Part shown: in pieces, positions 1 through 64,000 of the stretch
Layout: the number at the start of each line of letters is the position of its first letter
Position numbering within the stretch: the stretch's first letter is position 1
From: Spiroplasma cantharicola
Lineage (GTDB): Bacteria; Bacillota_I; Bacilli_A; Mycoplasmatales; Mycoplasmataceae
Reading direction: 5' to 3'
DNA length: 64,000 nucleotides
NCBI RefSeq assembly: GCF_001281045.1
Contig: NZ_CP012622.1
Span: 744,001 to 808,000, forward strand
The notes under the pieces: model-generated
Told to the model about the DNA's origin: nothing
What the model saw: only the letters and a program-made list of their open reading frames with translations
Databases searched by the model: none
Made by a program: the position numbers and the translations under genes

Positions 1-134
1 TTTTCAAATTTTTTTATCAGCTCACCTGTTATTATTTCATCTTTTCCAGGATCTGTTTCCCCACAAGCTACTACAGTAGCACTTGATGAGGCTACAAGAG
101 TAACTGCTCCTAATAAACTTAATAGTTTTTTCAT
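1..134 (-). CDS. Lipoprotein A0, N-terminal part only (runs off window)
   Basis: Only the start of the gene is in the window. It opens with the same signal peptide as the genes that follow: Lys-Lys, a hydrophobic stretch and a lipobox ending in Cys at residue 24 (ATVVAC). It is therefore a secreted, lipid-anchored surface protein of the same paralogue family. Its 5' flank (roughly 135-250) is nearly the same as that of the next gene, A1, and differs from those of A2-A4. The array therefore extends beyond the left edge. Function is unknown. Confidence 0.85.
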   Translation of the reverse strand, partial: MKKLLSLLGAVTLVASSSATVVACGETDPGKDEIITGELIKKFE

Positions 135-182
135 CTTTTTATCCTTTTCTTAATACTTGTAGAACAGTTTAAGTCTATTACT

Positions 183-188
183 ATTATA
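183..188 (-). promoter_or_regulatory. -10 box of lipoprotein A0
   Basis: On the minus strand this reads TATAAT, preceded by TG, about 50 bases before the A0 start codon. The same box lies at the same distance before A1. A -35-like TTGATA lies 19 bases upstream, slightly long, so the extended TG may compensate. No experiment supports it. Confidence 0.45.
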
Positions 189-254
189 CAACTAAAAAAT
201 AATTTATTATCAATATTCAAAAGTTAATTAGTGTATAATAATAATTTAATTCAC

Positions 255-294
255 TTATAAAAGTACTATGTAAACTCAAAAGTGCAATTTTTAT
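255..294. repeat. 40-bp intergenic repeat, copy 1 of 4
   Basis: A 40-base block begins TTATAAAAGTAC and ends GCAATTTTTAT. It recurs without change at 2475-2514, 4684-4723 and 6884-6923, each time between a lipoprotein gene and its upstream neighbour. It marks the tandem-duplication unit of about 2.2 kb. Confidence 0.85.
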
Positions 295-412
295 AGAGAA
301 TTTTATAAATAAAATTTTTATTTGATTTTAAACTTCTTCTAATTTTATTTTATTACTTATTGATTTCATTAAAATTAATTATATTTAATTTATTATTAAA
401 AACAATTAATAT

Positions 413-475
413 AAAAAAATTCTCAATACATAGATAATATTAGAACTTTTTATTCTATATCTATATATTAAGAAT
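413..475 (-). terminator. Terminator of lipoprotein A1
   Basis: A long imperfect stem pairs ATTCTCAATACATAG with CTATATATTAAGAAT, helped by G-U pairs. On the minus strand a run of seven T follows. Near-identical hairpins follow A2, A3 and A4. Confidence 0.7.
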
Positions 476-500
476 TTTATATTAATCATTAATTTTTATT

Positions 501-2354
501 TTATGAAAATACAATTAAATCTTTCTTCAAACCCATTGTAGTCGGTCCTAATGCACTATAAAATAAATTATTTAAATTGATATAAAAATTCAAATATCCA
601 AAACTTCAATAAATTGTACTAGTTTGATAAGCTACACCTGGTGACATTGGAAAAATATTATTCCTTGAAATTGAAATTCCTTTTTGTTCATCATAATGTT
701 TAAAATAATTTGACCCTTCTAAAAAATTATACTCACCATTTAAATCAGTCCTTCTTTGAGAAAATTGAAACATTGTATCTGATGATAAATTTGCTAAATC
801 AAACATTGATTCTCTATAACTTTCCAAATTTGTTAATTCGTTAGTTAAAGATAATTGATAACTCATGCTTTTTGAAGAACCATAAGTTTCAAAAGAATCA
901 AACCTTAATTTGTTAGTAAATTCAGATCTTTTTAAGGCCATAAATATATCATCATCTGAATTAGCTTCTGGTACATATTCATAATCATAATCAACACCAA
1001 AAGTTTCATGAAAAGCTTTAATAGTTTTTACAGAAAACTCAGACATATCATCTAAAGTTTTATCTTCATTTTCACTTAAATCAATCATATAATTTACAGC
1101 AATTTTAAAATCTGGTAGTTCATGAACATACGCATTACTTCCCAAATTAATTGATAATCCCTTTAAATTAATATAACCCATTGCAATTGAACTTTTATAT
1201 TCAGCACTATTTTTATAATCAACAAAATTTCCATTTAAAGTTTTTAAAAAATCTTCTTTTAATAAATTAAAATCCCTATCTCAAATATCTTTATTTTTTT
1301 TCTGGAAATATAGATTTCTCAAAGCTTGTTTTGGATTAGTAGTTTCGGGATTATTTCTAAAAATAGTTTTCATCATTACTTGACCATTTAAATCTGAATA
1401 ATCATATTTAGTTGCCTCTTCATTAATACCACTTTTAACTTTATTAGTGCTAGTTAATAACGATGTTTCATTTAACTCTGCTCCTTTAAAAATTGATTCT
1501 TCTTCAAATACAATTGATAAAGAATCTAAAACATAAAAATATTTACTCTTTACAAATGAAATTATTGATTTTTCAAAACCGTTATTTTTTCTATCTAAAT
1601 TATAATAATTAGCTAGTTCTCTATCAATTTTTCCATATCCATCTGATACTTTTTTAGAACCCATGATATCTTTTCATTTTAAATTAGTTTGTTTAACATC
1701 ATCTTGTTTCTTTGAAGCGAAATAATCACTTGCAATATTTCTATAAAAAGTATCAGCTGAAGTTTTTAAAGCATCATTATCTGTTGATGTATATTTAAGA
1801 GTATCACCAATACTTAATGTTTCAATTTCTTTTTTTCCTTTATATTGTATTTCAATTTTATAGTCTAAAACCACATTACCCAAATACATTTCTTGACTAT
1901 TATTAGAATTAATTTTTAATGTACTTCAATCAAAAACTATTCCCTTATATAAACTATTAACATCATTTAAAATAATTTTATATTCATTAATAGACTTTAA
2001 TTTATTTAAGCTTTTTTCAAGATTTTCAATATCTAAAACTCTTATAATATCTGAACTTAATTGATTTAATTGATATTCACCTATCTGATCAAAACTTTTT
2101 CCTTGATATTTATTAATTGTTTCTTTATTTAAAAATTTATTATTAATTTCTGTAGCTGGTAAATTTATCAAATTTTGATAAACATTTTCTTCCAAATGCT
2201 CAGCAAAAATTTTATTAACTTCTTTTTCAAATTTTTTTATCAGGTCATTTGTTATTTTATTCTTTTCAGGTTTTGTGTCCCCACAAGCTACTACAGTAGC
2301 ACTTGATGAGGCTACAAGAGTAATTGCTCCTAATAAACTTAATAGTTTTTTCAT
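501..2354 (-). CDS. Lipoprotein A1, tandem paralogue (MOLPALP-like)
   Basis: 617 aa in one frame with several TGA=Trp codons. Residues 1-24 are a lipoprotein signal with lipobox VVAC at Cys24. A charged helical region follows, with EVNKIFAEHL and the conserved LPATEIN, then a beta-rich segment around YKIEIQYKG and TLKYTST, a MGSKKVSDGYGKID block, and a middle region with GLSINLG. It is an outward-facing lipid-anchored protein of unknown function. I believe the family corresponds to the MOLPALP lipoproteins of Mesoplasma-like mollicutes, but that name is from memory. The C-terminus is nearly the same as in A2 (FLEGSN...KHYDEQKGIS) and unlike A3 and A4. The start is set by the ATG with an upstream AAAGGGAT ribosome site. 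Confidence 0.9.
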
Positions 2355-2402
2355 CTTTTTATCCCTTTCTTAATACTTGTAGAACAGTTTAAGTCTATTA
2401 CT

Positions 2403-2408
2403 ATTATA
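2403..2408 (-). promoter_or_regulatory. -10 box of lipoprotein A1
   Basis: Minus-strand TATAAT preceded by TG, about 50 bases upstream of the A1 ATG. The arrangement is the same as upstream of A0. Confidence 0.45.
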
Positions 2409-2474
2409 CAACTAAAAAATAATTTATTATCAATATTCAAAAGTTAATTAGTGTATAATAATAAGTTAATCCAC

Positions 2475-2514
2475 TTATAAAAGTACTATGTAAACTCAAA
2501 AGTGCAATTTTTAT
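2475..2514. repeat. 40-bp intergenic repeat, copy 2 of 4
   Basis: Same 40 bases as at 255-294. It lies between A1 and A2, upstream of the A1 promoter. Confidence 0.85.
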
Positions 2515-2626
2515 TTGATTTTAAACTTCTTCCAACTTCATTATTAATTTAAATACAATCTTTTATTAATTCTTGACTTTCATTAAAATTAATTATATTT
2601 AATTTATTATTAAAAACAATTGATAT

Positions 2627-2690
2627 AAAAAAAATTCTCAATATATAGATAATATTAGAACTTTTTATTCTATATCTATATATTAAGAAT
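2627..2690 (-). terminator. Terminator of lipoprotein A2
   Basis: Same imperfect hairpin as after A1 (ATTCTCAATATATAG pairing with the segment ending AAGAAT), followed on the minus strand by a run of eight T. Confidence 0.7.
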
Positions 2691-2715
2691 TATATATTAA
2701 TCATTAATTTTTATT

Positions 2716-4563
2716 TTATGAAAATACAATTAAATCTTTTTTCAAACTAGGCTGCATTGGTACACTATAAAATAAATTATTTAAATTGATATAAAAATTC
2801 AAATATCCAAAACTTCAATAAATTGTACTAGTTTGATAAACTACACCCGGTATCATTGGAAAAATATTATTCCTTGAAATTGAAATCCCTTTTTGTTCAT
2901 CATAATGTTTAAAATAATTTGACTCTTCTAAAAAATTATACTCACCATTTCATTCAGTACTTCTTTGAGAAAATTGAAACATTGTATCTGATGATAAATT
3001 TGCTAAATCAAACATTGATTCTCTATAACTTTCCAAATTTGTTAATTCGTTAGTTAAAGATAATTGATAACTCAAGTTTTTTGAACAACCATAATTTTCA
3101 AAATAATCAAACTTTAATTTGTTAGTAAATTCAGAACTTTTTAATGCCATTAATATATCATCATCTGAATTAGCTTCTGGTACATATTCATAATCATAAT
3201 TAACACCAAAAGTTTCATGAAAAGCTTTAATAGTTTTTACAGAAAACTCAGACATATCATCTAAAGTTTTATCTTCATTTTCACTTAAATCAATCATATA
3301 ATTTACAGCAATTTTAAAATCTGGTAACTGATGAATATACGCATTACTTCCCAAATTAATTGATAATCCCTTTAAATTAATATAACCCATTGCAATTGAA
3401 CTTTTATATTCAGCACTATTTTTATAGTCAACAAAATTTCCATTTAAATTTTTTAAAAAATCTTCTTTTAAAAAATTAAAATCCCTATTTCAAATATCTT
3501 TATTTTTTTTCACAAAATATTGATTTCTCAAAGCTTGTTTTGCATTAGAAGTTTCTGGATTATTTCTAAAAATAGTTTTCATCATTACTTGACCATTTAA
3601 ATCTGAATAATCATATTTAGCTGCTTCTTCATTAATACCACTTTTAATTTTATTAGTGCTAGTTAATAAAGATGTTTCATTTAACTCTGCTCCTTTAAAA
3701 ATTGATTCTTCTTCAAATACAATCGGTAAAGAATCTAAAACATAAAAATATTTACTCTTTACAAATGAAATTATTGATTTTTCAAAACCGTTATTTTTTC
3801 TATCTAAATCATAATAATTAGCTAGTTCTCTATCAATTTTTCCATATCCATCTGATACTTTTTTAGAACCCATGATATCTTTTCATTTTAAATTAGTTTG
3901 TTTAATATCATCTTGTACCTTTGAAGCTAAATAATCACTTGCAATATTTCTATAAAAAGTATCAGTTGAAGTTTTTAAAGCATCATTATCTGTTGATGTA
4001 TATTTAAGAGTATCACCAATACTTAATGTTTCAACTTCTTTTTTTCCTTTATATTGTATTTCAATTTTATAGTCTAAAACCACATTACCTAAATACATTT
4101 GTTGACTATTATTAGAATTAATTTTTAATGTCTTTCAATCAAAAACAATTCCTTTATATAAGTTTTTAACATCACTTAAAATAATTTTATATTCATTAAT
4201 AGCCTTTAATTCATTTAAACTTTTTTCAAGATTTTTAATATCCAAAACTCTTATAATATCTGAACTTAATTGATTTAATTGATATTCACCTATCTGATCA
4301 AAACTTTTTCCTTGATATTTATTAATTGTTTCTTTATTTAAAAATTGATTATTAATTTCTGTAGCTGGTAAATTTATCAAATTTTGATAAACATTTTTTT
4401 CCAAATGCTCGGCAAAAATTTTATTAATATCCTTTTCAAATTTTTTTATCAGGTCATTTATTATTTTATCCTTTTCAGGTTTTGTGTCCCCACAAGCTAT
4501 CACAGTAGCGCTTGATGAGGCTACAAGAGTAACTGCTCCTAATAAACTTAATAGGTTTTTCAT
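2716..4563 (-). CDS. Lipoprotein A2, tandem paralogue
   Basis: 615 aa and nearly colinear with A1. It has a signal peptide with a lipobox Cys at 24 (ATVIAC), then the LPATEIN, TLKYTST, MGSKKVSDGYGKID and GLSINLG blocks. Its C-terminal third follows the A1 type. Its 5' flank, however, follows the A3/A4 type (promoter TTGAAA-17-TATAAT), so the gene looks like a recombinant between array members. Surface-exposed lipid-anchored protein; the ligand is unknown. Confidence 0.9.
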
Positions 4564-4613
4564 ACTTTTTCCCCTTTATAATTCATTTGTCTTGAAATTT
4601 TTAAATTATAAAT

Positions 4614-4642
4614 ATTATAACTTAAAATTACTTTATTTTCAA
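4614..4642 (-). promoter_or_regulatory. Promoter of lipoprotein A2
   Basis: On the minus strand TTGAAA (4637-4642) and TATAAT (4614-4619) are separated by 17 bases, which fits a sigma-A promoter. An inverted repeat, ACACT-TATTT-AGTGT, sits just upstream at 4649-4663. Confidence 0.7.
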
Positions 4643-4648
4643 TATTTA

Positions 4649-4663
4649 ACACTAAATAAGTGT
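4649..4663. promoter_or_regulatory. Inverted repeat upstream of A2 promoter
   Basis: The 5-bp arms ACACT and AGTGT around a 5-base centre lie about 6 bases upstream of the -35 box. The same repeat lies upstream of A3 (6849-6863) and A4 (9113-9127). It could be a protein-binding site; that is inference from position and conservation among recent duplicates. Confidence 0.4.
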
Positions 4664-4683
4664 ATAATAATTTCTTAATGAAA

Positions 4684-4723
4684 TTATAAAAGTACTATGT
4701 AAACTCAAAAGTGCAATTTTTAT
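4684..4723. repeat. 40-bp intergenic repeat, copy 3 of 4
   Basis: Unchanged copy of the 255-294 repeat, upstream of A2. Confidence 0.85.
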
Positions 4724-4832
4724 TTGATTTTAAACTTCTTCCAACTTCATTATTAATTTAAATACAATCTTTTATTAATTTTTGACTTTCATTAAAATTA
4801 ATTATATTTAATTTATTATTAAAAGCACTATA

Positions 4833-4897
4833 TAAAAAAATTCTCAACAGATAGATAATATTAGAATTTTTTTATTCTATATCTATATATTAAGAAT
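4833..4897 (-). terminator. Terminator of lipoprotein A3
   Basis: Conserved imperfect hairpin (ATTCTCAACAGATAG pairing with the segment ending TAAGAAT) with a minus-strand T run after the stem. Confidence 0.7.
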
Positions 4898-4922
4898 TTT
4901 ATATTAATCATTAATTTTTATT

Positions 4923-6761
4923 TTATGAAAATACAATAAAGTATTTTCAGTCACCAATTGCTAAATCTGAAGTAGCATTCATTATCCTATCTAAATTAAA
5001 ATTAAAACTTAAATACCCAAAAGTTCAATAAAATGATTGGCAATCATCATCATTTGGTTGTGCGCCATCATTATGATGAAAAAGTTGAATCCCCTGTTCA
5101 TCAGTACCTTTCCCTCATTTTGATTGTCCTAAGAAATGTTGTGCTACGTGCAACATAGAACTTTGTCTTTGAGAAAATGTAAAGAATGTATCTGATGGTA
5201 AATTTGCTAAATCAAACATTGATTCTCTATAACTTTCCAAATTTGTTACATCGTTAGTTAAAGATAATTGAGCACTCATTGCAGTTGAACTTGACCTAAA
5301 GCCCTGAAATTCTATTTTTTTAGTAAAATCAGATCTCTTTAATGCCATTAATATATCATCTTTTGAATTAGGTTCTGGTTTATAACCATAATCATAATCA
5401 ACACCAAAAGTTTCATGGAAAGCTTTAATAGTTTTTACAGAAAACTCAGACATATCATCTAAAGATTTATCTTCATTTTCATTTAAATCAATCATATAAT
5501 TTACAGCAATTTTAAAATCTGGTAACTGATGAATATAAGCATTACTTCCCAAATTAATTGATAATCCCTTTAAATTAATATAACCCATTGCAATTGAACT
5601 TTTATATTCATCACTACTTTTATAACTTTCAAAATTCCCCTTTAAAGTTTTTAAAAAATCCACTTTTAATAAATTAAAATCCTTATTTCAAATATCTCTA
5701 TTTTTTTTCTGGAAATATAGATTTCTCAATGTTTGTTTTGCATTAGTAGTTTCTGGATTATTTCTAAAAATAGTTCTCAACATTACTTGATCATTTACAT
5801 TTGAATAATGATATTTAATTGCATCTTCTCTTAAATAAGATTTCATTTTATTAGCGCTAGTTAATAAAGATGTTTGATTCAACTCCGCTCCTTTAAAAAT
5901 TGATTCACCTTCAAATGCAAGGGGTAGAAATTCTAACTTAGTAAAATATTTGCTCTTTACAAATGAAATTATTGATTTTTCAAAGCCGTTAGTTTTTCTA
6001 TCTAAATCATAATAATTAGCTAGTTCTTTATCAATTTTTCCATATCCATCTGATACTTTTTTAGAACCCATAATATCTTTTCATTTTAAATTAGTTTGTT
6101 TAATATCATCTTGAGCCTTTGAAGCTAAATAATCACTTGCAATATTTCTATAAAAAAGATCAGTTGCAGTTTTTAAAGTCGCATTATCTGTTGATGTATA
6201 CTTAAGAGTATCACCAATATTTAATGTTTCAACTTCTTTTTTGCCTTTATATTGTATTTCAATTTTATAGTCTAAAACCACATTACCCAAATACATTTGT
6301 TGACTATTATTAGAATTAATTTTTAATGTACTTCAATCAAAAACTATTCCCTTATATAAACTATTAACATCATTTAAAATAATTTTATATTCATTAATAG
6401 ACTTTAATTCATTTAAGCTTTTTTCAAGATTTTGAATATCTAAAACTCTTAAAATATCTGAATTTAATTGATTTAATCGATATTCACCTATCTCTTGAGC
6501 ACTTTTTCCTTGATAATTATCAATTGTTTCTTTATTCAAAAATTGATTATTAATTTCTGTAGCTGGTAAATTTATTAAATTTTGATAAACATTTTTTTCC
6601 AAATGTTCAGCAAAAATATTATTAACTTCTTTTTCAAATTTTTTTAGCAGTTCACTTGTTATTTTATCTTCTCCAGGATCTGTTTCCTCACAAGCTACTA
6701 CAGTAGCACTTGATGAGGCTACAAGAGTAACTGCTCCTAATAAACTTAATAGTTTTTTCAT
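4923..6761 (-). CDS. Lipoprotein A3, tandem paralogue with alternative C-terminus
   Basis: 612 aa, same family as A1, with lipobox Cys24 (VVACEET). I start at the MKKLLS Met because AAAGGGG lies 9-10 bases before it. An in-frame ATG eight codons upstream has no such site. The N-terminal two thirds match A1/A2 closely. The last ~130 residues are a different version shared only with A4: HVAQHFLGQSK, a short acidic DDD run, then YWTFGYLSF. The framework motif before the end (FGYLxF) remains, so the switch looks like cassette replacement rather than decay. Confidence 0.9.
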
Positions 6762-6813
6762 GCTTTTTTCCCCTTTATAATTCATTTGTCTTAAAAATTT
6801 TAAGACTATTAAT

Positions 6814-6819
6814 ATTATA
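6814..6819 (-). promoter_or_regulatory. -10 box of lipoprotein A3
   Basis: Minus-strand TATAAT in the same context as the A2 promoter, but the -35 region has changed from TTGAAA to CTCAAA. The inverted repeat ACACT/AGTGT follows upstream at 6849-6863. A3 may be transcribed more weakly than A2 or A4; that is inference. Confidence 0.5.
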
Positions 6820-6848
6820 CCTTAAAATTGCTTTATTTTTGAGATTTA

Positions 6849-6863
6849 ACACTAAATAAGTGT
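6849..6863. promoter_or_regulatory. Inverted repeat upstream of A3 promoter
   Basis: Same 15-bp ACACT-N5-AGTGT element as before A2 and A4. Confidence 0.4.
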
Positions 6864-6883
6864 ATAATTAATAGTTAATGAAA

Positions 6884-6923
6884 TTATAAAAGTACTATGT
6901 AAACTCAAAAGTGCAATTTTTAT
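6884..6923. repeat. 40-bp intergenic repeat, copy 4 of 4
   Basis: Unchanged copy of the 255-294 repeat, between A3 and A4. Confidence 0.85.
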
Positions 6924-7090
6924 AGAGAATTTTATAAATAAAATTTTTATTTGATTTTAAACTTCTTCTAATTTCATTATTAATTTAAATAAAATATTTT
7001 ATTTTAAGTCAGAACACCAATATTTTATTTTATTAATTCTTGACTTTCATTAAAATTAATTATATTTAATTTATTATTAAAAGCACTATA

Positions 7091-7155
7091 TAAAAAAATT
7101 CTCAACAGATAGATAATATTAGAATTTTTTTATTCTATATCTATATATTAAGAAT
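7091..7155 (-). terminator. Terminator of lipoprotein A4
   Basis: Conserved imperfect hairpin, same as after A3, with a minus-strand T run. Confidence 0.7.
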
Positions 7156-7180
7156 TTTATATTAATCATTAATTTTTATT

Positions 7181-9025
7181 TTATGAAAATACAATAAAGT
7201 ATTTTGAGCCAGCAAGTGGTAAATCTGAAGTAGCATTCATTATCCTATCTAAATTAAAATTAAAACTTAAATACCCAAAAGTTCAATAAATTGATTGGCA
7301 ATCATCATCATTTGGTTGTGCGCCATCATTATGATGAAAAAGTTCAATCCCTTTCCCCTCTTCATTAGTACCTTTCCCTCATTTTGATTGTCCTAAGAAA
7401 TGTTGTGCTACGTGCAACATAGAACTTTGTCTTTGAGAAAATGTAAAGAATGTATCTGATGGTAAATTTGCTAAATCAAACATTGATTCTCTATAACTTT
7501 CCAAATTTGTTAAATCGTTAGTTAAAGATAATTGAGAACTCATTTGATGTGAACTTGACCTAAAGCCCTGAAAATATATATTTTTAGTAAAATCAGATCT
7601 CTTTAATGCCATTAATATATCATCTTTTGAATTAGGTTCTGCTGTATAACCATAATCATAATCAACACCAAAAGTTTCATGGAAAGCTTTAATAGTTTTT
7701 ACAGAAAACTCAGACATATCATCTAAAGCTTTATCTTCAGTTTCATTTAAATCAATCATATAATTTACAGCAATTTTAAAATCTGGTAACTGATGAATAT
7801 ATGCATTGCTTCCCAAATTAATTGATAATCCCTTTAAATCAATATAACCCATAGCAATTGAACTTTTATATTCATCACTACTTTTATAACTTTCAAAATT
7901 CCCCTTTAAAGTTTTTAAAAAATCCACTTTTAATAAATTAAAATCTTTATTTCAAACATCTTTATTTTTTTTCTGGAAATATAGATTTCTCAAAGTTTGT
8001 TTTGCATTAGTAGTTTCTGGATTATTTCTAAACATAGTTCTCAACATTACTTGATCATTTACATTTGAATAATGATATTTAATTCCATCTTCTCTTAAAT
8101 AAGATTTCATTTTATTAGCGCTAGTTAATAAAGATGTTTGATTCAACTCCGCTCCTTTAAAAATTGATTCACCTTCAAATGCAATCGGTAAAGAATCTAA
8201 ATCAGAAAAATATTGACTCTTTACAAATGAAATTATTGATTTTTCAAAGCCGTTAGTTTTTCTATCTAAATCATAATAATTAGCTAGTTCTTTATCAATT
8301 TTTCCATATCCATCTGATACTTTTTTAGAACCTCTGATATCTTTTCATTTTAAATTAGTTTGTTTAATATCATCTTGAGCCTTTGAACCTAAATAATCAC
8401 TTGCAATATTTCTATAAAAAAGATCAGTTGCAGTTTTTAAAGAATCATTATCTGTTGATGTATATTTAAGAGTATCACCAATACTTAATGTTTCAATTTC
8501 TTTTTTTCCTTTATATTGTATTTCAATTTTATAGTCTAAAACCACATTACCTAAATACATTTGATGACTATTATTAGAATTAATTTTTAATGTATTTCAA
8601 TCAAAAACTATTCCTTTATATAAGTTTTTAACATCACCTAAAATAATTTTATATTCATTAATAGCCTTTAATTCATTTAACCTTTTTTCAAGATTTTCAA
8701 TATCTAAAATTTTTATAATATCTGAATTTAATTGATTTAATCGATATTCACCTATCTCTTCAAAACTTTTTCCTTGATATTTATTAATTGTTTCTTTATT
8801 CAAAAATTGATTATTAATTTCTGTAGCTGGTAAATTTATTAAATTTTGATAAACATTTTCTTCTAAATGTTGAGCAAAAATATTATTAATATCCTTTTCA
8901 AATTTTTTTATCAGGTCATTTGTTATTTTATCCTTTTGAGGATCTGTGTCCCCACAAGCTACTACAGTAGCGCTTGATGACGCAACAAGAGTAACAGCTC
9001 CTAATAAACTTAATAGTTTTTTCAT
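7181..9025 (-). CDS. Lipoprotein A4, tandem paralogue, first of the array
   Basis: 614 aa with lipobox Cys24. Same block order as A1-A3, but the Met of MGSKKVSDGYGK is Arg here, which shows that this internal Met is not a start. The C-terminus is of the A3 type, with two extra residues near TNEEG relative to A3. It is the array member closest to the ABC ATPase (stop of the ATPase gene at 9158), so the array sits directly downstream of the transporter genes. Extracellular, lipid-anchored; function unknown. Confidence 0.9.
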
Positions 9026-9077
9026 GCTTTTTTTCCCCTTTATAATTCATTGGTCTTAAAATTTTAAGACTATAAGT

Positions 9078-9106
9078 ATTATACCTTAAAATTACTTTAT
9101 TTTCAA
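9078..9106 (-). promoter_or_regulatory. Promoter of lipoprotein A4
   Basis: Minus-strand TTGAAA (9101-9106) and TATAAT (9078-9083) are 17 bases apart. The 15-bp inverted repeat lies upstream at 9113-9127. A4 can therefore be transcribed apart from the ABC genes. Confidence 0.7.
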
Positions 9107-9157
9107 TATTTAACACTAAATAAGTGTATAATATTATTTCATTAAGATTATAAAAAA

Positions 9158-10093
9158 CTAACTTTGCATCAATTTTTTACTTTCCAAAGCTTTATGAATT
9201 GATTCCATATTTATTGGTAATTTAACTAAATTTTTTAAAGGCAAATTATTTTTTATTAAATATAAAAATAGAAAGTTAATTTGTTTAAAATTTTCAATTG
9301 CTACTACTAATGAGTTTTCATCTCTATCAAATTTAAATGCTTTAATCCCATATTCTGATAAAAAAAATCTAAAATTTTTATGATTAAATCTTTCATTGAT
9401 GTATACTTTATATTTTGCATAAATATCTAATTCTTCAGCAGAACCATTAAAAACATTTTCTCCATTATCAATGATTATATAATCATCAATTATATCTGCA
9501 ATTTCATCAATATTGTGAACAGTAATAATAACTGTTTTATTTTGCTTTTTATATTCAATCAATAAATTTTTTATTTTATTTCTTCAATATGAATCTAAAT
9601 TTGCTCCTGGTTCATCCATAATAATAATTTCTGGATCTTTTATAAAACACAATATTAAATTCATACGATTTTTCATTCCTCATGAAAAACTTTTAATTGA
9701 CTTATTTCTTGCTTCTCATAGATCAAAATATTTCATTCAATTTTCAATTTTCATTCTTACATTTTTTTTGTTTAAACCCATCATTATAGAAATATCTAAT
9801 AAAAATTTATATGCTGAAACATTATAAAGAGAAAAATCCATTTGAGTATAATAACCTATTTTTTTATTTACTTTAAAATATTTTAAAGATTTTCGATTTA
9901 TGCCCTCAACAAGTATTTTTCCATTAAAATTTTTAATCATTCCTAATAATGAGTTTAATATAACAGTTTTTCCACTTCCACTGCTTCCAAGTAGAGCAGT
10001 TATTCTTGCTTTCTTAATTGAACAATTTAAAGGTCCAATAAGTTTTTTCTTAAATTTTTTCAAATAATTATCAAATTGTATAATATCTTCCAT
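9158..10093 (-). CDS. ABC transporter ATPase of the lipoprotein locus
   Basis: 311 aa, ABC-2 exporter-type ATP-binding subunit in the cytoplasm. Walker A is GSSGSGKT near residue 36. The signature loop reads FSWGMKNR in place of LSGGQ, the second Gly being a TGA-coded Trp. Walker B is EIIIMDEPGANLD and the switch His is in ITVHN. A ~100-aa C-terminal extension follows the ATPase core. The start lies 8 bases after the permease stop, so the two are translated together. It is a close paralogue of the ATPase at 20313-21236, which also sits between a permease and a lipoprotein gene. Likely role: export or surface assembly of the lipoproteins (inference). Confidence 0.88.
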
Positions 10094-10101
10094 AGAATCT
10101 C

Positions 10102-11865
10102 CTAAGCTGTTAAATCTAATTTTTTAAATTTATTTTTAGCAATATAATAATTAATAACAGTAAAACCTAACTGTAATAACACATAAAAATATGGTGCTAT
10201 AAAATTATCGTAAGTATTTTCATTTATTTCATCTTCACTATTTAACTTGAAAATATATGTAGGCTTTGCAATAAATAAGTTATCTTGTTTATCAAAAAAT
10301 ATTTTACTTGAACTTTCTGGTTCAAATCAAATATCTTTTCAAGACCTTCCCCCATAATAAGTATAATTTTGTAGCATATTTGAAATGAAGTTAAATTGAA
10401 AGAAAACATTATAAGTAATTCTAGATTTTAAATAATTTGATCAGTTTTCATCTTTTATAACAGAACCATTATTAAAAATAACTAAATTATTAGTATATCT
10501 TATAAAATACTGTTCCAAAATTCTAGCACTTAACATTGTTGGAGAAAATAATTTTTCTTCTATTATGGGTCTAATTTTTGAAGATTCTAAACTTAATTTA
10601 TTATTTGAATATGAGAAATAACTTTGATAAATATCTACTAAATATTTTTTGTCAAATAGTAAGTTTGGTTCTGATGAGCTAGAAACATTAGAAATATAAT
10701 TTTTTCTAATATTTTGTTCATCTTCTAAAATAACTAAAGGATCAAATAAATTAGAAAACGTTTCTTGAAAATTATCATTTATGTTTATTATAAACTCTGT
10801 AAAATCTATAAAATCCTTGACAAAAAGTTTTTGTTCGTCAGTTAATGATTCCGATTCTAACTCATTTTTTAATTCATCAATTGTTAAAAAATTATATGCT
10901 AATTGAAATGAAAAAGTAACTTGATCACCTTTTCATTTAGCAATATTTGTACTGTTATTAACAGTAACTATTTTTGTAGGCTGTTTTAATTCTACTACTG
11001 TATTTTTCTTTTCAGCTATTCCCATTTCAGTTCAGAATTCCATTCTTTTTTGAATGTTTTTTTCGTTATTAAAATTAGTCTCAATAGCATTTGGATCTGT
11101 TTCAAATTCATTATTTATAAAATTATTATATATTTCAAAACTCAAATTTGAATATCTAATTTCCTTGTTTAAAATTTGTTTTTTCAAATTATAACTATCA
11201 TAAATTTCATTTACTGACATACTAGTATTTGAATTTTTATATAAAAAAGTAATCTTTTTACTTTGACTTTCTTCAGATTGAATCAAAAATGTATAAGGTA
11301 AATTACTAATAAAAGTAGCTGATAAAATTAATGTCGCTATAATTGTTGAAACTTGAATATTTGATAATAAGGAAATTAATAAAAAGAAATTAATAAGAAA
11401 TACACAACTAAGAAATGCATATATTAAATATACTGTTGTTAATCTCAATAAAAATAAATTTGCCTTAAAATTAACAGCCATATTTATAATGTTAATTAAT
11501 AAATAGCTTATAAATATATTTATAAGCATTAATAAAATAAATGAAATAAATTGGAAAAGAAATAATTTTGACCTTGATAATTGTTGAGTAATTATTATAT
11601 TTAAAGTTTTATCATCTCTTTTTACAACATAAAAATATTGTGTTAACCTTAAACAAAGAACAAATAAAATTACAAATATTGATAAGATAACATAATAATC
11701 AAATACTTGCAGAAAATTACTATTGTTCTTTTGAATTAGAGAATAACATGCTATAAAAAGAGAAAATAATAAATATAATCCGTTAAATATTAAAAATGAT
11801 TTTTCTTTAATAATTGATTTAAAACTGTACTTTATTATTGAAAATCCTGGTATTATACTTTTCAT
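10102..11865 (-). CDS. ABC-2-type permease of the lipoprotein locus
   Basis: 587 aa. An N-terminal signal-anchor and about five further hydrophobic helices (to ~residue 205, ending SNLPYTFLIQ) are followed by a long polar region of ~330 residues. One last membrane helix (YDNFIAPYFYVLLQL...) closes the protein near the C-terminus. That layout fits an ABC-2 or macrolide-exporter-like membrane subunit with a large loop. The C-terminus reads KNKFKKLDLTA. It is paralogous to 21243-23000. Partner: the ATPase immediately downstream. Substrate unknown. Confidence 0.85.
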
Positions 11866-11924
11866 AGTTTTAGAGAAAGTAATAAAATTAAACTAATAAA
11901 TTTTATTACTAATACCTATTCTAT

Positions 11925-12029
11925 TTAAAAAATAAACCTTTGTACAAAAGTTACTAGTTTAATTAAATCAATCTTAAAATCTAAATCAGAATTTATTTTA
12001 AGTTTTACTATTTTTAATGCTTTATTCAT
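11925..12029 (-). CDS. Possible small ORF upstream of permease
   Basis: An ATG preceded by AAAGGG opens 34 codons (MNKALKIVKLKINSDLDF...) and stops at TAA 60 bases before the permease ATG. It has no recognisable domain. It could be a leader peptide or the remnant of a longer gene. Length alone makes it weak. Confidence 0.25.
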   Translation of the reverse strand: MNKALKIVKLKINSDLDFKIDLIKLVTFVQRFIF

Positions 12030-12189
12030 TTTTTTTACCCTTTATTTTTTCCCTTTACAATTCAACAATAATATAATTATACATAAAATAACAAAAAAGT
12101 GTAGTATTTGTATTTAAAAAGCTAATTTTAATTTTTTAAATATTTTACTTCTTAAAAACTCCTAAAAGAATAGAATAAGCTTTAGAAAA

Positions 12190-12231
12190 TAAAAAAAACT
12201 GTTAACAAATATAAATATTAGTTAACAGTTT
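12190..12231 (-). terminator. Terminator of aldo/keto reductase gene
   Basis: Perfect 11-bp stem AAACTGTTAAC / GTTAACAGTTT with a 14-base loop. On the minus strand it is followed directly by a run of eight T. Confidence 0.85.
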
Positions 12232-12240
12232 AAGTAATTT

Positions 12241-13065
12241 TTAAAAATCAAAATTATCTGGGTCTGGTCCAACTCTTTGTTGTTTTATTGTTCCTATTAA
12301 TTGAATATCTTCATTAGTTAATTCAAAATCTTCAATTTGAATGTTATCAATTACTCTAACTGGTTTAGAAGATTTTGGTATTATTATATAACCTAATTGC
12401 AATGCTCATCGTAAACAAATTTGAGCCTCTGATTTATTATATTTTTTAGCCAATAATTTAAGTTCATCTACTTCAAAACATTTTCCTCTAATCATTGTTC
12501 CCCATGATTCAACTAAAATATCATTTGCTTGGCAAAATTTGACAACTTCTAAATTTTGCAAAGCAGGGTGCAATTCTATTTGATTAATTACAGGTTTAAC
12601 TCGGCAGTTTTCTAATAATTCTTTTAAATGATGTACTTGAAAATTACTTACACCAATTGATTTAACTTTTCCTTGATCAAGTGCTTCTTCTAAGGCCTTT
12701 CAACATTCTAATCTATCTTCTGTTGGTCAATGAATTAAAAGCAAATCAATATAATCTATTTCTAATTCTTTTAAGATTTCATCAATTGCTTGCTTTGCTT
12801 GTTCATATTTACTATGTGAATTTCATACTTTTGAAGTAATAAATAATGTTTTACGTTCAACACCACTTTCTTTAATTGCTTGAGCAATTATTTTGTGATT
12901 ATTATAAATAGATGCTGTATCTATATGTTTATATCCAGCTTTTAAAGCAGCTTTAATAGATGCAAGTGTTTCTTGTTCATCCACTAATTCATATGTTCCT
13001 AATCCTATTTGCGGTATTTCTAAACCATTATTAAATTTTAAAGTTTTATTGAGTATTTTATTCAT
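12241..13065 (-). CDS. Aldo/keto reductase
   Basis: 274 aa, full length for the family; a NAD(P)H-dependent carbonyl reductase of the 2,5-diketogluconate reductase type. Seen: N-terminal IPQIGLGTYEL, HIDTASIYNN carrying the catalytic Asp and Tyr, FITSKVW with the catalytic Lys, and DYIDLLLIHWP with the active-site His. Towards the end are SIGVSNF, NQIELHP and the cofactor-site IIPKSSKPVRVIDN. Substrate cannot be told from sequence. It has its own terminator and appears monocistronic, with no pathway link to its neighbours. Confidence 0.92.
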
Positions 13066-13282
13066 TTTGTTCTCCTTTACTCAATATAATTATATTCTTT
13101 TATTATTAAATAATACTTTATTGTATAAAACCTTTAAACTAGAAAAAACAATTTTCCTTTTAAATGAATCTAGATATTAATTTTATAAATAACATCATTT
13201 GCTTTATTGATAAAATCTCAATTATTGCTCAAAATAATTATCTATCCTTTTCTTTATTAATAAAGTTGTTAAAGGTGCATTT

Positions 13283-13313
13283 AAAATACTTAGTAATATT
13301 TACTAAGTATTTT
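13283..13313 (-). terminator. Terminator of the beta-glucoside operon
   Basis: Perfect 14-bp inverted repeat AAAATACTTAGTAA / TTACTAAGTATTTT with a 3-base loop, 43 bases beyond the glucosidase stop. The U run is inside the 3' arm. Confidence 0.75.
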
Positions 13314-13355
13314 CTAAATATTTTAATTTTTATAAATAAAGCAAATTTAAACTCA

Positions 13356-14771
13356 TTAATCTATATTGTTTCCATTAGAAGCAATTACTTTTTGATATCA
13401 ATAAAAACTATCTTTTCTATAACGTTTCATATCTTTTAAGTCAAATTCATCACGATTTACATAAACAAAACCATATCTTTTTGATATCCCCTGATGTGTT
13501 GAAACTAAATCAATTGCACTTCAAGGGTTATAACCAAATAACTTAACACCATCATTTATAATTTTTGGTATTTGTTCAATATGCTTTCTTAAATAATCAA
13601 TACGATACTTATCGTGAATTTTACCCTCGCTTGTTAATACATCTTTTGCACCCAACCCATTTTCAGTAATTATTATTGGTAAATTATATCGATCATGCAA
13701 TGCTCTTGCAGTTAATCGAAAACCAATAGGGTCAATTTCTCAACCATACTCACTGACTTGCAAGTTATCATTTTTTGCTGATTGAAACATATTTTCTAAG
13801 TTAAACCCCATTTGTTGATCTCCTACTTTAAAATCTTGATCTTTAGTTGGAGCTTTAACACTCATTGAACTATAGTAGTTAAATGCAATAAAATTAATTT
13901 TAGCCTTTTTAAATAACTTCATTTCTTCTTCAAGAATATCAATTTTATAATTATTTTCTTTTCAGAAATTTAATAAAATTTGATCATAACCTCCTTTAAC
14001 AAAGGGATCTATATAGATTCAATTTCGAATTAAATTAGCATTATGAGCTGCTAATACATCTTCAGGTTTATTGGTTTGAGGATAAACTAAAGAGATATTT
14101 GGAGCTACTCCAATTTTTGCTTTTTTATTAATGGTTTTTAACAAAAGAATAGCTTTTGCTTGAGCAACATTCATATTGTGAAACATTTGATATGATTCTT
14201 GACCATTATCAACTCCTGTAAATTGTTTTGACAATAAGTGACCAAACATAACTACCATATTTTGCTCATTTATTGTTTGTCAATATTTAACCTTATTTTT
14301 ATATTCATTAAATAAGGTTTTTGCATATCTTAAATATGCATCAACTATTAGGTCCTTATTTTTTCATCCCCCTTGTTCTTCTAAATAATTTGGTAAATCA
14401 AAGTGGTGAATTGTTACAAGTGGTTCTATCTTATGTTTAATCAGTTCATCTAACAAGTTATGATAGAACTCGACACCTTTTTGATTTGGTTCTTGTTCAA
14501 TTCCTTTTGGATATATTCTAGTTCAATTAATTGAAAAACGATAAGATTTAAAACCCATTTCAGCCATTAAAGCAATGTCTTCTTTATAATGGTGATAATG
14601 ATCTGATGCCACTTTAAAATCAGTAATATCTTCAACATTTAATCCCTTTATAAAACCCCCTGCACTAACGTCTTGAACTGATAAACCTTTACCATCTTTA
14701 TTTCACGCTCCTTCAACTTGATAAGCACTTGTAGAAGCACCTCACAAGAAATTTTTTGTTATTTTATTCAT
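13356..14771 (-). CDS. bglA: 6-phospho-beta-glucosidase (GH1)
   Basis: 471 aa, usual length for glycoside hydrolase family 1. It hydrolyses the phosphorylated beta-glucosides delivered by the PTS permease just upstream, giving glucose 6-phosphate and aglycone or sugar. Seen: N-terminal [16 protein letters not shown], the acid/base Glu in TINEQN, the nucleophile Glu in IITENG, and the C-terminal [12 protein letters not shown] typical of phospho-beta-glucosidases. An AGGAG site precedes the ATG. The start lies 19 bases after the PTS stop, so it belongs to one operon with the PTS and RpiR genes. The exact substrate (cellobiose, salicin, arbutin) is not resolved. Confidence 0.93.
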
Positions 14772-14790
14772 ACATTATCTCCTCTTTTTT

Positions 14791-17382
14791 TTACTGTCTA
14801 ATTCTTTTTTTACTAATATAGAAATCTTTTTGATCAATTAGCATATAGCCAATTTCTAAAGCATTAATTGCGTTGTAATATAAATCTCCAACTTCTGTTA
14901 ATACTTTACTATCAGCTTTTTGACTTACTTGTAAAATAACAGAGTTAATTGCTTGATAAGATTTTTCTTTTCAATTATTAAACTCAATAATTGATTTCTC
15001 ATTTTCAGTTTTTGTTTTAGCTAATTCTTCACTCAATTCTTTAACTTTTAAATTATTTTCTAAGATACTATATTTCTCTAATAATAATTTTAATTGTTCC
15101 TCACTAGCTTCTTTTTTTGAAAGTCTTGCCAACTTAGAAATAATACTTTGTTTTTTCTTTTCAAGTTTTGAAGTTAAATTATCAATTTTAGATTCTAGTA
15201 AATTAATTTTAATAAAAACTTTTTCAATTTCTTTTGAACGTATTGAATCTTCAGTTTTGATTACAGAATCTATTTTTTTAATTTCTTCTGCTAATTGTGT
15301 TTTTGCAACATTTATTTTTATTTTTTTAGCTAAACTATAGTATTTTAAAAGTACTTTATTTGCTGATTTAACAGATTTTATTTCATCTTTTCTTTCAACA
15401 TACATTAAGAATCCTACCCCAGCTGCTGCTGGAATAACTCCAATATTAAGAACAAGTCATAAAACACAATTTAAAATTGCTGAGTTAGGCCCCCCAATAA
15501 AAATATTATTTGCAGAAGGCATTAATCTAACACCATTAACAACAGTTTCAACATATCTTGGTTCCATTAAAGTACCTGTAAAACCAAAGATTCCTAACCC
15601 TCCACTAGTTCTTGCTTCAATTCCCATTAAGCCAGATAATAGCCCAAAAGCACCTGCTGCAATTACACCAGCTATAAATGGTCTCATTTTTGGTAAGTTG
15701 ATTCCATATAATATTGGCTCAGTTACTCCAACAATTCCTCCAGGAATAGCTGCAATAACAGTTGATCTTAATTGACCATTTTTGGTTCTAATTGCCACCC
15801 CAATTGCTGCACCTACCTGAGCAAATACTGCAATATTAACAGCCATTAAAGTTGAGAAGTGACCCGCTGCCATTGGCATAACGACTGTCATAATTACAGG
15901 AACATGCATTCCTGTTAGAACTAATGGTTGTCAAGTAGCAACGAAAATCATTACTCCAATTCCATAAGGAATTTGTGATAAGTAACCAACTATTAAAGCC
16001 ATAAATTGCTCTATTAAAAATAGAATTGGTCCTAAGACAAAGAATATTGAAGTGTAAGCAATAATAACTATTAATAAAGGTCTAAATAAAACATCAATTG
16101 AAGTTGGCATTCATACTTTTATTCATTTATCTAAATGAAAGATAATAAATGCCATTGCAACATGGGGAATAATCGATGAAGTATATAAGGCTGCTTTTAC
16201 AACAAAACCATTAATACTAAATAATGTTAAATCTGGTTGCATCCCTAACCCCAATGGTGCACCCGCAATTAATAATGAAAGTAACAATTGCATTATTGTT
16301 GGACCACCAAGTCATTTCATTGTATTATAACCAACAAAAACCCCCATTAATTTCAATCCAGTTTCTGCAGCAATATTTATAAATAGTGAAAATAAATCAA
16401 CATTCATATCTATTGGAGCACCCGTACCAAACTTCATATCAGTAATTACATTTCCCATTACCAATAATGTTTTAAGTCCCATTAATAACCCTGATGCCAT
16501 TAAAACAGGCAATGATGGCATAATTATGGCTCCAACTGCAATCATAAATCTTTTAATCAAACTTTGTTTAGTTACAGTTTTAACTTGACTCTTATTGGTA
16601 CTAATACCTTGAGCAACGTTTTCAACAGCTTCTTTGACTTTATAAACTTCTCCTCCAATAACAATTTGGATTTGATTTCCAGCTCAAATAATACCCTTAA
16701 CTAAATTAATATTTTTAATTGTCTCAACATCTACTTTTTTTGTATCAAGCACTTCAAAACGTAATCGAGTCATACAATTATAAACTTGTTTATAATTGTC
16801 TTTTTTCCCTACTGCTTTATATATTACTTCTGCAGCTTGTTCATATTTATTTTTAGTGTTTAATAATTTTTCAACTTGGTAAATTGTTGACTCTTCAACC
16901 ATTTTTTCTTCAAAAATTAATTCACCAATTAGTTCACCTTGTTTTATAATTTTTTCACTTTTGATCTTAGAATTAAATTTTCATCCCTTAAATTCATTTA
17001 AATCAATTACCAAAGGTGTAGATTTGACAATATTTTTTTCATCTAATAATTTAAAATCAACATCTACAATTTTTGTTTTTAAATTAATAGAGTCACCTTC
17101 TTTGACTTTAACGTCAAATGGCTTTCCTTGTAAGTGAATTGTATCAAGACCAATATGCATAAGAATTACAGGACCTTGTTCACTTTTAAAATGAAAAGCA
17201 TGTTTAGTGTGAAATATTTGAGCAACTGTTCCTTCTTCAAATGGCGAATAAAATTCGCTTGAAGTTGGTTCAATATAAACTCCTTCTCCCAACATATTTT
17301 CAGAAAATACGCCATCATTTAAATCTTTTAAAGGCTTAATTTTCCCATCTGCAGGAGAATAAATTTTAATATTTTTTTCCAT
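14791..17382 (-). CDS. PTS beta-glucoside permease, EIIA-EIIB-EIIC with coiled-coil tail
   Basis: 863 aa, read through several TGA=Trp codons. It takes up and phosphorylates a beta-glucoside at the membrane. Domains: EIIA of the glucose family, ~1-135, with the phosphoryl His76 in HIGLDT; EIIB, ~160-250, with Cys203 in NCMTRLRF; EIIC, ~260-655, with GVTEPILYGINLP and many membrane helices. Residues ~660-863 are a Lys/Glu-rich coiled coil that ordinary PTS permeases lack. The A-B-C order is also less common than B-C-A. The coiled-coil end might contact HPr, enzyme I, the regulator or the cytoskeleton; this is inference. The second PTS in this window has a similar tail. Confidence 0.92.
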
Positions 17383-17484
17383 TTATGAAATCTCCTTTCA
17401 TAAAAAGAATACAATTATTAAAAATAATATATATAGAAAACAATTAAGAGTAATCTACTTTCCTTTTAGTAAATTAAATACTAA
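17383..17484 (-). promoter_or_regulatory. Spacer between RpiR gene and PTS gene
   Basis: 102 bases with a GAAAGGAGA ribosome site before the PTS ATG and an AT-rich TATATA stretch around 17428-17435 that could be a -10 region. I see no LicT-type antiterminator hairpin, so control by the RpiR-type regulator is more likely. Confidence 0.4.
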
Positions 17485-18219
17485 TTAATTACAAAGTTGC
17501 AAAAATAAATATTTTAAAACAAAGCTTCTATATTCATAGAGATGTTTTAAATTTTTTGAATCTATGCATATAATTCTATCTTTATGTGTAAATTCATTTA
17601 CTTTTGAGTGAGTACTTAGTACTAAATAATTAGTATATAAAAAATTATTTAAAAGCATCTCCACAGTTTTGGTATCTTGTCCTCCTACAATAAAAATAAC
17701 AAAATCTTTTTCATCAACCTTATTTATTTCAGTAATTTGATCAAACATTTGAGTAGAAAAGAAACATTCCTTAGCGTTTCTCTTTAATAATTCAGAAAAA
17801 AATAAGGCGTCAAATTGAAATTGATATGAAGAAAAAAGATAAATTTTTTTAGATTTTTTTATTTCTTCTTTTGTTTTACTAATTTTATTTTCAAAATAGC
17901 GAAATTCTCTTATGGCAACAATTATATTTTCTTCAAATTGAGAATAACTCCTATTAGATATATTTAAATTTTGTTTAGTTTCACGATCAGATATTTCTAA
18001 TTTTAATTTAAAAATTAATTCTCTATATCCTTTATAACCAAGAGAAATTGCAAACTTAGATATTGTTGATTCTGCTACATTTGCAGATTTTGATAAGTCT
18101 TTGATACTAGGTATAGATTTTGTCACAAATGATTTCATTAAAATTTTTGAAATGGCATTATTTGCTGAATTCGGGTTAATATTCATATTAATAAACAATT
18201 GATTTAACACTGATTTCAT
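17485..18219 (-). CDS. RpiR/MurR-type transcriptional regulator
   Basis: 244 aa. The N-terminal helix-turn-helix of the RpiR family is clear: SIKDLSKSANVAESTISKFAI followed by LGYKGYRELI. A C-terminal SIS-like sugar-phosphate sensing domain follows, with IYLFSSYQFQFDA and FVIFIVGGQD, though it is divergent. It probably controls the downstream PTS and glucosidase genes in answer to a phosphosugar. I start at MKSVLNQ, which has AAGGAGA 8 bases upstream. A longer reading frame reaches back 38 codons through the poly-A tract, but it has no ribosome site and reads as low-complexity Phe-rich sequence. Confidence 0.88.
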   Translation of the reverse strand: MKSVLNQLFINMNINPNSANNAISKILMKSFVTKSIPSIKDLSKSANVAESTISKFAISLGYKGYRELIFKLKLEISDRETKQNLNISNRSYSQFEENIIVAIREFRYFENKISKTKEEIKKSKKIYLFSSYQFQFDALFFSELLKRNAKECFFSTQMFDQITEINKVDEKDFVIFIVGGQDTKTVEMLLNNFLYTNYLVLSTHSKVNEFTHKDRIICIDSKNLKHLYEYRSFVLKYLFLQLCN

Positions 18220-18247
18220 AAAATATCTCCTTAACCTAATTATGTTT

Positions 18248-18264
18248 AAAAAAAAAAAAAAAAA
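18248..18264. repeat. 17-base poly-A/T tract in the rpiR-type gene's promoter region
   Basis: Seventeen A in a row. On the minus strand the T17 tract lies between a -35-like TTGCTT and a CATAAT -10-like box ahead of the regulator, so a change in tract length would change promoter spacing. Confidence 0.6.
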
Positions 18265-18296
18265 GCAATAAGTACATAATAATAAAAAATAAAAAA

Positions 18297-18341
18297 AATC
18301 TCTAATAAAATGAATAACTATAGTATTATTCATTAGAGATT
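18297..18341 (-). terminator. Terminator of lipoprotein B1
   Basis: Stem AATCTCTAAT / ATTAGAGATT with further pairing of AATGAATA with TATTCATT inside. A minus-strand run of eight T follows. The plus-strand side also ends in seven T, so it may act both ways. Confidence 0.8.
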
Positions 18342-18436
18342 TTTTTACTAATATTTTAAAATAAAAAGCATTAATTCAATATATTTAATTTTTTATTAAT
18401 GCGTATTGTTTAGTATTATTTATAATATACTTTTTA

Positions 18437-20281
18437 CTATATGAATTTAATCAATTCTTTATTTCCAACTTCTTTAGCTCCTAAAGTAATTTGATCTAAA
18501 TCTATATGGAAATTTAAATAACCTAATTGAAAAGTCATTATTCTATCACTTCTATTGCCAGAAATATCACGTCAACTTATATTAATACCAACTTTTTTAT
18601 TTGCTTTTCAAAATCAATTATTATAAACTCAAATCGTTTTTTTAGCTAAATTTGAAAAACCGAAAAAATACTCACTATCAGGAAGTTTTGCTTCATCAAA
18701 CATTTGTTGTCTATAGAAACCTAAATTTTGAGAATCAAATAAACTAAAAGTTTTAACAAAATCTCCAGAATTATCATGTCCGCTATAAAATTTATCAACA
18801 ATTGCATCAGTCAATTCACTTCTTTTTAAAGTCATTAAAAAGTCATCTTTTGAATTATATTCTGGATATTCATATGCATGAGAAACTCCAAACATTTTAT
18901 GAAAGGCTTTTAAAGTATCTACAGTAAATTCAGATAATAAACTTAAATCCTTTGAAGGAGTTTGATCGTCACCTATTAAATAGTTAATAGCTATTCTAAA
19001 ATCTGGTAGTTCATGAATATAGCTTCCCTCTGCTAAATTAATTGATAAGCCAGTTAAATTAATATAACCTAAATTAATTGATTTTTTATACTCATCTGTT
19101 TCAATAAAATTATCTTTTTCTTTATCAATTTTTAATTCTTTTAAGAAATTATCTTTTTGAATATCAAAATTTGTTTTTCATATTTCATAATTTTCTTTTG
19201 TAAAGTAGTAAGTTGATAAACTATTCTTTGTTTCTGGAAGATTTGGATCTTTTCTAAAAACTGTTTCTAGAAATAATCTTCCCTTATCATTTTTATAGTC
19301 AAATTTTATTGAATCCTCTTGATTATAAAAAGTTTCTCACTTATTTATTGTTTGCAAAAGTGAATATTTTTTCATTTCAGATGATTTATATATTAAGTCT
19401 CCTTCAAATGAAAGTGGTAAAGTATTTCCAACTTTTTCAAAATAATTGCTTTTAATGAATTCAATCATAGAATCTTTAAATCCATTTGTATTAGAATCAA
19501 TTTCAAAATACTTTTCAAATTCTGATTCTACAATTCCAAAACCATCATATTCTTTTTTACCAGTAGAATTTATATTATTTCATTTTATATTTGTATGTTT
19601 TCTATCTTCTGCTTTACTAGACAAAAAATAATCTTTTGCAATATTTTGATAAAAATCATCACTTGCTACTTTTAGAGCAGTATTGTTAGTTGATGTATAC
19701 TTCATATTATTGCCTAATTCAAAAGATTCTATATCTTTTTCACCTTTGTAATTAACTACAATTTTATAATTAACAATTACATTTCCCAAAAATATTTCAT
19801 CTTTTTTAGTTTCTGCTTCTTGATAAGATTTAATTACTAAAGAATCTCATTCAATTATTAAATTTTTAAATAAATTATTAACATCATTTAAAATAATTTT
19901 GTATTTATTTATATTTTTTAATTTATTTAATTCTTTTGTCAAAATATCAATATCCAAAACATTTTTAATATCATGTTCAAGTTGCTGTAAATCAAACTGA
20001 TCAATTTCACTTGCTTTTGCACCAGTATATTCAATTATTTTAGTTTGATTTAAAAATTTGTTTTTTATTTCTGTGTCGGGTAATCCAATTAAATTTTTAT
20101 AAACATTCTCATCAAGATGCTTTTGAAAAATATTTTCTACTTCTATTTTAAACTCTTTAATTAAAGCCTCATTATTTATAATTGGATCTGGTGGTTCTGT
20201 CTTTTCACCACAAGCAACTACTGTTGCACTACTTGTAGTTACAAGACTTATAGTACCCAGCAAACTTAATAATTTTTTCAT
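18437..20281 (-). CDS. Lipoprotein B1, paralogue in second ABC locus
   Basis: 614 aa. The signal peptide MKKLLSLLGTISLVTTSSATVVAC places the lipidated Cys at 24. The family blocks are recognisable but more diverged from A1-A4 than those are from each other: LPDTEIKNKFLNQ, YKIVVNYKG, MKYTSTNN, GLSINLAEG. It ends ...ELIKFI, an ending close to those of B2-B4, with the terminal Val replaced by Ile. Lipid-anchored surface protein of unknown function. It starts 32 bases after the ATPase stop and so is probably cotranscribed with the ABC genes. Confidence 0.9.
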
Positions 20282-20312
20282 ATTTTATTCCTCACTTTTT
20301 TTAACTTTATTT

Positions 20313-21236
20313 TTATTCTTTTGCTTCTAAAGCTTTATAAATTGATTCCATATTAATTGGTAATTTAACCAAATTTTTTAAAGGTAAATTATTTTTAATT
20401 AAATATAAAAATAAGTAATTTATTTGTCTATAGTTATCAATTGCTACTACTAATGAATTTTCATCAACATCATATTTAAAAGTTTTTATTTTTTGTTCTT
20501 CTAGAAAAGTTCTAAAATCTTTTTCATCAAATTTTTCATTAATATAAATTTTATATTTTGCATAAACATTTAATTCTTCAGCAGAACCATTAAAAATATT
20601 TTTTCCATCATCAATTATTATAAAATCATCAATTATATCTGCAATTTCATCAATATTATGAACAGTTATTACAACAGTTTTTCCTGCTTTTTTTGCTTCA
20701 ACTAAAAGGATTTTAATCTTATTTCTCCAATAAGAATCCAGATTAGCTCCTGGCTCATCAAGAATAATAATTTCTGGATCTTTTATAAAACATAAAATTA
20801 AATTCATACGGTTTTTCATTCCCCATGAAAAACTTCTAATAATTTTATCTTTACTATCTCAGATATCAAAAAATTTCATTCAATATTCTACTTTAGTAAC
20901 TGCTTCCTTTTTATTAATCCCCATCATGATACAAATATCCAATAGAAATTTATAAGCACTTACAACATATAAAGAAAAATCCATTTGAGTATAATATCCA
21001 ATTTTCTTATTTACTAAATAATATTTTTCTGATCTTCTTAAACTATCTTCAATTTCAATATTTCCTTTAAAATTTTTAATTATTCCTAATAAAGAATTTA
21101 AAATTACAGTTTTTCCACTACCACTGCTTCCAAGTAGAGCAGTTATTCTTGCTTTCTTAATTGAACAATTTAACGGTCCAATTATTTTCTTTTTAAATCT
21201 TTTTGTATAGTTATCAAATTTTATAATTTCTTCCAT
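20313..21236 (-). CDS. ABC transporter ATPase of the second lipoprotein locus
   Basis: 307 aa and colinear with the ATPase at 9158-10093. Walker A GSSGSGKT, signature SFSWGMKNR (same Gly-to-Trp change), Walker B EIIILDEPGANLD and switch ITVHN are all present, as is the ~100-aa C-terminal extension (INYLFLYLIKNNLPLKNL). It starts 6 bases beyond the permease stop. It powers the permease encoded just upstream. The conserved pairing of permease, ATPase and lipoprotein suggests one functional unit. Confidence 0.88.
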
Positions 21237-21242
21237 TTTTAG

Positions 21243-23000
21243 TTAACCTGTCAAATCTAATTTTTTGAATTTATATTTTGCTACATAATAATTTATTACT
21301 GATATTGCAAATTGCAATACAATATAAAAGTATGGAGCTATAAAATTATTATATGTTTTATCATCAATATTATTTTCTTTATCAAGCTTAAATTTATATG
21401 ATGGTTTAGCCATAAACAAATTATCTTGTTTATTAAAAAATATTTTACTTGAACTTTCTGGTTCAAATCAGATATCATCGTAATTTCTACCACCATAATA
21501 AATATAATTTTGAATCATATTTGAAATAAAATTTAGTTGAAAAAATATATTATAAGTTGTTCTTGACTTAGAATACATATTTCAATTTTCATCTATTATT
21601 ACAGTACTATTTTCAAAAATAACCATGTTATTTGTATAACGAATAAAATAGTTTTCTAAAATTCGAGCACTTATCATTGTAGGGAAAAATAAATCTTCTT
21701 CAATTAGAGTTTTAATTTTTCCACTTTCTAAAACTAATTTGTTATTTGAGAAAGAAAAGTAACTTTGATATATGTCAATTAAGTTTTTAGTATCAAATAA
21801 TTTCTTTTCTTCATTAGGCTTTGTTACATTTTCAATATAATTTTTATTAATATTTTTTGCATCATTAAATATAACAAAAGAATCAAACAAACTGTAAAAT
21901 TTATCTTGAAAATTATTAAAGTTATCTAATATTGAGTTTGTAAACTTAATAAACTCTTCAATAATAATTTTTTCTTCTTTATCAAATGATTCTAATTTTA
22001 TCTTATTTTCTAATTCCTCAATTGTTAAAAACTTATATTTTAATTCAAATCTAAAAGTAACTTCATCGCCTTTTCACTTTGCAATCTCTGTATTGTTGTT
22101 AGCACCATTTATTTTAGCAGGGTTTTTAAACTCCACAATTTTATTTTTTTCTTCGACAATTCCCAAGTCTATTCAAAACTGCATTCTCTTTTGAATATTT
22201 TTTTCTGTATCAAAATTATTAGTCAATGAGTTTGGATCTGTCTCATATTCATTTTCAATAAAACTTTCATAAATAGCTAAACTTAAATTTGGATATTTTA
22301 AATTTTTATTCAAAACATGGTTTTTTAAATCATAGCTATCATAAACTTCATTTACAGAGAAAATTGTATTACTTCCTTTATATATTAAAGAAATTTTTTT
22401 ACTCTCTTCTCCTTGAATTAAAAATGTATATGGAAGATTACTAATAAAAGTACTTGCTAGTATTAAAGTAGCTACAATTGTAGAAACTTGAATATTAGTA
22501 AATAAAGAAATCAATAAAAAGAAATTAATTAAAAAGAAACAACTTATAAAAGCATATACTAAATAAGTTGAAGTAATTCTTAATAAGAAAAAATTAAACT
22601 CTAGTAAAAATAGCATATTTATTACATTTATTAATAAATAACTTATAAATAAATTTATAAAAATTAATAATATGAAAGAAATAAACTGATAAAAAAATAA
22701 CTTTTTCCTTGAAACTTGCTGAGTAATAATTATATTCATTGTTTTATCATCACGTTTAACTACATAAAAATATTGAGTTAATCGTAAGCAAAGAATAAAC
22801 AATATAACAAAAATAGTTAATAAAACATAATAATCAAAAATCAATAAAAAATTACTAATATTTTTTTGAATAACTGAATAAATTGCAATAAATAGAGAAA
22901 ACAATAAATATAGTCCATTAAATATTAAAAATGATCTCTCTTTTATAATCAATTTAAAACTAAATTTTATTATCCATATTCCTGGAATTACTTTTTTCAT
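21243..23000 (-). CDS. ABC-2-type permease of the second lipoprotein locus
   Basis: 585 aa, close paralogue of 10102-11865 with the same layout. N-terminal helices (LIFNGLYLLFSLFIA, VLLTIFVILFILCLRL, FISYLLINVIN, VSTIVATLILAST) are followed by a large polar loop and one C-terminal membrane helix. The loop keeps segments shared with the first copy (SVNEVYDSY, EYETDPNS, NIQKRMQF, LLFDxK/TK..DIYQSYFS). Its substrate is unknown; the lipoprotein next door is the obvious candidate. Confidence 0.85.
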
Positions 23001-23773
23001 AATTACTATCCAACTTCTATATAAATCAAATTTTTTAAAAAGTCTTAGGCTTTGACAATTCTAATCAACTTTAATAAGTAAATTAAAAAATTTATTTAAA
23101 TTAATTGATAGTCCAATTAAAAACTTATTAAAAATTTTTTTAAATCTTTAATATTAAGTTTCTATATCAATTAACTATAAACTTTTAAAAAGTTCTGTTT
23201 TTATAAATTTATTAATTAAAATTATAAACATCTCTCCATTTTATGCATATTTATTATAATTTTTAAAACTGAGTTAAATATTATAAATAAATCAATACAA
23301 TCTTTTTTTAGAAAGATTTCAATAAAATACCTACTAAGATATCCCAATTAACTTTTAATTTTTAAATAAAAATTTCTATTAAAGAGTCAAATTAATTTTC
23401 GACTCTTTAATTCTGTAAATTAATTTTTTTACTGCTCTAAACTACTTTTTTAAAAAGTGGTTTTTACTACTACTTAACTTAATAACTTTTTTCCGTTACG
23501 AGATTATTCTTTTAAATAATCTTATAGGTAATTTTAGGAAAAAAAAGAAAAATAGCAATGTATATAAAAATGATTTCAAAAAAATAAAATAATTTTATAT
23601 AAAACATTTTTTTTACATAAAAAAATGTTTTTCTTATTAATAAATAAGTTAAACATATAAGTAGAGTTTATTAATTCAAACTTCAATTTTTGTAAATTCA
23701 AAGCAGTATTAATTTTAAATAAAAATTAAAAAAACTATTATTTAAATAATAGTTTTGTTTAAATAATAATTTA
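23001..23773. other. 773-base gene-free region upstream of permease 2
   Basis: No supportable ORF on either strand. It holds the B2 terminator (23731-23756) and several hairpins: AAACTACTTTTTT / AAAAAGTGGTTT near 23442-23466, AGATTATT / AATAATCT near 23500-23523, and AAAACATTTTTT / AAAAAATGTTTT near 23601-23632. A TAAACATATAAGTAG motif at 23650-23664 also occurs upstream of B3 and B4. The length suggests a lost gene, but no coding trace is left that I can read. Confidence 0.6.
23731..23756 (-). terminator. Terminator of lipoprotein B2
   Basis: Perfect 26-bp palindrome beginning AAAACTATTATTT, 18 bases after the stop codon, followed on the minus strand by a T run. Confidence 0.8.
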
Positions 23774-25627
23774 TTAAATAAATTTAACTAACTCTTTATC
23801 TCCAAGTTCTTTAGCACCCATAGTAATTTTGTCTAAATTAATATGGAAATTTAAATAACCAAATCTAAAAGTCAATATTTTATTATTCATTGTTTGATTT
23901 TTACCGTTTCATTTAATATTAATACCAATTTTTTCATTTGCTGTTCAATCAAAACCTGTATTTTTTCGCTCTGAAGGTGATGATGAATCCAATGTAGCAA
24001 ATACCATATAATAATATGAATTATCTAATAAATTTGCTTTATCAAATAATTTTGCTTTTGACTCTTTAAGGTATGTATGCATTAAAGAAAAAGAATCACG
24101 AAAAAACACTTGTGAACTTATATCATTGTCGTCTAAAGAATTAAAAATATCAGTCATAGCCTTAGTCATTTCAGAAGATTTTAATGTCATTAAAAAATCT
24201 TCATTTGAATTATGACTTGGATATTCATAACCATGATAAACACCAAACATATCATGTCATACTTTTAAACTATCTACAGTAAATTCAGACATTAGATCTA
24301 AAATTTGTGCATTAGTTAAATTAATATCAATAAAATAATTTATTCCTAATCTAAAATCAGGCAATTTATGTATATAAGCACCATTATCTAGACTAATTGA
24401 TAAGCCAGTTAAATTAACATAACCCAAAGACATTGAACTTTTATATTCATCTGTTTGTTTAATTTTATCATCTTTATCTATTTTTAGATGTTCCTCTAAA
24501 AATATTTCTTTATTAGGTTCAAAATTTTGTTTTCAAATTTCTAAATTTGAAGTTTTAAAATAATGAGCTGATAAATTATTTTTTGTAATTGGTAGATTTG
24601 GATCATTTCTAAAAACAGTATCTAGAATAATTCTACCACTATCACTATTGTAGTCATACTTTATAGATTCTTTATTATCATAATTTTTTCATTGATTTAC
24701 TGCTTGAGTTATTGAAAAATTATTCATTTTTTTAGATTTATATATTAAATCTCCTTCAAAAGAAAGCGGTAATACGTTTCCTGCTTTATCAAAGTAATTT
24801 TCTTTAGTAAATTTTATAAGAGAATCTCTAAAGCCATTTTGTGAAGAATCTGTTTCATAATATTTTTGCAACTCGTTATCTATTCTTCCAAAACCATCAG
24901 AAGTTTTTTTACTTCCTTTAATTTCATTTCAATTTAAATTTGTATGTTTTCTATCTTCTGCTTTACTAGACAAAAAATAATCCTTAGCAATATTTTTATA
25001 AAAATCATCACTTGCTTTTTTTAAAGAGTTACTATTTGTTGATGTATATGTAAAATTTTCATCAATAGTAAAAGTTTCTATATCTTTCTTACCTTTATAC
25101 TGAATCTCAATTTTATAATCAATAATTACATTACCTAAGTAAAGTTCATCCTTATCATTTGATTCATAAGATAAAACCTTTAAAGAATTTCAATTAAAAA
25201 TAACATTTTTTAGTAAACTATTAACATCATTTAATATAATTTTAAATTTATTTATTTTTTTCAAATTATTTAAGTCAGTTGTCAATTTGTCAATTTCTAA
25301 AACTTTCTTAATATCAGTTTCTAATAATTTTAAATCATATGGATCAATCTCTTCTGGACTTAGATTAGTATTTTCAACTATTTTAGTCCTATTTAAAAAA
25401 GAATATCTGTTTTCAGTATCAGGAAGACCAACTAAATTTTGATAAACATTATCATTAAGATGTTTTACAAAAATTTCTTCAACTTCTAATTTCAATTCCT
25501 TAATTAATTCCTCATTATCCTCAATAATAGGGCCTGGAGGCTCTGTTGTGTTTCCACAAGCAATTACTGTAGCACTACTTGTAGCTACAAGAGTTAAAGT
25601 TCCTAGAATACTTAATAACTTTTTCAT
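23774..25627 (-). CDS. Lipoprotein B2
   Basis: 617 aa. Lipobox ATVIAC with Cys at 24. A Pro-rich EPPGP spacer is followed by family blocks LPDTENRYSFLNRT, YKIEIQYKGKKD, KGSKKTSDGFGRID and GLSISLDNG, with C-terminus MGAKELGDKELVKFI. Its nearest relatives are B3 and B4. It is a monocistronic surface lipoprotein with GGAGG upstream of the start. Not in an array and not next to its own ABC genes, although it lies directly upstream of permease 2, separated by a 770-base gap. Confidence 0.9.
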
Positions 25628-25810
25628 ATATTTTCCTCCTTGATTATTTTTATAATAATCTTAAGTATATTTTAAAGAATAAAAATAAAATAGTAATTTA
25701 TATAAAATATTTTTCTAATTAAAAAAGAATTTTATATAAATTAAAACATTTTAGTTTATTTTAAACAGATAATACAATAACCAATAAATACATTTAAAAA
25801 AGATTTTATA

Positions 25811-25860
25811 TTTATAAATAAAGGAAACAGCTTAAAAAAGCTGTTTCCTTTATTTATAAA
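25811..25860 (-). terminator. Strong hairpin after the PTS-PfkB operon
   Basis: Perfect 23-bp inverted repeat (25811-25833 with 25838-25860) around a 4-base loop, 20 bases past the PfkB stop. Core arms are GGAAACAGCTT / AAGCTGTTTCC. It is the strongest hairpin seen in the window. Confidence 0.85.
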
Positions 25861-25880
25861 TAGAATTTGTAATTAATTAT

Positions 25881-26804
25881 CTATAATTTTAAAATACTTT
25901 TAAAAAGTTGAAAAGCTAGTTTTTTATTTCCTATTCTTGTGGAAAAAGCAGTGGCACTACCACAAGCAACTCCCATTTTTAAAGCTCTTTCATAGTTTTT
26001 TGTTTTAATAAATTCAAATAGAAAACCTGCAATCATACTGTCACCAGCACCAGCTGCATTTATTAATTTATAATTTCAATTTCCAATGTTACATATTTCT
26101 GTTATCTTATCATTGATTAAAATTGCTCCATCCGCTCCCATTGAAATTAAAATATTTTCTACACCTCTTTCAAGAATTTTTTTACCAGCTTTTATAACAT
26201 CATTTATATTATTTATTTCAATTCCTAAAGTTAATTTTAATTCATCTAAATTTGGTTTTATTAAAAATGGTTTCTTATCGATAGCATAATTTAATGCTTC
26301 TCCATAAGAATCAACTATACATTTAACTTTTAATGAATTTGATAACTCTACTAATTCAGAATAAATTTTTTTATCTACTTCTTTTGGAATACTTCCAGTT
26401 AGAACTAAATAATCATTTTTCTTCAAATTATTTTTTAAATAATTTATTAATTTATTAATTTCTAATTTATCAATACTAGAGCTTTCTACACTACATTCAG
26501 TTTGCTGAGCATCAATTAATTTTAAATTAACCCTGATATTATTTTTTGATTTAAACTTTTTGTAACTTATTTTATTTTTATCAAGTTCTTTATAAAAATA
26601 ATTTTCAAAATCTCCATTAGTAAATATTAAAGATTCATTTTTTACATTTAAATTATTTAACATCATACTAATATGAATTCCCTTACCAGAAGGATACATT
26701 TCTACTGCTTTTGGTCTATTTGTTTTATTTTTTACTAACTCATCAAATAATAAAATATAATCAATTGTTGGACTTAAAGAAACTATATAAATATTTTCTT
26801 GCAT
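25881..26804 (-). CDS. 1-phosphofructokinase-type PfkB sugar kinase
   Basis: 307 aa, usual length for the PfkB family. It phosphorylates a ketohexose phosphate (fructose 1-phosphate or tagatose 6-phosphate type) with ATP. Seen: N-terminal SLSPTIDYIL, the YPSGKGIHIS sugar-binding segment, LTGSIPKEV, KPNLDELKLTLG and the catalytic NAAGAGDSMIAGF near the C-terminus. The start lies 2 bases after the PTS stop, so expression is tightly coupled. With the aldolase at 29861-30706 it would complete the route to dihydroxyacetone phosphate and glyceraldehyde 3-phosphate. Confidence 0.9.
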
Positions 26805-26806
26805 CT

Positions 26807-28969
26807 TTATACCCTCTTAATTTGAATTAAATTTTCCTTAATTTCCAAGTCATAAATATCATAGTAATATTTATTTCTATAAAAATTAAAATCTTCATTC
26901 ATTATTATTTCCATTTCACTAATTTTTTTATCAATAAGTAGATAGTGTTCATTTTTTTTACTTATCAGTATTAATGAACTTTCTTTTATTTTATTTTCAA
27001 CTTCTGTTATTTCTATTTCTAATTTTTTAATTTTGTTTTCTAATTTACTTTTTTTAACTAAATTTATTTCCAGATTACTATCTTTCATTCCTTTTTTATT
27101 AAATAAATCTGCTTGATTTTTTTCTTCTATAATAATTAGTTTATCCAATTTGTATTTCAAGTTTTTATTTTTAATAATTAAGTTATAAATTTTTTTACTA
27201 AAAAAATTTAAAGTGTTTAAATTTTTAACATTAACTAAAAGATCTCTATAATAATTTCTTAATATTTTTTGACGATCGGATTTAATATTTTTTAATAAAG
27301 AAATTATATTTTTTTTATTTTTTGAATTATATTTTTCATTTTCTAAATCTTTAATAAACTGATTTACTTTATTTTCTAATTGTAAATCAACTTTTATTAA
27401 TTTTACTTTTGCTTGTTTTATTGCTTCTATTAACTCAGCGTCTTTGATTTTTTTTTGATTTAATTTATTAAAATAATAAATTAAATTTTTCGCAGAAAAG
27501 TCAATTTCTTGATTCAAAAATTTTTCTTTAGAAAATTTTTTTGTTGTTTTTAAAGCTAAAACTTTTTCACTTTTTTCTTCTTTTCAAAAGAAGAAAGTAA
27601 ATGCAATTCCTAATCCAAAAGCAAATAAGTCAATTAAAATAGCTAGTGCTAAAGAATTAGTATAAGCTAAAAACCCAACAATACCACCTAATCCTGCTAG
27701 ATTATCTAATTTAACTTGAAAAATTCCAATCACTCATCCACCAATTGCTCCTGCCAATGTACCTGTAATAAAAGGTAAGCCTTTTGGAAGATTGACTCCA
27801 TAAATACATGATTCAGTTGGTCCAGAAATAATTCCTGGTAAAGCTGCTGCAAAACAAGCAGATTTATCAATTGTTTTTTTAGATTTTAATCCAACTGCAA
27901 TAGTTGCTCCCATTTGAGCTCAAGCTGCTGCAAATGCTGCTGCTAAAAATAAAGATGGATTACCTTTTTGAAGATCTGCAATTGCTGCAAAAAATAATAT
28001 GTTATGAACACCAAGAACTACTAGTGGTTGTCAAGTTAAACCAACAACCATTGCTCCTAAACCAATTGGCAAATTCATAAATCAATTAAAAACATTCAAT
28101 AATAAATTTTCAATGACTCCCATTATTGGTCCCATTATAAAAAATGCTAATAATCCTCCAAGCAATAGTATTAAAAATGGATTAAGTATAAAATCGGCCA
28201 CTGGATTAAAATGCTTTTCCATAAGTTTTTGAAAATAAGCAATAATAATTCCCATAACAATAAATACTAAGATAGTTGAATAAAATGGTTTTATAGAAAT
28301 ATTTCAAGTCCCTAACTTAAATAGTTCAATTCCACTTTCAGGGATAATTGGTGTTATCATTAATAATCCTAAAGCAATTGCAATTGCTGGTTTCCCACCC
28401 AAATATCTTACTGTTGATCAAATTGCAATAACACCCATCATTTTAAAACCAGTACTAGCAATAGCGTTTAAAATAACATCAAAAACATTATAATCTTGAC
28501 CAATAATTGCACTTTCAATAGTTGGGTCATTTACTAAACCAGTTCGTAAAAGAAACTGTTGCAAAGCCATAATTAATCCTACTCCTACTAAAAATGGAAT
28601 CAAAGGTCCAAATATTGCAGAAACTGATTTTATAAGTCTTTTTCATAAAGAAAAATTATTTAAATTTTCTTGTTGTTTAATTTTAAAATTATCAGTATTA
28701 TTAGTTTTAAAATTATTTAATTGGTTTTTAAGAATTGATGTTACTTTTGAGACCTCTTGGCCAATAATTAATTGTAATTCTCCATTTGACCAAAGTGCCC
28801 CCTTAATATTTACTATCTTTTTAATTTCTTTTAAATCAACTATTTGGGGATTAAATAGTGTCAATCTCATTCTTGTAGCACAGTGGTATACATCCTTAAT
28901 ATTTTCCCCACCACCGATTTTGTCAAAAATATTTTGTATTAAAACTATACTTCTTTCTTCTTTACTCAT
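26807..28969 (-). CDS. PTS permease EIIB-EIIC (glucose superfamily) with coiled-coil tail
   Basis: 720 aa. EIIB at ~1-85 has the phosphoryl Cys30 in YHCATRMRL. EIIC at ~115-480 has GPLIPFLVGVGLIMALQ and a GPTESCIYGVNLPKG loop. There is no EIIA, so it must borrow one, perhaps the EIIA of the beta-glucoside permease. Residues ~484-720 form a Lys/Glu/Asn-rich coiled coil (KKLEIEITEVENKIKES), a feature also found at the end of the other PTS gene though with little sequence likeness. Substrate: with PfkB and an aldolase beside it, a sugar giving a ketohexose phosphate, or sucrose/trehalose-like by EIIBC type. Not settled. Confidence 0.88.
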
Positions 28970-29033
28970 TTCATTTAATTTTTTTTATAGTTTAAAATAA
29001 AATTTTAATCTATAAAAAAATATTATTCCTTTC

Positions 29034-29747
29034 TTAACTAGAAGGAAAATTCTCACTGATCAATATTGTTTCTTTGGATACTTCAACTTTAATTCTATTG
29101 CGTGACTCAAATTTAGTTGAGTCCATTAAAATATAAGATTTTTCACAGTTTTTAAAAACTTTTTCTTTAATCATTGCTTCTTCAATATTAGTTGTATAAA
29201 ATTCATTCTTATACAAGTTATTCATACCAATAAAGGCTTTGTCAAAGTAAAAGTTATCTAAAAATTTTAAAGCTAATTCACCTGCAGTTGCATGTGTTGA
29301 GGGAATAATTGTACCTCCAACCAAGCAAACTGTTATATCATTTTCTAAAAGTTCTAAAGCAATAGAATAACCATTGGTAACTACTTCTACTTGTTTGCCA
29401 ATTAAAAACTTAATCATATGTTTAGTAGTTGTTCCAGTATCAATAAAAATTAGATCTCCATCTTCAATTAAGTTAGCAGCTAATTGTCCAATTTTATTTT
29501 TAAAATCAATATTTAGACTAGCTTTTTCTTCATCAAAAGATTCTCTCAAAATCATTTTTTGATTATTGTTTAAGGATTTAGCTCCCCCATATACTTTGAT
29601 TAAACGTTTTTGTTGGTGTAGCTCTTTTATATCCATAATAATTGTTTGTATTGTTGAATCAGTCATCTCTGATAAAGTTATATTTTTCATAAATCCCTGT
29701 TTATCGATTAATTCAACAATTAAATTTCTTCTTTCATCTTTAAGCAA
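29034..29747 (-). CDS. DeoR-family sugar-operon regulator
   Basis: 237 aa. N-terminal LLKDERRNLIVELIDKQGF and a winged helix with STIQTIIMDIKELH match the DeoR family. The C-terminal sensor domain has IFIDTGTTTKHM, TNGYSIA and CLVGG, which bind a phosphosugar in this family. I start at a TTG 7 bases after GGGAGG; the in-frame GTG further up lies within that ribosome site and is not likely. It is transcribed towards the PTS-PfkB genes, 64 bases away, and divergently from the aldolase. It probably represses both (inference). Confidence 0.88.
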   Translation of the reverse strand: MLKDERRNLIVELIDKQGFMKNITLSEMTDSTIQTIIMDIKELHQQKRLIKVYGGAKSLNNNQKMILRESFDEEKASLNIDFKNKIGQLAANLIEDGDLIFIDTGTTTKHMIKFLIGKQVEVVTNGYSIALELLENDITVCLVGGTIIPSTHATAGELALKFLDNFYFDKAFIGMNNLYKNEFYTTNIEEAMIKEKVFKNCEKSYILMDSTKFESRNRIKVEVSKETILISENFPSS

Positions 29748-29773
29748 AAATATTCCTCCCACTTTTATAGTAC

Positions 29774-29818
29774 ATTATATTGTTAAAAAAGTTTAAAAAA
29801 GTTTAAAAAAGTTTAAAA
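29774..29818. promoter_or_regulatory. Divergent promoter with 10-bp tandem operator-like repeats
   Basis: Four head-to-tail copies of a GTTTAAAAAA unit at exactly 10-bp spacing (29782-29818; the first copy lacks one T). Minus-strand TATAAT at 29774-29779 would serve the DeoR-type gene, with the repeats over its -35 region. The aldolase promoter would lie on the other side. A further GTTTAAAA occurs near 28990 ahead of the PTS gene. The face-of-helix spacing suggests cooperative binding by the regulator. Confidence 0.55.
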
Positions 29819-29860
29819 GGTAGTAAGATATTATTGAGTAGAAAGAAATGAGGATAATAA

Positions 29861-30706
29861 ATGAAAACTAGTTTAAAAATGCAATTATTAAAAGCTAAAA
29901 AAGAAGGATATGCTTTGGCAGCTTTTAATTTTGACAATCTTGAAATGATGAAAGCAATTATTGAAGCAGCTGAAGAAGAAAACTCTCCTGTAGTTTTAAT
30001 GGTAACTGAAAGTGCTGCTAAATATATGGGTTTAGATTATGTTTTTGCTTTAACCTTAACAGCTGTCAATAATGCCAAGGTCCCTATTGTTTTACACTGA
30101 GATCATGGCTTTGATATTAGTTTAATTAAAAAAGCAATTGACCATGGTTTTTCTAGCGTAATGTTAGATTCATCTTTAAAACCCTTTGATGAAAATATCA
30201 AAGAAACGTTAGAAGTTGTTAATTATGCCAAAAATAAGGGAGTTGAAGTAGAATCAGAAATTGGTCACGTTGGAGGAAAAGAAGATGATAGAAACTCAAA
30301 AGCAAATGGTTATACTAATGTTAATCAAGCAATTGAATTTAATAATCTAACAAAAATCGATGCTTTGGCAATTGCAATTGGAACAAGTCATGGTTTATTT
30401 AAAGGTGAAGTTAAACTACAATTTGATTTATTAAAAGAAATTGCAGCAAAAATTAAAACTCCATTAGTTTTACATGGTTCAAGTCAAGTACCTTTGAAGG
30501 ATTTACAACAAGCTATAAAATTAGGAATTACAAAAATTAATATTGGAACTGATTTAAAAATTGCTTGTTCAAACGCATTAAGACAATGATTTAATGAAAA
30601 TCCTAATGATTTTGATGCAAGAAAATATGGTAGATTTGCAATTGAAGCAATTAAAAAAGAAGCAATTAAAAAAATTAGAGCATTTGGTTCTAGCAATAAA
30701 GTTTAA
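29861..30706 (+). CDS. fba: Class II fructose/tagatose-bisphosphate aldolase
   Basis: 281 aa, the first plus-strand gene. It cleaves a ketohexose 1,6-bisphosphate into two triose phosphates using a metal ion. Seen: AAFNFDNLEMMKAI, metal ligands in VLHWDHG, SVMLDSS, ESEIGHVGG, AIAIGTSHG, VLHGSSQVP and the phosphate-binding INIGTDL. The HGSSQVP loop replaces the usual HGGSG, as in some tagatose/ketose-bisphosphate aldolases. A GAGGA site precedes the ATG. Divergent from the DeoR gene with shared repeats in between, so probably in the same regulon as the PTS and PfkB genes. Confidence 0.92.
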
Positions 30707-30729
30707 ATATATAGATATATTTCATAAGT

Positions 30730-30786
30730 AAAAAAAAAAAAAAAAACATATTTTGCATTTAGTATCATTTGCAGAATATGTTTTTT
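30730..30786. terminator. Bidirectional terminator between aldolase and lipoprotein B3
   Basis: Stem AAAACATATTTTGCA / TGCAGAATATGTTTT with one mismatch and a 10-base loop. On the plus strand it ends in TTTTTT. On the minus strand it is followed by a 17-base T run (30730-30746). Confidence 0.85.
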
Positions 30787-30836
30787 ATTTAATTTAATAA
30801 TAGTATTTGTTTATTAATTAGTTGAGCTATCTTATC

Positions 30837-32696
30837 TTAAACAAATTTAACTAATTCCTTGTTTCCAAGTGCTTTTGTTGACATAGTAATTTCTTTTAAA
30901 TCAATATGGAAATTTAAATAACCATATCTAAAAGTTAATACTTTATGATTCATTGATTGATTTTTATCATTTCATTTTATATTAATTCCAATTTTTTCAT
31001 TTGCTGATCAATCAAAAATTGTATCTTTTCTTTCTGAAGGTGATGTTGAATCTAATGCAGCAAATACCATGAAATAGTTTGAATTGTCTAAAATATTTCC
31101 TTTATCAAATAATTTAGCCTTACTTTGTTTGTAAAATTCTGTATTACTTAATGAGAAAGCATCACGGAAATGAACTTGTGAGTTTTTATCTTTAGCTTTA
31201 TCATTTGGAAATCTACTAGTCATTTCTTTTGTTAATTCTGAAGCTTTTAATGCAACTAAGAAATCATCTTGTGAATTATGTTCTGGGTATTTATAACCAT
31301 GATAAACTCCAAAAACTTCATGTCAAGCTTTCAAACTATCTACAGTAAATTCAGACATTTTGTCTAAAATCTGTGCATCAGTTTCATCAAGACCAACAAA
31401 ATAATTTATAGCTATTCTAAAATCAGGTAATTTATGAATATAAGCACCTTTACCTAAATTAATTGATAATCCAGTTAAATTAACTCACCCTAAAGCTGTA
31501 GAACTTTTAAATTCTTTTGTATCTTTAACTTTATTTTCTATATCTATATTATTTCTAGTTAAGAATTCATCTTTATTTAAGTCGAAATTTTGCTTTCATT
31601 TTTTTAAATTTGCTGTTTTAAAATAATTAGTTGCTAAATTATTTTTTGTTTCTGATTTACTTGGATCATTTCTAAAAACAGTATCTAAAAGAATTCTTCC
31701 ATCATCATCGTCATAATTATATTTTATAGATTCACTATCATTATAATTTTTTCATTGATTTACTGTATAAGACATTGAGTGTCTTTGCATTTCTGAAGAT
31801 TTAAAAATTAAGTCTCCCTCAAATGAAAGTGGTAATGTATTTCCTACTTTATCAAAATAATTTACTTTAATAAAATCAATTATAGAGCTTTTAAAACCAT
31901 TTGTTGCTGAATCAGCTTCATAATACTTTTTAATTTCTTTGTCTAATCTTCCAAAACCATCAGATGATTTTTTGCTTCCTTTAATATCATTTCAATTTAA
32001 ATTTGTATGTTTTCTATCCTCTGATTTACTAGATAAAAAATAATCCTTAGCAATATTTTTATAAAATTCATCACTTGCTTTTTTTAGAGAATTACTATTT
32101 GTTGAAGTATATTTAAAATTATCATCAATAGTGAAACTTTCAACTTCATTTTCACCTTTATATTGAATTTCAATTTTATAATTAACAATTACATTTCCTA
32201 AGTAAAGTTTATCTCCATCATTTGATAAATGTGACAAGATTTCTAATGAACTTCAATCAAAAACAATATTTTTAAATAAATCATTTACATCATTTAAAAT
32301 GACTTTATATTCAGTTACATTTTTTAATTTATTTAAATCAGTTTTTAATTGATCAAGTTCTAAAACTTTATAAATATCTTTTTCCAATAATATTAAATCA
32401 TATGGGTCAAGTTCACTGGCTTTATTACCAGTATTTTCTATTATTTTAGTTTGATTTAAAAATTGATATTGTTTTTCAGTATCTGGAAGACCAATCAAAT
32501 TTTTATAAACATTATCATTAAGATGTTTTGTAAAAATCTCATCTACTTCGCTCTTTAATTTTTTAATTATAGCTTCATAGTCCACACCTGGACCAGTAAT
32601 AGGATCTGTTGTACCAGAACCACCACATGCTACTACTGTTGCACTACTTGTAGCTACAAGACTTATTGTTCCTAATAAACTTAATAACTTTTTCAT
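30837..32696 (-). CDS. Lipoprotein B3
   Basis: 619 aa. Lipobox ATVVACGG with Cys24, a Gly/Thr/Pro-rich spacer, then family blocks LPDTEKQYQFLNQT, YKIEIQYKGENE, GSKKSSDGFGRLD and GLSINLGKG, with C-terminus ELVKFV. GGAGG precedes the ATG. Closely related to B2 and B4. Free-standing gene, convergent with the aldolase. Surface-anchored; function unknown. Confidence 0.9.
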
Positions 32697-33168
32697 TTGT
32701 TTCCTCCTTGATTATTTTAAAATAACCATAATTTGAGTTTAGAGAAGAAAAGAAAAAAGGCAATTTTTATAAATAAATTTTGAAAAACAAAAAATTTTTT
32801 ATTTTTTAGTACATTTTATTAAATTTATGACACTTTAATAAAACATTTTTTAAAAAAATAAACATATAAGTAGTTTTTTTAAATATAATTTTAATTGCAT
32901 GTATTGAAAAATTAATTTATAAGATTACAAATTAAAAGTGGTATTTACTTTTTTAAAGTTTATTTGCGAATATATCTGCAAATAATTTTTCTATTCTAAA
33001 AAAACTTAATAATTATAAACTTAAACTTTTTGCAACACTTATAATTTATAATAATTATTTTAAATTTATAATTAAAAACATTATGAAAGAAACTTGAATT
33101 CAGCATTCTTATAAAAATTTTAATATAGAATAAAAAAAAATATTTTGTATTGTTAACAAAATATTTTT
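32697..33168. other. 472-base intergenic region between B3 and B4
   Basis: No ORF supported. A ~48-base block at 32826-32873 (TATGACACTTTAATAAAAC ... AAACATATAAGTAG) recurs upstream of B4 at 35142-35189 and probably belongs to the control region of these lipoprotein genes. The left end of the B4 terminator is also here. Confidence 0.6.
32826..32873. repeat. Shared upstream block of B3 (recurs at 35142-35189)
   Basis: Almost unchanged 48-base block about 130 bases before the B3 and B4 start codons. Conservation in otherwise diverged flanks points to a role in transcription or to recent duplication. Confidence 0.6.
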
Positions 33169-33170
33169 TT
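33134..33170 (-). terminator. Terminator overlapping the end of lipoprotein B4
   Basis: Perfect 15-bp stem AAAAAAATATTTTGT / ACAAAATATTTTTTT with a 7-base loop. Its right arm reaches into the TAA stop of B4. Confidence 0.8.
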
Positions 33171-35019
33171 AAATAAATTTAACTAATTCCTTATTCCCAA
33201 GTTCTTTAGCTCCCATAGTAATTTTATTTAAGTCAATATGAAAGTTTAAATAACCAAACCTAAAAGTCATTACTTGATTATTCATTGTTTGATTATTATT
33301 ATTTCATTTTAAATTAATACCAATTTTATTATTTGCTGATCAATCAAATGCAGTATTTTTTCTTTCTGAAGGTGATAATGAATCTAGTGATGCGAAAACC
33401 ATATAATATCATGAGTTTTCCAAAATATTTGCTTTTTCAAATAACTCATCATGATATTTATTAAAAATCTTTGTATTGCTTAAAGAAAAAGCATCACGGA
33501 AAAAAACTTGTGAACTTTTATTTTCATCTCCTTCTGTTGGAAAAATTTCAGTCATTTCCTTAGTTAATTCAGATTTTTTTAATGCTATTAAAAAATCTTC
33601 ATCTGAATTATGTTTTGGATATGGATAGCCATGATAAACTTTAAAAACTTCATGTCAAACTTTTAAAGTATCTAAAGTAAAATGAGACATTTCATCTAAA
33701 ATTTTTGCATCACTTTGATTAAAATCAACAGAATAATTTACAGCTATTTTAAAATCAGGCAATTGATGAATATAAGCACCTTTCCCTAAATTAATTGATA
33801 ACCCTGTTAAGTTAACATAACCTAAAGCAGTTGATTTCTTATACTCATCTTTTTCTTTAATTTTATTATTTAAATCAATATTTAAACTTCTTAAAAAATC
33901 ATCTTTAATATTTTCATAATCTTTTTTTCAAATTTTTAAATTTGAATTTTTAAAGTAGTAACTTGATAAATTATTTTTTGATGTTATTTTTTCTGGATCT
34001 TCTCTAAAGACAGTATCTAAAAGAATTCTTCCATCATCTTCTTTATAATCATATTTTATAGATTCACTATCATTAAAGCTTTTTCATTTATTTACTGCGC
34101 TAGACATTGAGTATTTATTCATCTCTGAAGTTTTATACATTATCTCTCCCTCAAATAAAAGTGGTAACTTATTGTTTTGTTTATCAAAGTAATTTACTTT
34201 AGTAAAATCTATGATAGATTTTTTAAATCCATTTGTTTCAGAGTCTGTTTGATAATATTTTTTTAATTGTTCATCTATTCGTCCAAAGCCATCAGATGAT
34301 TTTTTATTACCTTTTATATTATCTCAACTTAAATTTGTATGTCTTCTATCAGTTTCATTATTTGATAAAAAATAATCTTTTGCAATATTTTTTGAAAAAT
34401 CATCATTTGCCTTTTTTAAAGAATTACTATTTGTTGAAGTATATTTAAAATCTTCATCAATGATAAAAGTTTCTATTTTTTCTTCACCTTTAAATTGAAT
34501 TTCAACTTTGTAATTAACAAGTACATTTCCTAAATAAAGTTTATCTTCATCATTTGATTCATAAGATAAAATTTTTAAAGAACTTCAATCAAAAAGAACA
34601 TTTTTCAATAGATTATCAACATCATTTAAAATAACTTTATAATCATCTATAATTTTTAATTGATTTAAATCAGAAATTAATTGATCAAGTTCTAAAACTT
34701 TTTTAATATCTTGCTCTAATAATTCTAAATCATATGGGTCAAGTTCTTCTGCACTTTTATTACTATTCTCCATAATTTTAGTTTGAGTTAAAAAAGAATA
34801 TGCAGTTTCTGTATCAGGAATGCCAATTAAATTTTTATAAACATTCTCATCAAGATGCTTTGTAAAAATTTCATTCACTTCCATTTTTAATTTTTTAACT
34901 AATGTTTCGTAATCGATTTCCTTTTCACGATCTTTTCCACCTGATTCACATGCAATAACAGTTGTACTACTTGTAGCTATAAGACTTATTGCTCCTATTA
35001 AACTTAGTAACTTTTTCAT
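33169..35019 (-). CDS. Lipoprotein B4
   Basis: 616 aa. Signal MKKLLSLIGAISLIATSSTTVIAC with lipid Cys24, then PDTETAYSFLTQ, YKVEIQFKGEE, FKYTSTNS, KGNKKSSDGFGRID, GLSINLGKG and C-terminus ELVKFI. Rich in TGA-coded Trp, so standard-code translation breaks it, but the frame is open from start to stop. Same family as the other lipoproteins here. Function unknown. Confidence 0.88.
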
Positions 35020-35267
35020 TTATGCCTCCCAGATTATTTTTATAATCACTATCAACTTTAAAGAAAAAAAATAAAAAGGCAATTTTTATAAAACATTTCC
35101 AAAAGTAAAAATGTTTTTTTACTAAATCTATTTAAATCTTTTATGACACTTTAATAAAACATTTTTAAAAAAAATAAACATATAAGTAGAAAATTTTTAA
35201 TATCATTAGTAATTTTAAAACTTATAAATGTATTTAGGTATTTTTTAAAAAATAATATAGAAACAAA

Positions 35268-35298
35268 AAACACATTCTATAATTAACAGAATGTGTTT
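35268..35298 (-). terminator. Terminator of the 136-aa membrane protein gene
   Basis: 11-bp stem AAACACATTCT / AGAATGTGTTT with a 9-base loop, with a minus-strand TTTTTTG after it. It closes the long co-directional run of defence genes. Confidence 0.85.
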
Positions 35299-35301
35299 AA
35301 A

Positions 35302-35712
35302 TTATCTAATTTGTTTTTTGTCATATTCAAAATAAATTGACAATGAATACATAATTATTAATCCTAATGAAAAAATCATAAAGATTAAATAATCATAAGT
35401 GTAGTCATTACAATATACTGATATTGCTGTTATAAAATTAATAGAACTAAATACAATTCCAATAATATTTCAGCTTAAAGAAGTTTTTTGACTTTCTGCT
35501 TTAATTGAATACACACAAGCTAAGATATCAACAACAACTCACAAACTTCACAATAACATTAAAAGAACTGTAGTGATTAACTTTACACTCAAGTGCATAT
35601 TATCATTTACTGCCCCATTTAATCCTGTTGAAATAATAATGATACTTTTAATTGATACAACAATAAAACAAAAGATAACTTTTGTATAAAAACTAATTCA
35701 ATATTTTGACAT
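35302..35712 (-). CDS. Small four-helix membrane protein
   Basis: 136 aa, hidden in standard code by TGA=Trp. Start ATG is preceded by GGAGGAAC. About four membrane segments can be read: VIFCFIVVSIKSIIIIS, TTVLLMLLWSLWVVVDIL, IIGIVFSSINFITA and YLIFMIFSLGLIIMY, with a charged EYDKKQIR end. No family recognised. It lies 69 bases downstream of the HsdS-like membrane gene and ahead of a terminator, so it may be the last gene of the defence run or an unrelated neighbour. Confidence 0.75.
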
Positions 35713-35781
35713 AATTTGTTCCTCCACTATTAATTTAATAGAAATGAAGAAATAAAAATGTCATTGAAAAACAATGACAGG

Positions 35782-36537
35782 TTAAATTGAATTTAAAATA
35801 TCTTGACGTTGCTTTTGATATTCTTCTAAAGAAATCAATTCGTTTTTATACAACTCTTGTAACTTGATTAAACGTTTACTGGTTTTTGATATTCTGACGC
35901 GATTTTTATTAGTAAAATATAAAGTTAGAAATAATATAATTTCTATACCAATGGTAATAGTTAAACAAATTGAAATAATAACAAAAGTATAAATAATTGT
36001 ACCTTGTATTAACCTTGCCAACACTGATGTAAAAAGTATTCACAACATTAACATTGCAAAATTGACAATTATTATTTTTAATAAGCTTGTTAATTTTTTA
36101 TCTAAACTTACTTTTGAAGTAATCATTAAATATTCATAATCTCTTAAATTGTAATCATTAAATTCATCAATTTTTATTATTTCTTTTTTAACTCTATCTT
36201 TATTAGTTATAATTCCCTCTTTAATTATTTGAATAGCTTTTTTATTATTAACTTTATTAATTGATCTTAAAATTAAATAATTAGATGAAATAATTTTTTC
36301 ACTATCTTCTTTTTTAGCTAATATTAATGTATAAGGATAATTTAAATAAACTAATATATCATTTTCTTTAATAAACACTTCTCTTGGTATTTCTTTACAA
36401 AAATCTCTCATATTATTTGGAAAAACACTTATTTGTTTAAAATTATTGCTTGAGCAATTTTTACAATCACTTAAAAAATGTTCACTTCTGTTTAAAACAG
36501 TTCCTCTTTTTATAGAAAATAAATCAATTAATTTCAT
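35782..36537 (-). CDS. HsdS-like domain fused to two membrane helices and SHOCT-like tail
   Basis: 251 aa, joined across a TGA codon near 36040. Residues ~1-140 resemble half of a type I restriction specificity subunit: LIDLFSIKRGTVLNRSEH, FIKENDILVYLNYP, SSNYLILRSI. Then come two membrane helices (~145-172 and ~178-203). The end reads RLIKLQELYKNELISLEEYQKQ, like a SHOCT oligomerisation segment. There is no partner HsdM or HsdR, so it is not an ordinary specificity subunit. It follows the HNH gene by 35 bases in the same operon. It might recruit the restriction complex to the membrane; this is inference. Confidence 0.65.
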
Positions 36538-36572
36538 ATTTTACCTCAACTTTAATATTTTACATTCAAAAA

Positions 36573-37841
36573 TTAGAAACCAAATCTTTTTTTATGTTCT
36601 AATGTGTAATTGATAAAATTTTCATTTATTAATTCTTTATTAATTTTTAATTTTTTTGTTGTAATTTTTACTATATATTTAAATTCTTCTTCACTACATT
36701 TTTCTGTAATATGAAATCTATTTTCATGAAATATAATATAACCATGCTCAAATAATTTATCATGATTTGAACAAAATCAAAAACCATTATCTCCATCTAC
36801 AATTTCTTTGTATTTTTGTTCCAAAGAAATATTTTCTTGATTCTTTATATCTGAAAATCTTTTAATATGTGCTCCCACAATTAAACTAGGATTATTGCAA
36901 TCACAAAGTATGCATTCTTTACTTCCATATTTTGATATTAAATTATTATGATAAATCAATGAATATCTCCTTATAGCTTCTTGAATTTCTGGTAATGTTG
37001 GTGTTTTTTTATTTTCAAAAGTAATATCTGTTTTATAATGTACTTCTTTAAAAATAGCATTTAATTCCTCAGTTGGAACTTTCTTTGAATTTATTCAACC
37101 TTTAAAAAATATTTTTTTATTAATTTTTTTAATAAAATTTAAAAAATTTTTATCCATTTTAAATTCTTTAATTGAATATATATTAATTTGCCCTTTAAAA
37201 TATATTGAACAATAAATTATTATTAATCAAGCTTCTCCATTATTAGCTGCACCAAAATTTAGTAATAACGAAATTTCATTAGCATCTAATAATTCTAATA
37301 AATTTGATTTATTAGATGAGTTCTTTTTTGACAACTCGTTTCTATAATAACTTAAATTTTCAATATTTTTCAGTTCACAATTAAAAATATCATCTTGAGC
37401 GTATACATTCAGAACTTCTTTATTGAAACTTAAACTTTTAAATATATTTCTAATCATTTCAATATGTAAAGAGCAACTTAAACTAATATTTTTATATTGT
37501 TTAAAAACAAATAATACAAAATTTTTATTATCCATTTTTTTATCAACAAACATTTGCATAAAACTTATAAATCCTTGAGAAATAAATATATTGCGAGAAT
37601 CAGCTTCATATTCTCTTGAGGTTAAAATAAAATCACACTCTAAAATTTTATCATTTTCATATCTGATAATAATTGCTGTAAATTTTGTTAATTTAAAATT
37701 TTCATTTTCTATTGAAAAAAAATTATTATCAACTATTTCTTTTACACAATTTTCTAATTTCATTGTTTTTATTAATTCTTTTAATAGCTTATCATTCGCT
37801 AATATTGAATCTCTTTTAAATACTATTTTTATATTACTCAT
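36573..37841 (-). CDS. HNH restriction endonuclease of the R-M system
   Basis: 422 aa across two TGA codons. The N-terminal ~200 residues are not recognised. The C-terminal part (from ~295) is an HNH nuclease: CILCDC zinc pair at 310/313, GAHIKRFSDI with the catalytic His near 325, then GDNGFWFCSNHDKLFEHG. That is the arrangement seen in HNH restriction enzymes. Its start overlaps the methyltransferase stop by 8 bases, as expected for a restriction-modification pair. Recognition site unknown; the paired double methyltransferase suggests an asymmetric site. Confidence 0.8.
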
Positions 37842-39684
37842 AATTTTTTATTATAACTTCCCTTCTATCTTTAGTCATATTATTAGGACAATTAACTAAT
37901 TTATAATTATTTTTTGATATTCATTTTTTTAAAATTTCATTTTTATCACCCTTATGAATAAGAACATTTGATAACATAAATTTTGCACCCTTAGAGTTAA
38001 TTCTATCAATAAAATTAAGTAGCTTTTCTTCCTCTATTTTATTTCAACCTTTAAATCCCCTCTTTCCATCATTATAAGAAGCTGTTGTAATTAAATATGG
38101 AGGGTCAAGGTATATAAACGTATTTTTATCAATAATTTCTTCATAATATTCATATGAATTTGATTCAACAGTCAAATTCATTTTCTTAATTTTGTTTGAA
38201 AATGATATTATTTTTTCTCGTACATTATGATTAAAATCCGACAGCCCAACTGTATTATTAAATTTTAAATCTGAATTAAATCTAATTTGATTTGAAAAGC
38301 CAAATATTATTAGTATAAATAAAATAAAACTACTATTATTTTTATTATTATAATATTCTCTTAAACGATTATAATTTTCCTTATTATTTTTACTTAAAGA
38401 AAATTTTTTAATATAAAAATTTAATCTTTTAATTATATCAGATGATTTTTTATCTTTGAACATTCTAATTAAGTCTGCTACTTTAAAGTTATAATCATTA
38501 TATATAACATTTTCAAAATTACAATTAATACCTACATTGAATCCTCCGCCAAAAATATCGATAAATTTGAGATTTTTATTTTTAGGAAAATGTTCTTTTA
38601 AAAAACTAATAAGTTTATATTTGCTACCTGAATAATTTAAAGGAGATTCATAGATTACATCATCAAACTTTTTCTTTTTTATTAAAAAAAGATATTCTTT
38701 ATTTTCGTCATTCTTATTTTTAGAAACTGAGTTAATATATTTTTTATAATTAATTTCTTTTAAAATTACTTTTTCATCTTTAGAAAATCTCATTAACATT
38801 TTTTCAAATACTTTTTTATCTATTAACCCTTTATTACTATAACTAATTAAAAGATTTTCAGTATTTATATCACTTAATAATGAAAACATTGCTTCCTCTG
38901 CAATAATTTTTTTGGAGAAATCTGAAGATCCAATCTCCTTAGCTCTAGAACCCGTTACTCCACTAACTTCACTTTTTTCGTTTTTAGATATAGTTTCAAG
39001 TAAATGATATTGATGAGAATATTGTTGAGAAGTATATGGGGGATCTAAATATGTTAGATATATTTTATCTTTTTGAAGAACTCTTACGACCTCCTCAATT
39101 CTATTATTAAATAATATAGGCTTATGTAAATAATTAATTTTTCTTTTCTTAAATTTCTCTATGTCCAAATATAGCGATTTAAAAAATCTAGGGTCTTCTT
39201 TTTTTAAGAATGCGCCATAAACGCCAGCAATATTTGATATTCCTGAAATTCCTTCAAGTAAAATTCCCATTAAAAACGAAAATTCAGAGTATTCAATTTC
39301 ATCATTATTAAAACTTTTATAGATATCGTTAACAATAAAATCAATTCTTTTTGAATTTATTTCAGAAAAATACTTTCTGTTAGCTTTTGGAGAGTAAGTA
39401 TTATATATGTAACCCTCCAAAATATTATTTTCATTATTATAAATATTTAGCTTATCAATAATTTTATTAGTAATATCACAAAAATACATTTCTGTAAGAA
39501 TTTTAGAAAAAAATAAATAATCATTCGCTGTTACTTTTGCTCCATGGTTTGCAAAAAAACCTGTCATTGAACCAGTACCTGCAAAACCATCAAAAATATA
39601 TTTATTCTTTAAATGCAAATTATTTGATTCTAAAAATAATAAAATTTCTTCATGTAATTTATCCTTATTTCCTAAATATCTCAT
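37834..39684 (-). CDS. Fused double N6-adenine DNA methyltransferase (D12 class)
   Basis: 616 aa. Two complete alpha/D12-type adenine methyltransferase domains in tandem. Domain 1 has MRYLGNKDKL at the N-terminus, SAM motif IFDGFAGTGS (~30-39) and DPPY at 214-217. Domain 2 has NYSGSKYKL, FIDIFGGGFNVG (~375-384) and DPPY at 527-530. This mirrors FokI-type fused methylases that modify both strands of an asymmetric site. GGAGG precedes the ATG. The gene overlaps the PD-(D/E)XK gene by 20 bases and the HNH gene by 8. Role: protects the host from the endonuclease of this cluster. Confidence 0.9.
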
Positions 39685-40531
39685 TAAATTCTTCCTCCAA
39701 ATTATTAAAAAGTTTTATATCTTTGAGACCAGAAAAATCAAAGTCAATTGTATAATTAATGACCCTATCATTTTTTATAATAATTGAATTATTAAATTTC
39801 TCTAGATTATAGACTTTATATTTAATATTACTTAAATTAAATTTAATATTATTATAAAAATCTCAATTTGCTTTATTTTGAAAAAAAATGTGAATAAAAG
39901 AATCTTCATTTATATATTCAGACACGTTTTTATATAAATCCAAAATATTTGTTAAAATCCCTTCTCTATTTAATCTAGTCGTTATAAACAATGTATTTTT
40001 ATTGTCTATTTGATCTTTGCCAATTTTATATACATTATCATTCTTTTTTGTAGTTGATTTAACTTCTATATAATAATCCTTTTCTTTAATATAAAAATCT
40101 TTTTTTGAATAATTATAACTTCTATAATTTTTACCTAGAAATTTTCATTTTCATATTACTGCCAATTCGGCGTATATACCTTGTAATTCAAGAAAATCAG
40201 GTGCTAATACTTTTTGAATAAAATTTTCAATAAATTCCAATAAATTGTAGATACTTTTATAATTATTAATAAGTTTAGTAATTAACTTAAATGACTCTTG
40301 AATAATACTTAGTTCGATATTATTATTAAAGGCTAGTACTTCACCCTCAAATTGAATACCTTCAATTTTACCTACAGCTTGTCCTATATAATTAAAATTT
40401 AAATATCTAAAACTTTCATTTGAATTACTCTCTTTTTTAAGGATGAATCACCTTTTTTCCTTAGTAAACTCCTGAATCTCTTCCACCAAATACAAATTAT
40501 TATTATCATTTTTATTAATAAATTTCTTCAT
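39665..40531 (-). CDS. PD-(D/E)XK motif protein (DUF4420-like)
   Basis: 288 aa, missed in standard code because of TGA codons. The core reads LELQGIYAELAVIWKWKF, then YYIEVKSTTKKNDNVYKIGKDQI, which fits the nuclease pattern Glu...Glu-X-Lys followed by a QL/QI helix typical of DUF4420 proteins. Family proteins are repeatedly encoded beside Z1 proteins. Starts 2 bases after the Z1 stop. Likely nuclease or DNA-binding subunit of the MutL/Z1 restriction complex. Confidence 0.8.
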
Positions 40532-40533
40532 TA

Positions 40534-42045
40534 TTATTTATCCTTATCCGAGTATTTAACAAATTTCAATTCCGTTTTAATATCTACTAGCTTCTCTTTA
40601 ATTTTTTTTACATCATATGTAATTATATCAATCAATAATTCATTATATAAAAAATTATTGATTTTTTTTGCCTCAGAAAAGCACTCTTTTATATTTTGAG
40701 ATATAAAAATTTTCATTAAATCTGAGAAGTAAATTTCTAATTCCTCATTGATATTAATTTTTTTATTCCTATATCCAAATCATCTAGCTCTTTGTAGAAG
40801 AATGTCAATAGGCTGTTTGTGTTCTCTAATGTTTAGCATAAGCTCACAAATTAAATTTTCAAAAGTTAGTCCTCTTGATACCAAATTACCACCGATATAT
40901 ATACAATTTTGATTGTTATTTATTTCTTCATTTTTAGTTTTATTATTTAAAACTTTTACTTCTATACTATTATGATATTTCTCTATGTCATAATTATCAA
41001 AGTAAGCAATTTTATTTAAATTTTTTTTAACTTCCTCAAAATAATCAATCACATTATTATTTTTTAAATCCCTTAAAAAAACTGCATGAATATCAAATAA
41101 TTTATCTTTCAAAATAAAATGCTTCTTTGCATCTATATCTACATTTATTATAGAAGAAACATTTAACTTTGTATATTTCTTAACAAATGATGATAGCAAT
41201 ATATAAAATATTAGAAATTTTTTCAATAATAAATCTAGACTAAAATTATCATCCTTTTTATTTAGCTGAGATATTTCAAAATATTTTTTATTATTAAAAA
41301 AATCTATTCCAGTATAATTTTTTTCAATAATTAATTTAACAATAGCTTCTGGATAAATTTCATTAGATTTAGAATTTGTTAAATTAGCATACGGTGTAGC
41401 TGTTATTCCAATATATTTAGTATTATTTGCATTTTTGATTTTTACAATTTCATTATATATTGCAGAATTTTTTGAACTTCCATTATTTAAAGAACCGTAA
41501 TCACACTCATCATCTATTATTAAAACTTTAAAATTCTTTGAAATTGTGTTCAATTCAGCACTTATTTTTTGCATTTGCGTTTTGTTTTTAATAACATTAA
41601 TTATAATTTTAGTTTTATCTTTTTTTAGAGAAAATAAAGAAGATTTATTTTTATTTATATCATATAGCAAAATATCACATAAATTGTTATTTAATGTGTC
41701 TTTTATTCTTTTTAAAGTTTGCTTTAATAAAAGATTAGTTGATCCTCCAAAAATAATTACACAATCATAATCATTATCCAATGCATTCATAGTTATACCA
41801 ATAATATTATTTGTTTTACCTGATTGTACCTCACCTATAACAAGAATATTATTTTTAATATTCTTAAGACAAAGGAAAATATTTTTTATATTTTTATATA
41901 TTAACTCATAATATGTTTTTCCATATAAATCCTGTTTCAATTTCAAGTCATTTAAAAAAATAGAAAATAAAGGTCCACTTTCTCTATTTTCCTCATTTTT
42001 ATTATCATCAAAAAATGAGTAAAACCCCTCTATTATATTAGACAT
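40534..42045 (-). CDS. Z1-domain helicase-like ATPase
   Basis: 503 aa. Superfamily II-type ATPase: Walker A GEVQSGKT at 71-78, Walker B LIIDDECD at ~175-182, motif III-like GITATPYA ~213-220. The Z1 domain hallmark follows: GGNLVSRGLTFENL, then ILLQRARWFGYR with a TGA-coded Trp. It is somewhat shorter than many Z1 proteins. Known from comparative genomics as a partner of MutL-like ATPases in restriction-modification loci. Its start overlaps the GHKL gene stop by 8 bases. Confidence 0.88.
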
Positions 42046-43810
42046 TTTGTTGAATAAATGAAGAATTAGCTATTTCGTTTATAATATTAGCTGACCCATT
42101 GCTAATATCATTTAAGCAAGCTAAAATAAAAGATAATCTATGCAAACTTGAAATAAAACTTGTCTTTGTTATTTTTGGACCTGATACCAAGGGTTTTCAA
42201 ATAGGATGCAAAATATTTAATATAATTTCATAATTATTGCTTTCCTTTTTACTTAAAGTATAAAAATTTTCAGATACATAATTACTTTCTATATGAATAA
42301 TTTTTATTTTTCCTGATATACCAGTTTTTGGATTTCTATAAATATAAAAAAACTCAGTTCCTCCGCTTCTTACTACTGTTTCTTCCATTGATTCATCATT
42401 ATAAAAATTTAAACTATTATTATAGGTATTTTTTAAAGTTGCTTGAGCTTGCTTGGATAAAGTTCATTTTTCTGGTTCAGAGTAATTTGATTGCATACTA
42501 GTTAAAGTATTCAAAATAGGAGCATATTTTTCTTTTCATTCATTAATAAAATTTAAAAATTTTTCTTCAAATTTTTTATTTTTTCATTCAAAACCAAATT
42601 TTTGATCTGATATAGATACATAATTTCTCAAAATTAAATCATCAATTTCAAATTCACCAAAAATTCTATACTCAATTCCCTTTCCCCCATAATTTGTTCT
42701 TAGACCCGCTATATAATTTTTAGAGCCTTGTGAATCATCAAAATCATTTGGACCACACATTATTGCTCTTTTAGATTCATACACTGTAAAACCTGTATAT
42801 GATACATAATTGAATTTAAATTCACTTTTTATTTCCTTTGCATTTCTTAATATTCCTATTTTTATAGGAAGAAAATAATCCTCATTTTCATCTTTTCCAA
42901 GATAAATATTACATTCTCACTTTAATTTTTTTTCAAATTTTATTTTTTCTTTTATATCAAAAATTATTTCTTCATTCAGATTATAATTCTCTAATGCTTT
43001 TAGAAAATCAATTTTAAATTTTTCTATTATTTCATTTTTGTTTTCGGTTTTTATTTTGTTTGAATTTTTAACTACATCATTTATTCATGTGCTTATATTT
43101 TCACTTTTTGGAGTAAAAGATTCTAATGTCAAATATTCATCTTTACCTTTCTCATTTATTATTCCAATAGAAATATTAACTCCCATTTCTATAAATTTAT
43201 TAAATTTGAAACTGATAACATTACAAAAATGAATAAAATTGCTCTTCTTTAGTAAGTCATATCTACTAAAATTTCCTCTTGAAATTTTAATTTTAGTTCC
43301 TCTATTTCTATAAAATTTATCATTCAATTCATAGTTAAATCTTATTTCAGCAGGTTTTTTTTCTACTTCATATTCCACAATTTTATTATTATATTGATCT
43401 AATTCTTCTAGATCAATATAAACAAAATTTTCTTCTTTATTTTCTGTTTTCGTTCATATTTCTAATTTATTACCTGATCAGAATGTAGCAACTTTCATAC
43501 CAACACCATACCTATTTAAATTACTCTTTTTAAATTTTTTATCCGTATTTGCAAATTCTAGTGAGTTTTCAAGATTTTCAACATTCATTCCATATGCATT
43601 ATCAATTATTGATATTTGAAAGTTATCTTCTAAATGGTAATCAAAAGTTATTTCAATTGCTAATTCATTTAATTTGTTATGACCATTTAAACCTATTCAA
43701 GAAGAAATAGAATTATCAATAAATTCGCTAATCATGGTATAAGGTTTTGAAACAAGTCCATCTTCTCTTAACATATCTGTAGTGACTAATAAATTTTTTT
43801 TCCTTTTCAT
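42038..43810 (-). CDS. GHKL (MutL/MORC-like) ATPase
   Basis: 590 aa, broken into short pieces in standard code. Bergerat-fold motifs are plain: N-box EFIDNSISSW (~31-40), IIDNAYGMN (~70-78) for the DxGxG motif, and NRYGVGMKVATF (~105-116). The rest includes a beta-rich transducer-like region (GTKIKISRGNF) and a C-terminal part without known motif. Such ATPases are the bacterial relatives of eukaryotic MORC proteins and occur with Z1, PD-(D/E)XK and methylase genes. Start chosen from AAGGGG before the ATG. Confidence 0.88.
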
Positions 43811-43864
43811 TTTAATACCCCTTAATAAATAATATTATTCTATCATAATATTATAAACTTTAAT

Positions 43865-45619
43865 CTAATCAAAATTAAAGTTTATAATATTTAAAAGTTC
43901 CTTTTTTAACATTATTTTTTTTTCTTTTAAAGAAGAAAGTAGACTTATTCTTTTTATAATTTCCTTAAGATCATTAAATGATTCTTTTTTAAATAAATTT
44001 GCTTCAGTTATATTTTTTTCTTTAATCAAATATTCAAAATATTTATTAAGAGTATCTAACGCTTCCTGCAATACAATGTCAAATTCTTTTTCTATATCAT
44101 TTTCATTCTGAAAAAAATTAAATAAAGTATAAAAAATTAAATCTCGAGACGAATTGAACTTTAGTAACTTTAAGTTTTTTTTAATTTTTGACTTAAATAA
44201 AAAATAAATATTCAACATTTTTAAAATTTTTTGTGAGTACTCATTATTTTTACTTTTTGTAAAAGCTCTAATTATACTTTCTGTATTATAGAATGGACTT
44301 TTTATATCTATATAAGAAGAAGAAATATCATTATATATTTGATTATTCATTTTACCAATTTTATTTTTTATGGAAACTAAATTATCAAAACATATTGTAA
44401 AGAGCTTTAATAATTCTCCAGCGGATATTCTATTTTTAAAGTACCTTCCTAAAGAATTTGCAATTGAATTTCCATTTTTTATTTCATAATATATATTTTG
44501 ATCAATTAGTATACTTTTAATATTTAATTGATATTTCTCTAAACTTAATAAATCCTTAATTTCAATCTTATTTTGATTATTTGTAGAAAATGGTAATTTT
44601 GTCATTAAATTTTCAGATACTAATTTATATATTCTAACCAAAACATAAGTTTCATCATAATCATTAGAATTTATTTTTTTATTTGATAAATAGTGATTGT
44701 AAAGAGTTCTCATTGTTTGTTGTCCATTTATTATATTTGGGTCTTTAAAAATTACTTTATCAATTATTTTTTCATCATATTTTAAATTGCTAACTATCAT
44801 AGTGATTCCATTGTTTAATAGGAAGAAATTTTCTTTCTCATTTTCTAAACTATCTATTATTTCCTTGGAAATATTTGTTTTTTTAACTTCTTCTCTAACA
44901 TTACCTTCAAATAATGAGTCAATTTTATTTCCATTTTCTTCTTCTTTAACTATTAGTCCTATTAATTCATTTAATTTAACTTTTAAAATTACTCCCTCGT
45001 CATTATTATAGTTGCGATGTTTTATCAAATTATTTTTTTCATCAATATTAAATACATGTTTTATTCCCTTATTAATTCTTTTTCCATTATGAATATTTTT
45101 TAAAACAAATTTTAAAAAATATTCAATTGACATGCACTCATCTTTAGCATTTCCAGGAATATTTCAATTCTTAAAATTTAATTCTTGCTCAGTTTTAGTA
45201 TATACAAAAATAAACCTTACAGTAAAAATAAAATTCACTTTGGCTAATTTTTCTATAATTTCTATTTTTATTCCAGTTTTTTTATTTTTTTCTTTGCTAC
45301 TAAGACTATCATCCTTTAAACAATTTTCAATTTGTTCACTTGCAAGTTTAGATTTAGCATAATCTTGTGATTTAATATTTTTTCTTGCCTTTGCTTGAAT
45401 TAAATATAATGTTTCATTTGAAAAATAGCATAAATCCATACCTTTTATTTCTGCATTATTTTCATCAATTAGATATTCATCTACATTTTCTAGACTATTG
45501 CCCGAAATAATAGAAGAAACAAATTTCTCAAATAATTTTCCTTGATAGATTCCTTTATCATATTCATTATTAAATTTTTTCTTATTACATAAAGAAAAAA
45601 ATTTATCTAGTATTTCCAT
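43865..45619 (-). CDS. AIPR family (abortive infection/phage resistance) protein
   Basis: 584 aa joined across one TGA codon. The N-terminal ~150 residues look like a PD-(D/E)XK nuclease: AEIKGMDLCYF with Asp62 and LYLIQAKA with Gln75-X-Lys77. The AIPR core follows: FFLLNNGITMIV, then DPNIINGQQTMRTLYNH, which are hallmark motifs of the family. AIPR proteins are linked to phage resistance and cluster with Z1, GHKL and DUF4420 genes. It lies 54 bases upstream of the GHKL gene. AAAGGGG precedes the ATG. Confidence 0.87.
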
Positions 45620-45683
45620 ATTTGATACCCCTTTATTTTAAATAATACATTCTTCACATATTTAATTTTTTGTCTACAAAAAA

Positions 45684-47486
45684 TTATAATTCAAATATAA
45701 CTTTTTCCTTATTTGCTATTACTTTCATTTTTACATGAGTAATATTTTCCATACCTAATTGATTTTTTAATTTCATTTCAAAAATAAATATTGATAATGA
45801 ATTTATTACTTTTTCTGATAAAGAGTTTATAATACCTCTACCACCCATTTCCTCAATGGCGTTTTCTTGCATTATTAGATCTACTAAGTTCTCTAATTCA
45901 TCTTGAGTATATGAAATTTTAACATTGTGTTTTTTATTTAAAGCACTGACTAGTTTAGTAAGTTTACTTTCTATTATTTCTTTAAAAATAACTCTATTTG
46001 TAATGTAATTAAAAGGTATTATATTTTTCTTTCCAATTCTGTTTAGTAATTCTGGTCTTTTTAAAACATTTACAAAATGATTTTCTACAGCTCTAATAAA
46101 ATTTTTTCTTATTTCATCTTGATTACCTTTCGGATTATTTCCAACTACTCCAATATTAGAAGTAAAAATGATAAATGTCTCAGAAAAATCAATTAACTCA
46201 TTTTTTGATGAAGTAAGTCGGCCATCTTCAAGAATTTGCAAAAACTTATCCAATATTCTGCCATGAGCTTTTTCTACTTCATCAAATAATAATACTGAAA
46301 AAGGATTTTCTTTAACTGCATTTGTTAATTCTCCCCCAGAATCATAACCTATATAACCAGGAGGCGCTCCAATAAGCCTTTGATCAGATTCTTCATGATT
46401 ATACTCACTCATATCAAATCTAATTAATTTATTTTCATCTCCAAAAACTAATTTTGCAATTTGCTTTGCTAACTCAGTTTTTCCAGTTCCAGTTGGACCT
46501 GAGAAAAATAAAATTCCTTTAGGTTTTATTAACTTTTCAGAGTGCATAATTCCATTAAGTCCTAAACTTGCATTTATTAAGGTTTGTTTTACATTAGCAA
46601 TAGCAAATTCTTGGCCTTTAACTACCTCATTTAGAATATTGTCTGCATTGTTTAATTGATTTAAATCCATTTTTTCTCATTCTGAATCTCTCTTATTAAA
46701 CTGGGCCAATGAAAATAACTCCTTAAAAGTGTAGTTATCATCTTCTGTTTGAATTCTAGCCAATTGCATAATTTCTTTAACAGCAAAACCTTCAGTTAAA
46801 GCCACTGCCTCAATACGTTCTTTTGAATCTAAATTAAGTTTTTCTCTATCAATAACATTAAATGAGCGATAAAATCTATTGAAAATCTCTGCTCTTTCAT
46901 TTTTATTTGGCTTATTAATATTTACTGAAGCAAATTCTATATTTTTTGAACTAAAATCATTTGCAATATTTCCAGTATCTCTACTAATAAAAATTACTTT
47001 ACTTAGCTTATTCAAATTAATAATGTCATATTGATTTTTTACATCATCTTCAAGAATTGTTGACAACAAAATAGCTGCTTGTTCTACTAAATCTTTAATG
47101 CTCTCTTGATTTAATAAAGTATCTGAAAAGTCAATTATATATATTTTTCTGCTTATATCTTTATCTTGAATTTCATTTTTTAAATCATTAATAAACTCTT
47201 CTAAAATTTGCTTAATACTATTAGTTTCAAAATCTTCAAAATCATTTTCATCATCTAATATGTCTTGCTCTCCTAATAGAAATATTTTTCCTTTTGAGGG
47301 AGAAAACTTAATAACATCTTTATACCCAATTTCTTTTGCAATATTAACAATTTTATTATCCAAATTGCAAAATTGCTTTTTAGAATCCTGATTATTTTCT
47401 AAAAAAGTATCATAAACATTTCCACCAACTAAAAGTAAATTTTTTTGTTGTAACTTAACTTTCAATTGCTCAATAGATTTTTTCAT
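45684..47486 (-). CDS. ClpB-like double AAA protein with degenerate first AAA
   Basis: 600 aa. Residues ~1-265 look like an AAA module that has lost its Walker A loop (LLLVGGNVYD) but keeps a KIYIIDFSD strand, a KVIFISRDTGN sensor-like strand and an arginine-rich second subdomain. Residues ~290-600 are a Clp/Hsp100 D2 AAA: GPTGTGKT at 330-337, GAPPGYIGYDSGG pore loop, SVLLFDEVEKAH, IIFTSN and LLNRIG. No N-domain or ClpP-binding loop is visible. The start is 2 bases below the stop of the 341-aa gene. It likely remodels or disassembles a complex with the other three proteins (inference). Confidence 0.8.
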
Positions 47487-47487
47487 T

Positions 47488-48513
47488 TTATTTTTCCTTT
47501 ACTTTCATTTTTCTAACTCTCTGAATTGGTCTTGTTGTAGTAGAAGTTCTTGTAATTTTTTGACTAACAATAAATCTTTGTTTTGATTGTAATCCTTTGA
47601 TAAATTTTTCTGCATCTGCATCACATAGATGATCTGCATAGTTACCCATTTTGTATTCCATAGTTCCATTTAATCCAAAATTAACTATTATATTATTATT
47701 CTTATTATTAACTACTTTTAAAGATATTACAAATTGGTCTCCTACTTCAGGAGTTGAACTATTAAGAATAATATATTTTTTTGAAAAAGTTTTGAAGTTA
47801 ATTTTTTTTAATTCATCTTCAACATCTTTTACTAGCATATTTGTTTTTAAAATATTAGTTTCTATTGACTTCATTAGAGCAGAAAAGTCCATAACTTCAA
47901 TGTTAGTTTCTAATTTTGACAAATCAGAATATAATTTAGTTTTGAATTCCTTTGCAATATTTAAATTATTTAATTCATCTTTTAATTTATCTTTATAAAT
48001 TTTTATAGTCTTATCATTAGACTCTTTAAATCTAATGTTTTCTATTTCCTGATTAATACTATTAAAATTTACTTCTAGATTATTACTAAACAAATTTTTT
48101 AAAGCTTGATTTGCAATAAACCCATTTTGGCTAATTAGTTCTCCAATTTTATTTTTTTCAAAATTAATTGTTCTAATTAATTCACCTTCTAAATTTAAAG
48201 TATATTTTATATTTTGAATTTTCTTTATAATATTGTCCAACTGTAAGTAATATTTTTCAATTTGTTTATTCTTTGTAGCATTTATAATATCGTAATCTCC
48301 ACTAATGGTATGTGATCCACCAATTTGTTCAATCAAAGATTTTGACTCTTCTAATTGAGAATAAATATTTTTAATTTCCTCATTAAAAATATCACTAAAA
48401 TTATTTTTAATTGAAAAATTTTCTAATTCTTTTATTTCTTTTTCAACTTGTGTTAAAGCTAATAACTCATCTTTATTACATATATCAAATGTTATTGAAG
48501 CATTATGACTCAT
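47488..48513 (-). CDS. Unrecognised helical protein of the helicase-AAA operon
   Basis: 341 aa, no recognised family. N-terminal half is predicted helical with coiled-coil character (VEKEIKELENFSIKNN, KYYLQLDNIIKKIQN). A beta-rich stretch follows (KKYIILNSSTPEVGDQFVIS; NNIIVNFGLNGTMEYKMGNY). The basic tail is rich in Thr, Arg and Lys (TRTSTTTRPIQRVRKMKVK) and could bind nucleic acid. It sits between the 598-aa and AAA genes with spacings of 15 and 1 bases. Possibly the partner or substrate of the AAA protein. Confidence 0.7.
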   Translation of the reverse strand: MSHNASITFDICNKDELLALTQVEKEIKELENFSIKNNFSDIFNEEIKNIYSQLEESKSLIEQIGGSHTISGDYDIINATKNKQIEKYYLQLDNIIKKIQNIKYTLNLEGELIRTINFEKNKIGELISQNGFIANQALKNLFSNNLEVNFNSINQEIENIRFKESNDKTIKIYKDKLKDELNNLNIAKEFKTKLYSDLSKLETNIEVMDFSALMKSIETNILKTNMLVKDVEDELKKINFKTFSKKYIILNSSTPEVGDQFVISLKVVNNKNNNIIVNFGLNGTMEYKMGNYADHLCDADAEKFIKGLQSKQRFIVSQKITRTSTTTRPIQRVRKMKVKEK

Positions 48514-48528
48514 AAAATATTTTCCTCA

Positions 48529-50325
48529 TTATTTCTTTTTCAAATTTACAATATCTAATGTCTTTTCAATATAACCTAATTTTTCCAAATTTTCATCATT
48601 AGGTAATATTGCTCTACCATGGACAAACTCTGATAAAAATTTATAACTATCTTTATAAAAAGAATAAGCACCATCTTCTTCATAATTTGCACTTAAAACT
48701 TTTGAAAATGTTTTTTTCTTTGTAACACCAACTTTTTGTTCAAGTTTTTTTCGCAAATTAATTATTCTAACTGTGATTTTATCTTCGGTAGGAGTTTCTT
48801 TAATTTCTATTTGTTTATTAAGTTCCTTATAAAAATTATCAACTCTCAAATCCTTAATTGGAGATATATCAGTTAATTCTATTTTGTTCTTCAAAAATTT
48901 TAGACCCTCTAAAGTTAAATTTTCTTTTGTTGAAACATCAAATTGATTTTTCATTTTTATTATTTTTCAAAAATTCACTTCTTTTTTTCAATTTGTAAAA
49001 ATTTCTTTTTCTTTATATTCTCATTTATTATTTAGATATAGTTCCTCGTATGAAAAATCGGAATATTCAACAAGTAAATTTATCATATTCTTACTTAAAT
49101 CTAACGAGCTATATTTTATTAACTCTCTAAGTTCATCACTATTTAAAATATGTTTAACAAATTTTTCAAATCATATTTCAGTAATAGAAATTGATTTAAT
49201 ATTTGCCTTAATAAAATTAATTTGAATACTATCATAATTATTTTTATTTTCCAAATCCTTTAATAGAATTTCAATAAGGTTCTTATTAACTACATTTTCC
49301 AAATTTATAAAGTCGAGATATTTATTTTCAATTTTTTGAAGCGAAAATCTATTTAAAAGCAGAGTTTGATTTAAATCATGAATTTTTAATTTATCATTAT
49401 AGATATTTACTAAATATATATTATTATTATAAATACAAATTTCGCCTTCAATACCAACTTCTTCTTTCAAAATATTATCTAAGTAAATATTATAATCTTC
49501 AAAGTCTGGATAAATTATTTCCGATTTAAGTTTCTCTTTAAAATTATTTTTTTTCAAAGTAATATTATATTTTTCAAAAATAATATCCTTTAAATAATTT
49601 TCTTCTATCAACCCCAGTTTAATATGCTCAATTAATTTTTCTGCTCTTCTATTTTTAGGTAATAAATTTTTATCTTCATCTATAATAAATTCGTGCTCTT
49701 TTTCAATATATGTTAAATAATTATCTACCAAATTTATTGATTGAATTTCTTGAGATAAATGATCTATTTTAATATTAGATTCTCCAAGTGTCTCATAATA
49801 ATTTGAATCCAAATAATTTTGAATTTGAAAATCTATTTTCTGATTATTGCTTTCAATTTTTTTGTAATTCATTTTAGATTCAATTTCTTTAGGAATCTTA
49901 TTTTTTAGAACTTCACTTAAAAATATTTTCTTTTTCTTTTGGAAATTTTCAGTTAAGGAAAAATACTCTTCATTCTTAATTTTCTCTTTAATTTTTTTAT
50001 TTAGAATAAGTTCGTTAAAATTAATTTTTCAAATACTATCAATTTTTTCATAATCATTAAATTTAAAGGTAATTGTTTTTGATTTGAATAATTCCTTGAA
50101 GGAATCTTCAATAAAAATAAACATTTTAAAATCTAAATTAAAATATTTTTTCAAGAATTCCTTTAAATCTATAATTGGTGGTAAATCTTCTAACTCATTT
50201 TTATAAGCTAAAAGTAAACAAAAACGAGAGTTAAATTCATTTAGTTCCTTTAAAGAAGCAATATTAATTTCTATTTCTTGTAAAAAGTAAGGTATATTAG
50301 CATTTATTTTTATTGTATTTCTCAT
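48529..50325 (-). CDS. Unrecognised 598-aa protein of the helicase-AAA operon
   Basis: 598 aa in one frame once TGA is read as Trp; standard code splits it into three pieces (49872 and 48954 look like starts but are internal Met). No family recognised. It is mainly helical, acidic and Asn/Lys rich, with an N-terminal ~100-residue part (MRNTIKINANIPYFLQ) that seems a separate domain. The last 140 residues contain SEFVHGRAILPN. Its start overlaps the helicase stop by 16 bases, so translation is coupled. Confidence 0.75.
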
Positions 50326-53300
50326 ATTCTAATTACCCCTTCATTGTTTTCTACTTTTTCAAATCATAAATTGAAAATATCTAATGGAATTTGTTCACCA
50401 TATTCATTATCAATTAATGGCTTTACTTCGCTTCTAAAATATTCTTGAACTGCTCCTACTATAATTAATTTATGTCTTGCTCTTGATACAGCTACATTAA
50501 GTCTTTCAATTGATTTATAGAAATCAATATTTCTAGATTTAAATTCTTTAAACATTCTTTCTTCATTAAAAGATTGTTTTCCTCTTACAAGGTCTAGAAT
50601 AATAATATCTTTTTCTCTTCCTTGAAAATTATCAACTGTATCAATTTTTATTTGATTTAAATATTTTCTATCGTTAATATGTTCTCTTAACATATCTCTA
50701 ATAATAACTTTTTGTGATTTTGTTACTGAAATAATTCCAATTTGATTTGCTTTAATAGAAGAGTCTTGTTTAATTTTTTTAATTAATTCCACAATACAAT
50801 ATGCATTGTATTCATTAAAAGCTGAACCAAGCATTCTATTATTAAATAGAGATATTTTTTGGTCAAATGATACTTGCTCAGGATAAATTCTTATTTCATT
50901 ACTCCATTTAGAGTTATCTCTAACATATTCAACAAACTTTGAACTTATAAAAGAAGTGTCAATAATATTTACAGCATTCATATAAGTTTTGTCATAATTC
51001 AACTTTACAATTAAATCTTTTCTTTTAACTTCTGGTAATTGTAATTGTTCTTCATCATCATAAACAAAATTAACAATATCCATAATCTCTTTATTGAATC
51101 TATGCTGAACATTTAAAAACTTGTAAGCTTTTTTATCTCCAAAACCTTTCAATTTTTGTGCATGATTTTTAAATAAAGGAAATAAGAATAATTTTTCAAT
51201 TTTTGTTTTAAATAATTTAAATTCACTTTCATTTTCTTTTTCATCTGGATCTTTTTTATGTTTCGCTTGAAAATATTTCTTTAATGTATTCTCATCAATA
51301 TCTGATAAATTTGGAGGTAATTGTCTATAATCACCTGCTAACATAACTTTATCTGCTAAAAGGGCTGTATTTAAAATTTCAATTGTTGTTGATTTGGAAA
51401 CCTCATCTATTATTTCAAAATTAATTGGATAATCAATAAATAAGTTTCTTGTTTCATTCAAATATGAAATACTTTGCTTACCTGTTGTAGTAATACCTAT
51501 AACATTTATCAATTCATTGTTTAAAGCTTTTAAGGCAAATGACTCAATTTCTTTTTTATTAAGACTATTATCAACTTTGCTTTTAAATTTGTTACTCAAA
51601 TTTTTTAATTTATTTAAATATATTTTTTCGGAAGAAACATTTATTTTTTTAAGTATTACTTCAATAATTTTATTAATTGAAGTAACTTCTTCGGTTTTAA
51701 ATTCTCCATGCATTTTTATAAATTTTGTTATGTTATTATCAAGAGAATAAAAATTTTTAATTTCTTTGTCATATTTTCTTTTAAGAAATAAAAATTTATT
51801 ATCTAAAACTTCCTCTTTTGTTATTCCATACGTTAGACTTTCTCTTATTTCTTCTTCAATATTCTTGGCAATACTTTTTGAATAAATTCAATTAAAGTCT
51901 TCAAATTTGTATTTTTCATATTCCCGATTTTTAATCATTTCAAATAAAAACGTTGGAACAAAACTTACTTCCTCCTCATTTGACTTATAATTATCAAAAA
52001 ATATTTTTAAATCAGTTTCTCCTTGAACATCAAAGTCCTTTAAAACAAAGTTATCAATTGCATATACAAAATTTTGATACATATGTTTATAGTCATAACC
52101 CTCGGTACTTAATTCTTCTTCTTTATCTCTCACATAAGTGTTTTTATAGAAAATAATATTAGGATCTGTTCTAAAAAATTCCCTAAGTCTATCAAAAGCA
52201 TTATTGATTGCTTCATGAGAAAAAGATGTAATTAAAGTATTTTCATTTTTTTTAGAAATACTATAAGTTATTGCAGCAATTGTTTGAGTTTTTCCAGTAC
52301 CTGGTGGTCCTTGCAAATAACTTAATGAATTTGATGATAAGGCCATTTCATATGCTTCACGTTGTTTAGTATTTAAATTCAAACTAATATCTTTTTCTGT
52401 ACTCAAAGACAATTTATTAAGTTCGATACATTCTGGATATTCTAATGAAGTTGCTAAATATGGATTTCTATAAATACCCTTCTCTAACATAAGTATTGCA
52501 GAATAATACCTATTAATTTTTGTAAATAAACCCAAATCAAAATCTGATAAATATCAAATTTGCTTACCCTTGTAATCTTTTTTAAGTAATGATGATAATT
52601 CAATTTCATTAAAATTTATTAACTTTTCTTCATCATCTTTTGGGTCTGTTTTTAAAATTACACTTTTAAAATTATATGTAGAAAACTCAACACTATTTTT
52701 AAGTTCATTAAAATTATTCACATCTTTTTCTAAACTTAAAATTAAATGATTTGCTTCTTGATTTAAGTTTTCTCATTTATTTAAGTTGTTATTAATTTTA
52801 TTTAATTCAGTTGTAACCTTATTAATCTCTTGTTTTATATAATTTAATTTACTATCTAATTTTTTTATATATAGATTTATGGATTTTTCCTTAGAATTAA
52901 AAACCTCTAAATCTTGCTTCAATTCTTTAAGAGTTTCTGTTTCTTTTAAACTATTATTTAATTTACTTTTTTTATTTTTACTTGTCTTTTCAATGCTTTT
53001 TTCCAGAAGTTTTATATTTTTTTTAACATTGAATATTTCTTCTTTTATCTTTAAATGTTCATCTGAAGCTAGTTTAGTAGTTTCTATATGCTCTTCCTTA
53101 TCTTTTTCAAGTTTCTCGAAATCTATTTCAACTTTATTTTTATCAATAAATAGTATTTTAATTTTGTCTTCATTTACTTTAACTTTTTCTAAATTTTTAG
53201 AAATTTCTTCATTTATTATAGTAATTTTATTATCAATATAATCTTGTATATCAAAATTTTTTAAAGAACTAATTACAGCACTTGTCTTTATATCATCTCT

Positions 53301-54212
53301 TTCACTTGAAATAATTTTATATCTACCCTCTGCTATTTTTGTTTTACTGTCTATCATTAATATTAGATTATCTTTTTCTAAACTATTTTCTTCTAATGTA
53401 AAATCTTTTAAAGAAAGTAGTTTAGCTTGTGAAGAGGTTTTTTTCTTATCTCTTAAATGTTTTCTAAAATCAATAATAAAATCATGTCACCCTCTTAAAT
53501 TCAAACCTTCATCAGATCTTCCAGTTAAAATATCAGATCTTGATAAATCCTTGAATAGAGTAAAAAAATCATCCTTATTTTCAAATAGCTTTAAAATATT
53601 ATTTTTATTTTCTTCTACATACTCAATATTATCAATTAAATTAGTTATTACTTTAATATTAAGAGACTTAACATATTCATAGCCGAAGTCTAATGACTCA
53701 ACTCTTGTTATATCAAATCATAACTTTATATCAGAATTAACATCTTGCATTGTATTATTTTCGTCTTTTTCATAGCAAAAATCTGCGTAAATAACAATTG
53801 AGTTTTTTAATAAATTAAATTCTTCTTTAGTTTTTTCATCAAATTTAAAAATGAAGGCCAAACCAGATATTAATATACCTTGTTTATCTTTTGATTCCTT
53901 TAATTTTCTTTCAAAGGCATGAAGATTTCTAAGTGTTGAATTTTGATTTTTATCATTACTAATATTAGTATCAAATGTTGATAAATTTAAATACATTAAT
54001 TCTTTCAATGATTTCTCATTCAACAATTCAAAAAACTTTAAAAGGATAAATTCATCTGATTCAATATCAGAATTTAATATTTTTTTGATTTTTGATATAA
54101 CAATATCTCTACATAAAATATCATTATTTTTATTAAAGGCTTTAATACCTATTTCCAGTTTAAGTTCTTCATAATTTGACTCTTTCTCTGAAATTTTAAA
54201 TTGTAAATTCAT
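50310..54212 (-). CDS. UPF1/DNA2-like superfamily 1 helicase with coiled-coil insert
   Basis: 1300 aa across six or more TGA codons. N-terminal ~285 residues are unrecognised. A long Lys/Glu coiled coil follows (~286-480). The SF1B helicase core starts ~610: LNTKQREAYEMAL (Q motif), GPPGTGKT at 635-642, then FEIIDEVSKS with DE at ~936, GDYRQLPP, VDNFQGREKDIIILDLVRG and LNVAVSRARHKLIIVG near the end. That motif set marks the UPF1/DNA2/COG1112 group, which unwinds RNA or DNA. It is the first gene of a four-gene operon with a promoter in the 54213-54350 spacer. Confidence 0.88.
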
Positions 54213-54361
54213 AAATTCTTTTTTCCCTCTAGAAGTTTATAAAATTATTTATAATAAATTTTTTCAAGTTGATTAATTAAAAATTTTATAGATAAAGACC
54301 TACTATTTTTATAATAACACATAATAGTGTTTAATATATATTTTAAAATGAAAAAGTGGTC
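54213..54361 (-). promoter_or_regulatory. Promoter region of the helicase-AAA operon
   Basis: 149 bases between a terminator and the helicase ATG. A minus-strand TATTATAAAAAT stretch near 54303-54316 is a fair -10 region. AGAGGG lies before the ATG. The preceding terminator suggests the operon has its own start. Confidence 0.45.
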
Positions 54362-54376
54362 TTATTTCCCACTTTT
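54348..54376 (-). terminator. Terminator at the end of the HNH pseudogene
   Basis: 8-bp stem AAAAGTGG / CCACTTTT with a 9-base loop, overlapping the HNH stop codon, followed on the minus strand by TTTTTCATTTT. Confidence 0.65.
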
Positions 54377-55010
54377 AATTCTGTTACATTTTATACATAG
54401 AATTTGAGAATTATCAAGTTCTGTCTTACCAACTTTTGTGTGTGATACTACGTGGTCAGGTTCAAAATCACTTATATTTTCTAATCTTTTATTACAATAT
54501 GCACAAATATGCTCATTATTATTTCAAATTTCAAATTTTTCATCATAAGTAAAGCTTCTTTTTTTATCTTTAAAATATCTATTTAAAATATTATCAACAA
54601 TATCAACTCGATTTTTCGCATACTTAAAATCATCATATTTATTACTACTATCTATTTGAACTTCATTAATAGCAGTTTGAACACTATAAAGATTTCTTTT
54701 TAAGGAATCTTTATAATGCAAAAAGAAATTTTTGTGTTTTATATTATTCTAAAAAGACATAAAAATAGATCCAAATAATGTATAAAATGACTTTATTTGC
54801 ATAGTATAATTTCCTACAATTCAAAACATCAAATTCATAGTTTCTTTAAAAGCAATTAAATGTAGTTCGCTTATCATAATTCTATTTGTAATAATATTTC
54901 CATATTAATTCTAACAGAACCCTTTTGTTTTCTTTTCTGTATATCAATTATAGAAAAAAACCTAATAATTAACTCTTTAATTGTAAATCTATTATCTTTT
55001 TTCATTATTT
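54362..55010 (-). pseudogene. Decayed DUF262/HNH (GmrSD-like) endonuclease gene
   Basis: The intact C-terminal end carries an HNH motif: ICAYCNKR, FEPDHVVSHTKVGKTELDN, ILCIKCNRIKSGK, preceded by RYFKDKKRSFTYDEKFEIW as in DUF262-HNH proteins. Going upstream the same frame meets an amber TAG (54749-54751), continues open to 54877, and then the likeness moves to another frame: NRFTIKELIIRFFSIID recalls the DUF262 segment that follows the nucleotide-binding core. At least one stop and one frameshift make it a remnant of a modification-dependent nuclease. A short product from the TTG at 54721 is possible but lacks a ribosome site. Confidence 0.6.
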
Positions 55011-55287
55011 AACATTTTCATTATTTTTTTATCCATATCTAAATTTCTTATTAACTTAATAATTTATTTCTATGCCTTGGTCCTTACTTCTACCTTACAA
55101 TTAAGATTATTTGTAACTGACTTATTAATTACTATTTTAGATCTTATTTTGATTTTTTTATAATTTTATTGCTTTTTTTATTCCAAAATAATTTCTTATT
55201 CTATAAAAAGAAATAAGGTTTTTTTCCAATATTTCTATTTTCAACAAAAAAATAAAAAGCAAGATATTTTCTTTATTCTTTTAAAAA
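55011..55287. other. Gene-free stretch after hamB
   Basis: 277 bases after the hamB stop. It contains further broken reading frames that may be the N-terminal part of the decayed DUF262 gene, too degraded to assign. No clear terminator hairpin was found. Confidence 0.4.
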
Positions 55288-57681
55288 TTATATAATCATT
55301 TTAAGATATTCTTTGTACTTTTCATTTTTTAAGCAATCAATAATATTTTTAATACTATAATCATAATTTATCATTTCATAATCCAAATTTTTTAATATTT
55401 CTGATATAAAATTACTATTCAAATCCATCGAAGTAAGTAATAATAATATTTCTTTTTTAGTAGTTTTATTATTAGTTTTATCTTCTAATTCATCATTATA
55501 AATTATTTCATCCATTTTATTAGGAGTATCACTAAAAATTATAGATATAAGATTATTAAAAAAAGGCTTTATATATTTTTCCAAAATATTATTTCTATTT
55601 TGTATATAAAAATCAATAAATTTACTCATATGTACTTTATTATTTGAATTAAATTCTTCATCTGAATCTGATGTCTTATTCGTTACAATTGATTTATTTT
55701 TATCTGAAATATAAATTATTTTATTTGATGAAGATAACAAACTTAAATAATTTTTATATCCATTTTTAATACTTTTATTAAAAATAAAATCATCAAATAC
55801 TAATCTAATTTTATTTAAAAAATTATTATTATCATTATCTATTAAATAATATTTTTTAAATAAACTAAATATATCATTTCTAGATATATCACTATTTTTA
55901 AGTTTAATTAAAGAAGTTTTATAAAACTCAAAATTATCCAAAACTAAATTTTTAAATTCCTTAACTTTAATAATAGGACTTACAAAATCAGTTAGATTAT
56001 ATTCTTTAAAATTATTTTCAATATTACCTTCTGGATCAATAATTTTTTTTTCAACATTATCTAAAGATACTGATAATTTATTACTAAATTTTACATTATT
56101 TTTTTTAGACTTTATATTTAGTACAACTTGATTTCAATGTTCAATATTTCTTTCTTTGTTTAAATTTAATTTTTCTATTATATTTTCTAATTCTTTTTCA
56201 TTTTTCTTAATATTATCAACAAAAATTGAATCTGGATCGAAATTAAGGAATGTATCAAATACTTTCCTTATATCTGTAAATACCTCACCAACAATTTTAC
56301 TTCCTAATCTTCCAACCCTTCCAACTAAATTGGCCAGATTCAAATAGTCCGCCTTATTTCCATCAGTTTTAGAATTCAATATTATCAGTCGTTCGCAATT
56401 AAGATTAACTCCATAAGTAATTGTACTAGAACAAAAAATATAATTAAAATCACTTTCTCTAAAGCATTTTTCTATCATTCTTCTTAAAGTTGCTTCCATA
56501 TTACCATTATGAATTAAGCAATTTCTTTTCATGAAATCAAAAATTCTATAATCTTCAAATTCTGTTATAAATTCTTTTATATAATTACTTATAATATTTT
56601 TTTTAAAATTATTATTTAAATCATGAATAGGAATTTTTGTTGTATCTAAAGAATAAATTTCTCTATTAGAGATATACACTATAGTTTGTTTTTTAAAGGC
56701 AAGTATTTTTTTTCATCAGTCCTCTTTAATTTCAAGATTAATTCCCTCATTTTTATTAAAAAACATTCTATTTTTATTCTTGTCATAAAAATATATCAAT
56801 TGAGTTGATAAAGAATTATCACTATTAAATTCTTTTACTTTAAAGTCCGAAATTCTATCTTCTATTTGTTGTGCTGAATTTTTTAAATAAGGTAACAAAA
56901 AATAGGATTTTATATTTTGTTTTTTTGCAATTATTAATAAATTTCAATTAAAATTACTTCTTTCTTGATAAGGATTAACCATTGTTGTATAGAACTCATC
57001 AAATAAAAGTACGGTATTTTTATTAATTTGAGACATGTTGTTAGAAATTAAATTTAAAGCTCTCTCCTGAGTTAATATATTAATCGAATTACTCTTATAG
57101 ATTGAACTTAAATTACTTGAAATTCCCATTTTATTAAAATTATTAAAATATTCATTTACTAATGAAAGAGTTGGAACAATAAAAATAATCATTTGACCAT
57201 TATTAAATTTGTTTAAAGCATATCATCTAATTAAAGTTGATTTACCAACGGAAGTCGGCGCTGATATAAGTAAATTATTATTATCCTCCATTTGTTTTAA
57301 AGCTTTTTTCTGAAATTCATTAAATAGGCTATTTTCAGTTATGTTAACTGTATTTTTTATTCTGTCAATATAATTAGTTATATTTAACTTATCTATATCC
57401 GAAATTTCATTTAAACTTTTTTTATCATTATAACCCAATTTATATTTGAACATAAATTTTCGTAATTCATTTATATCTGTAAGTCCCTCTAAAATATTAT
57501 ATATATCCTTCAAATAGTTTTTTATTTCAATATTTGATTCATTTATTCAATATAATCAATTTATTATTCCCGAAAAATTATTTATATAATCATTTTTCAA
57601 TTTTATCTTACAATAATTAACTTTAAGATATATTTTCTTTAGTAGATCTAAAATTTTTTTCAATAAGCTTATATTATTCAT
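55288..57681 (-). CDS. hamB: HamB-like DExH helicase of Hachiman system
   Basis: 797 aa, read across many TGA codons. SKI2-like superfamily II helicase: ISAPTSVGKSTLIR with Walker A at 141-148, IVPTLSLVNEY, ILTQERAL, VLLFDEFYTT (DEFY at 228-231), IFCSSTITYGVNL and NLVGRVGRLG (arginine finger ~454-458). The C-terminal ~250 residues are helical and Asn-rich. I start at the ATG of MNNISLLKK because GGAGG lies 8 bases before it and it overlaps the upstream gene stop by 8 bases. Overlapping nuclease-helicase pairs of this kind are the Hachiman defence system, in which the helicase senses damaged or foreign DNA and frees the HamA nuclease. Confidence 0.8.
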
Positions 57682-58525
57682 TAAAGAAAGCCTCCAGATT
57701 TTGATAAAAATTATTTAAATGATTATCCTCTATTTCATAAATAGTTTTATCTACAGGAGAAATGATATTTATTTCTAACTCTGGATTTAGAAGATTATTT
57801 ATGTATTTTTGAGCCAATTTTTCTACATTTTCTCAGTCAATTATTTTATTTGAAAAAAATACAAGTACATTTAAGCAATTTTTATATAAGGAATCTTCAA
57901 TATAATATATTTTTTTGTTATCTTTTACTATCACATTTTTTTGTTCATCATCACTATCTAATTCTATAAATTTACTATATATATTTTTCAACTGCTCAAA
58001 AAATAATTCATTTAATTGTTGATGCAAATTTTGTTCTAGGTTTTGAATTGTCCATAAGTCGTTAATTGCTAAATCTATATGTTCTTTAACATTAGCAAAT
58101 GTTCCACTTGAAATTTCCTGAATAAATAGAGACTCAAAGCCTTGCTTTAGTCTCTGATTAAAATTACTATATGAGCTTTTTGATTCTAAAATTATTATTT
58201 TATTTTTTTCTCTAGATATGAGTATATTATCCATTCCAAATTTAGCATTTTTTCTATGCTTATTTGGTCTTCAACCTATTGCAAAACAGTCATACTTATC
58301 TGATATATATGCAGATGCTAGGTATTCAAGAAAAATTCCGATTGCGAACTTTAATTGAGAATTTCTTTGAAAAAAGTCCTTTGGAAAAGTTAAATTGAAA
58401 GCTGGGTTTCTAGTCGCATTGAATAAATCAAATTTTCTTTGCTTAAGTTTTTCTTCTAGTTCTTTTAATATACAATTTGCTTCATCATTTCCATTCGATT
58501 CTATTAGAAATATTTTATCTCTCAT
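57674..58525 (-). CDS. hamA: HamA-like nuclease (DUF1837-type) of Hachiman system
   Basis: 283 aa, in keeping with HamA. PD-(D/E)XK motif: GMDNILISREKNKIIILESKSS with Asp99, Glu114 and Lys116, followed by FNQRLKQGFESLFIQEI. The central domain before it reads FAIGIFLEYLASAYISDKYDCFAIG. It acts as the effector nuclease of the HamAB pair. It lies 37 bases downstream of the DUF2130 gene and is translationally coupled to hamB. The DUF1837 assignment rests on pattern and context, not a search. Confidence 0.75.
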
Positions 58526-58562
58526 TTTTTACCCCTATTTAATAAGCATTATAAATAATTTG

Positions 58563-59834
58563 CTATATATTAAACCCTTCTAAAAAATCCAACATTAATG
58601 TCTGTCAATTTCTTCATAATTTTTCACGATTTTTTTTAATATCTTCAACTTTATTAATAATGGTTCTCTCATTTCCTTCAATGGCTTCAATTGACTTTTG
58701 AATGATTCCTTTAAATGTTTCAAATGATTTAAGTTTTCATGAATTAAATTTTTCAAATGCTTCATTGTTATCTGATTTATCTCTTAAATTTGATTCAATC
58801 AAAATTAATTTTCTTACCATTGATGAAACAAAAACAAAACTATCAGGATCAGCAATTAAAATATTTTTATTTTTTTGTGAAACCAAGAAAGGTACTTTGA
58901 ATTTTTCTCCAGTACTTGTTGCTACAAGAACTGCATAATTTGCTCCTTCCTTTGCCATGTCTTCTGTTAACTTGGGTTCTCAACTATCTTTTCATTCTCC
59001 ATTTTTACATTCAAAAACTATTTTTCCAAGATCTAATTCTTTTTCTCTAACTACTTGTAAGAAGTCAGCTTTTGTTCCTGTTCTTGTAATTTTATTTATT
59101 TCATCACCTGTTAAAGAAGCTAATTTTCTTAATTCTAATTCAACTTCATTTTCTCAGTTTTCACCTTTTGTTTTATTATTTAAAATTCTATTTGTTGCAT
59201 TAGCAACTTTTAAATCAGTTATTTCTTTTTCTTTTGAAGAAATAACTTCTTCATATTTAGTTTTAAGTTCCAGCTCTTTTTGATTTAATAATAATTTATT
59301 TTCACTTTCAATTTTTTGCACTTCTAATAAAGCTTGAGTTGTTTTAGCTTCTCACTGTGCTTTTTGTAAATTAAAGTTACTTTCTAATTCTAATTTTTGT
59401 TTTTGAAGTTTTTGTTCATTTAATTGGTCCAAAGAACTTGCTTCTGCTTCTAATTTTTGAATTTTATTCATTAAAGTAGTAACTTCAACTTGTTTTTCTT
59501 CCAAAAATTTAGCTTTTAAATTTGCTTCTAATTCTTTTAAATCTCTTTGATTATTTAATTTAATTGCTTCAATACTTGTATTTAATATATCAATATTATT
59601 TTTCAAAGAAGATACAACTTTTTCTTTTTCAAGTTCTAAATCTTTTTTTTGAGATTCAAATTCAAGACTATATGTTTGATGTAATCTTGTTGTTATTTGA
59701 CTTTCAATTGTTTTTGTTAATTCTTCTTCTAAGTGCTTTTTAAATTGATTAATACTTTCACTGTCTCTTGTTCCTAACTGTATTAAATCAATTTCTTGAT
59801 TACATTTATAACAAGTTATCAGTAGTTTTTTCAT
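58563..59834 (-). CDS. DUF2130-family coiled-coil/nuclease-fold protein
   Basis: 423 aa. N-terminus MKKLLITCYKCNQEIDL has a CxxC pair. Residues ~20-215 are a long coiled coil. The C-terminal DUF2130 domain follows: ENEVELELRKL, TKADFLQVV and GKIVFECKNGEW, whose Glu-Cys-Lys fits a PD-(D/E)XK-like fold, then YAVLVATSTG and FVFVSSMVRKLI. DUF2130 proteins are widespread and their function is not established. It is the first gene ahead of hamA (37-base spacer), so it may be an accessory part of this Hachiman locus or a neighbour. Confidence 0.85.
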
Positions 59835-59842
59835 CTAATAAT

Positions 59843-59867
59843 TCCTCTTTTTCTTTCTTTTAGAGGA
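59843..59867 (-). promoter_or_regulatory. Hairpin able to hide the DUF2130 ribosome site
   Basis: On the minus strand TCCTCT (59862-59867) can pair with AGAGGA (59843-59848), and AGAGGA is the ribosome site 8 bases before the ATG. The stem is only 6 bp. Confidence 0.35.
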
Positions 59868-59997
59868 GCTGGAAAAGTTATATTTATCCATCAAGAACTT
59901 TTTATCTATCAGTAATAATTTAAACTAACTCTCTTTTTGTGTTGTATAAACAACATTTATATATTAACAAAAAAAGTAGATATTTTTTAAGTTTTAT

Positions 59998-60033
59998 CTA
60001 ATTAATATTTTTAACAATAAATATTCCAAACAT
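59998..60033 (-). CDS. Possible leader peptide, 11 codons
   Basis: ATG preceded by TGGAGG at good spacing, reading MFGIFIVKNIN then TAG, 164 bases before the DUF2130 start. It may be a leader peptide, or the start of a gene whose body was deleted when the island inserted. Confidence 0.3.
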   Translation of the reverse strand: MFGIFIVKNIN

Positions 60034-60201
60034 CTAATACCTCCAGTTATTATGAAATTCCAGAATAAAAAATGAAACTTATAGTTTCTCAAACTCTTTA
60101 GTTTTTATTTACTTCTTTATTCATTGAAATTCCCAATAAATTCATCATTTTAATTTCAATAATTGTAAGACAAATATAAATTATTTGCTTATTAATTAAA
60201 A

Positions 60202-60231
60202 AATCTTTTAAATATAGTCATTTAAAAGATT
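60202..60231 (-). terminator. Terminator of AlaX-like gene
   Basis: 11-bp perfect stem AATCTTTTAAA / TTTAAAAGATT with an 8-base loop, 18 bases after the stop codon. Confidence 0.65.
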
Positions 60232-60248
60232 GATTTTGATATAGAAAT

Positions 60249-61544
60249 TTAGTTAAGAAGTGAATTAGAATTTTTAGAAATAATTTTTCCTTGAGCTGTT
60301 TTTTCATTCCCTCCACCTTTAATTTCAAAGTGTGAATGATTTGTCATTTTTTCTAAAGCATTGATTTTAGAATTTGACTTGCATAAATAAATGCTTGACT
60401 CTAAATCAAACACCTCAACAAAACTATTATCATTATTTTTTAAAATTAAATCCGCTATAAAATTTAAATCCTTATTTTCTAAAAATGACTCATTAATTGA
60501 AAACAAATTATAATCTCCTGATAAAGTTGGAGTAGCATCTTTATATTTTTTGTATAATTCGTCCTTCTTTTTAGATTCAATTTTAATTAAAAAATCAGGA
60601 ACTTGAACTTTTAAATCAGTTGCTAGTGACTTAAATTTTATGTAATCTTCTCATTTAATTTCTTTTAAACCACTATATTTTTTTGTTAAATGCAATCAAG
60701 CATTTAACATCATTTCAATATTGTCATCTTTGCCATACTTATTTTGGTTGATATATTTTAAAATAAGTTGTTCAACTTCCTTATATTCTAATTGACAAAA
60801 ATTTTGATATGCTAAGTTAATTTCTTCTATTTTTGTTTTAGCATAAAAACGATAAATTCCACTACCTTTATTTTCATAACTTGTGATTAAAAAGTCTTCA
60901 ATTTCTTTTAATGAATCAACATGTGTTCCACTACAAAGTTGAATCGAAGCCGTTTCAAATTTTACAATTCTTAAGTCACCTTCTAATTCTTTTTGATTAA
61001 ATTCAATTGCTAAATTATATTTATTTTTAGCAGTTTTTGCATCTACAATAAACTCTTCTTTTTTAGCATTTGTTGCCATTTTTTGTTTAACAACATTATT
61101 TAATTCAAAAATATTTGACCAAGAAATTTTTTGCTCAATATACATATCCATTCTTAAGCCATTTTGATCATTAAAATAGCCTTTACCAATACTTGTGGGA
61201 TAAAGTTCACGCAGTGTATCGAAAAGTAAGTGCGCTGCACTATGATTTTGACTAACTAACTGTCTGTGAGTTATATCTAATTTTGCTTTAACAAGTGAAC
61301 CTACTTTGATATCACTAATTAACTCTACTTTATGAACAACTTTATCTTCGCTAATTGCTAAACCTAAAATTTTGTATTCTTTATTATTAAAAATAATAAA
61401 ACCTTGATCACTAATTTGTCCTGCTGATTCTGGAAAGAAAACAGTTTCTTGCAAATACATTAATGTAAATTTGTCTTTATTAACAAATTCACTAACACTT
61501 GTTTCAACTTCTATTAATTCATATCCTTTAAAATTTTTTAACAT
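60249..61544 (-). CDS. AlaX-like alanyl-tRNA editing protein with DHHA1-like end
   Basis: 431 aa. It resembles the editing half of alanyl-tRNA synthetase and would hydrolyse mischarged Ser- or Gly-tRNA(Ala) in trans. Seen: FFPESAGQISDQG at ~36-48, the zinc site HSAAH (~101-105) and CSGTHVDSL (second Cys/His pair), the GSGIYRF strand, a long middle domain, and a DHHA1-type end NHSHFEIKGGGNEKTAQGKI. There is no aminoacylation domain. AAAGGAG precedes the ATG. Divergent from the gene at 61761. Confidence 0.87.
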
Positions 61545-61760
61545 TTTTCTCCTTTTAGTTAATTTAAAAATCTATTTAAATTAACTAATATAAAATGATT
61601 ATAATTTTTAATATTAAAAATTTCAATACCTACATATTAGTTAAAAAATTGCTTATTAAAGAACTTTAAATCAATTAATATTCTATAAATATTGTTCATT
61701 GTAGCCCAATTAACTAAGAAATTACTTTATAATCAATAAGTAAAGAGGAACTTTAATATC
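61545..61760. promoter_or_regulatory. Divergent promoter region
   Basis: 216 bases between divergent genes. Several TATAAT-like boxes occur (for example minus-strand TTATAATCATTT near 61595). AGAGGA precedes the plus-strand ATG. I see no clear operator. Confidence 0.4.
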
Positions 61761-63092
61761 ATGGATGATAAACAATATAAACAAGACTTATTAGAAGTCT
61801 TTGAAATAGCTCAAAAAGCTATTGGCAAAACATTAAGAGAATTAGCTGGCAATAACTTAGATCGAATAAGATACTTTGATAATAAAGAAAAAGTGAAACA
61901 TGTCATTCAACAAGCCGTATTTGATATTGGTTTAATGAGTAAAATGGAATATACCTTTGAAGACCTACAATTAGAATTAAAACCAGTGGCACTAAAATAT
62001 AACAAATATGGCGAATTAATTGTTAAAGAAAGAATGGTTTTAAATGACATTTATTACGATGAAATTGTTAATGAAACATTTAAAACAAGTCGTTTTATTA
62101 ATAAAAATCAATTACTTTTAATAATGACATATATTCATGATTATGAAAAAGACTTTTTGGACTATCAAATAAAAGATGCTTTTATTATTGATATTAGTCG
62201 ACAAAAGGAATTCTTTTTAATTGTAAATGATTGACTTGCTATTCAAGAAAAAGTGAAAAAAGGTAAAGCTGAGGATTTAAATGAAGGTTTTACAAATATC
62301 TTATCTGCTTCTACCAAAAGTCAAAATCGAATTGATTTAAAAAAACAACCCTACTCAAATGTTTTAGTAAGATTTAGAAACTATTCATTTAACATTAATT
62401 TCTTAAAAGAAATCATTTCAAAAAAAATTAGAAAAATAGATTATTTAAATGAAATTTTTGAAGAAAAGGAAGTAAATGATATTTCTGATTTTAAAAATGA
62501 ACAAATTGAAGAATATTTAAAAAGTATCATTGGAACAGATATCTCTAGTTATACAGAATCAAAAGCAAATCAATGACATCAAATGGCTTTTGAAAATTAT
62601 TTAAAGGAAAATAATAAAGAAATGTATGATTTTATTAAAGTAACAAATTATAAGTTAATTCATAAATTAACAGATAACAGTAACCTTCAAGAACAAATTT
62701 CAACTAATTATGAATTGGACCCATTTGAAATTTTAAACGATGAATTTGAAGAAAGTACCTTTTATCAAGATATAATCTTAAAAACTTATATAGTAATCAT
62801 GATTGATAAATCTAATAATCAAGTTTTAAATTTTAAGTTATTTAGATTAAGTGATGCTGATATTAAAAAAGCTCAAAGTGTTTTTTACAATGCAAGAAAA
62901 GAAATTCAAAGAATTATTGCTATTGGTAAAACAGAAGAAATAGAACCAAATTTTACTAAAATTAAAGATAACTTAGCTATTCATTTAAGAAAAAGTAAAA
63001 AAGCTAACAATACAATCTATAAAGTGAACAATAAGGAATTTAAAATTCCCTCTTATGAATTCTGAATTAATAAAGATGTTATTTATAAATAA
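61761..63092 (+). CDS. Conserved hypothetical protein, 443 aa
   Basis: Open across three TGA=Trp codons; ends TAA just before a hairpin. No family recognised. Soluble, charged, with no signal peptide or membrane helix. The N-terminus (QYKQDLLEVFEIAQKAIGK) is helical, the middle contains RFINKNQLLLIMTYIHDYE, and the end is basic (HLRKSKKANNTIYKVNNKEFKI). Not obviously linked to its neighbours. It could be mollicute core genome, marking the edge of the island. Confidence 0.8.
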
Positions 63093-63119
63093 AAAAGATT
63101 CCTTTTAGGAATCTTTTTT
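63091..63119. terminator. Bidirectional terminator
   Basis: 13-bp stem AAAAAAGATTCCT / AGGAATCTTTTTT with a 3-base loop between convergent genes, with T runs in both directions. Confidence 0.9.
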
Positions 63120-63140
63120 ATTTATATTTTTTATTTAAAA

Positions 63141-64000
63141 TTAAGCAACTTTAATTTTAGCAATAACTGAAAACTCGATTTTATCGCCATCTTTAATTTT
63201 ATAACCATCTTTTGCTTTCACTTTAACATCAATAGTTATTTCACCAGTTTCATCATTGGTTGTAGGTTCACCATCAATTACTAAACCTTCAGTCAATTTA
63301 ACACCTTTAACTGCAGCAATAGCTTCATCCTTATTTTCAAATTCTCTTTCACTTGTAGTTGCATTTAAAGCATCTTGAACATCAGATGTTGAAACCTCAA
63401 CAATTTTTTCTTTAATTGTAGCCTTAACTGAAAAATCAGTTTTATCACCATCTTTAATTTCAAAACCAACTTTTGCTTTCACTTTAACATCAATAGTTAT
63501 TTCACCAGTTTCATCATTGGTTGTAGGTTCACCATCAATTACTAAACCTTCAGTCAATTTAGCACCTTTAACTGCAGCAATAGCTTGATCTTTATCATCA
63601 AATTTTTTTCCAAGTGTAGTTGAATTTAAAGCATCTTGAACGCTAGATGTTGAAACCTCAACAATTTTTTCTTTAATTGTAGCCTTAACTGAAAAATCAG
63701 TTTTATCACCATCTTTAATTTCAAAACCAACTTTTGCTTTCACTTTAACATCAATAGTTATTTCTTCAAATTTTTCACTCGCTACAGGTTCACCATCAAT
63801 TACTAAACCCTCAGCCAATTCAGCACCTTTAACAGCAACAATAGCTTGATCTTTATCATCAAAGTCTTTTCCACTTGTAGTTGCATCTAAAGCTGCTTGA
63901 ACAGCAGATGTTGAAACCTCAACAATTTTTTGTTTAATTTTAGCCTTAACTGAAAAATCAGTTTTATCACCATCTTTAATTTTATAACCAACTTTTGCTT
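63141..64000 (-). CDS. Tandem-repeat surface protein, C-terminal part (runs off window)
   Basis: The visible 286 residues are about 3.3 copies of an 87-residue repeat (261 bp). Landmarks in each copy: VEVSTSxVQDALNATT, FDDKDQAIAAVKG, LVIDGEPTTNDETGEITIDVKVKA, GFEIKDGDKTDFSV. Start is beyond the right edge, so a signal peptide cannot be checked. The repeat recalls lipoprotein-associated repeat domains of mycoplasmas (PF04200-like), an assignment made from memory. Probably extracellular, with repeat number free to vary by recombination. Confidence 0.75.
   Translation of the reverse strand, partial: AKVGYKIKDGDKTDFSVKAKIKQKIVEVSTSAVQAALDATTSGKDFDDKDQAIVAVKGAELAEGLVIDGEPVASEKFEEITIDVKVKAKVGFEIKDGDKTDFSVKATIKEKIVEVSTSSVQDALNSTTLGKKFDDKDQAIAAVKGAKLTEGLVIDGEPTTNDETGEITIDVKVKAKVGFEIKDGDKTDFSVKATIKEKIVEVSTSDVQDALNATTSEREFENKDEAIAAVKGVKLTEGLVIDGEPTTNDETGEITIDVKVKAKDGYKIKDGDKIEFSVIAKIKVA
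63159..64000. repeat. 261-bp coding tandem repeats
   Basis: Landmark AGCCTTAACTG or its variant occurs at 63159 (diverged last copy), 63420, 63681 and 63942, each exactly 261 bases apart. The two central copies are nearly the same, with differences clustered near the DALN and FDDKD segments. Confidence 0.85.

Follow-up and report, generated by a model that had tools for sequence, protein, structure and literature searches.

In the 64,000-nucleotide stretch of Spiroplasma cantharicola DNA analysed here (the window), the minus strand carries at 36573–45619 a tightly packed run of genes (code 4) for an AIPR protein, a MORC-type GHKL ATPase, a Z1 protein, a PD-(D/E)XK protein, a D12–D12 methylase and an HNH nuclease. 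Do these genes form one restriction system, did two defence systems become neighbours, and is a MORC/Z1 locus with this kind of methylase new? A preliminary description of the sequence had named the same six genes as one packed run, and this was confirmed, with families and motifs intact (Table 1). The overlaps of 8–20 bases given there apply to three of the five junctions; the distances, in the order from AIPR to HNH, were +54, −8, +2, −20 and −8 bases. The 20-base overlap joins the PD-(D/E)XK and methylase genes, and the methylase and HNH genes overlap by 8 bases.

Table 1. Positions of the six genes and of the exchanged segment in the window.
Feature	Position	Strand	Basis or remark
AIPR protein, AbiU-type, 584 aa	45619-43865	-	first gene of run; Pfam AIPR, PADLOC AbiU
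MORC-type GHKL ATPase, 590 aa	43810-42038	-	Pfam HATPase_c_3, S5 motif
Z1-domain SF2-type helicase/ATPase, 503 aa	42045-40534	-	Pfam Z1, ResIII
PD-(D/E)XK protein, DUF4420 kind, 288 aa	40531-39665	-	family alignment; Pfam DUF4420 below cut-off
Fused double D12 N6-adenine methyltransferase, 616 aa	39684-37834	-	Pfam MethyltransfD12, PADLOC MTase_II
HNH_2 nuclease, 422 aa, predicted restriction enzyme, methylase partner	37841-36573	-	Pfam HNH_2
Exchangeable segment, holds exactly six genes	36549..45683	-	blastn against same-genus genomes G003 and G009

Six abutting reading frames of 288–616 aa with matching families are not a product of chance. Tryptophan is encoded 20 times in the run, always by TGA, indicating that the six genes are adapted to code 4. 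We found no terminator-like sites within the run and, with Rfam, no RNA elements in 28000–64000. Pfam supported five of the six proteins directly with matches above the gathering score, the exception being the PD-(D/E)XK protein.

The AIPR protein matched Pfam AIPR (1.1e-25, above gathering score) and PADLOC AbiU (1.1e-28), and it retained the residues common to 13 AIPR proteins in an alignment. Judged by eye, its N-terminus has the appearance of a PD-(D/E)XK-type segment; the literature describes a HEPN domain for the AIPR N-terminus.

The GHKL protein (P0005) matched Pfam HATPase_c_3 (6.8e-18, above gathering score), and residues N33, D70, G74, G102/G104, K106, T172 and K404 were conserved in the family alignment. 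Its S5 motif GFTVYESKRAI matches the MORC signature GhXhhpXXRhl (Iyer, Abhiman and Aravind 2008, PMC2292703), with G340 kept in 98% and R348 in 95% of 41 aligned sequences. Since this motif is specific to MORC, the protein is a MORC rather than a MutL, so that from the earlier label "MutL/MORC" the second half stands and the first does not. The Z1 protein (P0004) matched Pfam Z1 (7.3e-19, above gathering score) and ResIII (1.3e-7) and retained GxVQSGKT, DDExD and QRARWFGYR in the family alignment; its DILLQRARWFG differs from the SF2 signature DThhQXuRhFG by a single exchange, T to I. No solved structures matching the MORC or the Z1 protein by sequence were found. A search of viral contigs with the MORC protein revealed no relative and a phage search one weak match, thus giving no sign of a phage-borne core. 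On plasmids the Z1 protein had few relatives, 5 records with weak matches.

The match of the PD-(D/E)XK protein to Pfam DUF4420 was weak and under the cut-off (9.4e-4). A family alignment of 40 sequences (39 others) showed conservation of E122, D145, E156-x-K158 and Q174, of which E122, D145 and E156xK158 would provide the E-D-ExK pattern of an RE-fold protein.

The modifying component had been described as a two-domain adenine methylase, and the sequence bears this out: Pfam MethyltransfD12 (3.4e-51, above gathering score) matched in two stretches, both DPPY motifs (214–217 and 527–530) are intact, and PADLOC MTase_II (1.2e-140) covered the entire length. In a sequence search the C-terminal half matched Dam structures. 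The HNH protein matched Pfam HNH_2 (3e-8, above gathering score), and H325, N352, H360 and C313/C315/C357 were invariant across 50 homologues.

We collected the closest 80 relatives of the methylase from a scan of 84,980 species, with one genome per species. They share 35–43% identity and stem from many phyla, archaea included. The methylase ORF could be placed in 79 of these loci, and in 76 of them an HNH homologue lay at most two genes away. In an annotated plasmid example the partner is called "MAG4270 family putative restriction endonuclease". Matches to the Z1, MORC, DUF4420 or AIPR queries were found near none of the 80 methylases, an absence that is less firm for several loci on short contigs. 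Because the HNH partner is nearly constant and the core absent, the D12–D12/HNH pair is, as judged from sequence, best read as a widespread stand-alone type II system that can do without the core, and not as something peculiar to the MORC/Z1 system. The preliminary description had also considered that core and methylase/HNH pair might be separate in all relatives. This holds for the closest methylase relatives but not for the core, since several core relatives adjoin other D12 and HNH genes. Among mycoplasmas, the fused double methylase of M. hominis MhoVII protects both strands of GATG/CATC, and double-adenine methylase fusions are mentioned for others, relatives from M. bovis/M. agalactiae (PMC12898733). 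In the genome analysed here a split D12 + D12 pair (310 and 347 aa), with a protein of 525 aa encoded after it, was seen near C1:882-885 kb (L012, 9206–12745), likely a further double-adenine restriction system.

Comparison with two genomes of the same genus, G003 and G009, revealed the limits of the block. In blastn against G003, homology covered 45684–54342 and 35301–36548, with one 38-base low-score match as the only similarity in between. The match ends at 45684, the last base of a ClpB-like gene, and restarts at 36548, 11 bases ahead of the start of the next gene; the match to G009 likewise reached only up to 36548. On one side the flanking proteins showed identities to G003 of 70% (SF1 helicase), 68%, 73% and 91% (ClpB-like), on the other side 81–82% (251-aa and 141-aa proteins) and 88% (aldolase-like). 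In G003 the slot contains a different set, which includes HNH, Dcm and a long Z1 protein; in G009, a third species, the common outer flanks enclose an AIPR protein and one D12 gene. Since homology stops and resumes at the edges of the six genes and the slot holds different sets, we concluded that defence genes turn over at this slot and that the six genes are one block of exchange, in agreement with their earlier treatment as one unit. Direct repeats at the block ends did not exceed 8 bases of A/T-rich DNA; exchange by homologous recombination within the common flanks would be our guess.

The surroundings showed further variation. Over 35301–59975 of the window, different defence genes lie between the same flanking genes in three genomes of the genus, and 54343–58563 had no match in G003 or G009 either. 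The region 45684–54212 encodes an MkoA-like SF1 helicase, a ClpB-like AAA protein and two proteins to which no family could be assigned. In a search of 295 genomes, only one other of the same genus had a full-length counterpart of the P0009 protein, and there the reading frame is split. The window also holds eight genes for lipoproteins of about 615 aa whose signal peptides are nearly identical (501–9025, 18437–20281, 23774–25627, 30837–35019); they stand partly in tandem, and ABC-transporter-like genes separate some of them.

To follow the core itself, we surveyed 392 genomes of the same phylum. Z1 was present in 49 of them, and 53 distinct Z1 loci (numbered L###) were annotated together with the window. 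The gene order MORC-Z1-DUF4420 recurred. In the 41 MORC-Z1 cores the partner was Dcm in 21, D12 in 3 (including the window), N6/N4 in 1, a DndC-like protein in 6, D12 together with a DndC-like protein in 2, and none or other in 8; these labels were set by hand from gene order and allow small shifts (in L221 Dcm lies three genes from MORC). The cytosine methylase is therefore indeed the usual partner, as had been stated. A same-strand modification-type gene was nearby in 33 of the 41 cores; mollicute cores lacking an adjacent one include L202, L214 and L216.

A tree of the 41 MORC-Z1 pairs placed the window in a mollicute group (SH-aLRT 95) in which Dcm, D12, N6/N4 and DndC-like partners are mixed. 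Its nearest rows by path were two Dcm cores, although the exact placement is soft because this was a quick tree with long branches. One of the two, L011 (C1:820000-828150), belongs to the same genome: a second MORC-Z1-DUF4420 core with a cytosine methylase, and with a NOV_C protein upstream. This cytosine version is a natural comparison for the adenine version in the window. A parallel case is L015/L179, where the genes run MORC-Z1-DUF4420-Dcm-HNH_2 and the HNH protein is a relative of the one in the window, so that the placement of a methylase and an HNH gene downstream of the core recurs. The closest layout elsewhere was seen in a same-genus genome (L206), where MORC-Z1-DUF4420 is followed after a 376-base gap by separate D12, D12 and HNH genes. 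HNH genes also lie beside Dcm cores (L015/L179, L194, L197–L199, L201).

In eight mollicute loci (L203, L204, L206, L210, L211, L213, L218, L219) a DndC-like PP-loop protein adjoins MORC or DUF4420 on the same strand, with gaps of −29 to +30 bases. Five of the eight proteins were compared with TIGR03183 and scored above the cut-off in L206, L218 and L219 and below it in L204 and L210; the remaining three were assigned by BLAST. DndD above the cut-off was not found in the genomes with these loci. Neither a large Dnd survey nor a narrow literature search contained a prior mention of a DndC-like link to the MORC core. GmrSD_N (DUF262) proteins occur at or near the MORC-Z1 cores L212, L215, L220, L203 and L204, with the family confirmed for all but L215, which was assigned by similarity to L212. 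On a Priestia aryabhattai plasmid (L249), the genes after Z1 and PD-(D/E)XK encode a restriction enzyme of the AlwI family and a cytosine methylase.

On this evidence we hold it somewhat probable, at about 0.55, that AIPR and a MORC–Z1–PD-(D/E)XK core took up a complete double-D12/HNH pair and that the whole moves, and is probably expressed, as one defence cassette. The exchanged block consists of exactly the six genes, modification-type genes of types that are mixed among mollicutes accompany most cores, like layouts exist at L015/L179 and L206, and the overlap of the PD-(D/E)XK and methylase genes bridges the two halves of a run that has no terminator-like site inside. Against this reading, the methylase/HNH pair lives without the core elsewhere, defence genes cluster in islands, and the slot of the sister species holds other defence genes; the exchange of the block is evidence that the genes are transferred together, but not that they function together. 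At less than even odds stands the view that two independent systems travel together, namely the type II pair and an MZA-like AIPR-MORC-Z1-PD-(D/E)XK system that is blind to methylation. The pair can live alone, and some cores stand without a modification gene, indicating that the core may not need a methylase. The passage on mzaABCDE in PMC9523054 gives a sigma factor plus mzaBCDE and mentions no methylase there. Two separate systems would, however, be less expected to be joined by a 20-base overlap, to have a modification gene beside most cores, and to recur in the same layout with Dcm and HNH.

Mollicute genomes readily lose genes, and broken Z1 loci are seen among the relatives (e.g., L207), which would suit the view that the locus is what remains, decayed or silent, of a defence island. 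We regard this as very unlikely, since none of the six reading frames is interrupted and the motifs checked in the MORC, Z1, PD-(D/E)XK, methylase and HNH proteins are intact. Least probable of all is a larger system that includes the four upstream genes from the SF1 helicase to the ClpB-like protein. They lie on the same strand, end 64 bases from AIPR, and in PADLOC the helicase is recognized by models of Mokosh MkoA; but G003 has this four-gene block at 68–91% identity with the six genes missing, so the four are not obligatory parts.

Double D12 methylases of the FokI kind modify an asymmetric site on both of its strands, HNH enzymes are DNA-cutting nucleases, GHKL ATPases of the MORC/MutL type clamp DNA, and Z1 proteins carry SF2 motor motifs. 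In the one-cassette reading, each methylase half would accordingly, by analogy to the FokI methylase, place m6A on one of the two strands of an asymmetric site, and incoming DNA without this mark would be cut first by the HNH nuclease. Unmarked or cut DNA may then be the substrate of the MORC clamp and the Z1 motor, which would bring the PD-(D/E)XK nuclease to it for degradation, with AIPR as a putative last-resort abortive arm. Looping of DNA between recognition and cleavage sites, as proposed for MORC in the operon descriptions of Iyer et al. 2008 (PMC2292703), would fit this scheme. That the core is joined here to a self-sufficient adenine restriction pair suggests that it can function with more than one type of "self" mark on DNA. 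A more speculative and rather doubtful extension is that the core is a mark-independent restriction engine, paired in evolution with whichever self-marking enzyme was available, and that here it absorbed an autonomous RM system; the range of markers might then comprise m5C, m6A from single, split or fused D12 enzymes, N6/N4 and orphan DndC-like proteins.

Eukaryotic MORC relatives silence genes in animals and plants. The six-gene cassette, with m6A as its predicted and easily scored marker, would provide a direct test of whether the MORC/Z1 core reads the mark of its neighbour. The same core is available with cytosine, adenine and DndC-like partners, in two versions within one genome and with a swapped block in a sister species, so that the boundaries of the unit need not be guessed.

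How does the locus compare with known systems? For prokaryotic MORC operons, Iyer et al. 2008 (PMC2292703) describe a DNA methylase that is mostly cytosine-specific and rarely adenine-specific, and HNH nucleases as partners in related operons. The six-gene run resembles the operons with the third type of helicase described there: a MORC with the S5 motif, a distinct SF2 helicase with DxxxQxxRxFG, an RE-fold protein with E-D-ExK, AIPR, and a DNA methylase in the neighbourhood, here the double D12 enzyme. This bears out the assignment to MORC/Z1-linked restriction loci. The adenine methylase and the HNH nuclease were taken at the outset as a departure from known loci; both are already stated there, and the locus is therefore a variant and not a new kind. 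What sets it apart from their text description is that the double D12 methylase is a fused protein and brings an HNH partner of its own.

Miller et al. 2022 (PMC9523054) describe a system of Z1, a PD-(D/E)XK protein and a cytosine methylase, associated with AIPR and MORC, which they compare with MZA. The six-gene run shares the association of Z1, PD-(D/E)XK, AIPR and MORC with this putative type II defence system. However, the core is defined there with a cytosine methylase, where the window has D12-D12, and the Z1 protein is given as about 925 aa versus 503 aa in the window. For MZA (mzaABCDE, Gao et al. 2020, as cited in PMC9523054), the MutL-like ATPase and Z1 were matched by models at low score, far under the NCBIfam equivalog cut-offs (MzaB 27.7 of 850 bits, MzaC 63.5 of 1500 bits). 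MzaA, MzaD and MzaE had no match in PADLOC or NCBIfam among the ten proteins scanned, the AIPR protein matching AbiU instead, and we rejected an identity with MZA. The run also differs from MZA by the inclusion of a restriction pair.

With FokI, MhoVII and the M. bovis/M. agalactiae relatives (PMC12898733) the run shares two adenine methylase domains in one protein, although the N-terminal domain of MhoVII is of a different, YhdJ-like type. As in double-adenine type II systems, a nuclease gene lies next door, and by analogy both strands of an asymmetric site are expected to be protected; unlike in those systems, as represented by the closest 80 methylase relatives, a MORC/Z1/AIPR core is nearby. 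The MORC–helicase–RE core, as recognized from its sequence features, is thus already known from the defining features of Iyer et al. 2008, and what is added here is the boundary of the block, the independence of the methylase/HNH pair, and the turnover of partners including the DndC-like link.

What the first reader, a model, noticed from the sequence alone, without database searches (positions are those of the whole stretch)
45684..54212. Four-gene operon: UPF1-like helicase + two unknown proteins + ClpB-like AAA, candidate undescribed defence system
Seen: a 1300-aa SF1 helicase, a 598-aa protein, a 341-aa basic-tailed protein and a 600-aa ClpB-like protein with a dead first AAA. They are arranged with a 16-base overlap, a 15-base gap and a 1-base gap, behind their own promoter, inside a run of defence genes. 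Known: UPF1-like helicases occur in defence (for example Mokosh) and ClpB-like AAA proteins do too (for example Dodola), but I know of no described system that joins these two with these unknown partners. Inference: the helicase senses or unwinds nucleic acid, and the AAA protein remodels the complex or frees an effector, perhaps the 341-aa basic protein.
Basis: partly seen in the sequence, partly recalled or inferred. Interest (0 to 1): 0.88.

Follow-up and report, generated by a model that had tools for sequence, protein, structure and literature searches.

The report
Mobile helicase-RNase-ClpB defence cassette, reduced
The four genes are a real, conserved unit that sits in a variable defence hotspot and is a stripped-down mycoplasma version of a five-gene mobile system (a UPF1-like helicase, a swappable RNA-cutting protein, an adaptor, a ClpB-like motor and an iron-sulphur protein) found from mycoplasmas to proteobacterial plasmids, and it probably attacks the RNA of invaders.

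Summary
In detail: four co-directional genes (1300, 598, 341, 600 aa; code 4) with the stated overlap and gaps. Only the promoter claim is unsupported. The four genes travel together in fixed order (48 of 50 genomes with the ClpB-like gene also have the 598-aa gene's family). The ancestral form has a fifth gene, an NrdG-like 4Fe-4S/radical-SAM protein, lost in the window's branch. The five-gene form also occurs in Bacilli, beside a serine recombinase on an IMG/VR contig, and on proteobacterial plasmids. The 598-aa protein (X) is most likely the effector: its N-terminal region is shared, but its C-terminus is a HEPN RNase (Bacilli) or a PIN RNase (Proteobacteria, best PDB match SMG6). In the window copy the HEPN catalytic arginine is gone. 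The operon sits in a defence hotspot whose content differs between sister genomes, and the tree separates it from a second, genus-wide five-gene copy in the same genome. A UPF1-like helicase plus a downstream wHTH-nuclease protein is an already published theme (CoCoNuT CnuH/CnuE); the ClpB-like, adaptor and 4Fe-4S partners are not described in the papers I could search. Best reading: an RNA-targeting anti-invader system, a new variant of a known kind. No activity has been shown.

The parts
50310..54212 (-). HEL: SF1 UPF1-like helicase, 1300 aa, all motifs intact, 301 residues between Walker A and B, no kinase domain
   Evidence: MkoA model 5e-66 over the part after its kinase; PDB best DNA2/UPF1/SMUBP2
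48529..50325 (-). X: probable effector subunit, 598 aa; N-terminal region shared with PIN- and HEPN-type relatives; C-terminal HEPN-like region with the catalytic Arg lost and the His kept (FLSEFVHG)
   Evidence: no direct family match of the window protein itself
47488..48513 (-). Y: 341-aa protein, long poorly conserved middle part, conserved C-terminal domain (Y287 and Y292 nearly invariant) and basic tail; adaptor candidate
45684..47486 (-). CLP: 600-aa Hsp100-type protein, degenerate NBD1 without Walker A plus intact ClpB-type NBD2
55288..58525 (-). neighbour in the same hotspot: HamB-like helicase (55288-57681) and a short partner in HamA position (57674-58525), i.e. Hachiman-like; not part of the operon
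   Evidence: the partner has only a weak HEC-02B match (0.0019) and no PDB match
36573..45619 (-). neighbour in the same hotspot: HNH, twin D12 methylase, DUF4420, Z1, GHKL ATPase, AIPR/AbiU genes; not part of the operon
58563..59834 (-). DUF2130 gene, one edge of the defence hotspot (other edge 29861-36537)

Best explanation
The operon is a mobile anti-invader (most likely anti-phage or anti-plasmid) system that targets RNA. Proposed mechanism: the UPF1-like helicase loads on aberrant or foreign nucleic acid, probably RNA, and translocates; protein X binds it through its N-terminal region and brings a nuclease (HEPN in Bacilli and some mycoplasmas, SMG6-like PIN in Proteobacteria); the adaptor Y and the ClpB-like ring (dead NBD1, live NBD2) use ATP to hold, release or recycle the complex; the 4Fe-4S protein of the five-gene form is a regulator or modifier. 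The window carries a four-gene mycoplasma branch without the 4Fe-4S gene and with the HEPN arginine lost, so here it either acts through helicase and AAA remodelling alone, uses another active site in X, or is losing its effector step. Shown: gene content, order, linkage, motif states, hotspot position, C-terminal swap of X, horizontal spread. Inferred: RNA as target, the order of events, complex formation, anti-phage effect.
For: Fixed order HEL-X-Y-CLP in all complete loci read; CLP and X co-occur in 48 of 50 genomes, Fisher p 2e-42, not corrected for relatedness. The window copy lies between DUF2130 and an fba flank where sister genomes carry other defence genes (R-M, AIPR-like, SIR2-like, HamB-like), and G070 has the operon at the same site with a Dcm-type methylase beside it; a relative lies next to McrB. 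Five-gene copies on proteobacterial plasmids, with type I R-M remnants or ArdA near, and beside a serine recombinase. X: DUF4145 (HEPN) above Pfam cut-off in L080, HEPN_MAE just under it in L082; RNxxxH in the Bacilli X read; mycoplasma X and Bacilli X align over full length (E 5e-26); the N-terminal 215 columns match PIN-type X (E 2e-6, prob 89); the PIN matches SMG6 in PDB at 7e-9. Horizontal transfer: L042 (mollicute) CLP is 89% identical to L080 and nests in the Bacilli. Purifying selection dN/dS 0.05-0.23.
Against: No activity is known for any member. A CLP of the five-gene type is present in all 20 genomes of the genus (same locus in the two compared), which looks like a fixed function, and the copies of that type read here have lost the HEPN motif altogether. 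P0002 itself matches no HEPN model. The window X lacks the catalytic Arg. Hotspot association is guilt by neighbourhood. RNA as substrate rests on the known specificity of HEPN and PIN domains.
Confidence: 0.6

Rival explanations
1. It is a domesticated RNA or protein quality-control machine (UPF1-like helicase plus ClpB-like disaggregase working on stalled or aberrant complexes), not a defence system; the hotspot copy is a paralogue carried along.
For: Genus-wide fixed copy; loss of the HEPN motif in that copy while helicase and AAA stay conserved; ClpB kinship.
Against: The window copy is not a duplicate of that copy (separate 100/100 clade), is patchy, lies in a variable defence hotspot, and relatives sit on plasmids; X and Y of the fixed copy (84%, 81%) are less conserved than leuS (94%), though two flanking genes are as variable.
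Confidence: 0.2
2. The window copy is a decaying relic: rSAM lost, HEPN arginine lost, on the way to the broken copies seen elsewhere.
For: G070's copy has one premature stop in X; fragmented copies L089, L090, L092 and M. hyorhinis L315; Arg loss in P0002.
Against: All four window frames are open and the pair with G070 shows dN/dS 0.05-0.23, including X (0.19); the Arg-less form is shared by several mycoplasma copies with open frames.
Confidence: 0.12
3. It works like Mokosh, i.e. helicase-centred defence, and belongs to it.
For: MkoA model is the best PADLOC match of the helicase (5e-66).
Against: The best matched stretch starts after the kinase part of the MkoA model (model position 290; the kinase of another protein maps to 6-277); no kinase match in Pfam; X, Y and CLP match no Mokosh model.
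Confidence: 0.08

Closest known systems
CoCoNuT types II/III-A, CnuH-CnuE pair (PMC11090510)
   Same: UPF1-like SF1 helicase with a large insertion after Walker A, followed by a protein with an N-terminal region and a C-terminal HEPN (or other nuclease); found among restriction systems; RNA proposed as target
   Different: no McrB-like GTPase or McrC in the operon; instead ClpB-like AAA, Y and a 4Fe-4S protein; PIN as alternative effector; whether the N-terminus of X is the published elongated wHTH was not tested
Mokosh (MkoA helicase)
   Same: helicase family (MkoA model 5e-66)
   Different: no kinase domain, different partners
Dodola (DolB) and PADLOC candidate PDC-M37 (M37B)
   Same: ClpB-like AAA in a defence operon (DolB 6e-16, PDC-M37B 1e-28, partial matches)
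   Different: other partner genes; the rest of the operon does not match these systems
UPF1-SMG6 pair of eukaryotic nonsense-mediated decay
   Same: a UPF1-type helicase encoded next to an SMG6-like PIN nuclease in the proteobacterial operons
   Different: bacterial operon, with AAA, Y and 4Fe-4S partners; similarity by family only; the window copy has a HEPN-like end, not PIN
ClpB/ClpC Hsp100 unfoldases
   Same: NBD1+NBD2 architecture, live NBD2
   Different: NBD1 has no Walker A; only the NBD2 half matches the ClpB models

Membership tests
CoCoNuT (type IV restriction) | McrB-like GTPase (CnuB) and McrC homologue (CnuC) in the operon | tested here: not met
   none of the four proteins matches McrB/McrC in Pfam, PADLOC or NCBIfam; the annotated five-gene plasmid loci show none either
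CoCoNuT (type IV restriction) | UPF1-like helicase with large insertion after Walker A (CnuH) | tested here: met
   Walker A to B 301 residues in P0001, 251-519 in relatives
CoCoNuT (type IV restriction) | CnuE: elongated wHTH fused to a C-terminal nuclease, HEPN in types II and III-A | tested here: inconclusive
   HEPN found in orthologues, PIN in others; the wHTH was not tested against CnuE sequences; structure model of X failed
Mokosh type I | kinase domain fused to the helicase (MkoA) | tested here: not met
   no kinase match; best stretch on the MkoA model begins at position 290
Mokosh type I | MkoB partner | tested here: inconclusive
   no PADLOC match of X, Y or CLP to a Mokosh model; I did not check whether the library holds an MkoB model
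Dodola | DolA (DUF6414) with ClpB-like DolB | tested here: not met
   DolB partial match only; no DUF6414 or DolA match
HEPN RNase | R-x4-6-H catalytic motif in the C-terminal helical domain | tested here: not met
   P0002 lacks the Arg; Bacilli and some mycoplasma orthologues have RNxxxH
ClpB disaggregase | two active NBDs | tested here: not met
   NBD1 without Walker A in all 21 homologues checked
anti-phage defence system | measured protection against phage | not testable with these tools
   needs plaque assays

The most novel reading that the evidence does not exclude
A widespread mobile bacterial RNA-surveillance immune machine in which a UPF1-like helicase is coupled to an interchangeable endoribonuclease (SMG6-like PIN or HEPN) and controlled by a half-dead Hsp100 ring, an adaptor and a 4Fe-4S/radical-SAM protein: a prokaryotic counterpart of the UPF1-SMG6 pair used against invaders, and fixed in one whole mycoplasma genus.
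Probability: 0.3. Interest if true: 0.85.

Novelty: new variant of a known kind. Interest (0 to 1): 0.62.

Why it matters
It joins three things not described together in the papers I could search: a UPF1-like helicase with a swappable RNase partner, a ClpB-type ring with a dead first domain, and a 4Fe-4S protein, on mobile DNA across phyla. If the PIN/UPF1-like pair works on RNA, it gives a testable bacterial parallel to the proposal that eukaryotic nonsense-mediated decay grew out of conflict systems (discussed in PMC5031192). The window also documents a defence hotspot in a small code-4 genome.

Tried and rejected
(1) Y as a DUF1257/DUF2997 relative (my first idea from the MSH N-terminus and the C-terminal motif): neither family is among the Pfam matches listed for the 20 Y members, and DUF1257 has no match in the genome; dropped. 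(2) Y as a relative of the MSGPK proteins beside CLP-4Fe-4S in other phyla: profile comparison not significant (prob 0.8); left open. (3) HEPN and Y profiles against PDB sequences: no credible match. (5) Promoter and terminator scan: no better than shuffles. (6) E. coli genomes: only ordinary ClpB-type matches. Phage records: only matches that cover about half of CLP, no full-length CLP. IMG/VR: one contig with the full five-gene set. (7) Literature searches for a named system with these parts found none in the held library; PLuB (an NCBIfam name) could not be traced. (8) HamA identity of 57674-58525 could not be shown by PDB or Pfam.
Full report
WHAT IS THERE. Under code 4 the minus strand holds four tightly packed genes at exactly the coordinates and spacings given. 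HEL (1300 aa) has every SF1 motif and is closest in PDB to DNA2, UPF1 and SMUBP2. CLP (600 aa) has an intact ClpB-type second ATPase domain and a first domain without Walker A; its AF2 model aligns over its whole length with NBD1-NBD2 of ClpB and ClpC (Z about 26, rmsd 6-8 over the full length). X (598 aa) and Y (341 aa) have no significant match in Pfam, PADLOC or NCBIfam.

A SECOND COPY AND A FIFTH GENE. The same genome holds the same gene order elsewhere (L004), with a fifth gene overlapping CLP: an NrdG-like 4Fe-4S/radical-SAM protein. CLP of that type is in all 20 genomes of the genus sampled. In the order, 58 of 320 genomes hold X; 48 of 50 genomes with CLP also hold X, and the two exceptions are a lone CLP (L049) and a copy at a contig end (L046). 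In non-mycoplasma Bacilli the five-gene order recurs (L080, L081, L082, L084; L083 has a broken fifth gene, and in L085 only Y, CLP and the fifth gene were recognised). L083 and the mycoplasma copy L042 are preceded by a small HTH gene, and an IMG/VR contig carries serine recombinase, HTH, HEL, X, Y, CLP, 4Fe-4S (L316). Five proteobacterial plasmid copies keep the order with PGAP names AAA domain protein, PIN domain protein, hypothetical protein, AAA family ATPase, 4Fe-4S protein.

X IS THE LIKELY EFFECTOR. Bacilli X end in a HEPN domain: DUF4145 above Pfam cut-off in L080 (4e-5), HEPN_MAE_28990 just under cut-off in L082, and RNxxxH in all five Bacilli X read plus L042 and L316. Mycoplasma X and Bacilli X align over their length (E 5e-26). 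Proteobacterial X share the N-terminal 215 columns (E 2e-6, probability 89) but end in a PIN domain whose only PDB matches below 0.1 are SMG6/EST1A (7e-9) and SMG5. A constant N-terminus with exchanged nuclease ends is what an effector slot looks like. In the window protein the aligned end reads FLSEFVHG: the His is kept, the Arg is lost; the copies of the genus-wide type have lost the motif altogether, while some mycoplasma copies (L052, L054, L086, L088) keep it. P0002 itself has no HEPN match and its structure model failed, so its HEPN nature rests on the profile alignment.

DEFENCE HOTSPOT. The island between the DUF2130 gene (58563-59834) and the 35782/fba flank is variable among sister genomes: this genome has a HamB-like pair, the operon, and an AIPR-GHKL-Z1-DUF4420-methylase-HNH cluster; G070 has HNH, an ATPase, the operon with a stop in X, a Dcm-type methylase and a Z1-like gene, between the same two flanks; G020 has, between the same flanks, an AIPR-like gene and a D12-type methylase and no operon. 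Beside the DUF2130 gene, G057 has methylases, G124 a SIR2-like gene and G037 a HamB-like gene, again without the operon (Dcm-type, SIR2-like and HNH in relatives are my reading of the sequence, not model matches). Another mycoplasma copy is beside McrB.

HISTORY. The CLP tree puts the window copy in a 100/100 clade of 14 four-gene mycoplasma copies, apart from the genus-wide five-gene copy, which groups with Bacilli (98/94). So the window copy is not a recent duplicate. L042, a code-4 genome, has a CLP 89% identical to a standard-code Bacilli copy: recent transfer across codes. Nearest-copy dN/dS is 0.05-0.23. Broken copies occur repeatedly.

MECHANISM. I favour an RNA-targeting anti-invader complex: helicase as sensor and motor, X as nuclease arm, Y as adaptor, CLP as ATP-driven remodeller, 4Fe-4S protein as regulator. 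The CoCoNuT paper (PMC11090510, section 9) already states that UPF1-like helicases of this kind are typically followed by an elongated wHTH protein fused to a nuclease, and proposes RNA as target; in CoCoNuTs the other partners are McrB/McrC and Hsp70-like proteins. The terms ClpB and radical do not occur in the main text of that paper. So the HEL-X part is a known theme; the CLP-Y-4Fe-4S part is the new combination.

LIMITS. Everything is comparative. The fixed genus-wide copy is the strongest argument for a housekeeping role somewhere in the family. Flanking genes show that X and Y of that copy are variable but not exceptional (folD 84%, MFS 85%, X 84%, Y 81%, leuS 94%). The literature held here is partial, so a named description elsewhere cannot be excluded.

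Noticed in passing
L004 4781-14419 (G000:C1:172780-182418): Second, five-gene copy of the same operon in the same genome; its CLP type is found in all 20 genomes of the genus sampled, and in the two genomes compared the locus lies at the same place between leuS/ferritin-like and MFS/folD genes.
   Followed up: yes
window 29861-59834: Defence hotspot between a DUF2130 gene and an fba/SHOCT flank with different defence genes in sister genomes.
   Followed up: partly
window 36573-45619: HNH, twin D12 methylase, DUF4420, Z1, MORC-like GHKL and AIPR/AbiU genes in one run, resembling GHKL-Z1 restriction systems.
   Followed up: partly
window 55288-58525: HamB-like helicase with a short partner overlapping it; the partner matches no HamA model.
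   Followed up: partly
L042 versus L080: A code-4 mycoplasma copy whose CLP is 89% identical to a standard-code Bacilli copy: transfer across genetic codes.
   Followed up: partly
L311 1-16999 (Aristaeella lactis plasmid): Another arrangement of the CLP and 4Fe-4S genes: DUF4011 helicase, kinase, MSGPK protein, FHA, 4Fe-4S, CLP, PP2C, DUF6273 protein, second kinase.
   Followed up: no
L314 9992-20088 and L128 3917-14041: CLP, 4Fe-4S, 2086-2087-aa helicase and an MSGPK protein in a row in rhizobia, without X.
   Followed up: no
L127 1981-15631 (Methylocaldum): Kinase, membrane coiled-coil protein, MSGPK protein, CLP and 4Fe-4S directly upstream of genes that look like type III CRISPR (Cmr-like); the CRISPR reading is by eye.
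   Followed up: no
window 501-35019: Many paralogous lipoprotein genes of about 615 aa with ABC transporter pairs between some of them.
   Followed up: no
L315 2941-10295 (Mesomycoplasma hyorhinis NCTC10121): Fragmented remnant of the four-gene operon near the end of the record.
   Followed up: no
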